From the NCBI GenBank assembly GCA_030280995.1, contig JASXTE010000005.1:27368501-27432500 (forward strand): a stretch of DNA of 64,000 bases, written 5' to 3'. Origin of the DNA: Hemileia vastatrix (taxonomy: Eukaryota; Basidiomycota; Pucciniomycetes; Pucciniales; Zaghouaniaceae). Below are positions 1-64,000 of the stretch, one piece after another. The translations under genes were made by a program, and so were the position numbers. Within the stretch, counting starts at the first letter, position 1. The number at the start of each line of letters is the position of its first letter. Under the pieces are notes generated by a model. That model had not been told where the DNA came from and did no database searches. It saw only the letters and a list, made by a program, of their open reading frames with translations.

Positions 1-1746
1 CACATGACCTAATGCTCTGTGCCAATGCATAAGAACAGGATCGTTCCTAGACATTCGCTCAGAATTAGGAATGCAAGGTGGGTCTAACAATATTGGGACT
101 TGTGCAGTTGGCGTGGATCTGTAAGATGGAACAATAGAAGTTGCATTACACGCAGGTAAAGTGTGATCACTAATTACATCAACCTTCCATGATTTTTGCT
201 TGGTAAATGTGCCTCTAAATAAAATTTTATCATATTTTAAAACATTTAAGTTATTAAGGCTATCAAATTGTGTTTTAGCTCCCATTTTGATTAATGATCC
301 AACAGATAGCAGCGTTCCATTTGCTGACGGGCAATAGAAAACCCTACGAATAATAACATCGCTTACAATCCCTCTAACCGCTATGGCGCCGATGCCTGTA
401 AGGTGAGCCGGAGATGAGTTTTTTGTTGCAACAACCAAAGGAATAGGGCGGATTAGTGTTGTGAGCCACAAAAAGATATTTTTGTTACCACTTACATGCT
501 CCGTTGCGCCAGTGTCAAGCAATGCAGAGGCTCCTTCAGAATCCCAATTCACAGTTTCAAGTTTCATGGCAGTAGGTAACGGTGATTTAGCGTTAGGATC
601 ACTTTTGTCTATCTCTATGAATCGTGCTTTTCCTTTGTCCCTGGGGTAAACGGGACGGTAATTATCTGATTTTGAGTCATTAATCGCAGGTTTTCCAGAT
701 GGGCAAACGCAAGGCGTGTTGCAGTAGAAGCTGATGTTACCGGATCCTTGTTTGTTTGTTTGCGGAAAATTTCGTCTGATGATTTTGGAGGGGCAATTCC
801 GTTTCCAATATCCTTGCTTCCCGCAGTTAAAACGACCCTTGCCCTTGTAATTGGCAATAGCGGCATTCAGGGTAACAACTTCTTTGATTGCAGGATCTGG
901 CAGATCCTCATCATATGGCGATGTCTCCAAACTCATAGCCGTGATCATTTCTGGCTGTAACAATTTGTTGGCCAATTTCAAGGACTTCTGTAGGTTACTG
1001 GCTATTTGATCCACCTCAACCCGAAGAACAACTTTCTCCGACATTCGCATACGATTGTCTATGGTACTGATGACGTCGGACGAGAATTTATGAGGAGTGT
1101 CAAGAGAAAGCGACATAAAAAGAATGTGAAATGATTCTTTCGTCAAAGTAAATCCGTTTGCATATAGTTCATCCAGTTTGTTACGAAAGTTCGCCGCGTG
1201 TTCGGCATAAATCATCGTCTCCGGGTTAAACTTCATGATCAATATGTCTTTAAGTGAGCTTAGCTGAGAGGTGATCGATAAAATATTGAATTGTCCACAA
1301 ATGAAATCATAGGCTGTGTGGGCAGGGCGCATAGGTTTGACTTGATCTTTGTGGGCGTTCGACAAGGAGCTATATATCGCCACGCATGCCAATTCGTCGA
1401 CATCTCGATGAAAATGAATATCGGGAGTTTGAGAAAAAAAGTAATCAGGATCTCTCAAGTAAGTATTTAACGCCAATGAAAGATCACGTTTCCAATGAAT
1501 AAAATTGTCGCCACTCGGGGAAAGTATCATTCCTTTTTCAGCACGTTTACAGAGTTGCTCTTCGTACTTGTAATAGTGTCCCCCTCGTAGTAAAGCCTCA
1601 ACACCTTGGTAATGAATTGGCAAGGAAGAGGTCATCTTCTTTTTGTCCTTTGAAGAGGAAGGTTCAGCGACAGGTGTTTCCATTTTGATATGGGTATGTG
1701 TAACAGGTGAAGATATCGAAGGTGTCGGTGTATGTGATGGACGGTG

Positions 1747-1781
<35 letters not shown>

Positions 1782-1821
1782 GTGGTGGTGTGATGCTTTT
1801 TGATGAACAAGTTTTCACCAT
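1..1821 (-). CDS. Ty1/Copia gag-pol (5' part, runs off the window edge)
   Basis: One open frame of about 607 codons reads leftward from an ATG at 1821 to base 1 with no stop. An in-frame ATG at 1635 is an alternative start. The N-terminus has a poly-Ser run encoded by the TCA repeat near 1745-1785, followed by a Copia-like Gag helical domain. A CCHC-type knuckle region lies near 800-840, but it reads R-x2-C-x4-Y-x4-C, so the first Cys and the His are replaced. The aspartic protease motif L-D-T-G-A-T-E-H lies near 490-515. The frame ends in the gag-pre-integrase motif W-H-R-A-L-G-H-V at bases 1-24. Integrase, RT and RNase H would lie to the left, outside the window. The order Gag-PR-preINT-INT identifies Copia rather than Gypsy. 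Apart from the knuckle, this is the least damaged retroelement frame in the window. Confidence 0.9.
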
Positions 1822-1887
1822 CCAAAAGGAGACCGAATAGACTCGACGGCAGGCTTAATGAATGCAGTAGCGCAACTAGACGCCCAT

Positions 1888-2034
1888 AACCTATTATGCC
1901 GCAACCCGTAGCAGACCAGGTTAGTCTAGTCAGTCTCGTATCTGGAATGGATGGATGTGCATTACTAACCTATTATGCCGCAACCTGTAGCAGACCAGGT
2001 TAGTCTAGTCAGTCTCATATCCGGAATGGATGGA
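1888..2034. repeat. Two-copy 79-bp tandem repeat upstream of the Copia gag
   Basis: A 68-bp unit at 1888-1955 recurs at 1967-2034 with only three or so differences, separated by 11 bp. It lies between the Copia start codon (1821) and the foldback at 2127. It is therefore in the leader or the 5' LTR of that minus-strand element. I could not define the LTR edge or the primer binding site. Confidence 0.8.
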
Positions 2035-2126
2035 GACTGACTGGGTTCGGCATCTAAACTATATACATGCGGGCATTATTGTGCCCTAACCTAATTTGCT
2101 ATTATCACTAATTACCAGGTCCTAAT

Positions 2127-2751
2127 AACAACATCCCTTAGATATATACATAATTCTTACGCTTGGTGTGCAAGTGTGATATTATTACCGAATAGGGAAA
2201 AAAACACCCACTACTACAAATACATACGGTGTGCAAGTTAGATACTACTGCATTATGGGGCAACAAAAATATGTTGCCGGGCACTGTACAATCCTTTGTT
2301 AAATATGCAAGTACTACTTCAGTACAGGCTCAGTTTGTGAACACTGAACTATTATATACATATTTAATTTATTTTTTATCACCAGTAACTTATAAGTGTG
2401 GTAATGGCAATCAATATGAGTCAAATGATGATAACGAGCAAACAATTTTGTGACTCTAAACCTTGCGCAATCACTGAAATCTTAAATTAATGTGCACTTT
2501 AAAATCATTCCCTTAAATATGTATATAATAGTTCAGTGTTCACAAACTGAGCCTGTACTGAAGTAATACTTGCATATTTAACAAAGGATTGTACAGTGCC
2601 CCGCAACATATTTTTTTTGCCCCATAATGCAGTAGTATCTAGCTTGCACACCATAGTATTTGTAGTAGTGGGTGTTTTTTCCCTATTCGGTAATAATATC
2701 ACACTTGCACACCAAGCGTAAGAATTATGTATATATCTAAGGAATGTTGTT
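2127..2751. repeat. Foldback element: 240-bp inverted repeat with a 145-bp loop
   Basis: Arms 2127-2367 and 2513-2751 are near-perfect reverse complements. Each arm contains the same false ORF in opposite orientation. The centre (2368-2512) is AT-rich and non-coding. No transposase and no clear target duplication are visible. It may be a foldback-type MITE or two inverted copies of a short LTR-like sequence. Confidence 0.85.
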
Positions 2752-4490
2752 ACATAGTATGAGACATCAAAAAAATTTGAATTGAAAATAGACAAAAATA
2801 GCATCACCGGCGTGCACCTAACACTTTTGGTTGAGTGTGCCGGTGTGTCCTAATATAGTCCCTTTATATATTCAAGCACATCGTTGAAATACAAAACACC
2901 AAAAGTGTGATCTTTCTAGGTTTGATAAATAGGGGCTCTAAAAATTAGAAATCTGCCATTTATCAAAAAGTATTTCTTGTCACAGAAATAAAACTGCAAA
3001 CTCAGTTTTATTTATCAAAAAAGAAAGAAAGAAAAAGAAAAACTTTTGACACAAGATATTTTATGTTTAACAAAACAAACTTGACTGACTTGATGAGGAA
3101 AAAAAACCCCCTTTTCAATGTTAAATAATAAATCAGCATTTCCCCTCTTATTTTTTTCCTCTTTCAAGTTTTTATTGAATTTCAAACCTGGAAATACCAA
3201 CCATTTCAATCATCTCTTGCCACTTTTTAAAGATAGACTAGTGTTTCATATTCCTGTTATGTGCTCATTGTTCCTCCATATCACCATGATGGGTCACAAA
3301 ACCTTTTAAAAAAACTCTTTATTGTTAGAGATCCTACGTGCAAAATGTTGCATATTTAATGATGTGTATTGGTTATTATGTATACCATCAATGAAAATTT
3401 TCATATTGTGTCAGCCTGGATATCCCCAGGACTGCGTAAAATATGCTAGAGACATGTATTACACATGGGGACAATAAGCGAAAGTATACAATATGCATAC
3501 ATAAGTGAAATAAGTCAGTTAATACAATATATGTCATTATAATACTTTAAATACATGCATATACCCACCTTTTATAAGTCTTATGTACTTAATATTAGGT
3601 TGTAATATGTTAGGGTAATCTTAAGAACCTTATACATAAGGTTACATAATTTTCAAGTAGACTTAAAGCTGTTATTTTCATTATTATAGTGAAATAATGA
3701 ATAAATGCACTTTAAATCACTTAAAAGTTGAATATATGCACTATAAATTTTATAATATTAAAATTGCACTTTGACAGATCAATTTTTCTTATTTAGGACT
3801 ATTGATTTGGCCACTCAAATGCATAAAAATTACACATTTCAAAACTGATGTTTTTTTATGCTAGAAATGGCTTCTGTGTACTGGCCTCATACTGCCTGCT
3901 TTTATCCCATGTGCATATCATCATTATTAACAAAGTTAGTAATTTCACCCTATAATTACCCCACATTGTATGCTCCATATGTGTAAACATGTTAAAATAA
4001 GCAAGAGGCGCTTATTTAGTGTCCTAATATCATTATTAGTGCATTTACCTCATTAGGGGGTATCAAACATTATCATATACGCCATTCAAGCAAGCCTCAA
4101 AAAAGGTACCAAGTAAGTCATTTTAATTTGAACTACATACTCCATTAACTGGTATACTTCAACAGCATGCTTTTCTCTACACACACCATCTGTTGGGTAC
4201 ATCCAAGCCCCTCAACTTGATTGGTCAGCATTAGGTACACACACGCCCATACCTTAAATTTTTTATTGACCTGATCCTTAGGCACCCATTCTTATATGCA
4301 CAGTACACTCTGTTGCAAGCTATAATTCATCCCTAACATCAAGGTCCTTCTGAAAAAACTTTCATATTGGGATACTCAAATAGTGGACAATATGTCTTCT
4401 GAATTACACTTGAGCTAGGCTTAAATTACGTATGTGCTGCTGTAGTGCAATGTGCCAATCTACCTACCCCTGAAATTTTTGATGACAGTG
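2752..4490. other. AT-rich gene-free stretch with an LTR-like remnant at 3409
   Basis: I see no credible coding region. From 3409 the sequence begins TGTCAGCCTGGATATCCC, which closely matches the 5' terminus of the family C LTRs found at 13321, 14489, 22145 and 23231. This is probably the start of an old, diverged C-like LTR; its 3' end cannot be set. The rest is unassigned. Confidence 0.5.
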
Positions 4491-5220
4491 ACTCTTGCAT
4501 TACAAAAGCGACCCTCCCACATTAATTTGCAACTTCCAATGGTGCAAATCATGGATTTAATCCATAATTTGGATTATTGAACTCTTATACTTTAAAAGCA
4601 AGCCTCTCACACTGATTTGCCATAGCCAATGGTGAAAATCATAGATTTTGTCCATAATTTGCATTATTGAACTCTTATACTCCAGAAGCAAGCCCCTTTC
4701 ACTGGTTTGCCACTTCCAATGGTGAAAATCAAGGATTTCATCCAAAATTTGCATTATTGAACACTTATACTCCAAAAGCAAGCCTCTTGCACTGATTTGC
4801 CACTGCCAATGGTGCAAATAATGGATTTCATCCATAATTTGCATCATTGAACTCTTACATTTCAAAAGCGAGCCCCAAACACTAGTTTGAAACTTCCCAT
4901 GTTTCAAATCATGGACTTCATCCATAGTTTGCATTATTGAACTCTTAAATTGAAAAAACAAACCTCTTGCACTGATTTGCCATGGCCAATGGTGCAAATT
5001 ATAAATTTCATCCATAATTTCCATCATTGAACTCTTATACTCCAAAAGCAAGCCTCTCGCAGTGTTTTGCCCCTGCTAATAGTGCAAATAATGAATTTCA
5101 TCCATAATCTTTATTATTGAACTCTATTACTCCAAAAGCGTGCCTCTTGCACTAATTCTCAACTTCAGATGCTGCAAATCAAGAATTTCATCCATAAAAT
5201 GCAACATGGAACTCTCATAT
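4491..5220. repeat. 90-bp minisatellite, about eight copies, no indels
   Basis: The anchor ATTGAACTC (or a close variant) occurs at 4576, 4666, 4756, 4846, 4936, 5026, 5116 and 5206, exactly 90 bp apart, although copies differ visibly in sequence. Because 90 is a multiple of three, the minus strand shows a 164-codon frame made of 30-residue repeats. Stops interrupt that frame in the outer copies, and substitutions fall at all codon positions, so I treat it as non-coding. The array ends exactly where the B2 3' LTR begins (5221). Confidence 0.85.
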
Positions 5221-6307
5221 TGTAGACAGTCCTATAGTACTAGCTATAGGCCTTGACCAAGGGAGTTGGAGTAAAACCAGAGAGAAAAACCCCTGTCCCT
5301 TTAGAAAAATAAGTGAGATTTACCTGCTACAGTAAATTGCTTCCTGTTTACCAAAAGCCCCTTTTCCAATACACTTGACTTCTTGATCAGTCAAGAAAGT
5401 AGTCTCCAGACAGACTACCAAACCAAAGAACTGAAATGTAGACTAATGTCCACACCAGAGAAAGCAATAATACTTGATGTAGGTTTCAAATCCACACCAG
5501 AGACAGCAATAATACTTGATATAGATTGCAAGACTACACCAGAGAAAGCAGTTGCTAAGTTAATTTAAATGAAGAACTCACTTGCAACAAACACAGCCAA
5601 TTGTGGCCAAAAAACAGTGAAAACTGAGTGAGGAACAAGGATATAACCTCTGGATGGTTGTATGATAATTAGAGTTGCCCCAAACTGTCTTATTCACTAT
5701 ATACACACAGACAACTAACTAAGAGCCCATGCACACCCACAAATTTGGCGTTCCTGACCACCAAATTGCATAAAAACTCCCTAGAAGCGCTTCCCAGCCC
5801 TCTAGCACTGAGGCAAGCAGTCCCCCCGACTTCGGGAAGGCCGCCTGAAGCAGCCTGACCACCCTGAAGCCAGAAAACCACCAAAAACACCCAAACTACT
5901 TAGAAAAATTATCTACAACTACTAAAACCCTTAAAACACATAATTACACTATAAAAACATTGTGAAATGAAATGTAGATAAAATACTGCTCATTCCAATG
6001 GTACTAAGCACTTAACCCTAAGACTTAAGATTAGCCCATAAAACAAAAAACAAAATTCAACAGCAATCTTTTAAAATGAAAAATGAGAAATTATTCCCCA
6101 AATACTTAAGCTATGAAAAATTTCCCCAAGACATAAAATATAGAGAAAAACCAGAGCTATCCATTTGTAGTAACCGCTTCCCTGTAATCCCAATATTTGC
6201 TGGGTAATTCCAGAAAAACACCTAATTATTTAACAATTCCATTTAAGGCATACCAAAACAACACCAAATAAACCAACAAAGGGCTCCGCCAATGATGGAA
6301 GACCACA
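5221..6307 (-). mobile_element. B2 3' LTR
   Basis: It is about 1087 bp and begins (minus strand) TGTGGTCTTCC at 6307 and ends TCTACA at 5221. The palindrome CCTATAGTACTAGCTATAGG at 5231-5250 lies ten bases from the terminus, as in the other A and B LTRs. A short direct repeat of about 48 bp (ACACCAGAGAAAGCA core) occurs 2.5 times near 5450-5555. Confidence 0.85.
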
Positions 6308-6325
6308 TCCTCCCTCTAATAGAGA

Positions 6326-6992
6326 ATGTCCACATTCTCCTTTACCACAACCACCATTATCAGCTTTCTCTCCAAATCTGCTACTGACATGGGCCCCTGC
6401 CAATACTGCATTAACAACACTCTCATCTGTACCATCTCACCACTGGCTTGTCCCTACATAACCTCCTGTGATGCCTGCCACTCTAGAAAAAAGACTTGCT
6501 TCAGACATGGTCCATTTTACTCTTCAACATCTTCTCCTTCTCCACAACCTGATCCCCCTTCCACCAGCACCAAAAGATCCAGGCCATCTATCCTGATTCC
6601 CAGACTGGTACACAAATTACACCCTTCAAAAAAGAGTGCCAACACCGCTACTACCACTATCTCTATCATCCCTGGTCCTTCTGATGGTAAACACAAAACT
6701 TCTTCATCCTGAATTCCAATCTGACAAATTTCCAGCTCCTTTCCCTCCTGACAGCAATGATGACAATGTGGGAACCATTGAAGCACCCCCACCTAATCCA
6801 TTTCCCACCATTAAGAAAAAATTTCAACGATATTCTTCTCAACAGAAGCATCTCTTACTATAATACTTCCAATCCACTCCTACTAGGGACCCACAGGATC
6901 TTGAGAAGAGGAAGAACCTCATACATCAGTTCAAAGCCAATGCTGAACATTTTGTTACATCTCTTGATTCTCTTCTGCCTCCTGACTCTTAA
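6326..6992 (+). CDS. aORF1: antisense zinc-cluster protein in the B2 tail, one intron
   Basis: The gene lies opposite to pol and starts 19 bp inside the 3' LTR border. There is an ATG at 6326, but sister copy B1 shares only the in-frame Met at 6389, which may be the real start. From Met6389, cysteines follow C4-x2-C7-x6-C14-x12-C27-x2-C30-x6-C37, the spacing of fungal Zn2Cys6 clusters. The basic residues (S-R-K-K-T) sit in the second half. A Pro/Ser-rich linker follows. A 49-nt intron at 6687-6735 (GTAAAC, CTGAC, TTTCCAG) joins two in-phase exons. The second exon meets TAA at 6861, where B1 has AAC, and then stays open to TAA at 6990-6992. Role unknown; DNA binding is inferred from the cysteine spacing only. 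Confidence 0.6.
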
Positions 6993-7058
6993 TTAATCTC
7001 TTGACTTAGAAATAAAAAAAATTCATGACCTTTCGAGACTTCCTGAATTTTTCCAATC

Positions 7059-7200
7059 ATCATAAAAAATTACCTCAGTTTACAGTCTTGGGGGACTAAT
7101 CCTCAGTTTTAAGTCTTGGGGGACTAACAGCCCTCATTTTATAGTCTTGGGGGACTCAAAACCCTCAGTTTATAGTCTTGGGGGAATAAAAACCTAAATC
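7059..7200. repeat. Dyad-motif array 1 (AGTC-N6-GACT family) in the B2 tail
   Basis: Four copies of CTCAGTTTATAGTCTTGGGG followed by GACT (reverse complement of AGTCCCCCAAGACTATAAAC plus TGAG) occur about 30 bp apart. Each has AGTC and GACT as an inverted pair, next to a TATAAA- or TTTAAA-like block. The same motif recurs in the tails of elements A and B1. It lies between aORF1 and aORF2. Confidence 0.8.
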
Positions 7201-7258
7201 AAAAAGACAGAACCAGAGATCAAAACATTTAACACCCAAAGAAACAAACTAAAATTCT

Positions 7259-7300
7259 GGGTTAACTGTTCTACAGAGCAGCCAGCTCATCAGTTACCCC
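7259..7300. other. Nested hairpin module, B2 copy 1
   Basis: Outer arms pair as GGGTTAACTG with CAGTTACCCC (one mismatch) around an inner GAGC/GCTC stem. This is one of seven related copies in elements A, B1 and B2. All are followed on the element's sense strand by a conserved context (GGCAAGTGTGGGGG upstream, CCCCAGA downstream). Confidence 0.75.
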
Positions 7301-7371
7301 CACACTTGCCTTAACAGAATTCAGAGACTCCCCCTTGGATGCCCTCTTCCAGAATCACACCAACTCCCATT

Positions 7372-7535
7372 ATCAGTTTATAGTCCTGAAGGACTCAACC
7401 CTTAAACCCTCCTCAGTTTATAGTCCTGGGGGACTATACCATTTCTCAGTTTAAAGTCTTGATGGACTGACAAGTGTTCATTTTAAAGTCTTGATGGACT
7501 TTTTGCAATTTTCAGTTTAAAGTCTTGACGGACTG
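7372..7535. repeat. Dyad-motif array 2 in the B2 tail
   Basis: Five further copies of the CAGTTTAWAGTCNTGNNGGACT motif lie between the hairpin at 7259 and aORF2. Spacing is irregular (30-60 bp). Variation falls mainly in the six bases between AGTC and GACT. Confidence 0.75.
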
Positions 7536-7679
7536 TTGCATAGCAGAGGTGGTGCCACCTCCATACACAATTCTCTGCAGCCAAGCTGCTAAACTTCCAC
7601 TCTTTCTTCATCATCTACACATCACTGATAAATCTGTTTATTCATCTCTTTTCTCTCAACTATTGCTCCTTCACAGGTT

Positions 7680-10067
7680 ATGGCTGGATCACCAAATTTT
7701 GACCCATTGGACCTTCCCTTCTTCACTGCTCCTAAGGACTATGCTTGTAAACAGTGCATACACATGTGCAGACCTTGCACATTCACTCTTCCTACTTCCC
7801 AGGCCAAATTCTATAACAGGGCCTGTTATTCTTGCAATTCAAAAAAGAAAAGGTGTGAAAGACATCCCAACTACCCAATACCTCCGCCTTCACCCTCACA
7901 CAAATATATATCCAGATCTCCTACCAGGTCACCAGAGCTTGGACCTGCTTCTTCCTCTTTGTTTTCTGCTCCTTCCAGAAGATCCCACTGTTCCATTTCC
8001 AAGACCATTCCTAAAAGACCAGCTTTATCTTCTCAAGAATCTGCTTTCCTCTCAGAAAATTCAGCAAAAATGACACCAAAATCAGCTCCTAGGCTGCTGG
8101 ACCGCGTCCAGGCCGCTCTCCTGACTTTGGGCAGCCCACCCACCTTGATCAGAAAATGAATATCAGGCTCAGAACACTCATTTTCAGCCAGAAAACAACC
8201 AGATTCTTCCATCTAACACCAATAACTCCACACCACAAACTTCTAATTCTCCCAGAGCAATGCGTACTGCCACCATTTCTTCTTCTATCAACACCACAAG
8301 CTCCAAGATCTCTATAAAGCTTCCTAGAGGACCCACTTCAAACCCTAGAACAGCCAACACTGTTTCTAAATGCAAGAATCCTGTTACTCCAGGGAGAAAA
8401 AACTTCACCTCTCCTCTGGACACCAATTATTCATCTGATAATTCTCTTTCTTCTGGATCTTCATTCAGCAGATCACCATCTCCTGGTCCTTCCTTCAATC
8501 AACCTGGCACTCCTCTGCCAGTATCTACCAAACCTGCACCAAGCAATAATATAAAAAATAACAACAACAACAGCCATGTTGCTGCAATCAGGTCACAGAT
8601 AACTCCTTCTTCTCCTTCATCCTCTCAACACCATTTAGAGGATAACCCTGAAATCCATACCTCCATCTGGTGGACCCTCCTACAACACCTATTCAACACT
8701 CTTCAGTCATCCAGATTCCAGCTGCATGCAAATTTGAGGATCTCCCAATCTTTAAGTACCAAGATATAATAAGAAAATTCAATTTCTTCAACAGAAAATA
8801 ATTATTGAACCAATTTTTCTGTTTTTAGTTGGAACCCCACCTCGTGAAACTGCATTTGGAATTGGCAACCCCAAGAAACTTCTTTGACACTGGATTATGC
8901 TGATATGAAGCAACACCTTAGCGTGATGTGTTCAAACATGCTTAAAGCCTTTACTCTCCATGGTTTGTTGAATGATTTTGAGAAGAATCTGAGAAAAAAA
9001 CTCCTTGATGACCTCTGGAAGATACCTCGAATTATCAAGCACACTTTCCAGCACTCCATTCCTGCTTCCTCCTCTTCCTCCCACAGTTTACCTTCAGACC
9101 CAGTTACTGACCACTATAACCTGTATACTTTCTCGAGCCGCTTTCACGCGCCACCTGACACTCAAGGCAAAAGCAGCTCATTAAATCAATAATAAGAGAT
9201 TTAAATCCATACTCGAAGCGCAGAAAGCAATTCTCCATAGCAACTGCGACTTTTCTTTGTGTACTCGTTATTCAACCACGCTAGTCTAAACTCTAAATCT
9301 AAATTAGTCAATATCTCAATAGTGTGTCTTAGTCTTTTTCTCAATAAGCAAAGCACCGCAAAATAGTCAATGTAATAGTACGCTAAAAGGTTTATGAAAT
9401 GTCTGTGGATTATTAAAAGGGGTAGTGAGCATGGACGGAATGGTTAGTGGAGGACTAAGGGGTTAAAGGATGTTAGTGAGGAGGGTCCAGGTGTAACAGG
9501 TGTATTTTGATGGTCTGTGATGTGCGGAATAGTGATGGGTATGAGGTCAATGCGAGGAAGAGTAAAGGATATAAAAAGGGGTTGGGTTTTTGGTTCAATA
9601 CTCTTTAGAATTAAATTATAAAAAACGTATTTATAGTTAATAGTGGTAAAAGCTTTAAGTTAAATCATTATTATTGTATCTTTCTTTATTTTCTCAATAA
9701 TCATTTCTAAATCCTAAATCTTTGATTGTTGAGTTTCCAACCCTTAGTGAGATTTTAAGAATTTTAACCTTACCTTTAAATTATATTAGAATTCTTCTTG
9801 AACATATCTCGGAGCAGTAGTTCTTCCTTTGAGTCATCTTTGAGTCACTTCCTCAAATCATTCCTCTGTGCTTCAAAGAAGTCTCTAAACCCCTCATCTA
9901 ACTTTCAGGAACATCCTCGATCTTGTGCGTGGGTCATCCGGTGACAGCCACCTGCACTAAAAAGAACACAGTTCTTCCTCTTATCCAAAAAAGAAACAAA
10001 AATGCCAACACCATCTGGACCAACCACCAGAGGCTTCTTCATCCCGTCATTAAATAAAAGAATTTAA
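7680..10067 (+). pseudogene. aORF2: second antisense zinc-cluster gene in the B2 tail, interrupted by a solo LTR
   Basis: The ATG at 7680 follows a pyrimidine-rich CTTCACAG acceptor-like site that B1 shares. The first block (7680-8159) carries C-x2-C-x6-C-x15-C-x2-C-x6-C ending N-S-K-K-K-R-C, then R-H-P. This is the same layout as aORF1, so the two are probably paralogues. Ser/Pro-rich blocks follow at 8260-8769 and 8884-9155 in another frame. The breaks between them may be introns or frameshifts; I could not settle splice sites. Solo LTR H with its 6-bp duplication interrupts the last block. Removing it joins 9155 to 9953 in frame to a stop at 10065-10067. B1 has the homologous first block at 51200-51537 (minus), with stops inside the second cysteine half. 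Confidence 0.55.
9156..9946 (+). mobile_element. Solo LTR H with 6-bp target duplication
   Basis: The 791-bp sequence starts TGACACTCAAGG and ends CATCCGGTGACA. It is flanked by GCCACC at 9150-9155 and 9947-9952. A TATAAAAAGGGG promoter-like block lies near 9570. No internal domain remains, so it is a recombined solo LTR. The orientation (+) is inferred from the promoter block. A related but diverged LTR lies at about 43924-44509 on the minus strand. Confidence 0.75.
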
Positions 10068-10130
10068 AAAAATACTAAATACAAAAAAAAATAATAACAG
10101 TTAACAGATATAAAAAAAAATAAAAAAAAA

Positions 10131-11008
10131 TTGTTTTATTTTATTTTTATTTCATATTTTTTATTTTTATTTTTATTTTTATTTTTATTTTTATTTTTAT
10201 TTTTATTTTTATTTTTATTTTTATTTTTATTTTTATTTTTATTTTTATTTTTATTTTTATTTTTATTTTTATTTTTATTTTTATTTTTATTTTTATTTTT
10301 ATTTTTATTTTTATTTTTATTTTTATTTTTATTTTTATTTTTATTTTTATTTTTATTTTTATTTTTATTTTTATTTTTATTTTTATTTTTATTTTTATTT
10401 TTATTTTTATTTTTATTTTTATTTTTATTTTTATTTTTATTTTTATTTTTATTTTTATTTTTATTTTTATTTTTATTTTTATTTTTATTTTTATTTTTAT
10501 TTTTATTTTTATTTTTATTTTTATTTTTATTTTTATTTTTACTTTTACTTTTATTTTTAATTTTAATTTTAATTTTAGTTTTAATTTTAATTTGAATTTT
10601 AATTTTAATTTTAATTTGAATTTTAATTTTAATTTTAATTTTAATTTTAATTTTAATTTTAATTTTAATTTTAATTTTAATTTTAATTTTAATTTTAATT
10701 TTAATTTTAATTTTAATTTTAATTTTAATTTTAATTTTAATTTTAATTTTAATTTTAATTTTAATTTTAATTTTAATTTTAATTTTAATTTTAATTTTAA
10801 TTTTAATTTTAATTTTAATTTTAATTTTAATTTTAATTTTAATTTTAATTTTAATTTTGATTTTAATTTTAATTTTAATTTTAATTTTAATTTTAATTTT
10901 AATTTTAATTTTGATTTTAATGTTGATTTTAATTTTAATTTTTATTTTAATTTTATATTTATATTTATATTTATATTTATATTTATATTTATTTTTATTT
11001 TTTACTTC
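10131..11008. repeat. Hexanucleotide microsatellite: (TTTTTA)n, then (TTTTAA)n, then (TTTATA)n
   Basis: About 420 bp of near-pure TTTTTA (roughly 10150-10555) changes to TTTTAA (10556-10950) and ends in a short TTTATA run. A few interruptions occur near the transitions. The phase is kept, so two long frames (Leu-Phe and Asn-Phe repeats) appear; they are artefacts. It lies between aORF2 and the duplicated tail modules of B2. Confidence 0.95.
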
Positions 11009-11753
11009 TAAACTACTAATATACTAAAAAAAACTTGAAAAAAATTTAAAAAAAATTGCCCAACAAAATATGAGAGCAGAGAAATTAAAATGAAAAGAAT
11101 AATAATAATATGAAATAAATAAATATTACAAATGGTATCCCCCAGCCAATTGATGAGCTGATCCTCTGAAACCTTACCCACATCCTAGTGCACCTTGATG
11201 TGTATACATCTTTAAATATTTTAGATGATCTGAGATAAAAAAATTAGAAATTAAAGAAAAAAATAAAAAATTAACACAGAAAAAAAATGAAATAAATAAA
11301 TGAAAAAGAAATATGCATTGCCTGGCCAATTCATGAGCCTTTCCCCACCAATGCTTGCCCACATCCAGGTGACCCTGATGTGGTAACACCATAATTTTGT
11401 GATTTTTCTTTCTTTACATCCTAATAACCCCCATATAAAATTAAAAGAAAAAAAGAGAAAAAGGAAAATAATCTAAAACTTCTATCTAACACAACCATAA
11501 ACACAAATATCAGAAAAAGGAAAAGAAAAAGTCTGGCTCCATAGAAAGTCCAATCCAAAGAAATTATCACTGGGTGGGCTCCCTACAATAAGTAAAAATG
11601 ATGGGAGACAACCAGTGAGCCGCCACCAATCCAAAAGAAACAAAGAAGACAGTCCCAAGCCAGTTTAAAGTCATTTTGGACTAGAAACCTGAATAACAAA
11701 TACCAGAAGTAGGATTCAACTAGGACAAACAAAATACTTGAAACAGACACTAT
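11009..11753 (-). other. B2 tail: duplicated GATGTGGG module, no gene
   Basis: On the minus strand a block around GATGTGGGTAAG...GGATCAGCTCATC...GGCTGGGGGATA occurs near 11140-11205, and a diverged copy lies near 11320-11385. Element A has one copy near 34620-34680. A dyad motif copy lies near 11660. No coding potential is visible. Confidence 0.6.
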
Positions 11754-12063
11754 GGGTAACTGTTCTACAGAGCAGCCAGCTCATCAGTTACCCCCACACT
11801 TGCCAAAATAAAATCTAGAAGCCCCCCCTGGGTACCTTCTAACAAAAACACAAAATCCAACACAAAACAAAAAAAAAAACCAAAACCATTAAATGTGAAG
11901 AGTCCGGCACTTGAAGACCAAAGAATTTCCAGTTTAAAGTCATAGAGGACTAAAACCTGTGAAGAAAAAGCAATACTAGGGTTCAACCAAATTAAGAGAA
12001 GGGGTTGGAAAAAGACAATCTGGGGTAACTGTTGATAGAGCAGCCAGTTCATCAGTTACCCCC
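11754..12063 (-). other. Nested hairpin modules, B2 copies 2 and 3
   Basis: Hairpins at 11754-11793 and 12022-12063 have GGGTAACTG...CAGTTACCC arms. Each is preceded (minus strand) by GAAGGTACCCA and the TCTAGATTTT-type block seen also in element A. A dyad copy near 11930 lies between them. The two halves of this interval are a diverged tandem duplication of about 270 bp. Confidence 0.75.
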
Positions 12064-12199
12064 ACACTTTCCAAGAGCAAATCTAGAAGCCCCACCCATG
12101 GGTACCTTCTAATAAAAAGTTTCCAACAAAACAGATGCACAGCATCACCAAAAAAATCCAAAATTAAAGAATGGTCCATAGCTTATCCTCATTGCGGAG

Positions 12200-13320
12200 T
12201 CAATCTTCTTCACTTCTAGTACCTCTTGGGTAAAATCTCATCACCTGATCAGCAGCCACTCTCTTCTTTAAGACTGCACCATCTAACTCTTCCAAAACAT
12301 AAGAACCTCCAGACACCTGAGATCAGACTCTGTAAGGCCCATTCCATCTGTCAGAAAACATTTTTCCCCACTGATTCTACAAACTTCTATTATACACCAA
12401 AACCAAACAACCAGGTTTTAAGGGATTCCTGAGTCTATTATCCAACTTCTTGTCCCAGTATCTGACTGGTTTACTTCTTATCTTCATCATTATAGAGTAT
12501 TCCTTCTCTTGACATTCCTCTCTACATTCCATCTCTTGCATTCTGGCACAGAGCAAATCTTCTGATGAGCATAAATGATCCCAATCAATTCCAAGATAGG
12601 AGACGGCTTCCAAATCCACTGGTAGAACAGCTTTCTGACTAAACATTAATTCATAAGGAGAATAGCAAATTGTCCTCTTCACAGTGACCCTATCAGCAAA
12701 TAATACCAAGGGTAAATAATTCCTCCATTTTTCAGCACTATCTCCACACATCTTCACCAAAGCATTTTTAATAACTTGATGGCCTCTTTCAACCATGCCT
12801 TCAGCTTCAGGATAATAAATTTTAGACACCCTTAATTTAGAACCAATACTTGCAAGAGCCTCTTTAAATTCAGCTCAAAACTCTGGCCCACCATCAACAG
12901 TCACCAACTTCATCAACCCATATCTAAACATACATTCCTTCTTCAAATTTTCTGCCACATTCTTGGCAGTCAAAGTAACCAGAGGTGCTTCTTCCACTCA
13001 ACCAGAAAATGAATCCCTGGAAACAATTAAGTATTTATAACTGCCCTCTTTAATATGGACAGCATCCAAACTGACTATTCCAAACACAATTGATTGACCA
13101 GTAGCACAGCCAACCTCTTTAGGTTTCAAGTGACTTCTTCTTTGACATTCTTGACAAGATTGAACCCAACCCTGCACAGTCTAATTTTAACCAGGCAACC
13201 AAAATCTGTCTGCTATTCTTCTATAAGTCTCCCCAAAGCCTCTATGACCAATATATTCATAAAACGCCTTCAACACCAACTCTTGAAACTTCTTCTGAGT
13301 CACCACATCTTGAGGATTTG
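12200..13320 (-). pseudogene. B2 integrase (C-terminal two thirds of pol end)
   Basis: One reading frame with about four stop codons runs from the C-cluster junction to a TGA at 12200-12202. The zinc-binding HHCC region shows G-H-R-G-F and C-Q-E-C-Q-R-R. The catalytic triad is visible as S-L-D-A-V, T-V-D-G-G-P-E-F and E-G-M-V-E-R-G-H. The C-terminus has the G-G-S-Y-V-L-E-E-L-D-G block typical of this fungal Ty3 lineage. There is no chromodomain. B1 lacks this whole region. The frame was split when the C cluster inserted at 13320/24408. Confidence 0.85.
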
Positions 13321-14488
13321 TGTCAGCCTAGATATCCCTAGGACTGAGTATTTCTTATGCTTAAAATAAGATAACCTTAAGTAAATTAAGTTTATATCTT
13401 AAAAATAAGGTTAAAACAATAATATATATTATTATATTACATATATATATAATTATTATTCTATTATATAAATTATAGTAGCTTAAATAGCTTATCCCTA
13501 GCCTAAAAATACTTATTAAGGTGTTAATAGAGTCATAATATACTTATTTTAAGTGATATGAAGTAATTATTGACATACATAAGCTTATATGTATACATAA
13601 ATCCCATATTCAGTGAAATATGCAGTATATTATGTATATTTATGTATATTTAGGTATATAAGTGGGTTTTAGCCACTTACTAGCCTAAAACCTTTGTTTT
13701 TCTGCTTATTTTAGGTCATATGGACAAAATCAGTGGACTCACAACGCCTACAGAAGCATAGACATCTATATCAGGTGCATACACTCAGTTTGGACAACTT
13801 AATTTACTTCCTTGGATGGTTATTCACAGTTTTATGGGTTGGAAGGACATTTCTGGGTTAATGTGGATGCTTGGGGATGTTATTGGGGGCTTGGACATTA
13901 TATTTGTTTCCTTTATATGCTTTGGGTTTCATTAAATCTCTTTTTGATTGTTTATTTTACCTGTTTCTTTATGGTATCAGCTTTTATCTGGATTTTCTAT
14001 TTGTGGTATAGATCTGTGTTATCACTAATTGTGATGGAGGGTCCTTACTGGAGTTCTGGGTGTTGAATCTGCTTAAATTGGACGCCATGGGGAGGTGATG
14101 GGCCCTCACAGTGCTGTAATTGCCGGGGATAGCAGTGACATCATCTGGATTGAAGGTCTGTGCACTCCAGTGGATTTGGGTTTAAGTAAGGAGGGATTTT
14201 GACGGTTATTTATCATCATTCAATTACTACAATTCAAAAAAATACTACAATACAATTATTAGCACTCAGAAATATATTATAAAGCCATTATAAAGTGATA
14301 TTATCTTTATATAAGCTATAACTATATTTTATTCATCTATTTTCCACCACTAGCACGCATTTAAATCCAAGTATTGTGAGATTTATTTGAGTATAACTAT
14401 TTTATTAGTCTTCCCCTGAGGTTTAATCACTAAATCATTTATTAATAAGTAGTAGGACCATAAATAGACACTATTATATCATACTTAT
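13321..14488 (+). mobile_element. C LTR 1 (lacks its last 20 bases)
   Basis: Starts TGTCAGCCTAGATATCCC and stops at ATCATACTTAT, where the second LTR begins directly. Complete C LTRs are 1177 bp and end ACTAGAATATACTGACA. An 84-codon hydrophobic frame inside is shifted in LTR 2, so it is not treated as a gene. Confidence 0.85.
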
Positions 14489-15665
14489 TGTCAGCCTAAA
14501 TATCCTTAGGACTGAGTATTTCTTATGCTTAAAATAAGATAACCTTAAGTAAATTAAGTTTATATCTTAAAAATAAGGTTAAAACAATAATATATATTAT
14601 TATATTATATATATATATAATTATTATTCTATTATATAGCTTATAGTAGTTTAAATAGCTTATCCATGGCCTAATAATACTTATTAAGGTGTTAATGGAG
14701 TCATAATATACTTATCTTAAGTGATATGAAGTAATTATTGACATACATAAGCTTATATGTATACATAAATCCCATATTCAGTGAAATATGCAGTATATTA
14801 TGTATATTTAGGTATATAAGTGGGTTTTAGCCCCTTAATAGCCTATAACCTTTGTTTTTCTGCTTATTTTAGGTCATATGGATGAAATCAGTGGACTCAC
14901 AACACCTACAGAAGCATAGACACCTATATCAGGTGCATACACCCAGTTTGGACAACTTAATTTACTTCCTTGGATGGTTATTCACGTATTTATGGGTAGG
15001 AAGGACATTTCTGGGTTAATGTGGATGCTTGGGGATGTTATTGGGGGCTTGGACATTATATTTGCTTCCTTTATATGCTTTTGGTTTCATTAAATCTCTT
15101 TTTGATTATTTATTTTACCTGTTTCTTTATGGTATCCGCTTTTATCTGGATTTTCTATTTGTGGTATAGATCTGTGGTATCATTAATAGTGATGGAGGGT
15201 CCTTACTGGAGGTCTGGGTGTTGAATCTGCTTGAAGTGGACGCCATGGGGAGGTGATGGGAACTCAAAGTGCTGTAATTGCCGGGGATAGCAGTGACATC
15301 ATCTGGATTGAAGGTCTGTGCACTCCAGTGGATTTGGGTATAAGTAAGGAGGGATTTTGACGGTTATTTATCATCATTCAATTACTAAAACTCCAAAAAA
15401 CACTACTATACAATTATTAACATTTAGAAATATATTTTAAAGCCATTATAAATTGATATTATCTTTATATAAGCTATAACTATATTTTATACATCTATTT
15501 TCCACCACTAGCACACATTTAAATCCAAGTATTGTGAGTTTTATTTGAGTATAACTATTTTATTAGTCTTCCCCTGAGGTTTAATCACTAAATCATTTAT
15601 CAATAAGTAGTAGGACCATAAATACACACTATTATATCATACTTATATACTAGAATATACTGACA
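14489..15665 (+). mobile_element. C LTR 2 (complete, 1177 bp)
   Basis: Begins TGTCAGCC and ends ATACTGACA with short terminal inverted repeats. The following ATTGGGGGTCTTTCC would be the priming region; I cannot assign a tRNA to it. The leader to the first gag ATG (15666-16175) has no gene. Confidence 0.85.
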
Positions 15666-16175
15666 ATTGGGGGTCTTTCCTTATATTTTACTTATTATTT
15701 AGTATAAGCCTTAGGACGTGATTTTTACCTTAGTACAGCTCAAAATAACCAAATATTTGGGTCTGCTGCATATTAGTGGGTCATCATAACTCATTGATTG
15801 CGGAAAAGAACCCTTAAAATAATTTTACTAATTTTTTATCATATAAATTAGATATTTACAGTAGTAACTGTATCAAATATAAACCCAGTTTCACTTGGTA
15901 TTTGGACACCAATATAACACCCAATTAACTTGGTATTTGGTTAAAGCTTGGTAAGCTACTTATTCACCCTTATAGAGGTCTAGTTAAACTTATTATTATA
16001 TATTTAAAAGATATTTTTGAATTTTTCTTATAATTTATTTAAATAAATAAAGATATAAATTCAAGGTAAGCTCCATTGCTTTTTTATTAGTAATAACATT
16101 GCTAATATCTTTTGTCTACTACTTTCATAGAGTTTTTTCCTTTTGTAGACGTAAAATATTGTCATTTTTAACAAT

Positions 16176-18125
16176 ATGAGTGCTCCCCAGGACAGTGTAA
16201 GTGAAAAGCCTGCTTATAACACCAGGTCTATAGCTAACAAAAACTTTCCAGGACATCACCATGGAGGGTCAACAATACCCTCAGGCAGAAAGCATGAGTA
16301 TAGAGGAAAGGGACGCCCTCTTAAAAAAGATAACTATAAAAAAGACATCTCCTCCTCTTCAGAATCAACTGTCCCACCTGGCCAAACAGGTTCTGAAGTT
16401 GGAAGAATCAAAATCACTCATGTTCAAAGAGGTAGAGCAATTTCAAAACAATTGCAAGGTAGGGTTTCAGCAGATGAATCAGGAATTGGCAGAGTTAAAG
16501 GGAGGACAGCCCAGTCAGTCAAATCAGCAACCCCCTATCCAAGGCAGGTCAACTCACTCCCAGGAGAAAATCCTGGTAGACAAATAGAAATGGGACTGGT
16601 TTCATCAACAGTGGACAAGCCACAGTTGCAACAGGGATCCACCACCTCATCTGACTTCCTCAGCTCACCCTTACAAAGGAAAAAAGCGCCAAAAATCAGG
16701 ACTGGAAACCATCCCATGGTAAGTAGATTACCCTCTCAGATTGAACATAATACTGATAATTACAATATAGGTAATTCTATTGATGTTAAATCTGTGCAAA
16801 AAATAGAGGAGGATTTAAGAAATTTAGGTTTTAGAGTAGATACACCTGACTTGTCTTTTGTCCACAATAACAGTACTATTTATAATGATAATACAGTTAA
16901 CCCTTAGTTGTAACCACCTACTAGTGAGATGAGAAGTTCACAGGAGAGTGAGAGAATTGAAAAGGAAGACATGGAATATTTTAACCATAATCCAACTGTC
17001 CATAGAATTGTTTCAGCATTGTGGAATAGAATGACTGATTGTGAGGAACAGACGGTTAAGCTCACTAGTGATACAATTTCATCCTTGACATTAAACATTT
17101 CTCAATTAGCAACACGTAACAAAGAATTAGAGAAAGAACATTTGTCTCTAACTCTTAAATATGATTCATTAAGTAATAAATATAATGACCTTTCAAACAA
17201 ATTCTGTGAGTTAGAAAAATCATATGAAACACATTTATTAAAAACTGAATCAAGAACAAAGTTATCTTTTGCCCATACAAATCAAAGTGTCTCTGAGTTA
17301 CTACAAAGATTAACTAAAGTAGAAATTGAAACTTCCAATCTACTAATGAACCAGGATAATCATAAGTATAATCAATATAATAATAATCCTTTCATTGGCA
17401 AAAGTGAATCTCATTCCTTCCCTATACCACCACAATTAAAATTATCTGGTGGTAGTGTCAAATCTGAAAATGTAAGTCACAAATACATGCAGGAGGAAAT
17501 ACAAGACCATTTATCAAAAGTGAATGAGTTGTTGAATTTACCTAAGATTAGTGAGATAAAATCCAATCAGAAAAACTGGCCTAAGATAGATCAGTACCCA
17601 ACCTATGATGGGGAAGCCAGCTCTCATTGGCAACATTTTATTCAAAGAATTGACAACTTGAAATTCTCATATAAGTTACCAGATGATGAAATAACATCAA
17701 AATTAACTTCTTTATTTAAGGATGTTGCTTTATTATGGTTTGAAGCTGTCTTGAGTGAGGGTAAAGATTACTCTTGGGCTGAATGGAAACAACTTATTGA
17801 AAAACAATTTGGAGGTTCTAAATTCAGGCTTACTCAGCAGAGACTTTATGAGAAGACTAGGTTTAATCCGTTGAATGGTGAAAAACCTATGGTATTTTTA
17901 ATGAATTCAAATAAAATATTGAAAGCCATTGAGCCTCATATGGATTTTAACTTATGGAAAGATAAGATAATATATAAATTACCTATATCTGTCAGAGACA
18001 TTGTTGTAGCTAGAACATTAAATGTTACTGAATATTCTGATTATATTAATATTTGCAATGAAATATTATTAAACCATAAGTATGAATCAAGGTATTCTAC
18101 TTATAAAAAAATGTTGAACTTGTAA
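16176..18125 (+). pseudogene. C gag (long frame)
   Basis: The frame starts at an ATG at 16176. An N-terminal N-T-R-S-type stretch and a Ser/Lys-rich disordered part are followed by TAG-TTG-TAA at 16905. It reopens in the same frame with an ATG at 16929. The second block has a coiled-coil N-half (about residues 40-140) and a retrotransposon Gag domain (W-Q-H-F-I near 17630, then R-I-D-N-L-K to I-C-N-E-I). The related element E has sense codons at the double stop. The frame ends at 18125. A lost A in the A-run near 18105 would explain why the knuckle follows in another frame. The 16929 block could equally be the true gag start. Confidence 0.75.
16261..16587 (+). CDS. Overlapping coiled-coil ORF inside C gag, +1 frame
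   Basis: 108 codons start at an ATG in a strong context (CACCATGG), 85 nt after the outer ATG and in the +1 frame. The product starts M-E-G-Q, has S-I-E-E and K-I-T-I-K-K, then a heptad-like Leu/Glu region. Element E has a matching ORF at 62799-63080 in the same relative frame, starting M-D-Q-K, with S-E-E-L, K-I-K-K and a similar heptad region. After the stop (TAG here, TGA in E) both frames continue with W-rich and P-Y-K/Q-G text to a common P-W-stop. It may be a real gag-side product; function unknown. Confidence 0.5.
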   Translation: MEGQQYPQAESMSIEERDALLKKITIKKTSPPLQNQLSHLAKQVLKLEESKSLMFKEVEQFQNNCKVGFQQMNQELAELKGGQPSQSNQQPPIQGRSTHSQEKILVDK

Positions 18126-19654
18126 AAATTCAGAATTCAAAAACACTTCAGGAGAAGCAGAAAAAACCTACTGCACCTGTAGTACCTAAAAAGTATGAAA
18201 CAAATACTTGTTATAAGTGTAACAAACCTTGGGTCAAAGGTCACAAATGTGAGAATAACATAAATATTATTGAAAATCAATGTGAATCTGAAACTGAAAC
18301 TGAAAAAAGTAAAGAATCAAGTGATTATGACAGCAATATCTCATATAGTGATGAAAATGAAGTCTGTATGTTGGATGATGATTTGTCCATCTTTGAAAAT
18401 CCAATATTAAATATGGACTCAAATGAATCTTTAATGAATTTTGAGGATGCTGAAATCATTAAGGATATACAAGCTAATAACTTTAGAATGACACCTATCA
18501 CGGTTCCAGCTATCATTTCTAGTGAAAATGTTAATATAGTATTGGACACAGGAGCTGCTGGTTCAGTTGTTTCCACTAATACATTACAGAAAATTGATAG
18601 TGAATATAAGTTTAAGCTTGAACCACTTCAGAATAAAAATTGGAGAGGTTTTGGATCAGTACTACACCCCATTGGTAAATACAAAGCTGCTGTTTTCTTT
18701 AAACACCAACATGGTTATGTAAGGGTAACTTGTGACTTTGTAGTAATGGATAATACAAATTGTAGTAACTGTTTTATCATTGGAAATGATATTCTGACTA
18801 AATTTGGTGTAAAATTAGACCCTGCTAATAACAATTTTACAATTGGCATGAATGGTAAAAGGAAATTTAAAATAAATTCTTTTAACACAGTCTTACACAT
18901 TGAGTCAGTAACAAATTCCCTGTCTAAAGGAAGAGAATCCAATGAGTTGGAACTTCTGGAAACAGAAATTTCAAAAGCATCATTTGGCACTCAGATAAGT
19001 GAAACTGAGAAAGATAATATTTTGGAATTAATTAAAGCTTTTCCAATGGCTTTTGCAAATGGTACAAATGAACTTGGCCTTGTAAAAGATCATGAAATGA
19101 AAATTAGTTTAACCTGTGATATGGATAATATTCCTGCTAGTCTTAAAAAGAAACCATACCCTGCTTCACCAATGAAGAGGAAAGACATAGAGGATAATAT
19201 TAAGATGTTATTGAATATGAACATTCTTGAGAAGGTTGAAACTACACCAAAATATTGTGTAATATCACCAGTGCTGATTTCTTATGAACAAGATAAAGCA
19301 AGACTGTGCGGTGATTATAGAGCATTAAATACATTTACAGTAGATGATATTTATCCCTTTCCAAGGATTGCCTCTATACATGCTACCCTTAAAGGTGCTA
19401 AATATATAAGTTGCCTAGATGGAAATAAAGGGTACCATCAAATTCCTGTTGAAAAGAATTCACAGAACTTTTTGTTGATAACAACACACATGGGAATTTA
19501 TAAGTATGTCAGAATGCCATTTGGACCAAAAAATGCTCCATCAGTATTTCAGAAGTTAATGGATATAAAATTCCATAATGAAATGATTGAGGGATGGTTA
19601 ATGGTATACATTGATGAAATCATAGTGTTCTCAAAAACTTATGATGAACACTAA
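18126..19654 (+). pseudogene. C pol: knuckle, protease and reverse transcriptase
   Basis: The frame opens before the first Met. It has a C-x2-C-x8-H-x-C knuckle (C-Y-K-C-N-K-P-W ... G-H-K-C, near 18210-18250) and an acidic linker. The protease motif V-L-D-T-G-A-A-G-S lies near 18540. RT blocks are L-C-G-D-Y-R-A-L-N near 19305, M-P-F-G-P-K-N-A-P near 19515, and the catalytic box. The box reads Y-I-D-E at 19607-19618, where element E has Y-I-D-D, so the second catalytic Asp is Glu. A stop at 19652 splits RT from the thumb/RNase H frame. Confidence 0.9.
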
Positions 19655-20629
19655 ATCCATTTAAGGAAAGTATTTCAAAAAATGGATGAAATAAAAATGA
19701 CCCTTGCATTGAAAAAATGTAAATTTGGGTTTGAATCTTTAAAAGTGCTTGGTCATATTGTATCTGGCTTACAAATATGTGTAGACCAAAATAAGGTGGC
19801 TGCAATAAAGAATATTGGCATTCCTCAAAATGTAAAGGATGTACAATCTTTTCTTGGAATGTGTGGTTATTATAGACAATATATAAAAAACTACCAATCA
19901 ATTGCTGCACCACTGACCACACTGATAAAGAAATCAGAAGATTTCATTTGGAATAATGAAAGACAACAAGATTTTGATAAGTTGAAAGAATGTTTAATGA
20001 CAGCTCCTATCTTGGGATTACCAGATTTACAATTACCTTTTGTATTATATAAAGATGCAAGTTTTATTGGACTGGGTGCTGCTTTGCATCAAAAACAACT
20101 TATTGAAGGTGAAATGTCAGAAGTAGTAATCTGCTATATTTCACGTACTCTGAGAAGTAGTGAATTGAAATATGGTGCTACTCAAATTGAATGTTTGGAA
20201 GTAGTATGGGCTCTTGAGAAGCTACATTATTACCTTGAAGACCAAAAATTTGAGTTAATAACTGACTGTAATGCAGTTAAGTCACGCTTAAACATGAAAA
20301 CTCTTAATAAACACATGTTTAGATGGCAATTAGCTGTACAAGAATACAGAGGCCGGATGACTATTACACATAGAGCAGAAACCTTGCACTCTAATGTAGA
20401 TCTGTTATCTAAAGTACCTCTGCCTAATAATAATGATAATCCTGCTTATGTTCCTGAGTCAGAGATTATTAACATTTATGGCATTTATATTGTAGATCTT
20501 GAGGATGATTTTATGCAATCAATTCTTGATAATTTTAATTCAGATCCTGACTTGAGTAAACTCACTACAATATTAAATGATCCATCTAATGATTCAATGA
20601 ATTTTTATAATAAAAACATTACCAATTAA
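19655..20629 (+). pseudogene. C pol: RT connection and RNase H
   Basis: Continues RT with F-L-G-M-C-G-Y-Y-R-Q-Y-I, then RNase H beginning F-V-L-Y-K-D-A-S-F-I-G-L-G (E has Y-T-D-S-S). E-C-L-E-V-V-W-A and the T-D-C-N-A-V block follow. The tail R-A-E-T-L-H-S-N-V-D-L-L-S is where other elements have H-x-A-G...D-x-L-S. Ends at a stop at 20629 before the HHCC part of integrase. Confidence 0.85.
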
Positions 20630-22028
20630 GTATAAAGAGGCATTAGAAAAAGAAAAATTTTCCATTGAGGATGGTTTTATATATTACAGGAAAAAATTAA
20701 GTAATGTAATTGTAATTCCCCCTTCAATGAAGGAGTTAATGTTATTATATGTCATGATGATATATTAGCAGGTCATTTTGACTACCATAAAACATTAATT
20801 AGAGTAAAAAAACACAGCTTGGTGGATTAACATGTCTGAGGATGTTCAGAAATATGTTGAAACATGTGATTCTTGTCAAAAATCTAAAAGATTAACAGGA
20901 AAAAGAGCTGGCTTATTACAACAAATTTAGCAACCAAAAGCTCCATGGGAAATCATTAACATGGACTTTGTAACAGGTTTGCCAATAGCAGGGCATAAGA
21001 GTTATAACTCCTGCTGGGTAATTGTAGATAGATTTACAAAGATGTGTAAATTTATTCCTACCCACAAAGAGGTTTCTGCAAAGGACTTAGCTTTTTTATG
21101 GTGGACGCAAATTTTAAATACAGCAGGTTTCCCCAAAGCAATAGTTTCTGACAGAGATCCTTAATTTACTTCTGAGTTCTGGACGTCACGTATGGATGTT
21201 TCAGGGTGTCAATTAAAACTTTCTACAGCACACCATCCACAAACTTATGGGCTAGCAGAAAGAATGATACAAACCTTAGAAGATATGATAAGAAGATACT
21301 GTGCTTTTGGTCTTAATTTTAAAGGCAATGACATATTCACGCATGATTGGGTAACCCTTATCCCAGGTTTAGAATTTGCATACAATAGTACAGTACATTG
21401 TGTCACTGGCAAAAAGCCATTTGAGTTATGGTTGGGTTATGTACCTAATACCCCTGCTAAAACTCTTAATAAGTTACCTAGATTGGATATCCATCCAGGT
21501 ACTAAATCTTTTCTTCAGATGCAAGAATTATGCAGAAAACATGCTCAAGAATGTATAAATAAGGCATTTGAGTATGAAAAGAAAAGATGGGATAAAGCCC
21601 ATAAAGAACAAATGTTCAAAGAGGGTGATGAAGTCCTTATTTCAACACTACATTTCAATTTAAATGGTAATGTTAAATTGAAGGATCCATTCATTGGACC
21701 ATTTGTAGTTAAAAAGATGGTTGGTAATAATGCTGTTGAGGTTATTCTATATGCACCATATGATAGAAAACATCCAGTATTTCCTATTTCTCTTATAAAA
21801 CCATACCATTCTAATGATACTGCTCTATTTCCAAGAAGATCAGGAAGGCATAAACAGCAACCTGAAGAAATAGTTGAAAAGATACTTAAAAAGAGACACC
21901 TTACTAAAGAAAAGGGAGTTGAGTATCTATTAAGATTTACAAATAAATCAAGTGAATATGACCAGTGGATTCCAGAAAGTGAAATATCTGATCTTAAAAA
22001 TCTCTTGAAAAAATTTAAATCTAAATAA
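20630..22028 (+). pseudogene. C pol: integrase and C-terminal chromodomain
   Basis: 20630-20960 is frameshifted HHCC text (H-D-D-I-L-A-G-H; C-D-S-C-Q-K-S-K). The core follows with M-D-F-V-T-G-L-P and S-D-R-D-P at 21145-21163. A TAA replaces the Lys after S-D-R-D-P. The core resumes through A-H-H-P-Q-T-Y-G-L-A-E-R with the catalytic Glu. The last 60 residues form a chromodomain (E-E-I-V-E-K-I-L ... Y-L-L-R-F ... W-I-P-E-S-E-I), which in this family targets integration to modified histones. The PPT GGGGTGAGGGAG precedes the next LTR at 22145. Confidence 0.9.
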
Positions 22029-22144
22029 TACTGTTTATTCAGTATATGTATTATAAAAATTATTTTTTATTTTTATATTTCACTCCTTAGTTTTAATTAA
22101 AATGTCTTAACATTTTTTTTATTGTTTTTTTTGGGGTGAGGGAG

Positions 22145-22767
22145 TGTCAGCCTAAATATCCTTAGGACTGAGTATTTCTTATGCTTGAAATAATATAACC
22201 TTAAGTAAATTAAGATTATATCTTAAAAATAAGGTTAAAATAATAATACATATTATTTTATTATATATATACATAATTATTATTCTATTATATAACTTAT
22301 AGTAGTTTAAATAGCTTATCCATGGCCTAATAATACTCATTAAGGTGTTAATAGAGTCATAATATACTTATCTTAAGTGATATGAAGTAATTATTGACAT
22401 ACATAAGTTTATATGTATACATAAATCTCATATTCAGTGAAATATGCAGTATATTAGGTATATTTAGGTATATAAGTGGGTTTTAGCCCCTTAATAGCCT
22501 ATAACCTTTGTTTTTCTGCTTATTTTAGGTCATATGGACGAAATCAGTGGACTCACAACGCCTACAGAAGCATAGACACCTATATCAGGCGCATACACCC
22601 AGTTTAGAGAACTTAATTTACTTCCTTGGATGGTTATTCACGGATTTATGGGTTGGAAGGACATTACTGGGTTAATTTGGATGCTTGGGGATGTTATTGG
22701 GGGCTTGGACATTTTATTTGTTTCCTTTATATGCTTTTGGTTTCATTAAATCTCTTTTTGATTATTT
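22145..22767 (+). mobile_element. C LTR 3, 5' half only
   Basis: Begins TGTCAGCCTAAATATCC after a PPT. It is collinear with LTR 2 until CTCTTTTTGATTATT, where it switches directly into a copy of the 3' end of pol. About 550 bp of LTR is missing. Confidence 0.85.
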
Positions 22768-23230
22768 GGAACATTTGTAGTTAAAAAGATGGTTGGTAAT
22801 AATGCTGTTGAGGTTATTCTATATGCACCATATGATAGAAAACATCCAGTATTTCCTATTTCTCTTATAAAACCATACCATTCTAATGATACTGCTCTAT
22901 TACCAAGAAGATCAGGAAGGCATAAACAGCAACCTGAAGAAATAGTTGAAAAGGAAGAAATTGAAAAGATACTTAAAAAGAGACACCTTACTAAAGAGAA
23001 GGGAGTTGAGTATCTATTAAGATTTAAAAATAAATCAAGTGAATATGACCAGTGGATTCCAGAACATGAAATCTCTGATCTTAAAAATCTCTTGAAAAAA
23101 TTTAAATCAAAATAATACTTTTTATTCAGTATATGTATTATAAAAAATATTTTTTCTTTTTCTATTTCACTCCTTACTTTTAATTAAAATGTCTTAACAT
23201 TTTTTTATTGTTTTTTTTTGGGTGAGGGAG
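22768..23230 (+). repeat. Duplicated 3' end of C pol (chromodomain) plus PPT
   Basis: Copy of about 21694-22144. It encodes the integrase tail and the whole chromodomain (frame 22789-23115). It differs by a 12-bp insertion that repeats E-E-I-E next to the start of the chromodomain. It ends in GGGTGAGGGAG before LTR 4. Confidence 0.9.
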
Positions 23231-24407
23231 TGTCAGCCTAGATATCCCTAGGACTGAGTATTTCTTATGCTTAAAATAAGATAACCTTAAGTAAATTAAG
23301 CTTATATCTTTAAAATAAGGTTAAAACAATAATATATATTATTATATTATATATATATATAATTATTATTCTATTATATAAATTATAGTAGTTTAAATAG
23401 CTTACCCCTAGACTAATAATACTTATTAAGGTGTTAATGGATTCATAATATACTTATCTTAAGTTATATGAAGTAATTATTGACATAAATAAGCTTATAT
23501 GTATACATAAATCTCATATTCAGTGAAATATGCAGTATATTATGTATATTTAGGTATATAAGTGGGTTTTAGCCCCTTAATAGCCTATAACCTTTGTTTT
23601 TCTGCTTATTTTAGGTTATATGGACGAGATCAGTGGACTCACAACGCCTACAGAAGCATAGACATCTATATCAGGCGCATACACTCAGTTTGGACAACTT
23701 AATTTACTTCCTTGGATGGTTATTCACAGATTTATGGGTTGGAAGGACATTTCTGGGTTAATGTGGATGCTTGGGGATGTTATTGGGGGCTTGGACATTT
23801 TATTTGTTTCCTTTGTATGCTTTGGGTTTCATTAAATCTCTTTTTGATTGTTTATTTTACCTGTTTCTTTATGGTATCCGCTTTTATCTGGATTTTCTAT
23901 TTGTGGTATAGATCTGTGTTATCATTAATTGTGATGGAGGGTCCTTACTGGAGGTCTGGGTGTTGAATATGCTTGAAGTGGACGCCATGGGGAGGTGATG
24001 GGCCCTCACAGTGCTGTAATTGCCGGGGATAGCAGTGACATAATCTGGATTGAAGGTCTGTGCACTCCATTGGATTTGGGTATAAGTAAGGAGGGATTTT
24101 GATGGTTATTTATCATCATTAAATTACTAAAATTCAAAAAAACACTACAATACAATAATTAGCATTCAGAAATATATTATAAAGCCATTATAAATTGATA
24201 TTATCTTTGTATAAGCTATAACTATATTTTATTCATCTATTTTCCACCACTAGCACACATTTAAATCCAAGTATTGTGAGATTTATTTGAGTATAACTAT
24301 TTTATTAGTCTTCCCCTGAGGTTTAATCACTAAATCACTTATTAATAAGTAGTAGGACCATAAATAAACACTGTTATATCATACTTATATACTAGAATAT
24401 ACTGACA
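23231..24407 (+). mobile_element. C LTR 4 (complete, 1177 bp)
   Basis: Same length and termini as LTR 2 (TGTCAGCC...ATACTGACA). The right flank ATTTA matches the ATTTG left of LTR 1 at four of five positions. Confidence 0.9.
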
Positions 24408-24412
24408 ATTTA

Positions 24413-26765
24413 AATGTCTCCTCCTCATCAACCTTCTTCCTGACACATAGAATCCAGGACTCTTCTTCTTGATTTCCACCCAAGTATCTTCATCAAAAAC
24501 ATCTATCCTCTCCAAGGTTAACAGATATTCAACCAAAATAAAATGTAAGCCAGTCTGACCCCAGGTCTCATCTTCAAAATCCAACAAAACAACATCCAAG
24601 GGTACAACCCTATCATCAAAATCACCAGTGTGCACATGAGCAACACGATGTGCCCAACCAGGACACTAGTCCCTAAACATTGGTACATCCTTTTGATTTC
24701 ACTGAATCTTATGAGAATCCAGGTGACTTACAAAAACACCATTTTCTAAATTTGAGCCATCCCATATTACAGATTCATCTTCATCAACAACAACATCCTC
24801 ATCATGAGAATCAAGATCAGAACCAGCAGTAAAACCTCTTGGGAAAGGAGAGAACATTCTTTCAGTTTAGCCTCATGGGGTAAGTGATAAAAAACCTTCA
24901 GCACCTTTGTTCTGGCCCTAAACACTGGGACATCTTCATCAAATTCTTCAGAGTCTGAATCTTCCTCTGTGGGTGGTCTTCTTGATAATCCATCTGGCAT
25001 TGTAAAAGTTTTACCTGGCTTGTGCACCAGGTCAAAAGAAAAATGCTGAATAAATGCCACCCAACTTGTCATTGGAGCATTTGGAAGACTAGGTGTGTTT
25101 ATCATTTGAACCAGAGATTTAGCATCCACCTGCAGCTCAAAATGCTGCCCCACAAGAGCTTCTTCAAAACTTTTTCTACACCACACAATTCCAACTTTGG
25201 CTGAGAATACCTAGATTCCACCTCATTAAAAACCACAGACTCATACCTTACTGGACTGACCTTCCCATATTTATCTTCCTGAGACAAAACAGAACCAGCA
25301 GCAATATAACTTGAGTCCACTGCCAGATGAATGTTTCCATCTTTCCCTCTATAATCCAACTTGTGAAGAATAATATCTTCACCTACCACCTTCTTCAACT
25401 TCTGAAAAGCCTCTTCACACTCTTCAGTCCATTCCCACTCTGCATCTTTCCTGGTCAGCCTCCTTAAAGGTGAAGCCAAGAAAGAAAAATCTTTAATAAA
25501 AATCCTGAAATACACACAAACTCCTAAAAATCCCCTGACTTCAGTAGTATTTTTAGGCCTTGGCCATGACTGAAGTTTATTAACCTTCTTCTTTGCCATA
25601 ATCCTTCCTTCTTTACATACCACATGACCCAAAATTTCCAGAGCAGGAAGACAACAACAAAACTTTGACCCAGAAATGGTCAACTCAGCCTCTTCAATCC
25701 TAAACAATACTCTCTCTAGAGTAATTTCATATTCCCAAACAAAACTCCTTACATCTGGGTTCTCCTTCAGCACCAAATTTCCATAATAAGTGGAGGGTCC
25801 TTTAATTCCACCGTCATCAGAAAAAATACCAGCATGAGTAGGAACCTCATCCTGTAAAATCTAAGACATTTGTTCTTGATATACTGCTACTGAATTAGTT
25901 TCTCCTTGAGGCAACCTAGTGAGCTTAAATCTTCCCAGAGGAGTCTCAAACGTTGTGAGTGGCTGTGAATCTGTGTGAAGTTCCCTTTCATCATAACCAC
26001 CTATAATATCACCCAAAACATAACACATCCTTCCAGTAAAGCTTCCACAAACTTCTCATTTGGAGGAATCCCTGCATCCTTGATAGTGACTCTATTCAAG
26101 GCTCTAAGATCATGCACCACCCTCAACTTCCCATTCTGATCTTAACCCAAAATACAGGACTTGAGTAACTATAAATTGATTGTTCATACAATCCTGTCCT
26201 GAATATTTCCCTAAAAATCTCTACAAAATCATCCTGGATAGAAACTGGAATTGGAATAGGTTTGATTTGCCAAGGTTCATGACAAACCACTGAAATCAAG
26301 TAAGGTTCCCCATAAGAGTGCTTCAACACACCCGTTTCCTCTTCAAAAAATGCCACTGCTTTCTCCCTCAGCACAATAGCGTGCAACAATAACTTCTTCT
26401 CCTCATCATAAAACCAACCATCAGAACCAAATTAAACAAATTTCAACCTTTCCACCATCACCCTAGCAGTTTCCACAAAATCAGGAGGATTCTTCACCAG
26501 AGGAGTACAGTACGGATCTCTTGACAAAGGAGGTCTCTTCAAAGAAGGATTCAAACCTACAGGCATAGATTCTTTGACAGGCCTAATCTTCTGCACCACC
26601 TTCTTGTACTTTGCAGCTCCACCTTCAACATTAGGGATCTTCAGGACATCTTCACCACCAGACCTGGAACAAAAACTAAGTTTTTCCCCATTGCTTACAT
26701 TTTTGGCCAAGGTAATGTTTTTGAAAGGTGTAGAAGAAACCCTAGTGGTGCACAATTGTGAGGAC
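24413..26765 (-). pseudogene. B2 pol: reverse transcriptase and RNase H, up to the C insertion
   Basis: Reading right to left: the pre-RT block, R-V-V-H-D-L-R-A-L-N near 26100, and the catalytic box F-S-D-D-G-G-I-K-G-P near 25830. The lineage consensus from B1 and B2 together is F-I-D-D. Then come F-L-G-V-C-V-Y-F-R and RNase H with V-D-S-S-Y-I-A-A-G near 25320. Its second Asp block is L-Q-V-D-A-K-S-L. H-K-P-G-K...M-P-D-G-L-S-R follows near 24990. The linker to integrase ends at 24413. Several frameshifts and stops interrupt it. Transcript order and the C insertion show it once joined 13320. Confidence 0.85.
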
Positions 26766-27684
26766 TTACTTTAAGACCCCAATCTCACCACTCCAAAATT
26801 TTTCTGCAATCTCACATCTTCATCTTCACTTCCATCTTCCAGATCTTCAAATCTTGATTCATCTTCTGAATCACATCTTCTAAAATTGTGCAGTTTATCC
26901 TCATGCAGGAGGCCCAAAACTTGATCTTGAGATCTTCTTTCTTCAAAATTTTGTGCAGTGTACCCTCATGCTGCAGGCCCTAAAATTGATCTTGATGATC
27001 TTCACAAAAATAATTCTTTTCTTCTTTCGTTATTATCTTTAGATTTTTTTCTTGATTTTCTTCAATTACCTTGAAATTTTTAGTTTCTTTTCTTGAGTTT
27101 TCTTCTTTCCTACAAAAATAACAAGGGGTTTCCCCAATGCTTACAGATGTGGTCAAGGTAATGTTTTTGAAAGGTGCAGAAGAAACTCTAGTGGTGCATA
27201 ATTGGGAGGACTTACTTTTAGACCCCATCACACCAATCCACAGCTTTTCTGCATATCTTTCAATAAAGATATATAACCCATCTTCTTTTTTGAGCTTGAA
27301 TTCAAGTTAATTGAAAATCTTTAGAGAGAGCAGATACTTGATAAAAAACTTAAAAAATACTTGCAGAGAAGAGAAACATTTAAAAGAGAAAGCTGAAAAT
27401 TCACTTGGTATATCTCCAAGGGAGATGACCTACTACAACCAGGGATTTTCACATCTTGGGGAGAGATTGTAGCACTAGGGCGATCAGCCCTCATCACTCT
27501 AAAAAAGACAGACTCTCACTAGAGCCTGAGACACACTCCAAAAATCCAGAGGGGGCACCCACTTCTCTTCTTCTCCTACAACAATCCATGCACTGGCACA
27601 TAAAAGATAAGCCAGGCCTTGTCTCCCAACCATCATCTCCAGGAGATAACAACCTCATGTGAAGTCTCCTTTCATCTTCACCAG
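26766..27684 (-). pseudogene. B2 spacer between protease and RT, with an internal duplication
   Basis: The text C-T-T-R-V-S-S-x-P-F-K-N-I-T-L occurs twice, near 26700-26760 and 27140-27215. B1 has the same double occurrence (48350-48410 and 48735-48790), so the duplication predates both copies. Between them is Lys/Glu/Asn-rich text of no recognised domain. Confidence 0.55.
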
Positions 27685-28476
27685 TCAATTCCAAACTGAT
27701 TCCCTTATCAAAATGATAACCAATTCTTTCCTGGAAACCCATAATGAATCGTCCACCCAAAACAGCTTTAATTTACCTTTAGAAATGTAAAAATGAACCT
27801 TTCCTGAGGCTCCACCAATATCCAGATTCTCAAACTCAGAGGTTCCTAAAAACTCAGCGACATGTTCAAAAATACCTCTTAAATTTCCACCAATTCCTGT
27901 CTTGATGGGGAGGCCCAGATGAGTAGCCTCAAAAAAAGAAATCAGGTTAATCCGAGAACCTGAATTGACCAATGCTCTAGCCTCACTGCCATTCAGAGTG
28001 ACGTTGAAAGAACCCAGAGGTGCAGGAAAATGAGTTTCCAACACCTCACCAAACTTTTCAGCAGAATCACATATGTATTCCACCTCCCCAGAAGAAACCC
28101 TTCCCCTGGTCAACAACTTTTTCTGTCTATCAGCCAACCCAGGATTGAAAGCATAAAATTCCCCATAAGTAAGGGAAACCTGACCCTGATTCATCCTTTC
28201 CAGGACAGAGTCCATAATGTTAACTTGACCGGAAACGACTGGCCAGTTAAAGTGAGCCTTCTGCTTCACTACCTTAGTCCTAAAAATTTCCTGAGGACCA
28301 GAACTACCAGCAGATTTTACATCAACAGGAATCAAACCAGATCCCTCACCAGAACCTTTAAATCCGGAAGGCTTTGGCAATGAAGCCAAAGGGAAATCCT
28401 CCTCAGAGTCAGAATCAACATCCATAGGTATTGGCTCACCATTCATGTCCAATTCTCCAAAATGAGGGGGGCCCAT
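27685..28476 (-). pseudogene. B2 aspartic protease domain
   Basis: A 263-codon frame has an acidic start. The flap and core follow, with A-L-V-N-S-G-S-R-I-N-L-I near 27960. Retroelement proteases need D-[ST]-G here, and B1 has V-D-S-G-S-Q-I-N-L-I, so this copy has lost its catalytic Asp. The C-terminus (E-L-T-G-E-D-E-R-R-L-H-M-R) is shared with B1. Family identity is firm; activity is not expected. Confidence 0.8.
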
Positions 28477-29895
28477 ATCAGCAATCCCCTTCTGAATCTT
28501 GTACAGCTACTATTTGCTTTACTTCTTCCTAGCTGCACTCAGCTTAGGATCCACCTTTGAAGCCATAGGCTTTGGTTAGGCCTGAGGACTGCTCTTAGGC
28601 CTTCCCACCTTTCCTGCTTCTACATCAGAAAACACCAGCCAAGTATTCCCCACTTGGCTTTCTACCACAAGAATAAAATTCCAAACCACCAAAGGAAGAT
28701 ATGAATGAGACTCTATTAGACTCCTTTTCCATGCCCTTTCAATCATCTCCACATTTTGGAGAAGTAGAAGCCTCCTTAGGCAACTCTTCAAACCTTGGCC
28801 TTCTGGAGTTGAGATTATGTCTCCTCCTTACCAGGTCAACTGGATCCTGAGCATCATTAGGCTTGAAAAAAGAACCGTCAGTGAATTTAAACACCTTTCC
28901 ATCAAATTCCACCTTACCTTCAGACATATCTCTATTTAGAGCCCAGAAACCATTGGACTTGTGCCCCTTTCTGCTACAATAAGAGCAAACCCAAGGATCA
29001 CTCCTACCAGCCCTCCTTTCAAAATCCCTAGACTGAGAAGGAGCCTTATTGGCCTTCTGAGTCTCCTGAACAAAGATATGTCGATGTTTTTTTAAATCAG
29101 CTAACTTCTCCAACACAGGATACACCTCTTTTGACTTCTCAGGGGCCTTCCCCTTGCTCACCACTTCCTCCTTTCTGGACTCCTCCACATCTTCATCCAA
29201 TGCCTCACTGACCTTGCTAACATATTTAGTGCTAGCTTCTTGGCAGGAATCAACTGCCAAAAGTTTAAGATGTCCTTCAAAAAACTCCTTCACCACTGAA
29301 ATAGCACAAAATTTCTGATTGCCATTAGGAAGAACCTTTATCTTGTACTTCCTAGCCAACTCCTTTAACACATAAATCCTGACATTACTGGCCAGAGAAT
29401 ACCAGAAAATGTCCCTTGAAGAGTCAGTACTCTCTAACTCCTGCATTTCCACCAAATATTCCACCACTGGCTCCAACTGAGCCAGAAACTTCCTATAAGT
29501 GTGGAGGTTATCCACACCTCCATAAGATTTCCATTCACTAGCAATCATATTGAGATACACCATAGAGTACCTGGATCCCCACCTGTCTGTCATCTGCAGA
29601 CACAAATTTTTTCAATCCTTCCTTCTATAACCCTCCATAGCAGCAAACTCCTTCACCAAAGCCCTGTAACCAATGTAGAAGATGACTTGCTTCACCATGT
29701 CCATGTGAGAAGCACCATCCACATTCCCAGCAGCCTCAAAATTCTCCAGAAAAAGCTTTAAATCCTACCCCATTAAGATAGGGTTCTTCCAGGACTTGAT
29801 CCTAACAGAAGGCCTAGAGAAACAGGAGGATTAACCTCCTCAGCAGCACCAGCAGTGCCACTTCCACTACTAGGGAAAGAGGGTCCAGAAGCCAT
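28477..29895 (-). pseudogene. B2 gag
   Basis: The ATG at 29895 opens M-A-S-G-P-S-F-P. A frameshift and a stop near 29600-29780 separate the N-terminus from the main frame (29605-28739). That frame contains Y-G-G-V-D-N-L-H-T-Y and a Gag-type helical region. It ends in a knuckle, C-S-Y-C-S-R-K-G-H-K-S-N-G-F, whose last Cys is Phe. B1 has the last Cys but lacks the first Cys and the His. Each copy is broken at different residues, so the ancestor had a normal CCHC. The tail 28739-28477 is frameshifted. Confidence 0.8.
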
Positions 29896-30001
29896 GGTCC
29901 AATGAATTACAGAAAACAAATTTCCAACAAAAGAAGAGAGTCCAAAAGTAACAGAAGTCCAAAAGGCTAACAAATTCTCACCCCACGTTGTATTCCAGAA
30001 A

Positions 30002-30934
30002 TGTAGACAAGCCTATAGTACTAGCTATAGGCTTTGACCAAGGGAGTTGAAGTAAAACTGGTGAGAAAAACCCATGTCCCTTTGAGAAATACCAGGTGAG
30101 ATTTATTTGCTACATCAAATCAGAGACTGTTAGAATACCCCTTTCAAAACACTTCTTGACTGCTTTACAAGTCAAGACAGTAGCCTAGATAGACTACAGA
30201 CCAAAGAGAACCTGAAATTTAGAAAAATACACACCAGAAAAACAAAAACTGTGCACTTTTTGCTCAGGAAACAGCAATAATACTTGATGCAGGTTGCAAA
30301 GCTACACCAGAGAAAATAGTTGCCAAAGTTGAGAGAAATGAAGAACTAACCTTGCAACAAACACAGCCAATTGTGGACAAAAAACAGTGAAAACTGAGTG
30401 AGGAACAAGAATATCACCTCTGGATGGTTTTTTGATAAATAAGGATGCCCCAAACTGTCTTCTTCACTATCTACACACAGGCCACTATCTAAGAGACCAT
30501 ACACACCAATGAATTTGGCGTTATTGACCACCAAATTGCATAAAAACCCTCTTGAAGGGCTTCACAGCCTTCTAGAACCAATGCGGGCAGTTAACCCAAT
30601 GTCGGGAGGCCAGACCACCTTGAAGTCAGAAAACCACCAAAAACCACCAAAAATATCCAAACTACTTAGAAAAATCTACTACAACTACTAAAACCTTTAA
30701 AACAATTAATTAGGCTATAACAACATTGGATTATAAAATGTATAGAGAACTTAGCTCATTCTAACGGCACTAATAACTTAACCCTAAGACTTAATGTTAG
30801 CCCGTAAAACACAAAAAGCAAAATTAAACAGCTATCTTTCAAAGAAAAATGAGAAATTATCCTCTTAATACTTATAATCTGAAAAATTTCAAAAGGACAT
30901 AAAATATAGAGAAAAAGCTGGGGCTATCCAACAG
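30002..30934 (-). mobile_element. B2 5' LTR, internal-side part
   Basis: Ends (minus strand) TCTACA at 30002 next to TTTCTGGAATACAACGTGGGG, the PBS-like stretch also seen in A and B1 after their 5' LTRs. The palindrome CCTATAGTACTAGCTATAGG is at 30012-30031. The outer end is cut by element A at the 5-bp sequence AACAG (30930-30934). Confidence 0.85.
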
Positions 30935-31816
30935 TGTGGTGATCCAAACCTGGGTAGGCCTTTGAAGTGCATATTTGGGGGTATTTGGAATGTAGGTTGT
31001 TATTGGGGTTATGGTGTTATTAGTGCATTTTCTCATTTTTAGGTGATACTTATTAGTTTTTATGGAGGCTTAAGCTAGGGTCACTTATTATGTCTCAGAT
31101 TAATGTCCCTTCTTTTCTCTTTATTTTGGTATCCCTTATGGGTGGTTACCTTGTTTTATAGGGTAGTTATGGTGTTGTAATTGGTATTTATTGAATGTTT
31201 ATTGCTTAGTGAAGCTTATGTAGGCTTACGCTAGGGTCACTTATTATGTCTCAGCTTATTGTCCTTTATTTTATTTTCATTTTGGTATGTCTTATGTGTG
31301 TTTATCTTGTTTATTAGTGAAGTTATGGGTTTTTAGGGTTTTTATTGGTTGTATGTGTGTTTTAGGGCCTAGAAGCGGCCTGCCCGCCTGGGCGCTGGGG
31401 AGGTTCTAAAATGCACTTTTATGCATTAAAAAGACTGGGAAAGCTGGATTTTGGGTGGGGAATTGGGCAGGGTGGTCTGTGCACTGGCTGTATGATGCGT
31501 GTGTGGGAAGATTTTTAGGGGAATCATCTTATCTCTTTACTCATCGCCTCTCTGTTCCTCACTGTCTCATTGGCTTGTGTTTTGTTGGAATATGTTACTG
31601 TTCATTTCAACTCTTTCTGGTAGTCTTTCTGGGACTATTATCTTCACTTTTAAAGGGGTCAAGTGTGTTTAATTAGAGGGTCTAGCAAACAGATCTCTAA
31701 TTTGCTGCAAAAGGTAAATCTCACTTTTTTTTCTAAAGGGACAGGGGTTATTCTTTCTGGTTTTACTCCAACTCCCTTGGTCAAGGCCTATAGCTAGTAC
31801 TATATGATTGTCTACA
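30935..31816 (+). mobile_element. Element A 5' LTR
   Basis: Starts TGTGGTGATCCAAACCTGGG and ends ATTGTCTACA. A diverged internal duplication of about 156 bp carries AGCTAGGGTCACTTATTATG twice (near 31073 and 31229). It is followed by TTTCTGGAACCCAATGTGGG, the shared PBS-like stretch. Confidence 0.9.
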
Positions 31817-32055
31817 TTTCTGGAACCCAATGTGGGGGTATGAATCTGTTGGCTTTTTGGAATCTCTGTTGATCTAGGCTTCTCTCTTTGGTGGATCTCA
31901 TTTGGTGGATTTTGGATTTGGTGCTATATCTCTTTGTTCCTGGTCTAGGGGTCTTCTTTTCTGTTGGATTTGGTCCCTACTAGTTCTCTAAGGCTATTGG
32001 GGGGACATTGGCTATCTTTGGTGGAGATTGGAGGCTGTAACTGGGAGTTGCTAGG

Positions 32056-32780
32056 ATGGTTAGGATTCAGTCTTGGGATGGTTCAAGGTTTTTGGGGGAG
32101 GATGCAAAGGGGTTTTTGACTAGGTTTGAGGTTTCTGCTGAGATTTATGGGGCCTCACTGTTGGAAATGGTTAGGCAAGTAATGTTTTTCATTGGTAATA
32201 GGGAGGTAAAAAAGGAATTTTCTGGCTTGCAGGATATAGGAGTCAGGACTGGAGGAAGTTGAAGATTGAAATGGTTAAAAGGTGACCTACTACTTTCTCA
32301 ATGGTGGATCTTCATGGGATTGCTTGGAAGTGGGAATTGAAAGGTGGTGTAACTTCTCTTTCCCAGTATGGGGAATTTATGGAGGAGTTTGAGGAGGCTC
32401 TGGGTTATCTGGTATATAATGATATATTACCACATGAAGATGGGGCCAAGTATGTATTTTGGAGTGCCATGGGTAGGAATGTAAAGGTGGAGGTTATGGA
32501 GATTCTTTTCAAGGCTGACTTGATGAAGACTCTTCCAAATGGGGAAAATAGGATTCCTGGTATGGCTATTCTGAAGGAGGTTATTTTGGGATATTTGGAT
32601 GGTATGATGGATAGGGATGTGGAATCTGGAGAGGAAATCCTGTTGGGTGGAGAGGTTCAGGAGACTGTGGTGGAAAATTCAGTTTCTGGAAAGGTGTTGG
32701 AGCCATCAATTTTGGAAGATGGGTACTCTGATGATGTTTGTGAAACTAAATTTATCTTTTCCAAAGGATTCCATAGGATC
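32056..32780 (+). pseudogene. Element A gag (B-type, broken)
   Basis: The ATG at 32056 opens M-V-R-I-Q-S-W-D-G, matching the V-T-I-K-S-W-K-G block of B1 gag. A frameshift near 32235 and a TGA at 32282 follow. The third part from 32301 carries M-V-D-L-H-G-I-A and V-L-P-N-G-like L-P-N-G-E-N text, collinear with B gag. No knuckle is present. The homology fades after about 32620. Confidence 0.75.
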
Positions 32781-33438
32781 TCAGGAATGTGCTTCACTGG
32801 AAGTTTTGGAAATGTACACACTGGAGGATCAGTGTCTTTCCTCAAGTTTGGGTGAATTATGTGGGAAGGAGGACTTGTCTGGTCATGAAGAAGGATTTTG
32901 GGATATTGAGAAGGAATCTGTGGTGGATGAATGGTTGTTGAGGGATGATTATTATTCTTTCTCAAGTTCAGATAATGTATTCATGGAGGAAGATGTGTCA
33001 GTTGAATTTTTGGATGGACAGAAAGATTCTGCCTTGGATCTTTTTCTCATAGAGGAAGATTATTTTCAGGTGGTTCCCTCAAGATCAGAAGGTCTCTGCT
33101 TGGAGGAGGATTTTTATTTTTATTTTATGGATGTTATTCTGGAGGATTTTGCAGATTCTAAGCAAGATTCCTATAGGGAAGAGGAAAATTGTGATGTTTT
33201 GGATGTCACTGGTTTGGAGGTTGATTTTAAAGATGTGGTGGAGGTTCCAGATATTTCACAGGGTGGAGAATTTATGGATTCTGGTAATATGAACTATGGT
33301 AGACTCTGTGTATGGAGGAGGATGGAAGATTTGTTTGGAGGTCTGATGTTGGGATATCAGAATTGGAAGAGGAGCTTAGGGGGTTCAGGCCCTAGGGGCA
33401 AACTTATTGGTTTCAACCTTGGGATTTTAAGAATCTGA
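32781..33438 (+). CDS. Element A acidic ORF of unknown origin
   Basis: About 220 codons are open at the end of a frame that starts at 32617. The product is strongly acidic (many Glu/Asp in runs such as E-E-D, D-D-Y-Y and E-E-E-N) with aromatic residues between, and no recognised domain. It sits where B elements have the rest of gag, PR, RT and INT. The 3' end near 33440 rejoins B sequence (ATGAGGATAAAC). It may be an acquired segment or a fast-diverged gag tail. Confidence 0.45.
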
Positions 33439-35760
33439 TTCCTCCGAAATGAGGATAAACTACATAATTTGTTTTGGTTTTTCTTAATTTGGCCTCTATG
33501 TATTTGGTCAGGATTTTTTTTCTCCAATTCTTATCAGTCTCTCTGGTTCAAGTCTCTATATAAAAAAGGGAGGCCAGGCCGCTTCAGGCGGCACCTCCAA
33601 CGTCGGGTGGCCTGCCCGTAATGAAAAAATAAAATCTTAGTATAATGAAGATGGAAGAGAAGAAAAATTAAAGTGAAGATGGGTATTTTATTTAAAATAA
33701 AATGAAGATAAAAATGAAGATTATTGGTTTTATTTCACCTCCGGAAAGATGTTAAACTGCAAAATTTTATTTCCAAATTGGATGTTTTTGGCTTTCAAGA
33801 ATTTTAATGGTTTTTTATGGGAGAAGATTTGTGTTGGAAAATCCTTTTTGTTAGAAGGTACCCATGGGTGGGGCTTCTAGATTTTATTTTGGCAAGTGTG
33901 GGGGTGACTGATGGGCTGGCTGCTCTATCAACAGTTACCCCAGATTGTCTGTTTCCAGCCCCTTCTCTTAATTTTGTCAAATTCTAGTATTGGTTTTTTT
34001 TCTTTAACAGGTTTTTAGTCCACCATGACTTTAAAATGGAAATTCTTTTGGTATTCAAGTGCTGGACCCCTCATGTTTATTTGTTTTGTTTAATTTTGTT
34101 GGATGTTGTGTTTTTGTTAGAAGGTACCCAGGGGGGGGCTTCTAGATTTTATTTTGGCAAGTCTGGGGGTAACTGATGGGCTGGCTGCTCTGTAGAACAG
34201 TTACCCCAGAATGTCTGTTTCAAGCCTTTGGTTTTTTTCTAGTTGAATTCTAGTGTTGTTTTTTTGTGATTCAGGTTTTTAGTCCTCTATGACTTTAAAC
34301 TGGATTGCCTTGGATTTCTTCTGGTGCTTTTGGATTGGTGGTGGATCACTGGTGGTCTCCCATCATTTTTACTTAATGGAGGGAGCCCACCCAGTGATCT
34401 TTTCTGTTGACCTGGAGCTGGCTTTGCTATGTGGTTCTAGGGTGTTGGCTGTGAAAGTGGTGGATTCAAGATTATTTTCTCTTTTTCTCTTTTTTTTCTT
34501 TTAATTTTTTTATGGAGGCTATGTTTGTTCAAAGGCTCAAGATAGGGCTCTGGAAACGTTTTTAGTAGAAGAGGAGGAGTCAAAATAAAAAAAAATTTTT
34601 TTTAGGTGTGACCACATCAAGGTGCACTTGGATGTGGGTAAGGTATCAGGGGATCAGCTCATCGATCGGCTGGGGGATATCATTTTATTTTGTTTTATTT
34701 GTTAAAGGAGGTTAAATGTTTTGGCTTTGATGGTTTTTGGTTCGGGGATTTATGGGCTATATCTTCAAGATTTTAATTTTCTGGAAAGTCCTTCATGACT
34801 TTAAACTGATCTTTTAATCACGGGCTCAAGATTTTTTGATGTCCATCAAGACTTTAAACTGAAAATTCTGTTAGTCCTCAAAGACTTAAAACTGGCTGGT
34901 TGTTAAAGATTTATTCAAGAATTTAATTTAACTACTGTGGATCTAGTAGTCCTCCAAGACTTTAAACTGGCTGGTTTCAAGATTTTGTCAAGAAGTAGTC
35001 CGTCAAGACTTTAAACTGAACACTGTGTTAGTCCCCCAAGACTTTAAACTGAGGATTGTTGATGGTGAAGTCCCCCAAGACTATAAACTGAGGAATGGAA
35101 GGCAGTGTGAGGTGGAAGTTTAAAAGGCAGAAGAATCCAAGGGGGAACTTCTGAATTTTGTAAAGGCAAGTTTGGGGGTGACTGATGGGCTTGAAGCTCT
35201 ATATACAGTTACCCCAGAAAGTTAGTTACTTCTCTAAATCTTTTTCTGGTTGATCTCTGGTTCTGGGTTCTGTGATTCAGGTTTTTGCAGTCCCCCAAGA
35301 CTATAAAATGAGGATTTTTGGAGTCCCCCAAGACTATAAACTGAGGCCTGTTAGTCCCCCAAGACTTTAAACTGAGGGCTGCTAGTCCCCCAAGACTTTA
35401 AAATGAGGGCTGTGAGTTCCCCAAGACTATAAAATGAGGAAATTTTTATGCTGGTAGAAGGTTATAGTCAGGAAGACTTATCAACTGGATATCACTATTC
35501 ATTGTTGGAGGCTGGTAAAGCCAGAAATGGAATTCAGGAACTGAAGAAAGATATTTTTTCACAGAGATAGATTGAATTTAATGGTATGGTGCAAGAGAAT
35601 TTTTAAAGAAGAAGCTTGGATTGCTGGTTCAGAAGTTCACTTAGGATGGAATAGGATCTGGTGGAAGAGAGAAATGGGCTGTTTGTAAAGATTCTGGAGA
35701 GGTGTTCAAACATGGCTGTTGGCAAAGGAAGAATGGGGACATTCTTGATTGGAGGGAGGA
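33439..35760 (+). other. Element A tail: three hairpin modules and about 14 dyad motifs
   Basis: Hairpins are at 33901-33941, 34166-34207 and 35175-35215. Dyad motifs are scattered from 34015 to 35435, densest at 34780-35110 and 35280-35435. The GATGTGGG module is near 34630. Near the PPT, a minus-strand remnant (M-S-P-F-F near 35740) aligns with the start of aORF1, but the cysteine cluster is gone. No gene is left here. Confidence 0.75.
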
Positions 35761-36638
35761 TGTGGTGATCCAAACCTGGGTAGGCCTTTGAAGTGCATAT
35801 TTGGTGGTATTTGGTATGTAGGTTGATATTGGGGTTATGGTGTTATTAGTGGATTTTCTCATTTTTAGGTGATAGTTATTAGTGTTTATGTAGGCTTAAG
35901 CTAGGGTCACTTATTATGTCTCAGATTAATGTCCTTTCTTTTCTCTTCATTTTGGTATCCCTTATGGGTGGTTACCTTGTTTTATAGGGTAGTTATGGTG
36001 TTGTTATTGGTATTTATTGGATGATTATTGCTTAGTTAAGCTTATGTAGGCTTACGCTAGGGTCACTTATTATGTCTCATCTTATTGTTCTTTATTTTCT
36101 TTTCATTTTGGTATGTCTTATGTGTGTTTATCTTGTTTATTAGTGAAGTTATGGGTTTTTAGGGTTTTTATTGGTTGTATGGGTGTTTTAGGGCCTAGAA
36201 GTGGCCTGCCCGCCTGGGTGCTGGGGAAGAACTAAAATGCACTTTTATGCATCAAAAAGGCTGGGAAAGCTGGATTTTGGGTGGGGAATCGGTCAGGGTG
36301 GTCTGTGCACTGGCTGTATGATGCGTGTGTGGGAAGATTTTTAGGGGAATCATCTTATCTCTTTACTCATCGCCTCTCTGTTCCTCACTGTCTCATTGGC
36401 TTGTGTTTTGTTGGAATATGTTACTGTTCATTTCAACTCTTTCTGGTAGTCTTTCTGGGACTATTATCTTCACTTTTAAAGGGGTCAAGTGTGTTTAATT
36501 AGAGGGTCTAGCACACAGATCTCCAATTTGCTGCAACAGGTAAATCTCACTTGTTTTTCTAAAGGGACAGGGGTTATTCTTTCTGGTTTTACTCCAACTC
36601 CCTTGGTCAAGGCCTATAGATAGTACTATAGGATTGTC
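35761..36638 (+). mobile_element. Element A 3' LTR
   Basis: Starts TGTGGTGATCC after the PPT GGAGGGAGGA. It ends at ATTGTC, four bases short of the 5' LTR end, next to the target duplicate AACAG. Confidence 0.85.
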
Positions 36639-36787
36639 AACAGCGGTAGTACCCACATCCCTGTAGTCCCAATATTTGCTGAGTAAATCCAGAAAAACAT
36701 TTAATTATTAAACAAATTCCATTTAAGTCATATCAAAACAATGCCAAATAAACCAACAAAGGGCTCCACCACTGTTGGAAGACCACA
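36639..36787 (-). mobile_element. B2 5' LTR, outer part
   Basis: Resumes the LTR after element A (CGGTAGTACCCACATCC) and ends in GGAAGACCACA, the reverse complement of the B LTR start. Together with 30002-30934 it makes about 1080 bp, close to the 1100 bp of B1. Confidence 0.85.
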
Positions 36788-38343
36788 AAGACAGGACAAT
36801 GTTTACCCAGAGCGGGAAGAGGCATTTGCTAACAAGAACCCAGAGAATTTTAAATCAATTTTCAATGAATCAATGTTAACAACTTATCAACTCAATATGA
36901 TGACAACTCAAACAATTCAAAATCTACTATCTAACATACATGAATCTCAAAAAAAAGATGACTATTGTGTGGGGATTAAAGACAAAATACTCTTGAGGAA
37001 ATGGGCTAATAGATTCAGTATTGAATCAGGTCTATTAGTCTTCAAAGTTAGAGTAGTCATCCCTGATGAAAAGGATATAAAATCATAAATTTTCAATAGT
37101 AGACATGATTATCCATTAGCTGGTCATTTTGGGGTTGATAAAACCTACCAGCTAATAACAAGGGATTTCTTCTGGCCAGGAATGACTAGAGAAATCAAGG
37201 CCTATATTAAAGCCTGTTATGAATGTAATAGGAACAAGGTACCTTGACATAGGAATTATGGGTTACTTCAACCATTTCCATCTCTCTCTAAACCTTGGGG
37301 TTCAATTTTGATGGATTTAATTTTTCAATTACCTCCATCAGATAATTTTGATAGTATACTAGTTATAGTTTATATATTTTCTAAAATATCTATTTTTATT
37401 TAAACTGTTACTACTGCGACAGAAGAGGATTTAGCAAAATTATTTCTAGAAAATTTATTTTGTAAACATGGATTACCCAATGATATTGATTCCAATAGGG
37501 GTTCTTTATTTGTTTCTACTTTCTGGACTCAATTTTGTCAACAATTAAGTATTACAAGGAATCTTTCTACTGCTTATCACTCTGAAACCATTGGACAAAA
37601 GGAAAGAGTCAATCAAATCCTTAAACAATACCTTCAAATGTATGTTAATTATCAACAAGGCAATTGGACCACATGGTTACCATTGGCCAAATTTGCTTAT
37701 AATAACTCAAAACATTCTTTGACAAAAAAATCTCCCTTTGGAACTATCTATGGACAACATTCTCAATTCAATCTTGATCATGTAGGAAGAAATCATCCTG
37801 CTGAAAATTATCTTCAAACAATTTCACAACTTCAAGGAAAACTTCAATCTAACTTGGAAGTGGCAAATCAAAGGTGCAACGAACAGGCTGACAAAAATTG
37901 ACAATCTGCTCCACTCTTTAAACCAGGTGACAAAGTATGGCTTGATGCAAAAAATATTTGAACAACTCGACCATCTACGAATCTATCTGAGAAGCACTTG
38001 GATCCATTTGAAATTGATGCTGAAATCTCAAAAAATGCATTTCAACTCAAGATACCTCTAAAGTGGCAATCAATTCATCCTGTTTTTCACATATCTCTCT
38101 TAGAACTGGCTCAAGAAATATACCTGGGAAAGAACCATCCTCCTCCAGAAAAGGTCAAAGTAGAAGATCAGCTACAGTGGGAATCATTCCAGATTCTTGA
38201 TTCAAGAAGGCACAAAGGAAAACTTCAATACCTCCTGTAATGGGAAGGCTACCTTGATGATACTAGTAAACCATCCTGGGAACCAGACATTAACTTTTCT
38301 AATGCCCCTGAACTTGTCAAATCTTTTCACTTAAAATATACTT
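36788..38343 (+). pseudogene. Element D: decayed chromovirus integrase and chromodomain
   Basis: Text begins in the RNase H-integrase linker. The HHCC zone shows H-D-Y-P-L-A-G-H-F-G...C-Y-E-C-N near 37100-37240. The core has [13 protein letters not shown] and Y-H-S-E-T-I-G-Q-K-E-R. A chromodomain tail (I-L-D-S-R-R, Y-L-L, W-E-G-Y, P-S-W-E-P) lies near 38195-38285. At least five stops interrupt one frame. RT and LTRs are missing. It abuts B2 on the left and a minus-strand gag on the right. Sequence is of the sushi/Tf1-like chromovirus type, distinct from C and E. Confidence 0.85.
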
Positions 38344-38344
38344 C

Positions 38345-38990
38345 AAAACCTAAACCTTAAATTCATAGGGTCACAAAAAACATAAAAATTTGGTCCACAA
38401 ATTTTTCCCAATTATTAATGAGTAAGTGAGGTTTTTTTGAGGAATGTCTGAGCAGACAAGGTTCAAACCACCATGACAAATTTCCTGATATATAAGAAGC
38501 TGTGTAAATGACCTTGGAATGATCCTTACCAAAAGGCTTGAGGGTCATTGTGGAATAGTAGCTTGCATTTTTTCAAGAAGGGACACAATCTGTCAGGATT
38601 TTCTCCATCAAATTTGTCTGGAGATTTCATCAAAGGAGTTTTAAGTTTAGATCATTCAGATGAAGCAGGATTAGTGAGGGTTTTAACCAGGAGTTTCATG
38701 AATTCCTCCAATGAAGCAGTTGGGCCAGGACTTGAAGATTGGCCTGAAGGTCTGGCAGCCGGTGCTGATGGTACCTTGTGCATGGTGTCCTCTCCTTCAT
38801 CTTCTTTACTGGAGTACTCAAAATTCTGAGGAATATCCTCTACAGATTGAATTGAATGTTCATGCTCTCTTACATCAAGCAGTTCAAGGGAGTGAGTGTG
38901 AGAAACAAAAAATAATGAGGCTAGCCTATCCCTAGCATGAGATCTAGTAGTAGCTCCCATGGGAGGAGGAGTGCGTTGAACAGGTGCCAT
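38345..38990 (-). pseudogene. Element F: gag fragment of a chromovirus
   Basis: The ATG at 38990 opens M-A-P-V-Q-R-T-P-P-P. Ser/Pro-rich text follows, then L-E-E-F-M-K-L-L and, past a TGA, P-D-K-F-D-G-E-N-P, L-C-P-F-L and W-E-K-F-V-D-Q. These are standard Gag domain landmarks of sushi-type elements. The frame breaks three times. It is in the opposite orientation to D and stops where D begins. Confidence 0.75.
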
Positions 38991-39026
38991 ATTTAGATTT
39001 AGAGCCTGAAAGTTGTAGTAGTGCAA

Positions 39027-39920
39027 AGAATGAGAGCTAAGGAGAATTAAATAATACTGTCATCGGACAACCTACACACAGGGTGGAGGATTATCCCAAA
39101 GTAAGTGAAATAAAAGTTAGAGTGGAGTTACAACTTCAAAGAAGTGGGTCAAAGATAGAACAGGGTAAAATGTATGACAACTTTTAGGCAAGTCATTTTT
39201 TTTCCCCTAAGACTACCCTTAGAGTAACATCAGTAGTAACTCTTGTGGCCCTTTTTTTTAAGAGCGTTTCAAACATGATTCAGATATCAACATTTATATT
39301 TTCAATATATCAATTCCTCTTGTAAAAAAGCAAGTATTAAATTTTAGTCAAGTAATCTTAACTAAAAAGGATAAATGTTTACCAAAGTTCATATGAAAAA
39401 AATCAGTATTTTATTGACTGTTTTTTGAATCAATTTAAAAAAGTTCTTAAATTTTAAGAAGTTTTATAAAATTTTATTGAATTTTGCAATTTTCAAAAAC
39501 TTTCAAGAATTTTTCACAATTTGTTTATTTTTTATTGATTTACTGTAATCATTTTAATTATTTCTAAATTTTCTAGAGATTTTTTGATTTTTTTGACTTT
39601 TTTGGGCTTCCTTATAATTTTTTTGAATTTTATTTAAAAAAAAAATTTCTAAATTTTTTTGTATTTTTATGATTTTTTTATGAGTTTTTATAATTTTTTT
39701 GAATTTTTTTGACATTTTCTGATTTTTTCTGATTTTCTTTTGATTTTTTTGAATTTTTTTGAAGATTTTCACTTTTTTTTGAATTTTTTTAAGTGTTTCT
39801 TGACATTTTTTCACACTTATAGTCTTTTACAAATTTTTTTAGTACATTTTTTGATTATTTTTATGCCTGAATTGTGATTGAGTCACATGCTGAAAAAACG
39901 CAGCATCTTTTCCATCACAT
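39027..39920. other. Gene-free stretch with T-rich low complexity
   Basis: 39060-39420 is unassigned and could be F leader. 39420-39840 is T-rich sequence built from AATTTTTTTGA-like units, which gives a false Lys-rich frame on the minus strand. GTCACATGCTGAAAA at 39882 starts a 30-bp sequence that recurs inverted near 41560-41592. Confidence 0.6.
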
Positions 39921-41196
39921 TGTGGCATTCCAAATCTGGGTAGCCCACTTAGGTGAAAATTTGATTGGAACTTGGTTGGAAAAAATCATGGTGTTACCAG
40001 GTGTTAATTTGGTTTAAGGGAGTTAACTGGATGTTTCGGGTTGATTTTTGGTGTTTTGGAATTGTTATATGTGGTATTTCTTTTGTGATTTGATGGTTTT
40101 ATGGATTTGTATTTTTGGTGAATGAAGTGTGCTCTTGGAATGGCCACTTTTTTTCTGGTGCACTCTGGTGCACTCTGGTTTGCTCTGGTGATTTTCCGGT
40201 GCAAAAGCGAAGTGTACTAGAAAAATTCTGTCATGGTGACTAAGTTTGGTCATGGTGACAAAATTAACTCACTGTGGCAAATTTAGCTCACTCTGGCCAA
40301 ATTAGCTCATTATGGCAAAAAGAGCTCATTGTGGCAAAATTCGCTCACAATGGGAAAGTCTGATCACCAGTGCAAAGTTTGGTCACTGCAGAAAAGTCTA
40401 GGCAATGTGGTAAAGTTTGGTCACTGCAGAAAAGTCTGGGCACTGGTAAAGTTTGGTCGCTGTAGAAAAGTCTGATCACCAGTGCAAAGTTTGGTCACTG
40501 TAGAAAAGTCTCATCACCAGTGCAAAGTTTGGTCACTGCAGAAAAGTGTGGCTATTGTGGAAAAATTTGGTTAGAATTTATTATGCTTGTTAGATCAATA
40601 GATTATTGTAGATCCTATGCATGTAGGGTATTGTTGGAAAGGTCTGGAATAGGAGAATCAGATAGAAGGAGGAGAATCTTAGTCTTCTACATGTTTTTTT
40701 GTCTTCGAGTTTTGATAATAACAGTCTTTTTTTGATAATTAACAATATTTAACATATAACAACAAATTTTAATAAATTGTAATACCCTTATAACATTTAT
40801 ATTTTTATAACACTTTTGAAATACAACAAAACAATTATATTTTCATCACATATAGGGTATCATTGGAAAGTTCTCCATCTTAGGGACTTGTTTTTATTGT
40901 TAACTCATTAAAATAAAATCTTTATAATAATATATAAGTCTATCTTTTCAGATCTTTCACTGGTACACATTAATTGTTGTTATCAGTATTTCTTCTCCAA
41001 CAGCTGCTATTTCAAAATCTCAATAAGCGTTGATAAAATCAGAGTTTCATCTATATATTTCAATCAATTCAAGTAGACTAGAGAGCTTAGTTATTTGAAA
41101 AACCCTTATTTTACTTAGAAGGACAGGGATTTCTTTGGTTTATCCAACTCCTTTGGATTCTGCTTACAGCAAGGTGACTGTAAGAGTCTACCTACA
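39921..41196 (+). mobile_element. Old solo LTR G (A/B-related)
   Basis: Starts TGTGGCATTCCAAATCTGGG, close to the A LTR start. It ends GGACAGGGATTTCTTTGG...TCTACCTACA, parallel to the A/B LTR 3' region. Length is 1276 bp. It contains a minisatellite at 40205-40565. No target duplication is evident. Confidence 0.6.
40205..40565. repeat. Degenerate 20-bp-type minisatellite within LTR G
   Basis: Repeats of GTGCAAAGTTTGGTCACTG and CAGAAAAGTCTGATCACCA-like units alternate. Earlier units read TTAGCTCACTGTGGCAAA. Spacing drifts between 19 and 22 bp. Confidence 0.8.
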
Positions 41197-43923
41197 ATGT
41201 GACTTTATTTCAGTTTCTTTAGTTCAAGTTTTCAGCTAGACCTCATTAATTTTTGTCAAATTTACTTCTGCAATGCAATATTTTCAAGTGAGCTGAAAAG
41301 AGGCTGCATCTTTTTGGCACATGACCTGTTGTTTCTTAACACTACATTCTTTTTTTCCCCTTTTTGTTTGACCATACAAGATGCTAACTCAAGTTTTATC
41401 TGACTATTCTTGATTATTGAACAAGATTTTGATGAAATAATTGAAAATGATGAAGTGTGATGTTAGTATTGCATTTCTTTTACTTATTTTCACCACAATT
41501 TTACTTTCCTGTAGTCAATCTGACATTTTGAGCCAGAGAAATGGAAATATGTCATGCAACAGAAAAGACACCGCGTCTTTTCAGCATGTGACTTAAATCA
41601 AATTTCATGCATAAAAATAATTAAAAAAAAAGCAAGAAAAAGTAAAAAAATACTAAAAAAAGCTACATTCTTGACCACTGTGGCTCTTGAAGAATCTTAA
41701 GGGCCTGAATAACCACCTCCACACAAATTCTCACCAACATCAGGAAAGGTATCTGGCCCATAACTAGCAACTTTTTCTCCCTCTACTGGAGCCATACCAC
41801 TGCCAGGCCTAGATAAAACCTAATGACTAAAAATAAATTCATGTCAAGAGAGGTCATACAGCATCAATTTTTTCTTTGAGACATAAATTTTTTAAGCAAG
41901 AAATTTTTTTTTTGAATTTTGTAGCATATAGTGACTTTTGTTACAAAATACAGATTTTATATAACTATTTCTGAATAACTGGTAAGAATGAGCCTCATAA
42001 ATTTGAAATGAAACAAATATATGATTATGGGGTATTAAGGCAAGAAAAAAAGTAAAAAAAAGTGACAAATATGCTAAAGATTTGAATTTTTTCAAGAAAT
42101 AAAGATATTAAAAGCTCTGGGCCAAATTGCTAATTTTCTTGATAAGAGTTGTACATTTTTAACACAACTAAGTTTACATATTTTCAGCCCTTTCTTAGCC
42201 CCAAGTTGGGCCTGGTGGGGGCCCTTCAGGGTCAACAAAAGGGCTAAGTAAAAATATAGAGGGAAAAAAGGGCCAAAACAAAAGTAGTTACAGAGATAGT
42301 GAAACATTTCCTTCCTCTTTTTTTTATTATGGATTTTTATTTCTATTCAAGAGAAATGTTCTTGTAACAGTTTTTTTAAAAAAATTAAAATCATAATTAC
42401 ATATATTGAATTGGTGTTCAATTCTTTCAAGGCATGTTTTACTGGGGTATGATTTTATCTTATACAATGAAATATTTCTGCAATGTCATGATATTAAGCA
42501 AATGAACAAGATAAGTTAAAACAAAGTGATAATCTTCTTGAAGTTTTATTTAAATTCTAGTTATTTATCTCAATTATAATACATTTATGTCATATAATTC
42601 TGATTCTTGATTATCAAAACCATTTTTAATACATATAGGCTTATTGAATTTATTATAGAATTTATAACTTTCATACCAGGCTGCTTAGCAGAAACTGAAA
42701 TTTGATTTCAAGTAATTTTAAACAAAAGTTTTTAATAATTGAGGCTGAATGATGTGGAAGCCTTTATTTCAACTCTCAAAGAACACTTTTTTATTTTAAT
42801 TGTGTATAAAAACTTATTTTACCCTGATCACTTAACATGAGCATTAAACTTCAGATATGAAAATAAATTTCAATTTTTAAATATAATATGTTGTTGATAT
42901 GTTATTTAAATTTGGTTTTTCTTGACTGAAATAAAAATGGTGCCTGCTAGCAGGTCCATATTGATGACAAAACTATGGAAGTTCTTTTGAGGGGGGCACC
43001 TGCTAGCATGTGACATCAATTTTTGTATGCAAATTTTGTTAAATTATACATCAAGATCCATGAAAAAAAAAGTGAATCATTGAAAAAATTATTATATGTT
43101 CATGAAAGAAATTACCAAAAATTTTACTTTATTTTTTCATCAGAAATTTAAATTAGAATGGTGTTATAAATGTGTGGGGGGGTTTATTTGAAATTTTAAT
43201 TGAGTTAAACCTTTTTCTGCTTCAATGGACCCCATAAATAACAAACTGAAGTTTTATGCACTCTTGTATTAATTGGTCCCAGATATTTTAAACTCTTATG
43301 GATCAGTAAACCATATTTCTCTATGCACATTTTTACTATCTCAAATATCATTAAATATATAGAACCTAAGCCAACATTGGATTTTTTAAATATTTCTTAT
43401 AACTATATAATATATAAATATCTTTTCTTGGTAAATCTCAGATTTCATGATAAATTTAGTTCTGTTTGAGGCTTTTTGTGTGTTCAAAAATCACCCCAGC
43501 CTTGAATAAAATCATACTTCTTGAACAAAATTGAGAAATTTCTAAGAAGAAATCTATATGCATGAAAGGTTCAATAAAAATTCTACAATTATCTTTTTCA
43601 ATACTTTCCACAAACTATAAATTACCAATATTTAAAGATAAAAAGCAGAATAACTTATGATGGCATATGATATGGTTGATATTTTATGGAGAAGTTTATC
43701 ACTTGGAAATTTTTCTTCCTTATCAGATTGGTATTAAAAAATTAAAGTTTAGCTACATTTATATAGTTTGGGGAAAAATTTTAATTAAAAGTGCCTCAGA
43801 GCTTTATTGAAAATGATTTTTTTGGTTAGTGAAAGGATATTTTAATTCAAAAATATTTTCTGATGGAGTTGTTGGCTACTCTGATTCTTCAAATTATACA
43901 AAATCACTTGTGGACCTTTAACC
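41197..43923. other. AT-rich gene-free stretch
   Basis: I see no credible gene. 41700-41830 on the minus strand reads as a short coherent Gly/Pro-rich frame with one stop, but matches nothing I recognise. CTAGCAGG palindromes at about 42950 and 43000 resemble, weakly, the CACTA MITE subterminal palindrome of 61363. Confidence 0.5.
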
Positions 43924-44509
43924 TGTACAAATCCAAAAGACCCACTCTAAGGCTCCTTTAAGGTTACTTCTTGGGTTACTTTAAGATTTCTCAAAAAGGG
44001 CTTTCCTACAAGTTGTCTTAATTTTCACCCTGTGTAGGTCTAAGTAATTATAAATAGTTCAAGGTAATCTTCAAGGAATAATTAATGTAAAAGGTAAGGA
44101 CACTAACTATTATGGTAAATCTAATAAAGGGTTACAACTTTATAATCAAAGGGAAGATTTAAGTATTTAGGATTTAAAAAAAATTTATTATTATAAAAAA
44201 AAAGGACAATTACAATAATAGACTAATAAGAGTTTAACTACTATCACAAATATAATTATACTTTAATTCTAAAGAACGTCACACCAAAGTAACCCCTCTT
44301 TAAATATTCTATTCATCCTTGAACTGACCCATTAACAAACCAGCCACCACATTACTCACAGACCCATTTAATCTACTGGAGTTCCCAGTTACCAATCATC
44401 TAACCTTATAACCCTTCTTTCCTGTTCCTACTGCCCAGACCTCCTAATTAACCTCAGACCCACAATTACCCCCTTTTGAATATTTCCTTGACATTAGTGC
44501 TAGACCACA
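43924..44509 (-). mobile_element. LTR-like fragment, abutting B1
   Basis: On the minus strand it begins TGTGGTCTAGCACTAATG and ends GGATTTGTACA. The middle shares CTTTAGAATTAAA and a TTTAAAGAGGGG block with solo LTR H. Limits are tentative. It is head-to-head with the B1 5' LTR, three bases away. Confidence 0.4.
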
Positions 44510-44512
44510 TGT

Positions 44513-45612
44513 TGTGGTCTTCCAACATTGGCAGAGGCCTTTGTTGGTCTGTTTGACGTTGTTTTTGTATGTCTTAAATGGCATTGGTCAAATAATTACC
44601 TGTTATTTTGGTTTTATTCAGTGAATATTGGGACTATGAGCATGTGGGTACTACTATTGGATAGCCCTGGGTTTCCTCTATATTTTATGTCTTGATGATA
44701 TTTTTCATATTCTAAGTTTTAAGGGGTAATTTCCTCATTTTTCATTTTTAAAAGATGGCTGTTGAATTTTGTTTTTTGTGTTTTTCAGGATAACCTTGAG
44801 TCTTAGGGTTAATTGCTTAGTACCGTTTAGTAGAGCTAATTTGGCTCTATATTATATGTCTCAATGTTGTCATAGCTTAAAATTTTGGTTTAAGGGTTTT
44901 AGTGGTTATGGTGGATTTTTCTTAGTATTTTGGGCTTTATTGGAGGTTTTAGGTGGTTTTCTGGCTTCAGGGAGGTCTGGCCGCCTCTAGGCAGGCCTCC
45001 CAATGTCAGGCAGAACGCCCGCCTTGGTTATAGAAGGCTGGGAAGCGTTCTAGATGGTTTTTATACAATTTGGTTGTAAAAAGCGCCAAATTCATTGCTG
45101 TGCATGGATTTTTTAGATGGTGGTCTTTGTGTACATACTGAATAAGACAGTTTGGGGCAACTTTAATTATTATACAACCATCTGGTAATTATATCATTAC
45201 TTCTCACTCAGTTTTCACTGTTTTTGGCCACAATCCGCTGTGTTTGTTGCAAGGTTAGTTCTTCATTTAACTCAACTTTGGAGACTGGTTTCTCTTGTGT
45301 AGCTTTGCAACCTGCATCAAGTATTATTGCAGTTTTCTTTGCAACAAGTGCACAGTGTTTTGTTTTTCTGGTGTGGATCATTCTGCATATCAGTTTTCTG
45401 GTGCTTTGGTTCTCATTGGTCAGCTATTGGCTACTATCTTGAATTGTAAAGTAGTCAAGAAGTGTGTTGGAAGCGGTATAGTAACAGTCTATAATTTGCT
45501 GTAGCAAATAAATCTCACCTGGTATTTCTCAAAGGGACATGTGTTTTTCTCTCCAGTTTTACTCCAACTACCTTGGTCAACACCTATAGCTAGTACTATA
45601 GGATTATATACA
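44513..45612 (+). mobile_element. B1 5' LTR (1100 bp) and PBS
   Basis: TGTGGTCTTCCAACATTGGC to GATTATATACA. The palindrome CCTATAGCTAGTACTATAGG is at 45583-45602. It is followed by TTTATGGAACCCAATGTGGG, the PBS-like stretch. I could not match this to a tRNA. Confidence 0.9.
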
Positions 45613-45719
45613 TTTATGGAACCCAATGTGGGGTGAGGATTTGTTAGCTTTTTGGATTTACTGTTACTTTAGTACTCTCTTCTTTGCTTGGAAATTGGTT
45701 TTCCGGAATTCATTGGACC

Positions 45720-47137
45720 ATGGCTTCTGTACCCTCTTTCTCAAGTGGTGGTAGTGGCACTTCTGGTGCTGCTGAGGATTTTAATTCTCCTGTTTCTGTT
45801 AGTCCTTCTGTCACAATCAAGTCCTGGAAGGGGCCTATGTTTATGGGGGAGGATGTAAAGTTTTTTCTGGAGCTTTTTGAGGCTTCTGGGAATGTAGATG
45901 GGGCTTCTCGCTTGGACATGGTGAAGCAAGTCATCTTTTACATTGTTGACAGGGCTTTGGTGAAGGAAGTTTCTGCAATAAAGGTCTATACAAGGAAAGA
46001 TTAGAAGAAGTTGTGTCTGAAAATGACAGACAGGTGGGGATCCAGGTACGCTATGGTGGATCTCAATATGATTGCTGGTGAGTGGCAATCTTATGGAGGT
46101 GTGGATAACCTCCACACTTATAGGAAGTTTCTGGCTCAGTTGGAGACAGTGGTGGAATATTTGGTGGACATGCAGGAATTGGAGAGTACTGACTCTGAAA
46201 GGGATATTTTCTGGTCTTCCCTGGCCAGGAATTTCAGGATTGATTTTTTGAAGGAGTTGGCTAAGAAGGACAATATGAAGGTTCTTCCTAATGGAAATCA
46301 GAAATTTCATGCTCTTTCTTTGGTGAAGGAGTTTTTAGAGGGACACCTGAAACTGTTGGAAGTATATTTCTGCCAGGAAGCTAGCACTAAATATGTTAGC
46401 AAAGTCAGTGCGGCATTGGCTGAGGATGTGGAGAAGTCCAGAAAGAAGGAAGTGATGAACCAGGGGAAGGCCCCTGAGAAGCCAAAGGAGGTGGACCCTG
46501 AGGTGGAGCAGTTGGCTGATTTAACAAAGAAGCTGCATATTTTTGTTCAGGAGGCTCAGACGGCCAATAAGGCTCCTTCTCAGCCTAGAGATTATGATTG
46601 GAGGGTTGGTAGGAGTGATCCTTGGGTTTATTCTTATTGCAGCAGAAAAGGGTACAAGTCCAATTATTGTTGGTGACTAAATAGAGATGTTTCTGAGGGT
46701 AAGGTGTTCAACTTCCCTGATGGTTCTTTTGTGAAGCCTAATGATGGTCAGTCTCCAGTGGACTTGGTGAGAAGGAGACATAATCTCAACTCCAGAAAGC
46801 CAAGGTTCAAAGAGTTGCCTAATGAGGCTTCTTCTTCTGGAAAGAGAATGGGGATGGAGCCTAAGAGAGTCTCATTCACATCTTCCTTTGGTGGTTTGGA
46901 ATTGTATTCTTGTGGTAGAAAGCCAAGTGGGGAATGCTTGGCTGGTGTTAATGATGTGGAAGCAGGAAAGGTGCGAAGGCCTAAGAGTAGTTCTCAGGCC
47001 CAACCAAAGCCTAAGGCTTCAAAGGTGGATCCTAAGCTGAGTGCAGCTAGGATGAAGTACAGAAAAGAGAAGCTGTACATGATGAAGAAGGGGATAGCTG
47101 ATATGGGCCCCCCTTTTTTGGAGCATTGGACATGAAT
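45720..47137 (+). pseudogene. B1 gag
   Basis: Opens M-A-S-V-P-S-F-S at 45720. A stop at 46002 lies between K-D and K-K-L, where B2 and A are broken too. The main frame is 46011-46676 and it ends at a knuckle that reads Y-S-Y-C-S-R-K-G-Y-K-S-N-Y-C: first Cys and His are lost, last Cys is kept. A TGA follows, then 46704-47135 with R-R-R-H-N-L-N-S-R, a Lys-rich stretch and M-G-P-P. Role: capsid-like assembly protein of the element. Confidence 0.8.
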
Positions 47138-48062
47138 GGTGGGCCAATGCCTATGGATGTTGATTCTGACTCTGAAGAGGATGTCTCTTTGGCTTCATTG
47201 CCAAAGCCTGCTGGAGTCAGAGGTTCTGGTGAGGGATCTGGTTTGATTCCTGTTGGTGTTTCTGGTCCTCAAGAATCTTTTGGAACAATTTAGTGAGGCA
47301 GAAGGCTTACTTTGAGAGGCCAGTGGTTTCTGGCCAAGTTATTGTTATGGAATCTGTCCTGGAAAGGATGAATCAGGATCAGGTTTCCCTCACTTATGGG
47401 AAATTGTATGCTATCAGTCCTGGGTTGGCTGATAGGCAGAAAAAGTTGTTGACAAAGAGAAGGGTTCCTTCTGGGGAGGTGGAATACATATGTGATTCTG
47501 ATTAAAATTTTGGTGAGGGGTTGGAAGCTTATTTTTCTGCACCTTTGGGTTATGTCAATTTCACTCTGAATGGAAGGGAGGCTAGGGAATTTGTGGATTC
47601 AGGTTCTCAGATTAACCTGATTTCTTTTTTTGAGGCTACTCATCTGGGCCTCTCAATCAAGACAGGAATTGGTGGAAAATTAAGAGGTATTGGTGGCCAT
47701 GTCTCTGAGTTGATTGAAACAGCTGAATTTGTGAAGCTGGATGTTGGTAGAGCCTAAGGGAAGGTTCATTTTTACATTGCTAAAGGTAATGTAAAAGCTT
47801 TTTTAGGTGGACCATTCTTGATGGATTTCCAGAGAAGAATTAATTATCAGTTTGATATGGGAATCATTTTGGAGTTGACTGGTGAAGATGAAAGGAGACT
47901 TCACATGAGGGTTTCATATCCTAGAGATGATGGTTGGGAGACCAGGCCTGGCTTGTCTTCAATGTCCCAGTGCATGGGTTGTTGTAGGAGAAAAAGAGAA
48001 CTGGGTGCAGCCTCTCATTTTTGGAGTGTGACTCAGGCTCTAGTGAGAGTCTGTCTTTTTTA
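47138..48062 (+). pseudogene. B1 protease domain
   Basis: Broken into frames 47293-47505, 47521-47757 and 47818-48063 by single stops. The active site F-V-D-S-G-S-Q-I-N-L-I (near 47590-47620) has the catalytic Asp, unlike B2. The C-terminal E-L-T-G-E-D-E-R-R-L-H-M-R and C-M-G-C-C-R-R-K-R are shared with B2. Confidence 0.8.
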
Positions 48063-48928
48063 GAGTGGTAAGGGCTGATTTCCCAAGTTCTAAAACCTAA
48101 CCCAAAGATGAGGAAGTTCCAGGTTGTAGTAGGTCAGCTCCTTTGGATATATACCAAGTGGATTTTCAACTTTCTCTTTTTAATTTTTCTCTTCTCTGCA
48201 AGTATCCTTCAAGTTTTTTATCAAGTATCTGTTCTCTTTCAAGATTCTCAATTATTTTTAACTCAAGTTCAAAAAAGAAGATTGGTTATATATCTTTATT
48301 GAAAGATATGCAGAAAAGCTGTGGAGTGGTGAGATTAGGGTCTAAAAGTATGTCCTCCAAGTTGTGCACCACTAGGGTTTCTTCTACTCCTTTTAAAACA
48401 TTACCTTGACCACATCTGTGAGAATTGGGAAAACCACTGGTTATTTCTGTAGGATAGAAGAAAACTCAAGAAAAGAAAACAAAAATTTTGATATAACTGA
48501 AGAAAATCAAGAAAAAAATCTGAAGATAATCAAGAACGAAGAAAACAATTATTTTAGTGAAGATCATTAAAATCAATTTTTGGTCCTCCAGAAAGAGGTT
48601 AAACTGCATTAAATTTTGAAGATTGAAGATCATCAAGAACAAGTTTTGGGCCTCCCACATGAGAATGTGAAGATAAAGATGTGGGATTGTTGAAAAGTTT
48701 TGGAGTGGTGAGATTGTGGTATAAAAGTAAGTCCTCCCAATTGTGCACTTCCAGGGTTTCTTCTACACCTTTCAAAAACATTAGCTTGGCCACACATGCG
48801 ATAAATGGGGAAACCCTTGGTTTTTGTTCTAGGTCTGGTGGTGAAGATGTGCTAAAGATCCCTCAAGATGAAGGTGGAGCCACAAAGTACAAGAAGGTAG
48901 TGAGAAGATTAGGCCTGTCAATGAGCTT
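48063..48928 (+). pseudogene. B1 spacer between protease and RT, with internal duplication
   Basis: L-C-T-T-R-V-S-S-T-P-F-K at 48355-48405 and L-C-T-S-R-V-S-S-T-P-F-K-N at 48735-48780, as in B2. The text between is Lys/Asn-rich with stops. Confidence 0.55.
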
Positions 48929-50614
48929 ATGCCTGTAGGTTTTAATCCTCCTTTGAAGAGACCTCCTTTGTCAAGAGATCCATACTGTTCTCCTCTGGTG
49001 AAGAATCTTCCTGATTTTGTGCAAACTTCTAAGGTGACTGTGGAAAGGTTGAAAGTTGTTAATTTTGGTCCTGATGGTTGGTTGTCTGATGAGGAAAAGA
49101 AGTTGTTCTTGCACATTATTGTGATGAGGGAGAAAGAAGTGGCATTTGTTAAAGAGGAAAAAGGTGTGTTGAAAAACTCTTATGGGTAACCTTACTTGAT
49201 TCCTGTGGTTTGTCATGAAACTTGAAAAATCAAACATATTTCAATTCCAGTTGCTATCAGGGATGATTTTGTGGAGATTGTCAGGGAAAGAGTCAGGACT
49301 GGATTGTATGAACAATAAAAATCTAGTTACTTAAGTCCAGTTTTATGTGTAAATAAGGACAATGCGAAGTTGAGGGTAGTGCATGATCTTAAAGCCTTGA
49401 ATAAAGTCACTATACAGGATTCAGGGATGCTGCCAAGTGCAGAAGACTTTGTGGAAGCTTTTTCTGGAAGGGTGTGCTATGATTTGGGTAATATTATGGG
49501 TGGTTATGATTAAAGGGAACTTCACACTGATTCTTGGCCACTCACAACGTTTGAGAATCCTCTGGGAAGATTTAAGCTCACTAGGTTGCCTCAAGGAGCA
49601 ACTAATTCAGTAGAAGTCAATCATGATTAAATGGCTTGGATTTTACAGGATGAGGTTCCTACTCATGCTGGTATTTTTATTTATGATGGTGGAATTAAAG
49701 GACCCTCCAATGATTTTGGAAATGAGGTGCTGAAGGAGAATCCAGGTATAAGGAGATTTGTTTGGGAATATTCAATTTTTCTAGGGAGAGTATTGTTTAG
49801 GATTGAAGAGGTTGGTTTGACCATTTCTGGGTCAAAGTTTTGTTTTTGTGTCCCTGCTCTGGAAATTTTAGGTTTTGTGGTATGTAAAGAGGGAAGGATT
49901 ATGGCAAAGAAAAAAATTAATAAAATTCAGTCATGGCCAAGGCCTAAAAATACTACTGAAGTCAGAGGATTTTTGGGGGGTTGTGTGTATGTCAGGATTT
50001 TTATTAAAGATTTTTCTTTCTTGACTTCACCTTTAAGGAGGATAACCAGGAAAGATGCAGAGTAGGAATGGACTGAAGAGTGTGAAGAGGCTTTTCAGAA
50101 GTTGAAGAAGGTGGTAGGTGAAGATATTATTCTTCACAAGTTGGATTATGGAAGGAAAGATGGAAACATTCATCTGGCAGTGGACTCAAGTTATATTGCT
50201 TCTGGTGCTGTTTTGTCTCAGGAAGTTAAATATGGGAAGGTCAGTCCAGTAAGGTATGTGTCTGTGGTTTTTAATGAGGTTGAATCTAGATATTCTAAAC
50301 CCAAGTTGGAATTGTCTGGTGTAGCAAAAATTTTGAAGAAGCTGCAAACTGTTGTGTGGGGGAAGAATTTTGAGTTGCAGGTGGATGCTAAATCTCTGGT
50401 TAAAATGATCAACACACCTAGTCTTCCAAATGCTTCAATGATATGGTGGGTGGAATTTATTCAGCATTTTTCTTTTGACCTGGTACATAAACCTGGAAAA
50501 AAATTTATGATTCCAGATGGATTATCAAGGAAAGCACCCACAGATGAAGATTCAGACTCTGAAGAATTTTATGAAGATGTCCCAGTGGTTAGGGCCAGCA
50601 CAAGGGGTGCTTAA
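48929..50614 (+). pseudogene. B1 pol: reverse transcriptase and RNase H
   Basis: R-V-V-H-D-L-K-A-L-N (near 49375), C-Y-D-L-G-N and R-L-P-Q-G-A-T-N are followed by the catalytic box F-I-Y-D-G-G-I-K-G-P at 49675-49705. One catalytic Asp is Tyr. Then F-L-G-G-C-V-Y-V-R, RNase H V-D-S-S-Y-I-A-S-G (near 50180), L-Q-V-D-A-K-S-L and H-K-P-G-K-K...P-D-G-L-S-R. Five or six stops. This supports assignment to the fungal Ty3 lineage without chromodomain. Confidence 0.85.
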
Positions 50615-51185
50615 AATTTTCTCACTCCCCCATGAGGCTAAACTGGAAGATTGTTCTTTACTCCCCCAAGAGGTTAAACTGGCTGGTTCTGATCTTGATT
50701 CTGGTAATCAGAATCTTTTCTATGATGAAGATGGGGCTGTTGTTTGGGATGACTCAAATTTAAAAAATGGTGTTTTTGTAAGTGAACTGGATTCTCTTAA
50801 GATTCAGTGGAAGGAAAAGGATGTACCAAATATTAGGGATTGGTGTCCTGGTTGGGCCGGTCTTGATGCTCATATGCACACTGGTGATTTTGATGAAAGG
50901 GTTGTACACTTGGATGTTTTGTTGTTAAATTTTGAAGATGAGACCTGGGGTCAGACTGGGTTTTATTTTATTTTGGTTGAATATCTGTTAGCCTTGCAGA
51001 GGCCAGATATTTGTGATGATGATACTTGGGTTGCAATAAAGAAGTAAATTCCTGGCTTCTATGTGTCAGGAAGAGGGTTGATAAGGAGGAGACATCCAAA
51101 TTCTCAAGTTGTGGTGACTAAGAAGAAGGGTCAAGAGTTGGTGTTGAATTCTTTGCATGACGACCTTTGTCATAGATTCTTGAGA
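50615..51185 (+). pseudogene. B1 RNase H-integrase linker, cut at the deletion
   Basis: Frame 50517-51047 holds an acidic linker with W-C-P-G-W-A-G-L-D-A-H and D-E-T-W-G-Q-T-G, matching B2. Homology to B2 integrase stops in the first His of the HHCC domain (L-C-H-R near 51170). Confidence 0.75.
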
Positions 51186-51540
51186 AGATAATTCAGGTCT
51201 TTTAGGAAGTGTTTTGGTAATAGAATTGCGTGATCTTCTGGAAGGAGCAGAAGATAAAAAAGAAGAAGCAGTTCCAAGTTCTGGTGACCTGGTAGGAGAT
51301 CTGGAAATATATTTATGTGAAGGTGAAGGTGGCGTTATTGGATAGTTGGGGTCTCTGTCACATCTTTTCTTTTAAGAGTTTCAGGAATCACAGGACCTGT
51401 TATAGAATTTGGCCTGAGGAGTAGGAAGAGTGAAAATGCAAGGTCTGCACATGTTGATGCACTGTTTACATGCATAGTCCTTTGGAGCAGTGAAACAGGG
51501 AAGGTCCGATGGGTCAAAATCTGGGGATCTATCCATGATC
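51186..51540 (-). pseudogene. B1 aORF2 fragment (zinc-cluster gene, antisense)
   Basis: The ATG at 51537 opens M-D-R-S-P-D-F-D-P, aligned to B2 aORF2. The first half C-K-Q-C-I-N-M-C-R-P-C is intact. The second half reads C-D-S-stop-N-S-stop-K-K-R-C, so a Cys and a Lys codon have become stops. Ser/Pro text continues to the deletion edge at 51186. Confidence 0.65.
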
Positions 51541-51687
51541 TGTGAAGGAACAATAATGAAGAGAAAATAGATGAATGAAAAATTTATCAGTGATGTGAAG
51601 ATTATAAAGAAAGAGTAGAAGTTCAGCAGGTTGGCTGCAGAGCATTGTGCATGGAGGTGGCTCTGCCTGTTCTATGGAAAATGTGTG

Positions 51688-52090
51688 TAAGTCTGTCAAG
51701 ACTTTAAACTGAAAATTTCAAAAGTCTGGCAAGACTTTAAACTGATTACTGTGGTTGAGTACTTCAGGACTATAAACTGATAATGGGAGTTGGTGTGATT
51801 CTGGCAGAGGCAATCCATGGGGGAGTCTCTGAATTTTGTTAAGGCAAGTGTGGGGGTAACTGATGAGCTGGCTGCTCTGTAGAACAGTTAACCCAGAATT
51901 TAGTTTGTTTCTTTGGGTGTTAAATGTTTTGATCTCTGGTTCTGTCTTCTTGATTTAGGTTTTTAGTCCCCCAAGACTATAAACTGATGGTTTTGAGTCC
52001 CCCAAGACTATAAAATGAGGGCTGTTAGTCCCCCAAGACTTAAAACTGAGGATTAGTTCCCCAAGACTGTAAACTGAGGAAATTTTTTAT
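51688..52090. repeat. B1 tail: dyad motifs and one hairpin module
   Basis: Seven dyad copies (three at 51688-51780, four at 51960-52090) flank the hairpin at 51853-51894 (GGGGTAACTG...CAGTTAACCC). Order and spacing match B2 7059-7535 in reverse. Confidence 0.8.
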
Positions 52091-52144
52091 TATGATTGGC
52101 AACATTCAGGGAGTCTGGAAAGGTCAAGAATTTTTTTTATTTCT

Positions 52145-52794
52145 AAGTCAAGAGATTAATTAAGAGTCAGGAGGCAGAAGAGAATCAAGAGATGTAACAA
52201 AATGTTCAGCATTGGCTTTGAACTGGTGTATGAGGTTCTTCCTTTTCTCAAGATCATGTGGATTCCTAGCAGGAGTGGATTGGAAGTAGTTTAGTAAGAG
52301 ATGCTTCTGTTGAGAAGAATGTTGTTGAAATTTTCCTTGATGGTGGGAAATGGATTAGGTGGGGGTGCTTCAATGGTTCCCACATTGTCATCATCACTGT
52401 AAGGATGGAAATGAACTGGAAATTTGTCAGATTGAATTTCAGTATGAAAGAGTATTGGGCTTACCATAAGAAGGACTAGGGTGGTAGAGCTAGTGGTTGT
52501 AGCAGGGTTGGAACTCTTTTTTGAAGGGTGTAATTTGTTGACCAGTCTGGGGATTAGGATGGATGGCACGGATCTATTGGTGCTGGTAGAGGGTGGATCA
52601 GGTTGAGGAGGAGGAGAAGACATTGAAAAAGACAATGGACCAGATCTGAAACAAGTCTTCTTCCTAGAGTGAAAGGCATCACAGTAGGTTCTGTAGGGAT
52701 GAGCCGGTGGTGTGATGGTACAGATGAAATTTTTGTCAATGCAGTATTGGAAAGGACCCATGTCAGTAGCAGATTTGGAAAGAAAGCTGAACAT
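52145..52794 (-). pseudogene. B1 aORF1 (zinc-cluster gene, antisense)
   Basis: The 167-codon frame starts at an ATG at 52794. The shared Met (M-G-P) is 11 residues in. Cysteines corresponding to C4 and C30 of B2 are Phe. The 49-nt intron is present with GTAAGC, CTGAC and TTTCCAG. Two 1-nt deletions shift frame relative to B2. The last exon (L-E-K-R-K-N-L-I-H-Q-F) matches B2 to the same stop. Confidence 0.65.
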
Positions 52795-52842
52795 TGTGGT
52801 TGTGATAAAGGAGAATGTGGAAATTCTCCATTGGAAGGATGA

Positions 52843-53656
52843 TGTGGTCTTCCAACATGGGTGGAAACCTTTGTTGGTTTATTTGGTTTTGTTTTGATAT
52901 GCCTTAAATGGCATTGTTTAATGATTAGGTATTTTTCTGGATTTACTCAGCAAATATTGAGACTACGGGGTTGTGAATACTACCATTGGATAGCCCCAGT
53001 TTTTCTCTATATTCTTTGTCTTGATGATATTTGTCATATTCTAAGTATTTAGGGGGTAATTTCTCATTTTTCTTTTAAAAGATAGCTGTTTAATTTTTTT
53101 CATGTTTTACAGACTAACCTTAAGTCTTAGGGTTAAGTGCTTAGTACCATTAGAATGGTATAATTTTTTCTCTAAATTTTATGTCACAGTGTTGTTATAG
53201 CCTAATTACATGTTTTAAAGGTTTTAGTAGTTGTGGTAGATTTTTCTAAGTATTTCAGGAATGTTTGGTGGTTTTTGGTGTTTTTCTGACTTCAGGGTGG
53301 TCCGGCCACCTCAGGCGGGCCTCCCAAAATCAGGCAGACCGCCTTCCTTGGTGCCAGAAGGCTTGGAAGTGTTTCTAGAGGGGTTTTATGCAATTTGGTG
53401 GTCAAGAACCCCAAATTCTTTGGTGTGCATGGGCTCTTAGATAGTGGTCTGTGTGTACATAGTGAATAATACAGTTTGGGGCAACTTTAATTATTATACA
53501 ACCATCCAGAGGTGATATCCTTGTTCCTCACTCAGTTTTCACTGTTTTTTGGCCAAAATTGGCTGTGTTTGTTGCAAGTGACAAAGGTTTTACTCTCCAG
53601 TTTTACTCCAACTCCCTTGGTCAAGGCCTATAGCTAGTACTATAGGATTGTCTACA
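52843..53656 (+). mobile_element. B1 3' LTR (814 bp, internal deletion)
   Basis: Begins TGTGGTCTTCCAACATGGG, ends ATTGTCTACA. About 290 bp present in the 5' LTR are missing between TTGTTGCAAG and GGTTTTACTCTCC. The palindrome CCTATAGCTAGTACTATAGG is at 53627-53646. Confidence 0.85.
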
Positions 53657-55197
53657 ATTTGGCATGTGACAGTTAGGTGCATGTTTTTTTAAGAGAAGTG
53701 AGGTGTTCCTCATAAAAGTTTCCAGCAAAAGCTTGGTAAAACTTGTTCTGGACACTTTTACCAAAAAACAATTTGATAACATCAAATATCTTCATTGTGG
53801 AAGAAGACAGATTTGAGATCCAGATCTGATCTCTCCAAGTAGTTGTCCAATTTGGAAGCTCTGTTTTTTAGAAAAATCACCAATAGGTGTTGGTTCTCCT
53901 TCTTTGAATAATCTAAAACTGTGAGCTAAAGATCTTTCTCATTGCATAATAACTGAAGTGGATACTTCATTAAATACTGATCTTTCTCTTGGAAAAATTA
54001 TTTTTAAAATTTAAAGGGAATTGTCCAATGTATCTTAAATTTGACACTTTAATTAAATGAATTTTATCATTATGGTGGTAGTTTAAAGAAAGAGAGGATG
54101 AGAGTAAAGTTTTGAAAGAGTTGAAAGTAGAGAATATATATAATATCAGATGAATATTTACAATTGAATTTTTCATGTATGTTAATAATTAATTTTGACT
54201 CACATTTTAATAATAACCAAATAAATATAGATAACTGAAAGAAGTGCATTATTTTCAGGCCTAATTTTTGTGCCAATAAATTAAAATTAGTTTCTTTAAT
54301 AGTGTAAATGTAAAAAAAATACATTACTATTTTTTCCTCTTATAAAATATATATATATTGTTTCTCCTCCATTAAATGTTTTGAACATTGTCTTATATTT
54401 TTTTATTGCAAGGAACAATGAGAATGTTTTATTGATAAGGGCTCAATATCAACTTTTTTCTAGAAAATTTAAAGTTATGTGCAAATATTTTTACAGAGTT
54501 AAATTTTTATTAATAAAATTTTTAAAAAGGACACAAATAGTATGCTTTTTCATATATTTTTTGAAATAAAAATGATAATTGAAATATTTTTCCACACCTA
54601 GTATACTATGTTTCATTTAAGATATTTCTACTAATATCAAACCTGACCTCCCAAAATTCAATGGATCTAGATATAAAATTGAATGTTATGGTATGTTAAG
54701 TGTTGCGGCTCAACCATTGCTTAAATTTGGTCCAACTGATGCTCAACTTTAATCTAAAGCTCTTCTCAGGAAGGGATAAATTGAGGCTCAATTTAGGGCC
54801 AAACTTTTTCTCAAAATTTTTTCATATAATTTAAAAACAGTTTCCTAACACTTTCACAACATTTCCCTGATGTTTTCCCAACCTCTTCCTGAAATTTTCA
54901 AAGAGAGGGAACTTCTAGAAGTTCACCCCCTGATTTCCCGTGGTGATAGATATGAGTGATTAAAGGAAAATAGAATGACTTAAAAATTATGTGGTTTCAT
55001 GGTGAGTTTATGAAGGAAAATAAAGAGAGTTGAAAAAAAGAGACTTTAACAGAAATTTCAAAATCAAATTCAACATGTAAAGAAAAAACCATTTCATGTT
55101 ATTTAAACATGCAACTTGATCATTTAAAGAGTATTAATAAAACTAAAAGAGCTGTGCTGAGAAAGTAACAAGTGTTATTAGCATAATGATGGAGTTT
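53657..55197. other. AT-rich gene-free stretch with one weak minus-strand frame
   Basis: On the minus strand from about 53990 to 53775, a Leu/Lys-rich frame of roughly 70 codons has one stop (K-L-D-N-Y-L-E-R-S-D-L-D-L). I do not recognise it. The rest shows no gene. Confidence 0.4.
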
Positions 55198-55410
55198 ATT
55201 TAAGAGGAAGGTAAGTTTTTTGAATAAAGGGGGGGAGAGCTGATGTGAGTTCAGGATCCTCCTCTTCATAAAGATCATCCCACTCATCCTTCAAATAAGC
55301 TAGGATATTATGGAGTACTACACAAGTCATTGTCCAATTTTTTTTGAAATTGGATTCAAAGCTCCCAGATACTAGAAAACCTTCCCTTTAAAATACAATA
55401 GAATGTTTAA
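55198..55410 (-). pseudogene. PIF/Harbinger-type transposase, C-terminal remnant
   Basis: Reading leftward: G-R-F-S-S-I-W-E-L-stop-I-Q-F-Q-K-K-L-D-N-D, then after a frame slip T-C-V-V-L-H-N-I-L-A-Y-L-K-D-E-W-D-D-L-Y and E-E-E-D-P-E, to a stop at 55198-55200. The C-V-V-L-H-N-I-L block followed by an acidic W-D-D end is a hallmark of HARBI1-like DDE nucleases. Only the last 70 codons remain. No terminal repeats were found. Confidence 0.7.
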
Positions 55411-56135
55411 TTTTTACTCTTTATTTTAAAAGGTTGTCAATGGTTCCCAATGGTCTGGAAGATTTTAAAGGAGGTCCTATGGCAGTGATAGTTGGATATT
55501 CAAGGATTTCAAAGTAAATGTACGTAGAGAATTATCTTATTGTTTTGTTACTCAATAAAAAGTTAAGATTATAATTATTATTATACATAGATGGATTAGA
55601 ATTACAAATGTAAGTACTAAAGCAATAAGTAGTAGTAATAAAGGTATTATTGTTGGTAATTTAATAAATTGTTGTTCAAGTAAAAAGATGATCCAAAACA
55701 ACCAAAATGGGAGGCCTTATATAGGCAAAAGGGAGAGAAACCACGGAGCGTATAATCCTATATACAAGAGTATGAGAGAAAAAGAAAATTCCAGAATAAA
55801 ATATTGTAAATATTAAGGTTGTTCTATAAAAAGTGTATTAATATAATGTATTTACTGTAGATGTCAAATTATTTTATTTATTTCAAAGTTTCTGTAAATG
55901 TCACTTTTAAATAAGTAATTTGAATTTTTAATTTACTTATTTTATTTTAGCATTATATTTTATTTCTTTTAACCTGTCATTGTGCACAGTGTTAGGGAAT
56001 AAAAAATATAAGGGACATTAATATTAATTTTAAATATTTACTAAATTTAATTGTTTTAATTAGTTAATTTATTAAAAGTAATTTTAAAGTAAATATACTA
56101 TAATTAATAATAAAATGAGAAATAAAAAAAGGTGT
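55411..56135. other. AT-rich gene-free stretch
   Basis: Possibly the rest of the Harbinger remnant or its flank. I see no motif worth naming. Confidence 0.5.
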
Positions 56136-57006
56136 TGTGGTGATCCAAACCTGGGTAGGCCTTTGGAGTGCATATTTGGGGGTATTTGGTATTTAGGGTG
56201 TTATTGGGGTTATGGTGTTATTAGTGGTATTTTTTATTGTTAGTTGATAGTAATTAGTGTTTTTGGAGGCTTAAGCTAGGGTCACTTATTATGTCTCAGC
56301 TTAATTTACTTTCTTTTCTCTTCATTTTGGTATCCCTTATGGGTGGTTACCTTGTTATATAGGGTAGTTATGGTGTTGTTATTGGTATTTATCAGAAGTT
56401 TATTGCTTAGTGGTGCTTATGTAGGCTTAAGCTAGCATCACTTATTATTTCTCAGCTTATTTTCCTTTATTTTCTCTTCATTTTAGTATTTCTTATGTGT
56501 GTTTATATTGTTTATTAGTGAAGTTATGGGTTTTTATGGGTTGTATGGGTGTTTTAGGGCCTAGAAGCAGCCGCCTGCCTGGGTGCTGGGGAAGCGCTAA
56601 AATGCACTTTTTTTGCATGAAAAAGGCTGGGAAAGCTGTATTTTGTGCTGGTAGTTGGTTAGGGGGTGTGTGCACTGGCAGTATGATGTGTGTGTGGGAA
56701 GATTTTTAGGGAATCACCTTGTCTCTTTAGTCATCACCTCTCTGTTCCTCACAGTCTCATTGGCTTGTGTTTTTTTGGAATATATTACTGTTCTTTTCAA
56801 CTCTTTCAGGTAGTCTGTCTGGGAATATTATCTTCACTTTTAAATATGTCAAGAGTGTTTAATTAGAGGGTCTAGCAAACAGATCACCAATTTTCTGCAG
56901 CAGATAAATCTCACTTGTCATTCTACAGGGACAGGGAATTTTCTTTCTGGTTTTTCTCCAACTCTCGTTGTCAAGCCCTATAGCTAGTACTATTAGATTC
57001 TATACA
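56136..57006 (+). mobile_element. Solo LTR of family A
   Basis: Starts TGTGGTGATCCAAACCTGGG and ends GATTCTATACA. 871 bp. It shares the internal duplication of the other A LTRs. No internal region and no clear target duplication (GGTGT left, GAGTG right). Confidence 0.85.
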
Positions 57007-57114
57007 GAGTGGCTTCATCCCAGTAAATAATTAATTATTTTACTGGTTAAGTCTAGCAGCCTGGCTGACACTCCCTTACTCTAAAAAAACAATTAAAAAA
57101 AATGCTATGATTTT

Positions 57115-57541
57115 TTCTTTTTATATTTCTTTAGAAGAGTAAGAAGATTAGATATCTCTTTCCCAGGTATCCAAGAATCAGATTCAGAAGGTTTATTCTT
57201 GAATCTTAATAATTATTCAGTACCTTTTTCAGAAGTAACTATTCTGTCATTTAGAACCTTTTCAATTTCTGCTGTCTCAGTGATTCCATTAGGGGTCTTC
57301 TTTGGTATTCCCCTCCTTTTGGGAAATAAATCACAATTGGATGTGTAATGTTTCAAAAGAGATATTGGAAAAACAGGATATTTCTGTCATATAGAGAGTA
57401 CAAGATAACTTCAACTGCATTATCACCAACCATTCTTCTGACACCAAATGAACCTACAAATGGGTCTTTTAATTTGTTATTACCTTTTAAATTGAAGTGG
57501 ACTGTAGAAATCAGTACCTCATCATCCTTTTTAAAAGCAAA
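57115..57541 (-). pseudogene. E integrase C-terminus and chromodomain
   Basis: The chromodomain (E-I-E-K-V-L-N-D-R ... L-L-R-F-K-N-K ... W-I-P-G-K-E-I) ends near 57130. One TAA replaces the Tyr that C has in Y-L-L-R-F. Between 57300 and 57541 the frame carries the barrel-like V-E-V-I/Y-D-R-K-type text collinear with C, with frameshifts. Confidence 0.8.
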
Positions 57542-58857
57542 TTATTTATGGGATTTGTCCCACCTCTTCTTCTCATATTCAAAAGATTTTTCAATACATT
57601 TTTGAGCATGACTTCTGGAAAGTTGTTGCATTTGAAGAAAAGATTTTACACCAGGATGTAAATCCAATTTAGGTATTTTATAATTGATTATTTGGGCAGG
57701 AGTATTTGGAACATATCCAATCCAGAGCTCAAAAGGCTTTTTCTGAGTGACAGAATGAACAGTGCTATTGTAAGCAAATTCCAAACCAGGAAGTAAGGTG
57801 ACCCAATCATGAGTGAACCTGTCATTTTATTTGTACTCAAGGACAAAGGCACAATACCTTATTATAATGTCTTCTAAGGGCTGAATCATTCTTTCAGCTA
57901 ATACATTAGTCTGGGGGGATGGGCAGTAGAGATCTTCAGATAACAACCACGTACATCCATAAGAGAAATCCAAAATTCAGAAGTAAATTTAGGGTCCCTA
58001 TCAGATATTATGGCCTTTGGAAAACCAGAAGTATTAAACATATGAGACCACCACAAAAAGTCTAATTCTTTAGTGGAAACATCCTTGTGAGTAGGGATAA
58101 ATTTAAACATTTTTATGAATCTTTCCACAATAACCCAGCAAGAGTTATAACTGTATTTCCCAGAAATGGCTTATCCTTTTACAAATTCCATGTTTATTAT
58201 TTGCCATGGTGCATCAGGAGCTTCAATATTTTGCATTAATCCAGCTCTTTTTCCAGTCAATCCTTTTGATTTCTGGAAAGATTTACAGGATTCAACATAT
58301 ATTTTGGTGTCTTCAGACATATTAACCCACCAAGAAGTGCTCTTAACTCTGATCATTGTTTTCTCAAGATCAAAATTTCCAGCCAATATGTCATCATGAA
58401 AAATTTTCAAGATGATCTCTTTCATAGAAGGAGAAATAACAATAAAATTACTCAACTTTCTTCTATAATAGAAGTAGCCTTCATCAATTGAAAATTTACC
58501 TTTTTCCAAAGACTTCTGGTACTTTGGTGTGAGGTTTTTACTTAATGCTTGTATTAAAGCATTCTTTGGATCATTTAATATATTACATAGATTGTTTAAG
58601 TCAATGTCCTTATCATATGAATCCAGAATAAGTTGTAATAGATCTTTCTCCATATCAACCACATATATTCCATGAATGTGAACTATTTCATCTTCAGGAA
58701 CTAATGCAGGATTTGAATCATCATTTGGCAAAGGTAACCTTGATAACATATCCACATTGGAGTAAACAATACCAGCCCTATGAATTATTGTCATCCTCCA
58801 TCTGTATTCATGAACAGCTAGCTGACATCTGAACATATGTCTGTTAGGTGTTTTCAA
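57542..58857 (-). pseudogene. E integrase core and HHCC region
   Basis: Frames 58857-58171, 58128-57898 and 57784-57542. HHCC text is H-D-D-I-L-A-G-N and C-K-S-F-Q-K-S-K (one His and one Cys lost compared with C). The core has M-E-F-V-K-G, S-D-R-D-P-K-F-T-S-E-F-W and, after a frameshift, L-A-E-R-M-I-Q with the catalytic Glu. F-A-Y-N-S-T-V-H-S-V-T follows. The Lys that is a stop in C is present here. Confidence 0.85.
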
Positions 58858-58884
58858 GTTTAAGAGGGATTTGACTGGACTGCA

Positions 58885-59256
58885 TTAAGTGACAAGTTCA
58901 AATTTCTGGTCATCCAGGTAATAATGTAGCTTCTCTAGAGCCCACACTACTGCTAAACACTCCAGTTGAGTGGCACCATATTTCAATTCACTATTTCTCA
59001 AGTTTCTTGAAATATAACAAATTACTACTTCTGATACTTTATCATTCATAACTTGTTTTTGATGGAGAGCAGCACCAAGACCAATAAAGCTGGAATCAGT
59101 GTATAAAATAAATGGTTTATTAAATTCAGGAAAGGCAAGAATTGGTGCTGAAATCAAACAATTTTTCATAGTGTCAGGAGCTTTCACCTGTTGTATGGCT
59201 GCCACTTTGTTTGTTCTGGTCAATACATATCTGCAAACCTGAGACAACATGATCAA
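58885..59256 (-). pseudogene. E RNase H
   Basis: F-I-L-Y-T-D-S-S-F-I-G-L-G-A-A-L-H-Q, then S-E-V-V-I-C-Y-I-S-R and E-C-L-A-V-V-W-A. A frame break at about 58860-58885 separates it from the rest of RNase H, which continues as the start of the 58857 frame. The RT connection at about 59257-59284 is also broken. Confidence 0.85.
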
Positions 59257-59284
59257 GTAAGTTTAAGGAATGAAAACCAAATTT

Positions 59285-59930
59285 TCATTTTTTCAAGGCA
59301 AGTGTCATATTGATCTCATCCATTTTATGGAACACTTCACACAGGTGGTTAAGATTGTCCTCAAATGTTTTAAAGAATATGATGATATCATCAATGTAAA
59401 CCATCAGCCATCCTTCAATTATTTCCTGATGGGATGTGTTGTCCATAACGTTTTGAAAAACTGAAGGGGCATTTTTGGGGCCAAATGGCATCCTAATATA
59501 CTTATAAATACCCATTTGAGTGGAAATCATCAGAAAATTCTGAGAATTCTTCTCAACAGGTACCTGTTGATATCCTTTATTACCATCGAAACAGCTGATA
59601 TATTTAGCACCTTGTAAGGTAGCATGTATAGAGCTAATTCTGGGTAAAGGATAGATATCATCAACAGTATAAGTGTTTAATGCTCTATAATTACCACATA
59701 ACTTGGCTTTATCTTTCTCATAAGAAACTAATACAGGTGAGATAACACAATGTTTAGGTGTTTCAACTACCTTTTCAATAATATTCATTTTTAAAAGAGT
59801 AGAGATATTGTCTTCAATATCTTTTCTCTTTGTGGGAGAAGAAGGATAAGACTTCTTCTTTAAACTAGGTGGTGTTTCAGTTAATGGGAAAGATAATGAC
59901 AGCTTCATTTCTTCATTTATAATCCTAATT
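59285..59930 (-). pseudogene. E reverse transcriptase
   Basis: The frame runs K-L-C-G-N-Y-R-A-L-N, C-F-D-G-N-K-G-Y-Q-Q, M-P-F-G-P-K-N-A-P and Y-I-D-D-I-I-I-F. Unlike C, both catalytic Asp residues of Y-I-D-D are present. The frame is open for 207 codons. It is broken on both sides, at about 59285 and 59908. Confidence 0.9.
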
Positions 59931-60211
59931 CATGAGACCTATGAGCAAAGGCCATAGGAAAATATTTTATCAATTGAATGATGGAATCCTTTTCTTCACC
60001 AGAAATTTTTTCACCAAAAGAAGCAGTGTAATTTTCAGACAAAGTGCAGGCATTTCTTTTGTAGATCTTCCTTTATATTGAACTACAGAATGACATGTGC
60101 TCAATCCTGGTGTTAATAATTTTTTGGGGAGGAAATTTTAAATTTTCTCTTCCCATTCATCCCCATTGTGAAGCATTTGTTTTAGGGATTCAATTTTATG
60201 CCATATTTGGT

Positions 60212-60800
60212 TTAAATACCATTTCCCACAATGAACCAACTGCTTAAATTATCATTTTTTATAACAACAAAATCACACATAGCTCTTACAAAATTATGGT
60301 TATATTTTAAAAATACTGTGGCTTTGTATTTACCAATGGGTGACAAAACAGAGCCATAACCTTTCCAATTCTTAGAAATGATAGGCATAAGTTTTGATTT
60401 ATAATATTGGTCCACTGAAGCAAGTAATTTTTCAGATACTACACTTCCTCCAGCTCCAGAATCTAAAACAACCTCAATTTTATTTCCACCAATCAAGACT
60501 GGTGCCTTGAGAGGGGCAATAATAATTGAGCTTTCCTCAAGATTTCTTATGATCTCATCATCTTCTACTGTAGATAAATCATTATTCCCAATATCAATAT
60601 TATTTAAATAATGAATATATTCTTCCAGCATTAAAATTTCCTGGTGAGATTCATATGAAATATTGCTGGCACAATTACTTGAAGTATCATCCAGTGCAAC
60701 TGTGTCATCAGCATGTTCCTCAGTCTGTTCAACAAGATATATTTTCTTGTCAAAAACAAGGCCTTTCTTCTAAGGCTTGTTGAATTTAAAGAAAGTGTGT
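60212..60800 (-). pseudogene. E knuckle region and protease
   Basis: The protease motif V-V-L-D-S-G-A-G-G-S-V-V-S lies near 60445-60480, followed by the flap-like N-W-K-G-Y-G-S-V-L-S-P-I-G. Upstream the knuckle site reads F-F-K-F-N-K-P-stop-K-K-G-L-V-F, aligned with C-Y-K-C-N-K-P-W-V-K-G-H-K-C in C. All four metal ligands are replaced. Confidence 0.8.
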
Positions 60801-60928
60801 GTTGCATACTTTTTAGGTGAAACAGGGGAAGAAGGTTTACCAACCTTTTCAAGATGTTTCTGTTGGTAATTGGAGGTTCTCTCCAATGAAGTTCTAGGAA
60901 TGAATCTTCTAGAATCATACTTGTTATT

Positions 60929-61362
60929 TTAAAGGATCTCATTACAAGTATTTATAAAAGAAGAAGTTTCTCTTGAAAACTCAGTCCTAGCAACTATCAA
61001 GTCTCTCAGAGAAATAGGAAATTTATAGAGGATCCTGTCCTTCCATAATTCAAAATCCATATCTGGGTCCATTGCCCTCAGGATCTTCACAAGTTTCATC
61101 AGGAACTCAATAGGTTTTTCAGCAGAAGAAGAGCTATATCTAGATTCTTCATAATGCCTTTGTTGAGCTAACCTAAACTTGGAACCACCAAATTTTGCTT
61201 TAATTAATTTCTTCCAATCTTCCCATGAGTAGTCATTTTTATCTAAGAGGACATATTCATACCACATTAGGGATACATTGGTAAATAAAGAAATTAATTT
61301 TGACACAATCTCCTCATCTGGGAGCTTGTAAGAAATTTTCAGATTATCAATTCTGAAAATAA
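60929..61362 (-). pseudogene. E gag, distal part (after MITE 1)
   Basis: R-I-D-N-L-K-I-S-Y-K-L-P-D-E-E-I to F-I-N-T-C-N-E-I-L, collinear with the C Gag domain. The frame entering from the left of the MITE is 250 bp of transposon, so only from 61362 downward is real. Beyond the TAA at 60929 the same frame continues to the knuckle, so gag and pol were one frame in the ancestor. Confidence 0.8.
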
Positions 61363-61612
61363 CACTATGCAATATAGGGGGTGGACTTGCTAGCAAGTCC
61401 TCAACCTGAACTCAGACAGAACTCAGATGGAATTCATACTGAACTCATACTGAACTCTACTTGAAGACCCACCTAAAACTGTTCTGCTGAGTGGTGTTCA
61501 TCCCTGATTGTATGGTTCCTTTTTCAATAGCTCAATGTGTGTTCAATCTGTGGTGAATTTGAGTCCAAGGTTGCGGACTTGCTAACAAGTCCGCCCCCCG
61601 TATTGCGCGGTG
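61363..61612. mobile_element. CACTA-type MITE, copy 1 (in E gag)
   Basis: 250 bp, starting CACTATGCAATATAGGGGG and ending in the inverted form. Inverted repeats are about 44 bp, each with the palindrome GGACTTGCTAGCAAGTCC (one base changed in the right copy). TAA duplicates at 61360-61362 and 61613-61615. The centre has GAACTCATACT repeats. The 253 bp added shift the gag frame. Confidence 0.85.
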
Positions 61613-63252
61613 TAAATTGTTACCAATCAGAGGAAGAATCACCATCAAATGTTGGGAATTGTTCAAGTTTTGGCCAATTCTTTTGAATTGAAGCAGTCTC
61701 CTTATTACAAGCTTTTTTCTGAGTGAGAAGAAGCTGTAACTTCTCCAATTGGTCAGTAATTTCATTGTTTAACCCTTCTGTAGATAAAACAGGGAACATC
61801 ATCGATTTTTGATGGAAACTCAGTAATATCTACAGGCATTTCTGGTACTAATTTTACTTTAGATGAACTAGGGCCAGGTACAATTGGAGTATCCTGTGAA
61901 ACAGGTTCTTTCAAAGAAATTTCAGAATAATTTTGGTCATGTAACAATGAATTCAATTTCCATTCAATGGTTTTTAGCCTATTCTTTACTCCTGGAATAC
62001 TAGATAAAGTCTCATTGATGGTTGCAAAAAATAATTGGCTCTTATTTTGCAAAGATGAATAATGGTCACTTAATCTCTTTAAGTTCAACTTATGTCCCCC
62101 TAGATCCTGGCAACAGATAGACACAGTTTCTTGTAATTTAGACAAATCATTCTTGATATTTTGCCAAAAAGCAACTTTCTTCTCATGAGTTACTTTGTAC
62201 TTAAAAAAATCATCAGAAACTCTCTGTAATTCACTTCTCACTGATTGATAATACTCTTCAGTTAACAAACTATTAAATTTTTGAGTTGATTGCATTTTTT
62301 TCATTATATGATCCTGTTTGGCAATAATATCTCTCAAATGTGCATCATTAATGTTAGCTACATCTGGAGTATTTCTTAATAGGGAAACAGAAAGATTTTC
62401 CATATTCTCATACAATTCAGCATAAAGTGATTCATCAATAATAGCCATATCAGGATTTATCATTGATGTAGCAATCAATACCAAAGGATTAGTTACGTAA
62501 GAATATTGAGAAATCTGCCTACTACAGCCAGACTCTACTGGTCTTAAGGTATCATATCCTCTTCTAGAATTACCTGAAGTAATTGAATCTGTAACAAGAA
62601 AGTGTACTTGGTATTCAATAGAGGGGCTTACCATGGTTTTGGAAAAAATTGAATTTGATTGTTCTTCCTCTTTCTTCCTCCTTGGTAGGGGCGAGAAGGT
62701 GTTGGATTGAACTGATGGGGCCTGGAAGGACCTGCCTGAGGTGCTTGCTGTTGTTGTTGTTGGTCCTGGAGGTAGTCCCACTGGGTGTTTAGCCATTCTC
62801 ATTGCCATTTCAAAACTTCCATCTTTTCTTGTTGTTGAGGAGCCAATTGTGGAAGGACTTTTGGTGCTGAAGGAGGTTTCTTCTTCTCTTGAAGAAAGGA
62901 TTCTATGTTTCTTACCTTTTCTTCTAGAATTTCTGCTTTTGACCTTAGTTTGATATTCTCTGCCCTCAACTCCTTGATGTGAAGGGAGAGGTTGCTGACT
63001 TGATGTTTCAAGGGCATCTTTTTTATCTTGAATCTTTTTGAAAGCTCTTCTGAGGGGTTCACTGGAGGCTTTTGATCCATAGCAGTTTTTTCCACTTTTA
63101 TTTCTATTTCTTGTGTTTCCACATCCTGATTGGTCCAATAATTGATTAATTTGAGCAAGTTTTGTAGTCAAAAGAGAACTTACAGAAGTCTCATCATAAT
63201 CAATCAAGTCTAGTTTCTCATTATGGGCAGCAGAAGCACTTTGATCAGTCAT
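61613..63252 (-). pseudogene. E gag, proximal part
   Basis: The ATG at 63252 opens M-T-D-Q-S-A-S, then N-T-R-N-R-N-K-type text, a Ser/Arg/Lys-rich stretch and, from about 62460, a coiled-coil-rich region. The frame is open for 496 codons to 61762. Further on, text ends T-F-D-G-D-S-S-S-D-W with a TAA in place of the Gln seen in C, just before MITE 1. There is no counterpart of the C double stop near 62475. Homologous in order to C 16176-17640. Confidence 0.75.
62799..63080 (-). CDS. Overlapping coiled-coil ORF inside E gag, +1 frame
   Basis: An ATG at 63080 (M-D-Q-K-P-P) opens 93 codons in the +1 frame of the gag ORF, 172 nt after its start. Contents: S-E-E-L, F-K-I-K-K, P-L-K-H-Q-V-S-N-L, then a heptad-like E/L/K helix. 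It aligns with the C inner ORF at 16261 and stops at nearly the same place. Downstream of the TGA the frame is open again (Gln-rich, then S-R-P-Y-Q-G-G-R-K-R-K) until P-W-stop, as in C. Confidence 0.5.
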   Translation of the reverse strand: MDQKPPVNPSEELSKRFKIKKMPLKHQVSNLSLHIKELRAENIKLRSKAEILEEKVRNIESFLQEKKKPPSAPKVLPQLAPQQQEKMEVLKWQ

Positions 63253-63253
63253 T

Positions 63254-63503
63254 CACTACGCAATATAGGGGGTGGACTTGCTAGCAAGTCCTCAACCTGA
63301 ACTCAGATGGAACTCAGACTGAACTCATACTGAACTCATGCTGAACTCTACTTGGACACCCACCTAAAACTGTTCTGCTGAGTGGTGTTCATCCCTGATT
63401 GTATGGTTCCTTTATCAATAGCTCAATGTGTGCTCAATCTGTGGTGAGTTTGGGTCCAAGGTTGCGGACTCGCTAGCAAGTCCGCCCCCCATATTGCGTG
63501 GTG
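63254..63503. mobile_element. CACTA-type MITE, copy 2 (one base before the E gag ATG)
   Basis: 250 bp, CACTACGCAATATAGGGGG to the inverted end, with ATT duplicates at 63251-63253 and 63504-63506. Same orientation as copy 1 and about 90% or more identical. Subterminal palindrome GGACTTGCTAGCAAGTCC on the left, one change on the right. Confidence 0.85.
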
Positions 63504-64000
63504 ATTGTTGTATATAACCTGAACTGAGAGAAAGAAAAATTAAAATTAAATCAGTTATTATCTTACTTTGTTGAAAGGAAAATACAAGAAAAATTAAAAT
63601 ATTTCAATATATAATCAATTATCAGGATTATTCAATCAACTGAAATAATGAAAATTTAATATTTTTCAGGACAACAAATCAACTGAAATAATTATCACAA
63701 TTTTTTATTAAACTAATTTAGATATTTACATTTTATTACAAGGATTTAAAATAAATCAACTGAAATAATCAAATTATTTATTAATTGTCAGGAAAAAAAG
63801 TCAACTGGAATAATTAATACAAGTCCCAATTAGTTATTAATGTATATTGATATATAACTACCAGAATTTAATGTCAACTGAAGTTATTTAATATAATTAA
63901 TTTAGGTAATTTATATATTTATTATTTCACTTCCAGGACAACCTTAAACTGCAACAATATAATAAAATTTTAATTATCAGGTTAATTTTCAACTGAAATA
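63504..64000 (-). repeat. E leader with repeated TCAACTGAAATAAT motif
   Basis: The motif or a close variant occurs at 63636, 63679, 63756, 63801, 63874 and 63989. Most copies have CAGGA or AGGA 10-18 bases before them. AT-rich and non-coding. It lies upstream of gag, so it is 5' untranslated or LTR sequence of E. The window ends inside it. Confidence 0.65.

What the first reader, a model, noticed from the sequence alone, without database searches (positions are those of the whole stretch)
6326..10067. Antisense Zn2Cys6-like gene pair carried in a Ty3/Gypsy tail
Sequence: two genes on the strand opposite pol, between integrase and the 3' LTR, each have C-x2-C-x6-C-x(12 or 15)-C-x2-C-x6-C with K-K before the last Cys and R-H-x-P-like text after it. 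The same genes, at the same positions, occur in the sister copy B1 (52794-52145, 51537-51186). Knowledge: antisense accessory ORFs between pol and the 3' LTR are known in plant Tat/Ogre elements; Zn2Cys6 is a fungal transcription factor fold. The basic residues here sit in the second half, which is not the classical arrangement. Inference: the element may encode its own DNA-binding regulator, expressed from an antisense promoter in the 3' LTR.
Basis: partly seen in the sequence, partly recalled or inferred. Interest (0 to 1): 0.88.

Follow-up and report, generated by a model that had tools for sequence, protein, structure and literature searches.

The report
Antisense zinc-cluster-like genes in retrotransposon
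A very abundant jumping element in a large, probably fungal genome carries two spliced genes on its opposite strand that selection has kept as proteins, most likely DNA-binding switches that control the element itself.

Summary
A Ty3/gypsy element, with about 4,000 integrase and gene 2 matches, carries two genes antisense to pol between integrase and 3' LTR. Each has two exons. Splice sites, frame and domain cysteines persist between two old versions (s1, s2/Y). Against within-group singletons, replacement changes between versions are depleted 3-4 fold (ratios 0.23-0.33), except in gene 2's linker (0.68). Only the antisense frame combines low dN/dS (0.15-0.29; linker 0.56) with almost no stops.

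The cysteine domain resembles fungal Zn2Cys6 with its halves swapped; one subfamily's gene 1 piece just passes Pfam's cut-off, gene 2 and the window copies do not. Between the genes lies an array of dyads AGTC-N6-GACT (27 in the window, 0.43 expected), kept by a related element without matches to the genes.

U3, both genes, array and tail differ by 19-30% between versions, R-U5 and integrase by 8-10%, about as within s1: this block was exchanged between lineages.

Most likely they are element-encoded dimeric DNA-binding regulators, made from an antisense U3 promoter, acting on array and U3. Coding and selection are shown; zinc, DNA binding, transcription and regulation are inferred.

The parts
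5221..6307 (-). 3' LTR of the element (TG...CA, 1087 bp). R-U5 side 5221 to about 5700, U3 side about 5700-6307
   Evidence: mosaic step
5698..5703 (.). TATATA, candidate core promoter of the sense RNA, near the step between similar R-U5 and divergent U3 (TATA-like text in 16 of 26 LTR rows)
   Evidence: function inferred
5742..5767 (.). weak dyad lead, arms AATTTGGCG and CGCCAAATT (one arm changed here) with 8-nt spacer; the spacer differs between s1 and s2/Y; the loose pattern is in 11 of 24 LTR rows
6013..6033 (.). place of a 21-bp near-palindrome TAACCCTAAG-A-CTTAAGGTTA in U3 (one letter changed in the window copy); found in 8 of 20 s1 LTRs, a ninth altered, in 3 of 3 s2/Y LTRs and in B1's 3' LTR, not in B5, B1's 5' LTR or element C
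6326..6686 (+). antisense gene 1, exon 1, with the six-cysteine domain
6687..6735 (+). gene 1 intron, 49 nt (GTAAAC here, most often GTAAGC in s1; ends CAG)
6736..6992 (+). gene 1 exon 2 (in-frame TAA at 6861-6863 in this copy)
7084..7534 (.). array of eight AGTC-N6-GACT dyads in units of about 31 bp between gene 1 and gene 2; two more at 11669 and 11938
7680..8751 (+). antisense gene 2, exon 1 (cysteine domain, Ser/Pro-rich linker); frame shifted near 8147 in this copy
8752..8828 (+). gene 2 intron, 77 nt (donor TTAAGT here, GTAAGT in most copies)
8829..10047 (+). gene 2 exon 2, split by about 800 bp of foreign DNA (about 9148-9945)
   Evidence: selection
12377..12796 (-). integrase end of pol (no Pfam hit itself; the matching frames of L043 and L014 hit rve)
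52175..52824 (-). gene 1 of the second copy B1 (two Cys replaced)
51126..51536 (-). gene 2 start of B1 (two in-frame stops in its first 100 codons)
51690..52040 (.). dyad array of B1 (five)
34017..35397 (.). twelve dyads in element C, which has no match to gene 1 or gene 2

Best explanation
The element encodes two related regulators on its antisense strand. Transcription from an antisense promoter in the U3 part of the 3' LTR (gene 1 starts 19 bp inside it) gives one or two spliced mRNAs. Their proteins carry a small zinc cluster of the Zn2Cys6 kind with swapped halves, joined in gene 2 by a fast-evolving Ser/Pro-rich linker to a conserved C-terminal part. They bind as dimers to inverted half-sites: the AGTC-N6-GACT array between the genes and possibly the palindrome in U3. 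In this way they tune, probably by feedback repression, both antisense and genomic RNA. Shown: two-exon coding genes, purifying selection, fixed position in the element, dyad array, exchange of the block. Inferred: zinc, dimerisation, DNA binding, promoter, direction of regulation. My own odds: coding genes under selection 0.97; DNA-binding proteins 0.7; acting on the element's own array or U3 0.5; repression rather than activation 0.6.
For: Selection: ratios against within-group singletons 0.33 (gene 1 exon 1, p=3.8e-4), 0.33 (exon 2, p=1.7e-3), 0.23 and 0.31 (gene 2 residues 1-62 and 63-130, p about 2e-3 each), 0.28 (gene 2 exon 2, p=1.2e-5); six-frame control. Splicing: intron 1 GT 35 of 36, AG 36 of 36; intron 2 GT 29 of 32, AG 27 of 32 readable copies (by eye). 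Place and number. Domain. Array: 27 against 0.43 expected, spacer 6 far above other spacers and 143 of 173 dyads between the genes, present in both versions and in element C without matches to the genes. Block of U3, genes, array and tail exchanged as a unit.
Against: No RNA, zinc or DNA-binding data. Zn_clus reaches Pfam's cut-off only for one cut piece of one subfamily (21.4 against 21); gene 2 (16.7) hardly exceeds the best of 17 Cys-preserving shuffles (16.5). Cysteines of gene 2 are lost in single copies slightly more often than other residues (0.846 against 0.876 kept; gene 1 0.910 against 0.836). High-frequency variants within s1 give 1.30 for gene 2 codons 151-362 and 0.70 for gene 1 exon 2. 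Two or more spacer positions of the dyad are as conserved as its arms. The zinc-cluster-style site CCG-N4-CGG at 5826 is not conserved. A structure model was uninformative (pLDDT 47). Tandem repeats in such tails also occur in plant Retand elements without a known role (PMC11963269).
Confidence: 0.5

Rival explanations
1. Counter-silencing or copy-number proteins that act on host factors (chromatin, DNA methylation, RNAi) and not on the element's own sites.
For: Small basic Ser/Pro-rich proteins with a cysteine domain, kept by selection; old copies decay heavily. The dyad array could serve something else.
Against: Array and U3 are exchanged together with the genes, and element C keeps the array without matches to the genes, which fits cis sites better.
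Confidence: 0.2
2. RNA-level or structural role: the proteins bind the element's RNA (packaging, transport) or help Gag, and the repeats act as RNA hairpins or packaging signals.
For: Dyads could form short hairpins; zinc-knuckle-like cysteines are typical of RNA-binding Gag proteins; element C, without matches to the genes, keeps the repeats.
Against: The array folds no better than shuffles on either strand (z +0.91 and -0.72). The sense gag frames already show a CCHC-like knuckle by eye (ORFs 28739-29593 and 46023-46676). Not excluded.
Confidence: 0.13
3. The antisense transcript itself regulates (antisense RNA against genomic RNA) and the proteins are secondary.
For: Antisense RNAs that restrict retrotransposons are known (Ty1 in yeast, recalled). 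Position opposite the genomic RNA.
Against: Coding sequence, splice sites and stop avoidance are selected, which an RNA-only role would not need.
Confidence: 0.1
4. Captured host genes or passengers without benefit to the element.
For: Host-type gene structure with introns; no relatives found in the protein collection.
Against: Nearly one gene 2 per integrase (4,060 to 4,339), fixed spacing, selection between two old versions; passengers would decay.
Confidence: 0.05

Closest known systems
Plant Retand (Tat/Ogre group) Ty3/gypsy elements with antisense ORFs (PMC11963269; passages read)
   Same: Antisense ORFs between pol and 3' LTR in nearly all element clusters, tandem repeats in the same tail in about half, suspected DNA-binding regulators
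   Different: They carry TRP28 (PF04195), which no Pfam scan found here; here the genes are spliced, Zn2Cys6-like, in a probably fungal genome, with a dyad array and block exchange
HBZ and APH-2, antisense genes of HTLV retroviruses (mentioned in PMC11963269 passages; otherwise recalled)
   Same: Antisense gene at the 3' LTR, spliced, nuclear regulator
   Different: bZIP-type in HBZ, not a zinc cluster; no sequence relation was seen in the scans
Fungal Zn2Cys6 transcription factors (PF00172; Gal4/Ppr1 type recalled)
   Same: Six cysteines in two C-x2-C-x6-C halves, basic residues in one half, inverted half-sites with fixed spacing (Ppr1 N6, recalled)
   Different: Halves in swapped order, longer linker (12-15), half-site AGTC and not CGG, no regulatory middle domain found by Pfam
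Phage immunity regions (recalled; analogy only)
   Same: A block with regulator genes and presumed target sites replaced as a unit between otherwise similar elements
   Different: Retrotransposon; specificity and mutual blindness are untested

Membership tests
Zn2Cys6 (PF00172) | Six Cys spaced as two C-x2-C-x6-C halves | tested here: met
   Window copy; each domain Cys is the majority residue in 35 copies
Zn2Cys6 (PF00172) | Score over the curated cut-off (21 bits) | tested here: inconclusive
   Y gene 1 52-residue piece 21.4; Y gene 1 longer piece 18.9; window gene 1 16.3-17.4; gene 2 up to 19.6; best of 17 shuffles 16.5
Zn2Cys6 (PF00172) | Basic (profile-start) half first, then second half | tested here: not met
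   First half of gene 1 matches profile 16-35, second halves of gene 1 and gene 2 match profile 1-18
Zn2Cys6 (PF00172) | Binds two zinc ions and DNA | not testable with these tools
   Fold model uninformative
Ty3/gypsy element | RNase H before integrase (H2C2, rve) in pol, with LTRs | tested here: met
   L043 628-aa frame; LTR
Ty3/gypsy element | Intact element with target-site duplication in the window | tested here: not met
   5-bp flanks differ and the two LTRs share about 79%; the window's two halves may stem from different insertions
Plant Retand/Tat type | Antisense ORFs between pol and 3' LTR | tested here: met
Plant Retand/Tat type | TRP28 domain (PF04195) | tested here: not met
   Pfam scans of exons list no TRP28
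Plant Retand/Tat type | Reverse transcriptase of the Tat lineage | not tested
   No tree was made
HBZ-like antisense retroviral gene | Transcribed from the 3' LTR | not testable with these tools
   Position and splice sites fit; no RNA data
HBZ-like antisense retroviral gene | bZIP domain | tested here: not met
   Not listed by Pfam

The most novel reading that the evidence does not exclude
U3, the two antisense regulators and their dyad array form an immunity-like cassette. Each version represses its own kind only, so an element lineage that picks up a foreign cassette by template switching (one junction near R, one in the tail before pol) escapes the repressors already made by thousands of resident copies and can spread again. 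Cassette turnover would then drive successive bursts. The regulators would also be the first naturally half-swapped Zn2Cys6 clusters known to me.
Probability: 0.17. Interest if true: 0.93.

Novelty: new variant of a known kind. Interest (0 to 1): 0.74.

Why it matters
Antisense genes in LTR elements are known from plants and retroviruses, but the plant ones have no known function. Here is a probably fungal case with thousands of copies, introns that fix the strand, selection measured against an internal neutral standard, a recognisable DNA-binding-like domain, a candidate operator array and a natural swap experiment. That makes an old question, whether LTR retrotransposons carry their own regulators and whether these set copy number, directly testable. 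A half-swapped zinc cluster would also bear on how this major fungal transcription-factor fold tolerates permutation.

Tried and rejected
Rejected: (a) chance ORFs. (b) Only two copies. (c) CCG-N4-CGG at 5826, the only one in the window, as a zinc-cluster site: not conserved over 26 LTR rows. (d) RNA hairpin array: folds no better than shuffles. (e) The middle of gene 2 as a constrained domain: 0.68, p=0.07.

Led nowhere: protein searches with window gene 2 (E<=1) and with an alignment of four gene 2 frames (E<=0.01) found nothing; gene 1 was not searched there. As a control the RT frame of nested element A found 119 proteins, no shown name being a fungus, so that collection says little about rusts. 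PDB by profile: two weak unrelated hits. NCBIfam: one chance hit. Structure model pLDDT 47. Literature; of these 9, 10, 50, 53, 80, 81 and 125 asked about antisense, extra-ORF, zinc-cluster or permuted cases and listed no fungal LTR element with antisense zinc-cluster genes. I saw listings with starts of abstracts only, except passages of PMC11963269, PMC12210899 and PMC12774611. The genome-wide count of the array unit did not complete. A PF00172 search of the genome (150 of 3,258 candidates scored) listed 13 matches, none recognised as an element copy.

Dropped rows: L029 (the same copy as L017b). L025 not in the LTR alignments. The LTR of s2_L030 is not alignable beyond its inner end and is left out of '3 of 3'. 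The s1 copies L016 and L017 and the copies L039 and B1 were not readable at intron 2. The scripted intron-2 count has misplaced anchors and is not used; the listing was counted by eye. One search used only codon columns with a majority of at least 60% in both groups (104 of 120 for gene 1 exon 1).

Sampling bias: the 20 s1 loci were picked from copies scoring well for both window genes, the s2 loci are the best hits to one s2 copy; only the pattern counts and the linkage test on listed exact matches of C2 are free of that choice.
Full report
WHERE IT IS. The window is G000:C260:27368501-27432500 of a 747.6-Mb genome in 791 contigs; window G+C is 35%. Cereal rusts and Austropuccinia have 18 chromosomes (PMC12774611, passages), introns here are about 50-77 nt, and the genome has Zn2Cys6 genes (13 matches over the cut-off; only one of them, on C34, lies on a large contig). 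A large rust genome is my inference, not a result.

ANATOMY. The element lies on the minus strand. Its 3' LTR is 5221-6307 (TG...CA). Antisense gene 1 starts at 6326, 19 bp from the LTR edge. Then follow a repeat array, gene 2 from 7680, a tail with a long TTTTAT-type array (10134-11002), and the integrase end at 12377-12796 on the opposite strand. In a Y-type locus one 628-aa sense frame holds the RNase H end, Integrase_H2C2 and rve in this order (L043), the Ty3/gypsy order. All 20 loci L009-L028 carry at least part of the LTR, then gene 1, then gene 2. Integrase plus RNase H of this family follow on the opposite strand in 8 of 20, integrase alone in 2 more (L010; L017, where by position it belongs to an inner s2 copy), within the 10 kb held. 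All 12 loci L029-L040 hold both genes. Genome-wide, 32-mers with up to 3 mismatches match 3,324 (gene 1), 4,060 (gene 2) and 4,339 (integrase) places, controls 0. On contig C2, 32 of 65 listed exact integrase matches have an exact gene 2 match 2.9-3.3 kb away in the expected direction and on the opposite strand; random placement gives 0.46, at most 3 in 200 trials.

GENE STRUCTURE. In 36 copies (B1 among them) intron 1 keeps GT in 35 and AG in 36; it is 48-49 nt in s1 and B1, 50-51 in s2/Y. Intron 2 keeps GT in 29 of 32 and AG in 27 of 32 readable copies and is mostly 77 nt in s1 (75-77 where both ends are kept) and 68-70 in s2/Y (by eye). Lengths differ between versions but the joined frame is kept. 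An intron on the genomic-RNA strand would be lost on retrotransposition; on the antisense strand it is not, so these introns mark the strand of transcription (reasoning from the known life cycle). No RNA data were available.

SELECTION. I compared 21 s1 copies (window and L009-L028), 12 s2 copies (L017b, L030-L040) and 2 Y copies (L041, L042). Within s1 and within s2 copies decay nearly neutrally (median dN/dS 0.50-0.88; singletons in s1 1.04-1.39 of expectation). Between versions replacement changes are rare. dN/dS s1-s2 is 0.35 (gene 1 exon 1), 0.21 (gene 1 exon 2), 0.22 (gene 2 residues 1-62), 0.27 (63-130), 0.74 (131-260), 0.58 (261 to the exon end) and 0.27 (gene 2 exon 2). With within-group singletons as the neutral standard, which also takes up the odd mutation spectrum, the ratios are 0.33, 0.33, 0.23, 0.31, 0.68 (131-363) and 0.28 (exon 2 of gene 2); all but the linker have p<=2.3e-3. 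The Cys domain of gene 1 alone gives 0.29, p=0.04. Over six frames only the antisense frame combines low dN/dS (0.15-0.29; linker 0.56) with 0.002-0.005 stops per codon; the mirror frame, which shares third positions, shows 0.26-0.52 but 0.028-0.048 stops; the other four are at 1.05 or more. In 35 copies each domain Cys is the majority residue, and none of the positions whose majority residue differs between versions (26 of 120 in gene 1, 17 of 120 in gene 2) is a domain Cys (one, residue 104 of gene 2, is a Cys outside the domain in s1). Single-copy losses are nevertheless many (C23 of gene 2 is kept in 21 of 35), and gene 2's Cys are kept slightly less than its other residues (0.846 against 0.876); C>A at GCA and ACA, which turns TGY into TTY, is the fastest change here.

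DOMAIN. The gene 1 and gene 2 domains align with each other (31-36% identity; tblastn 37-40% at E<=1e-3), so they are probably paralogous. Gene 2 has two further conserved Cys (14 and 30). Against PF00172, Y gene 1 gives two stretches, the best of residues 23-40 on profile 17-35 (18.9 bits, cut-off 21); cut to 52 residues it reaches 21.4 bits. In the window's gene 1 the best stretch is the second half, on profile 1-17 or 1-18. Scanned alone, the first halves of gene 1 match profile 16-34 and 17-33 (E 0.018 and 0.06) and the second halves of gene 2 match profile 1-16 (E 0.001); gene 1's second halves and gene 2's first half alone gave nothing. Coordinates of the second stretch are not printed, so the swap rests on putting these scans together. 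Of 17 shuffles, 3 matched, best 16.5 bits; window gene 1 has 17.4 and gene 2 16.7 there. I conclude a likely but unproven Zn2Cys6 relative with swapped halves.

ARRAY. Between the genes lie units of about 31 bp, TCAGTTTAWAGTC-N6-GACT. AGTC-N6-GACT occurs 27 times in the window, 0.43 expected, 0 of 100 shuffles reaching that. In 20 loci, for spacers 0-14, the counts are 173 at spacer 6, 18 at spacer 8 and 0-3 at the others. Of the 173, 143 lie between the genes, 0 in gene 1, 4 in gene 2, 14 in the tail, 1 in the LTR and 11 in the pol part (the second copy in L017 falls in the later classes). Anchored on the left flank alone, the arms are 92-100% conserved in s1, s2/Y and element C, spacer positions 4 and 5 are 40-77%, but other spacer positions reach 77-100%; the right flank is 28-77%. 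Both versions have the array in each of the 20 and 13 loci examined. Element C, with no match to either gene, keeps 12 dyads. The spacing equals that of Ppr1-type zinc-cluster sites (recalled), the half-site does not. RNA folding gives no support for hairpins. U3 also holds a 21-bp near-palindrome at one place in both versions (8 of 20 s1 and 3 of 3 s2/Y LTRs; 2.7% of random U3s hold any such palindrome) and a weaker dyad.

MOSAIC. L014 (s1) against L017b (s2): R-U5 90%, U3 79%, gene 1 74%, array region 78%, gene 2 exons 70% and 76%, tail 81%, integrase 92%. Five s1-s1 comparisons with L014 give 86-94% for these modules. Synonymous distances say the same: medians 0.54-0.93 between s1 and s2 in the genes but 0.16 (s2) and 0.20 (Y) in integrase against 0.147 within s1 (RNase H 0.24 and 0.31 against 0.18). 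The LTR step near 5700, close to the TATATA, recurs in 3 of 3 alignable s2/Y LTRs. Synonymous sites should not differ several-fold unless the parts have different histories, so this block was exchanged as a unit. A first-strand transfer at R plus one template switch before pol would do it (inference).

HOW IT PROBABLY WORKS. See Best explanation. The regulators and their presumed sites (U3, array) travel together, as a self-regulation module would need; the same linkage would follow from neutral recombination near an R junction, so it does not prove function.

LITERATURE. Antisense ORFs between pol and 3' LTR are general in plant Retand elements, with tandem repeats in about half, and are suspected to be regulators (PMC11963269, passages). 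A survey of rust transposons has no occurrence of 'antisense' or 'zinc' in its main text (PMC12210899, passages). The searches listed no fungal case; most subscription papers are not held.

Noticed in passing
G000:C121:11.06-12.14 Mb: Nine gene 1 matches with identical score, mostly about 100 kb apart: looks like a tandem segmental amplification.
   Followed up: no
21 s1 copies, LTR to gene 2: Rare variants show C>A as often as C>T (455 and 425), strongest at GCA and ACA: an unusual mutation spectrum for a fungal transposon.
   Followed up: partly
window 24403-36787: The half with gag, RNase H and 5' LTR shares only about 79% in its LTR with the 3' LTR, and the flanking 5-mers differ; it may stem from another insertion or a recombinant.
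   Followed up: partly
window 13320-24410: Another Ty3-like element on + nested in pol, with four 1.1-kb LTR-like repeats instead of two.
   Followed up: no
window 30935-36642: Element C, flanked by 882-bp LTRs 96% alike, inserted in the 5' LTR; no match to gene 1 or gene 2 but twelve dyads.
   Followed up: partly
window 4503-5219: 90-bp tandem repeat, eight copies, ending at the 3' LTR edge.
   Followed up: no
window 2126-2367 and 2513-2752: 242-bp inverted repeat, 97% alike, MITE-like.
   Followed up: no
G000, 12 minor contigs: 12 of 13 classical Zn_clus matches lie off the large contigs, within the first 111 kb of contigs such as C472 and C698; these may be contaminant contigs of another fungus.
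   Followed up: no
L049 with L030: An s2 copy whose LTR does not align with the family except for its last 34 bp.
   Followed up: no
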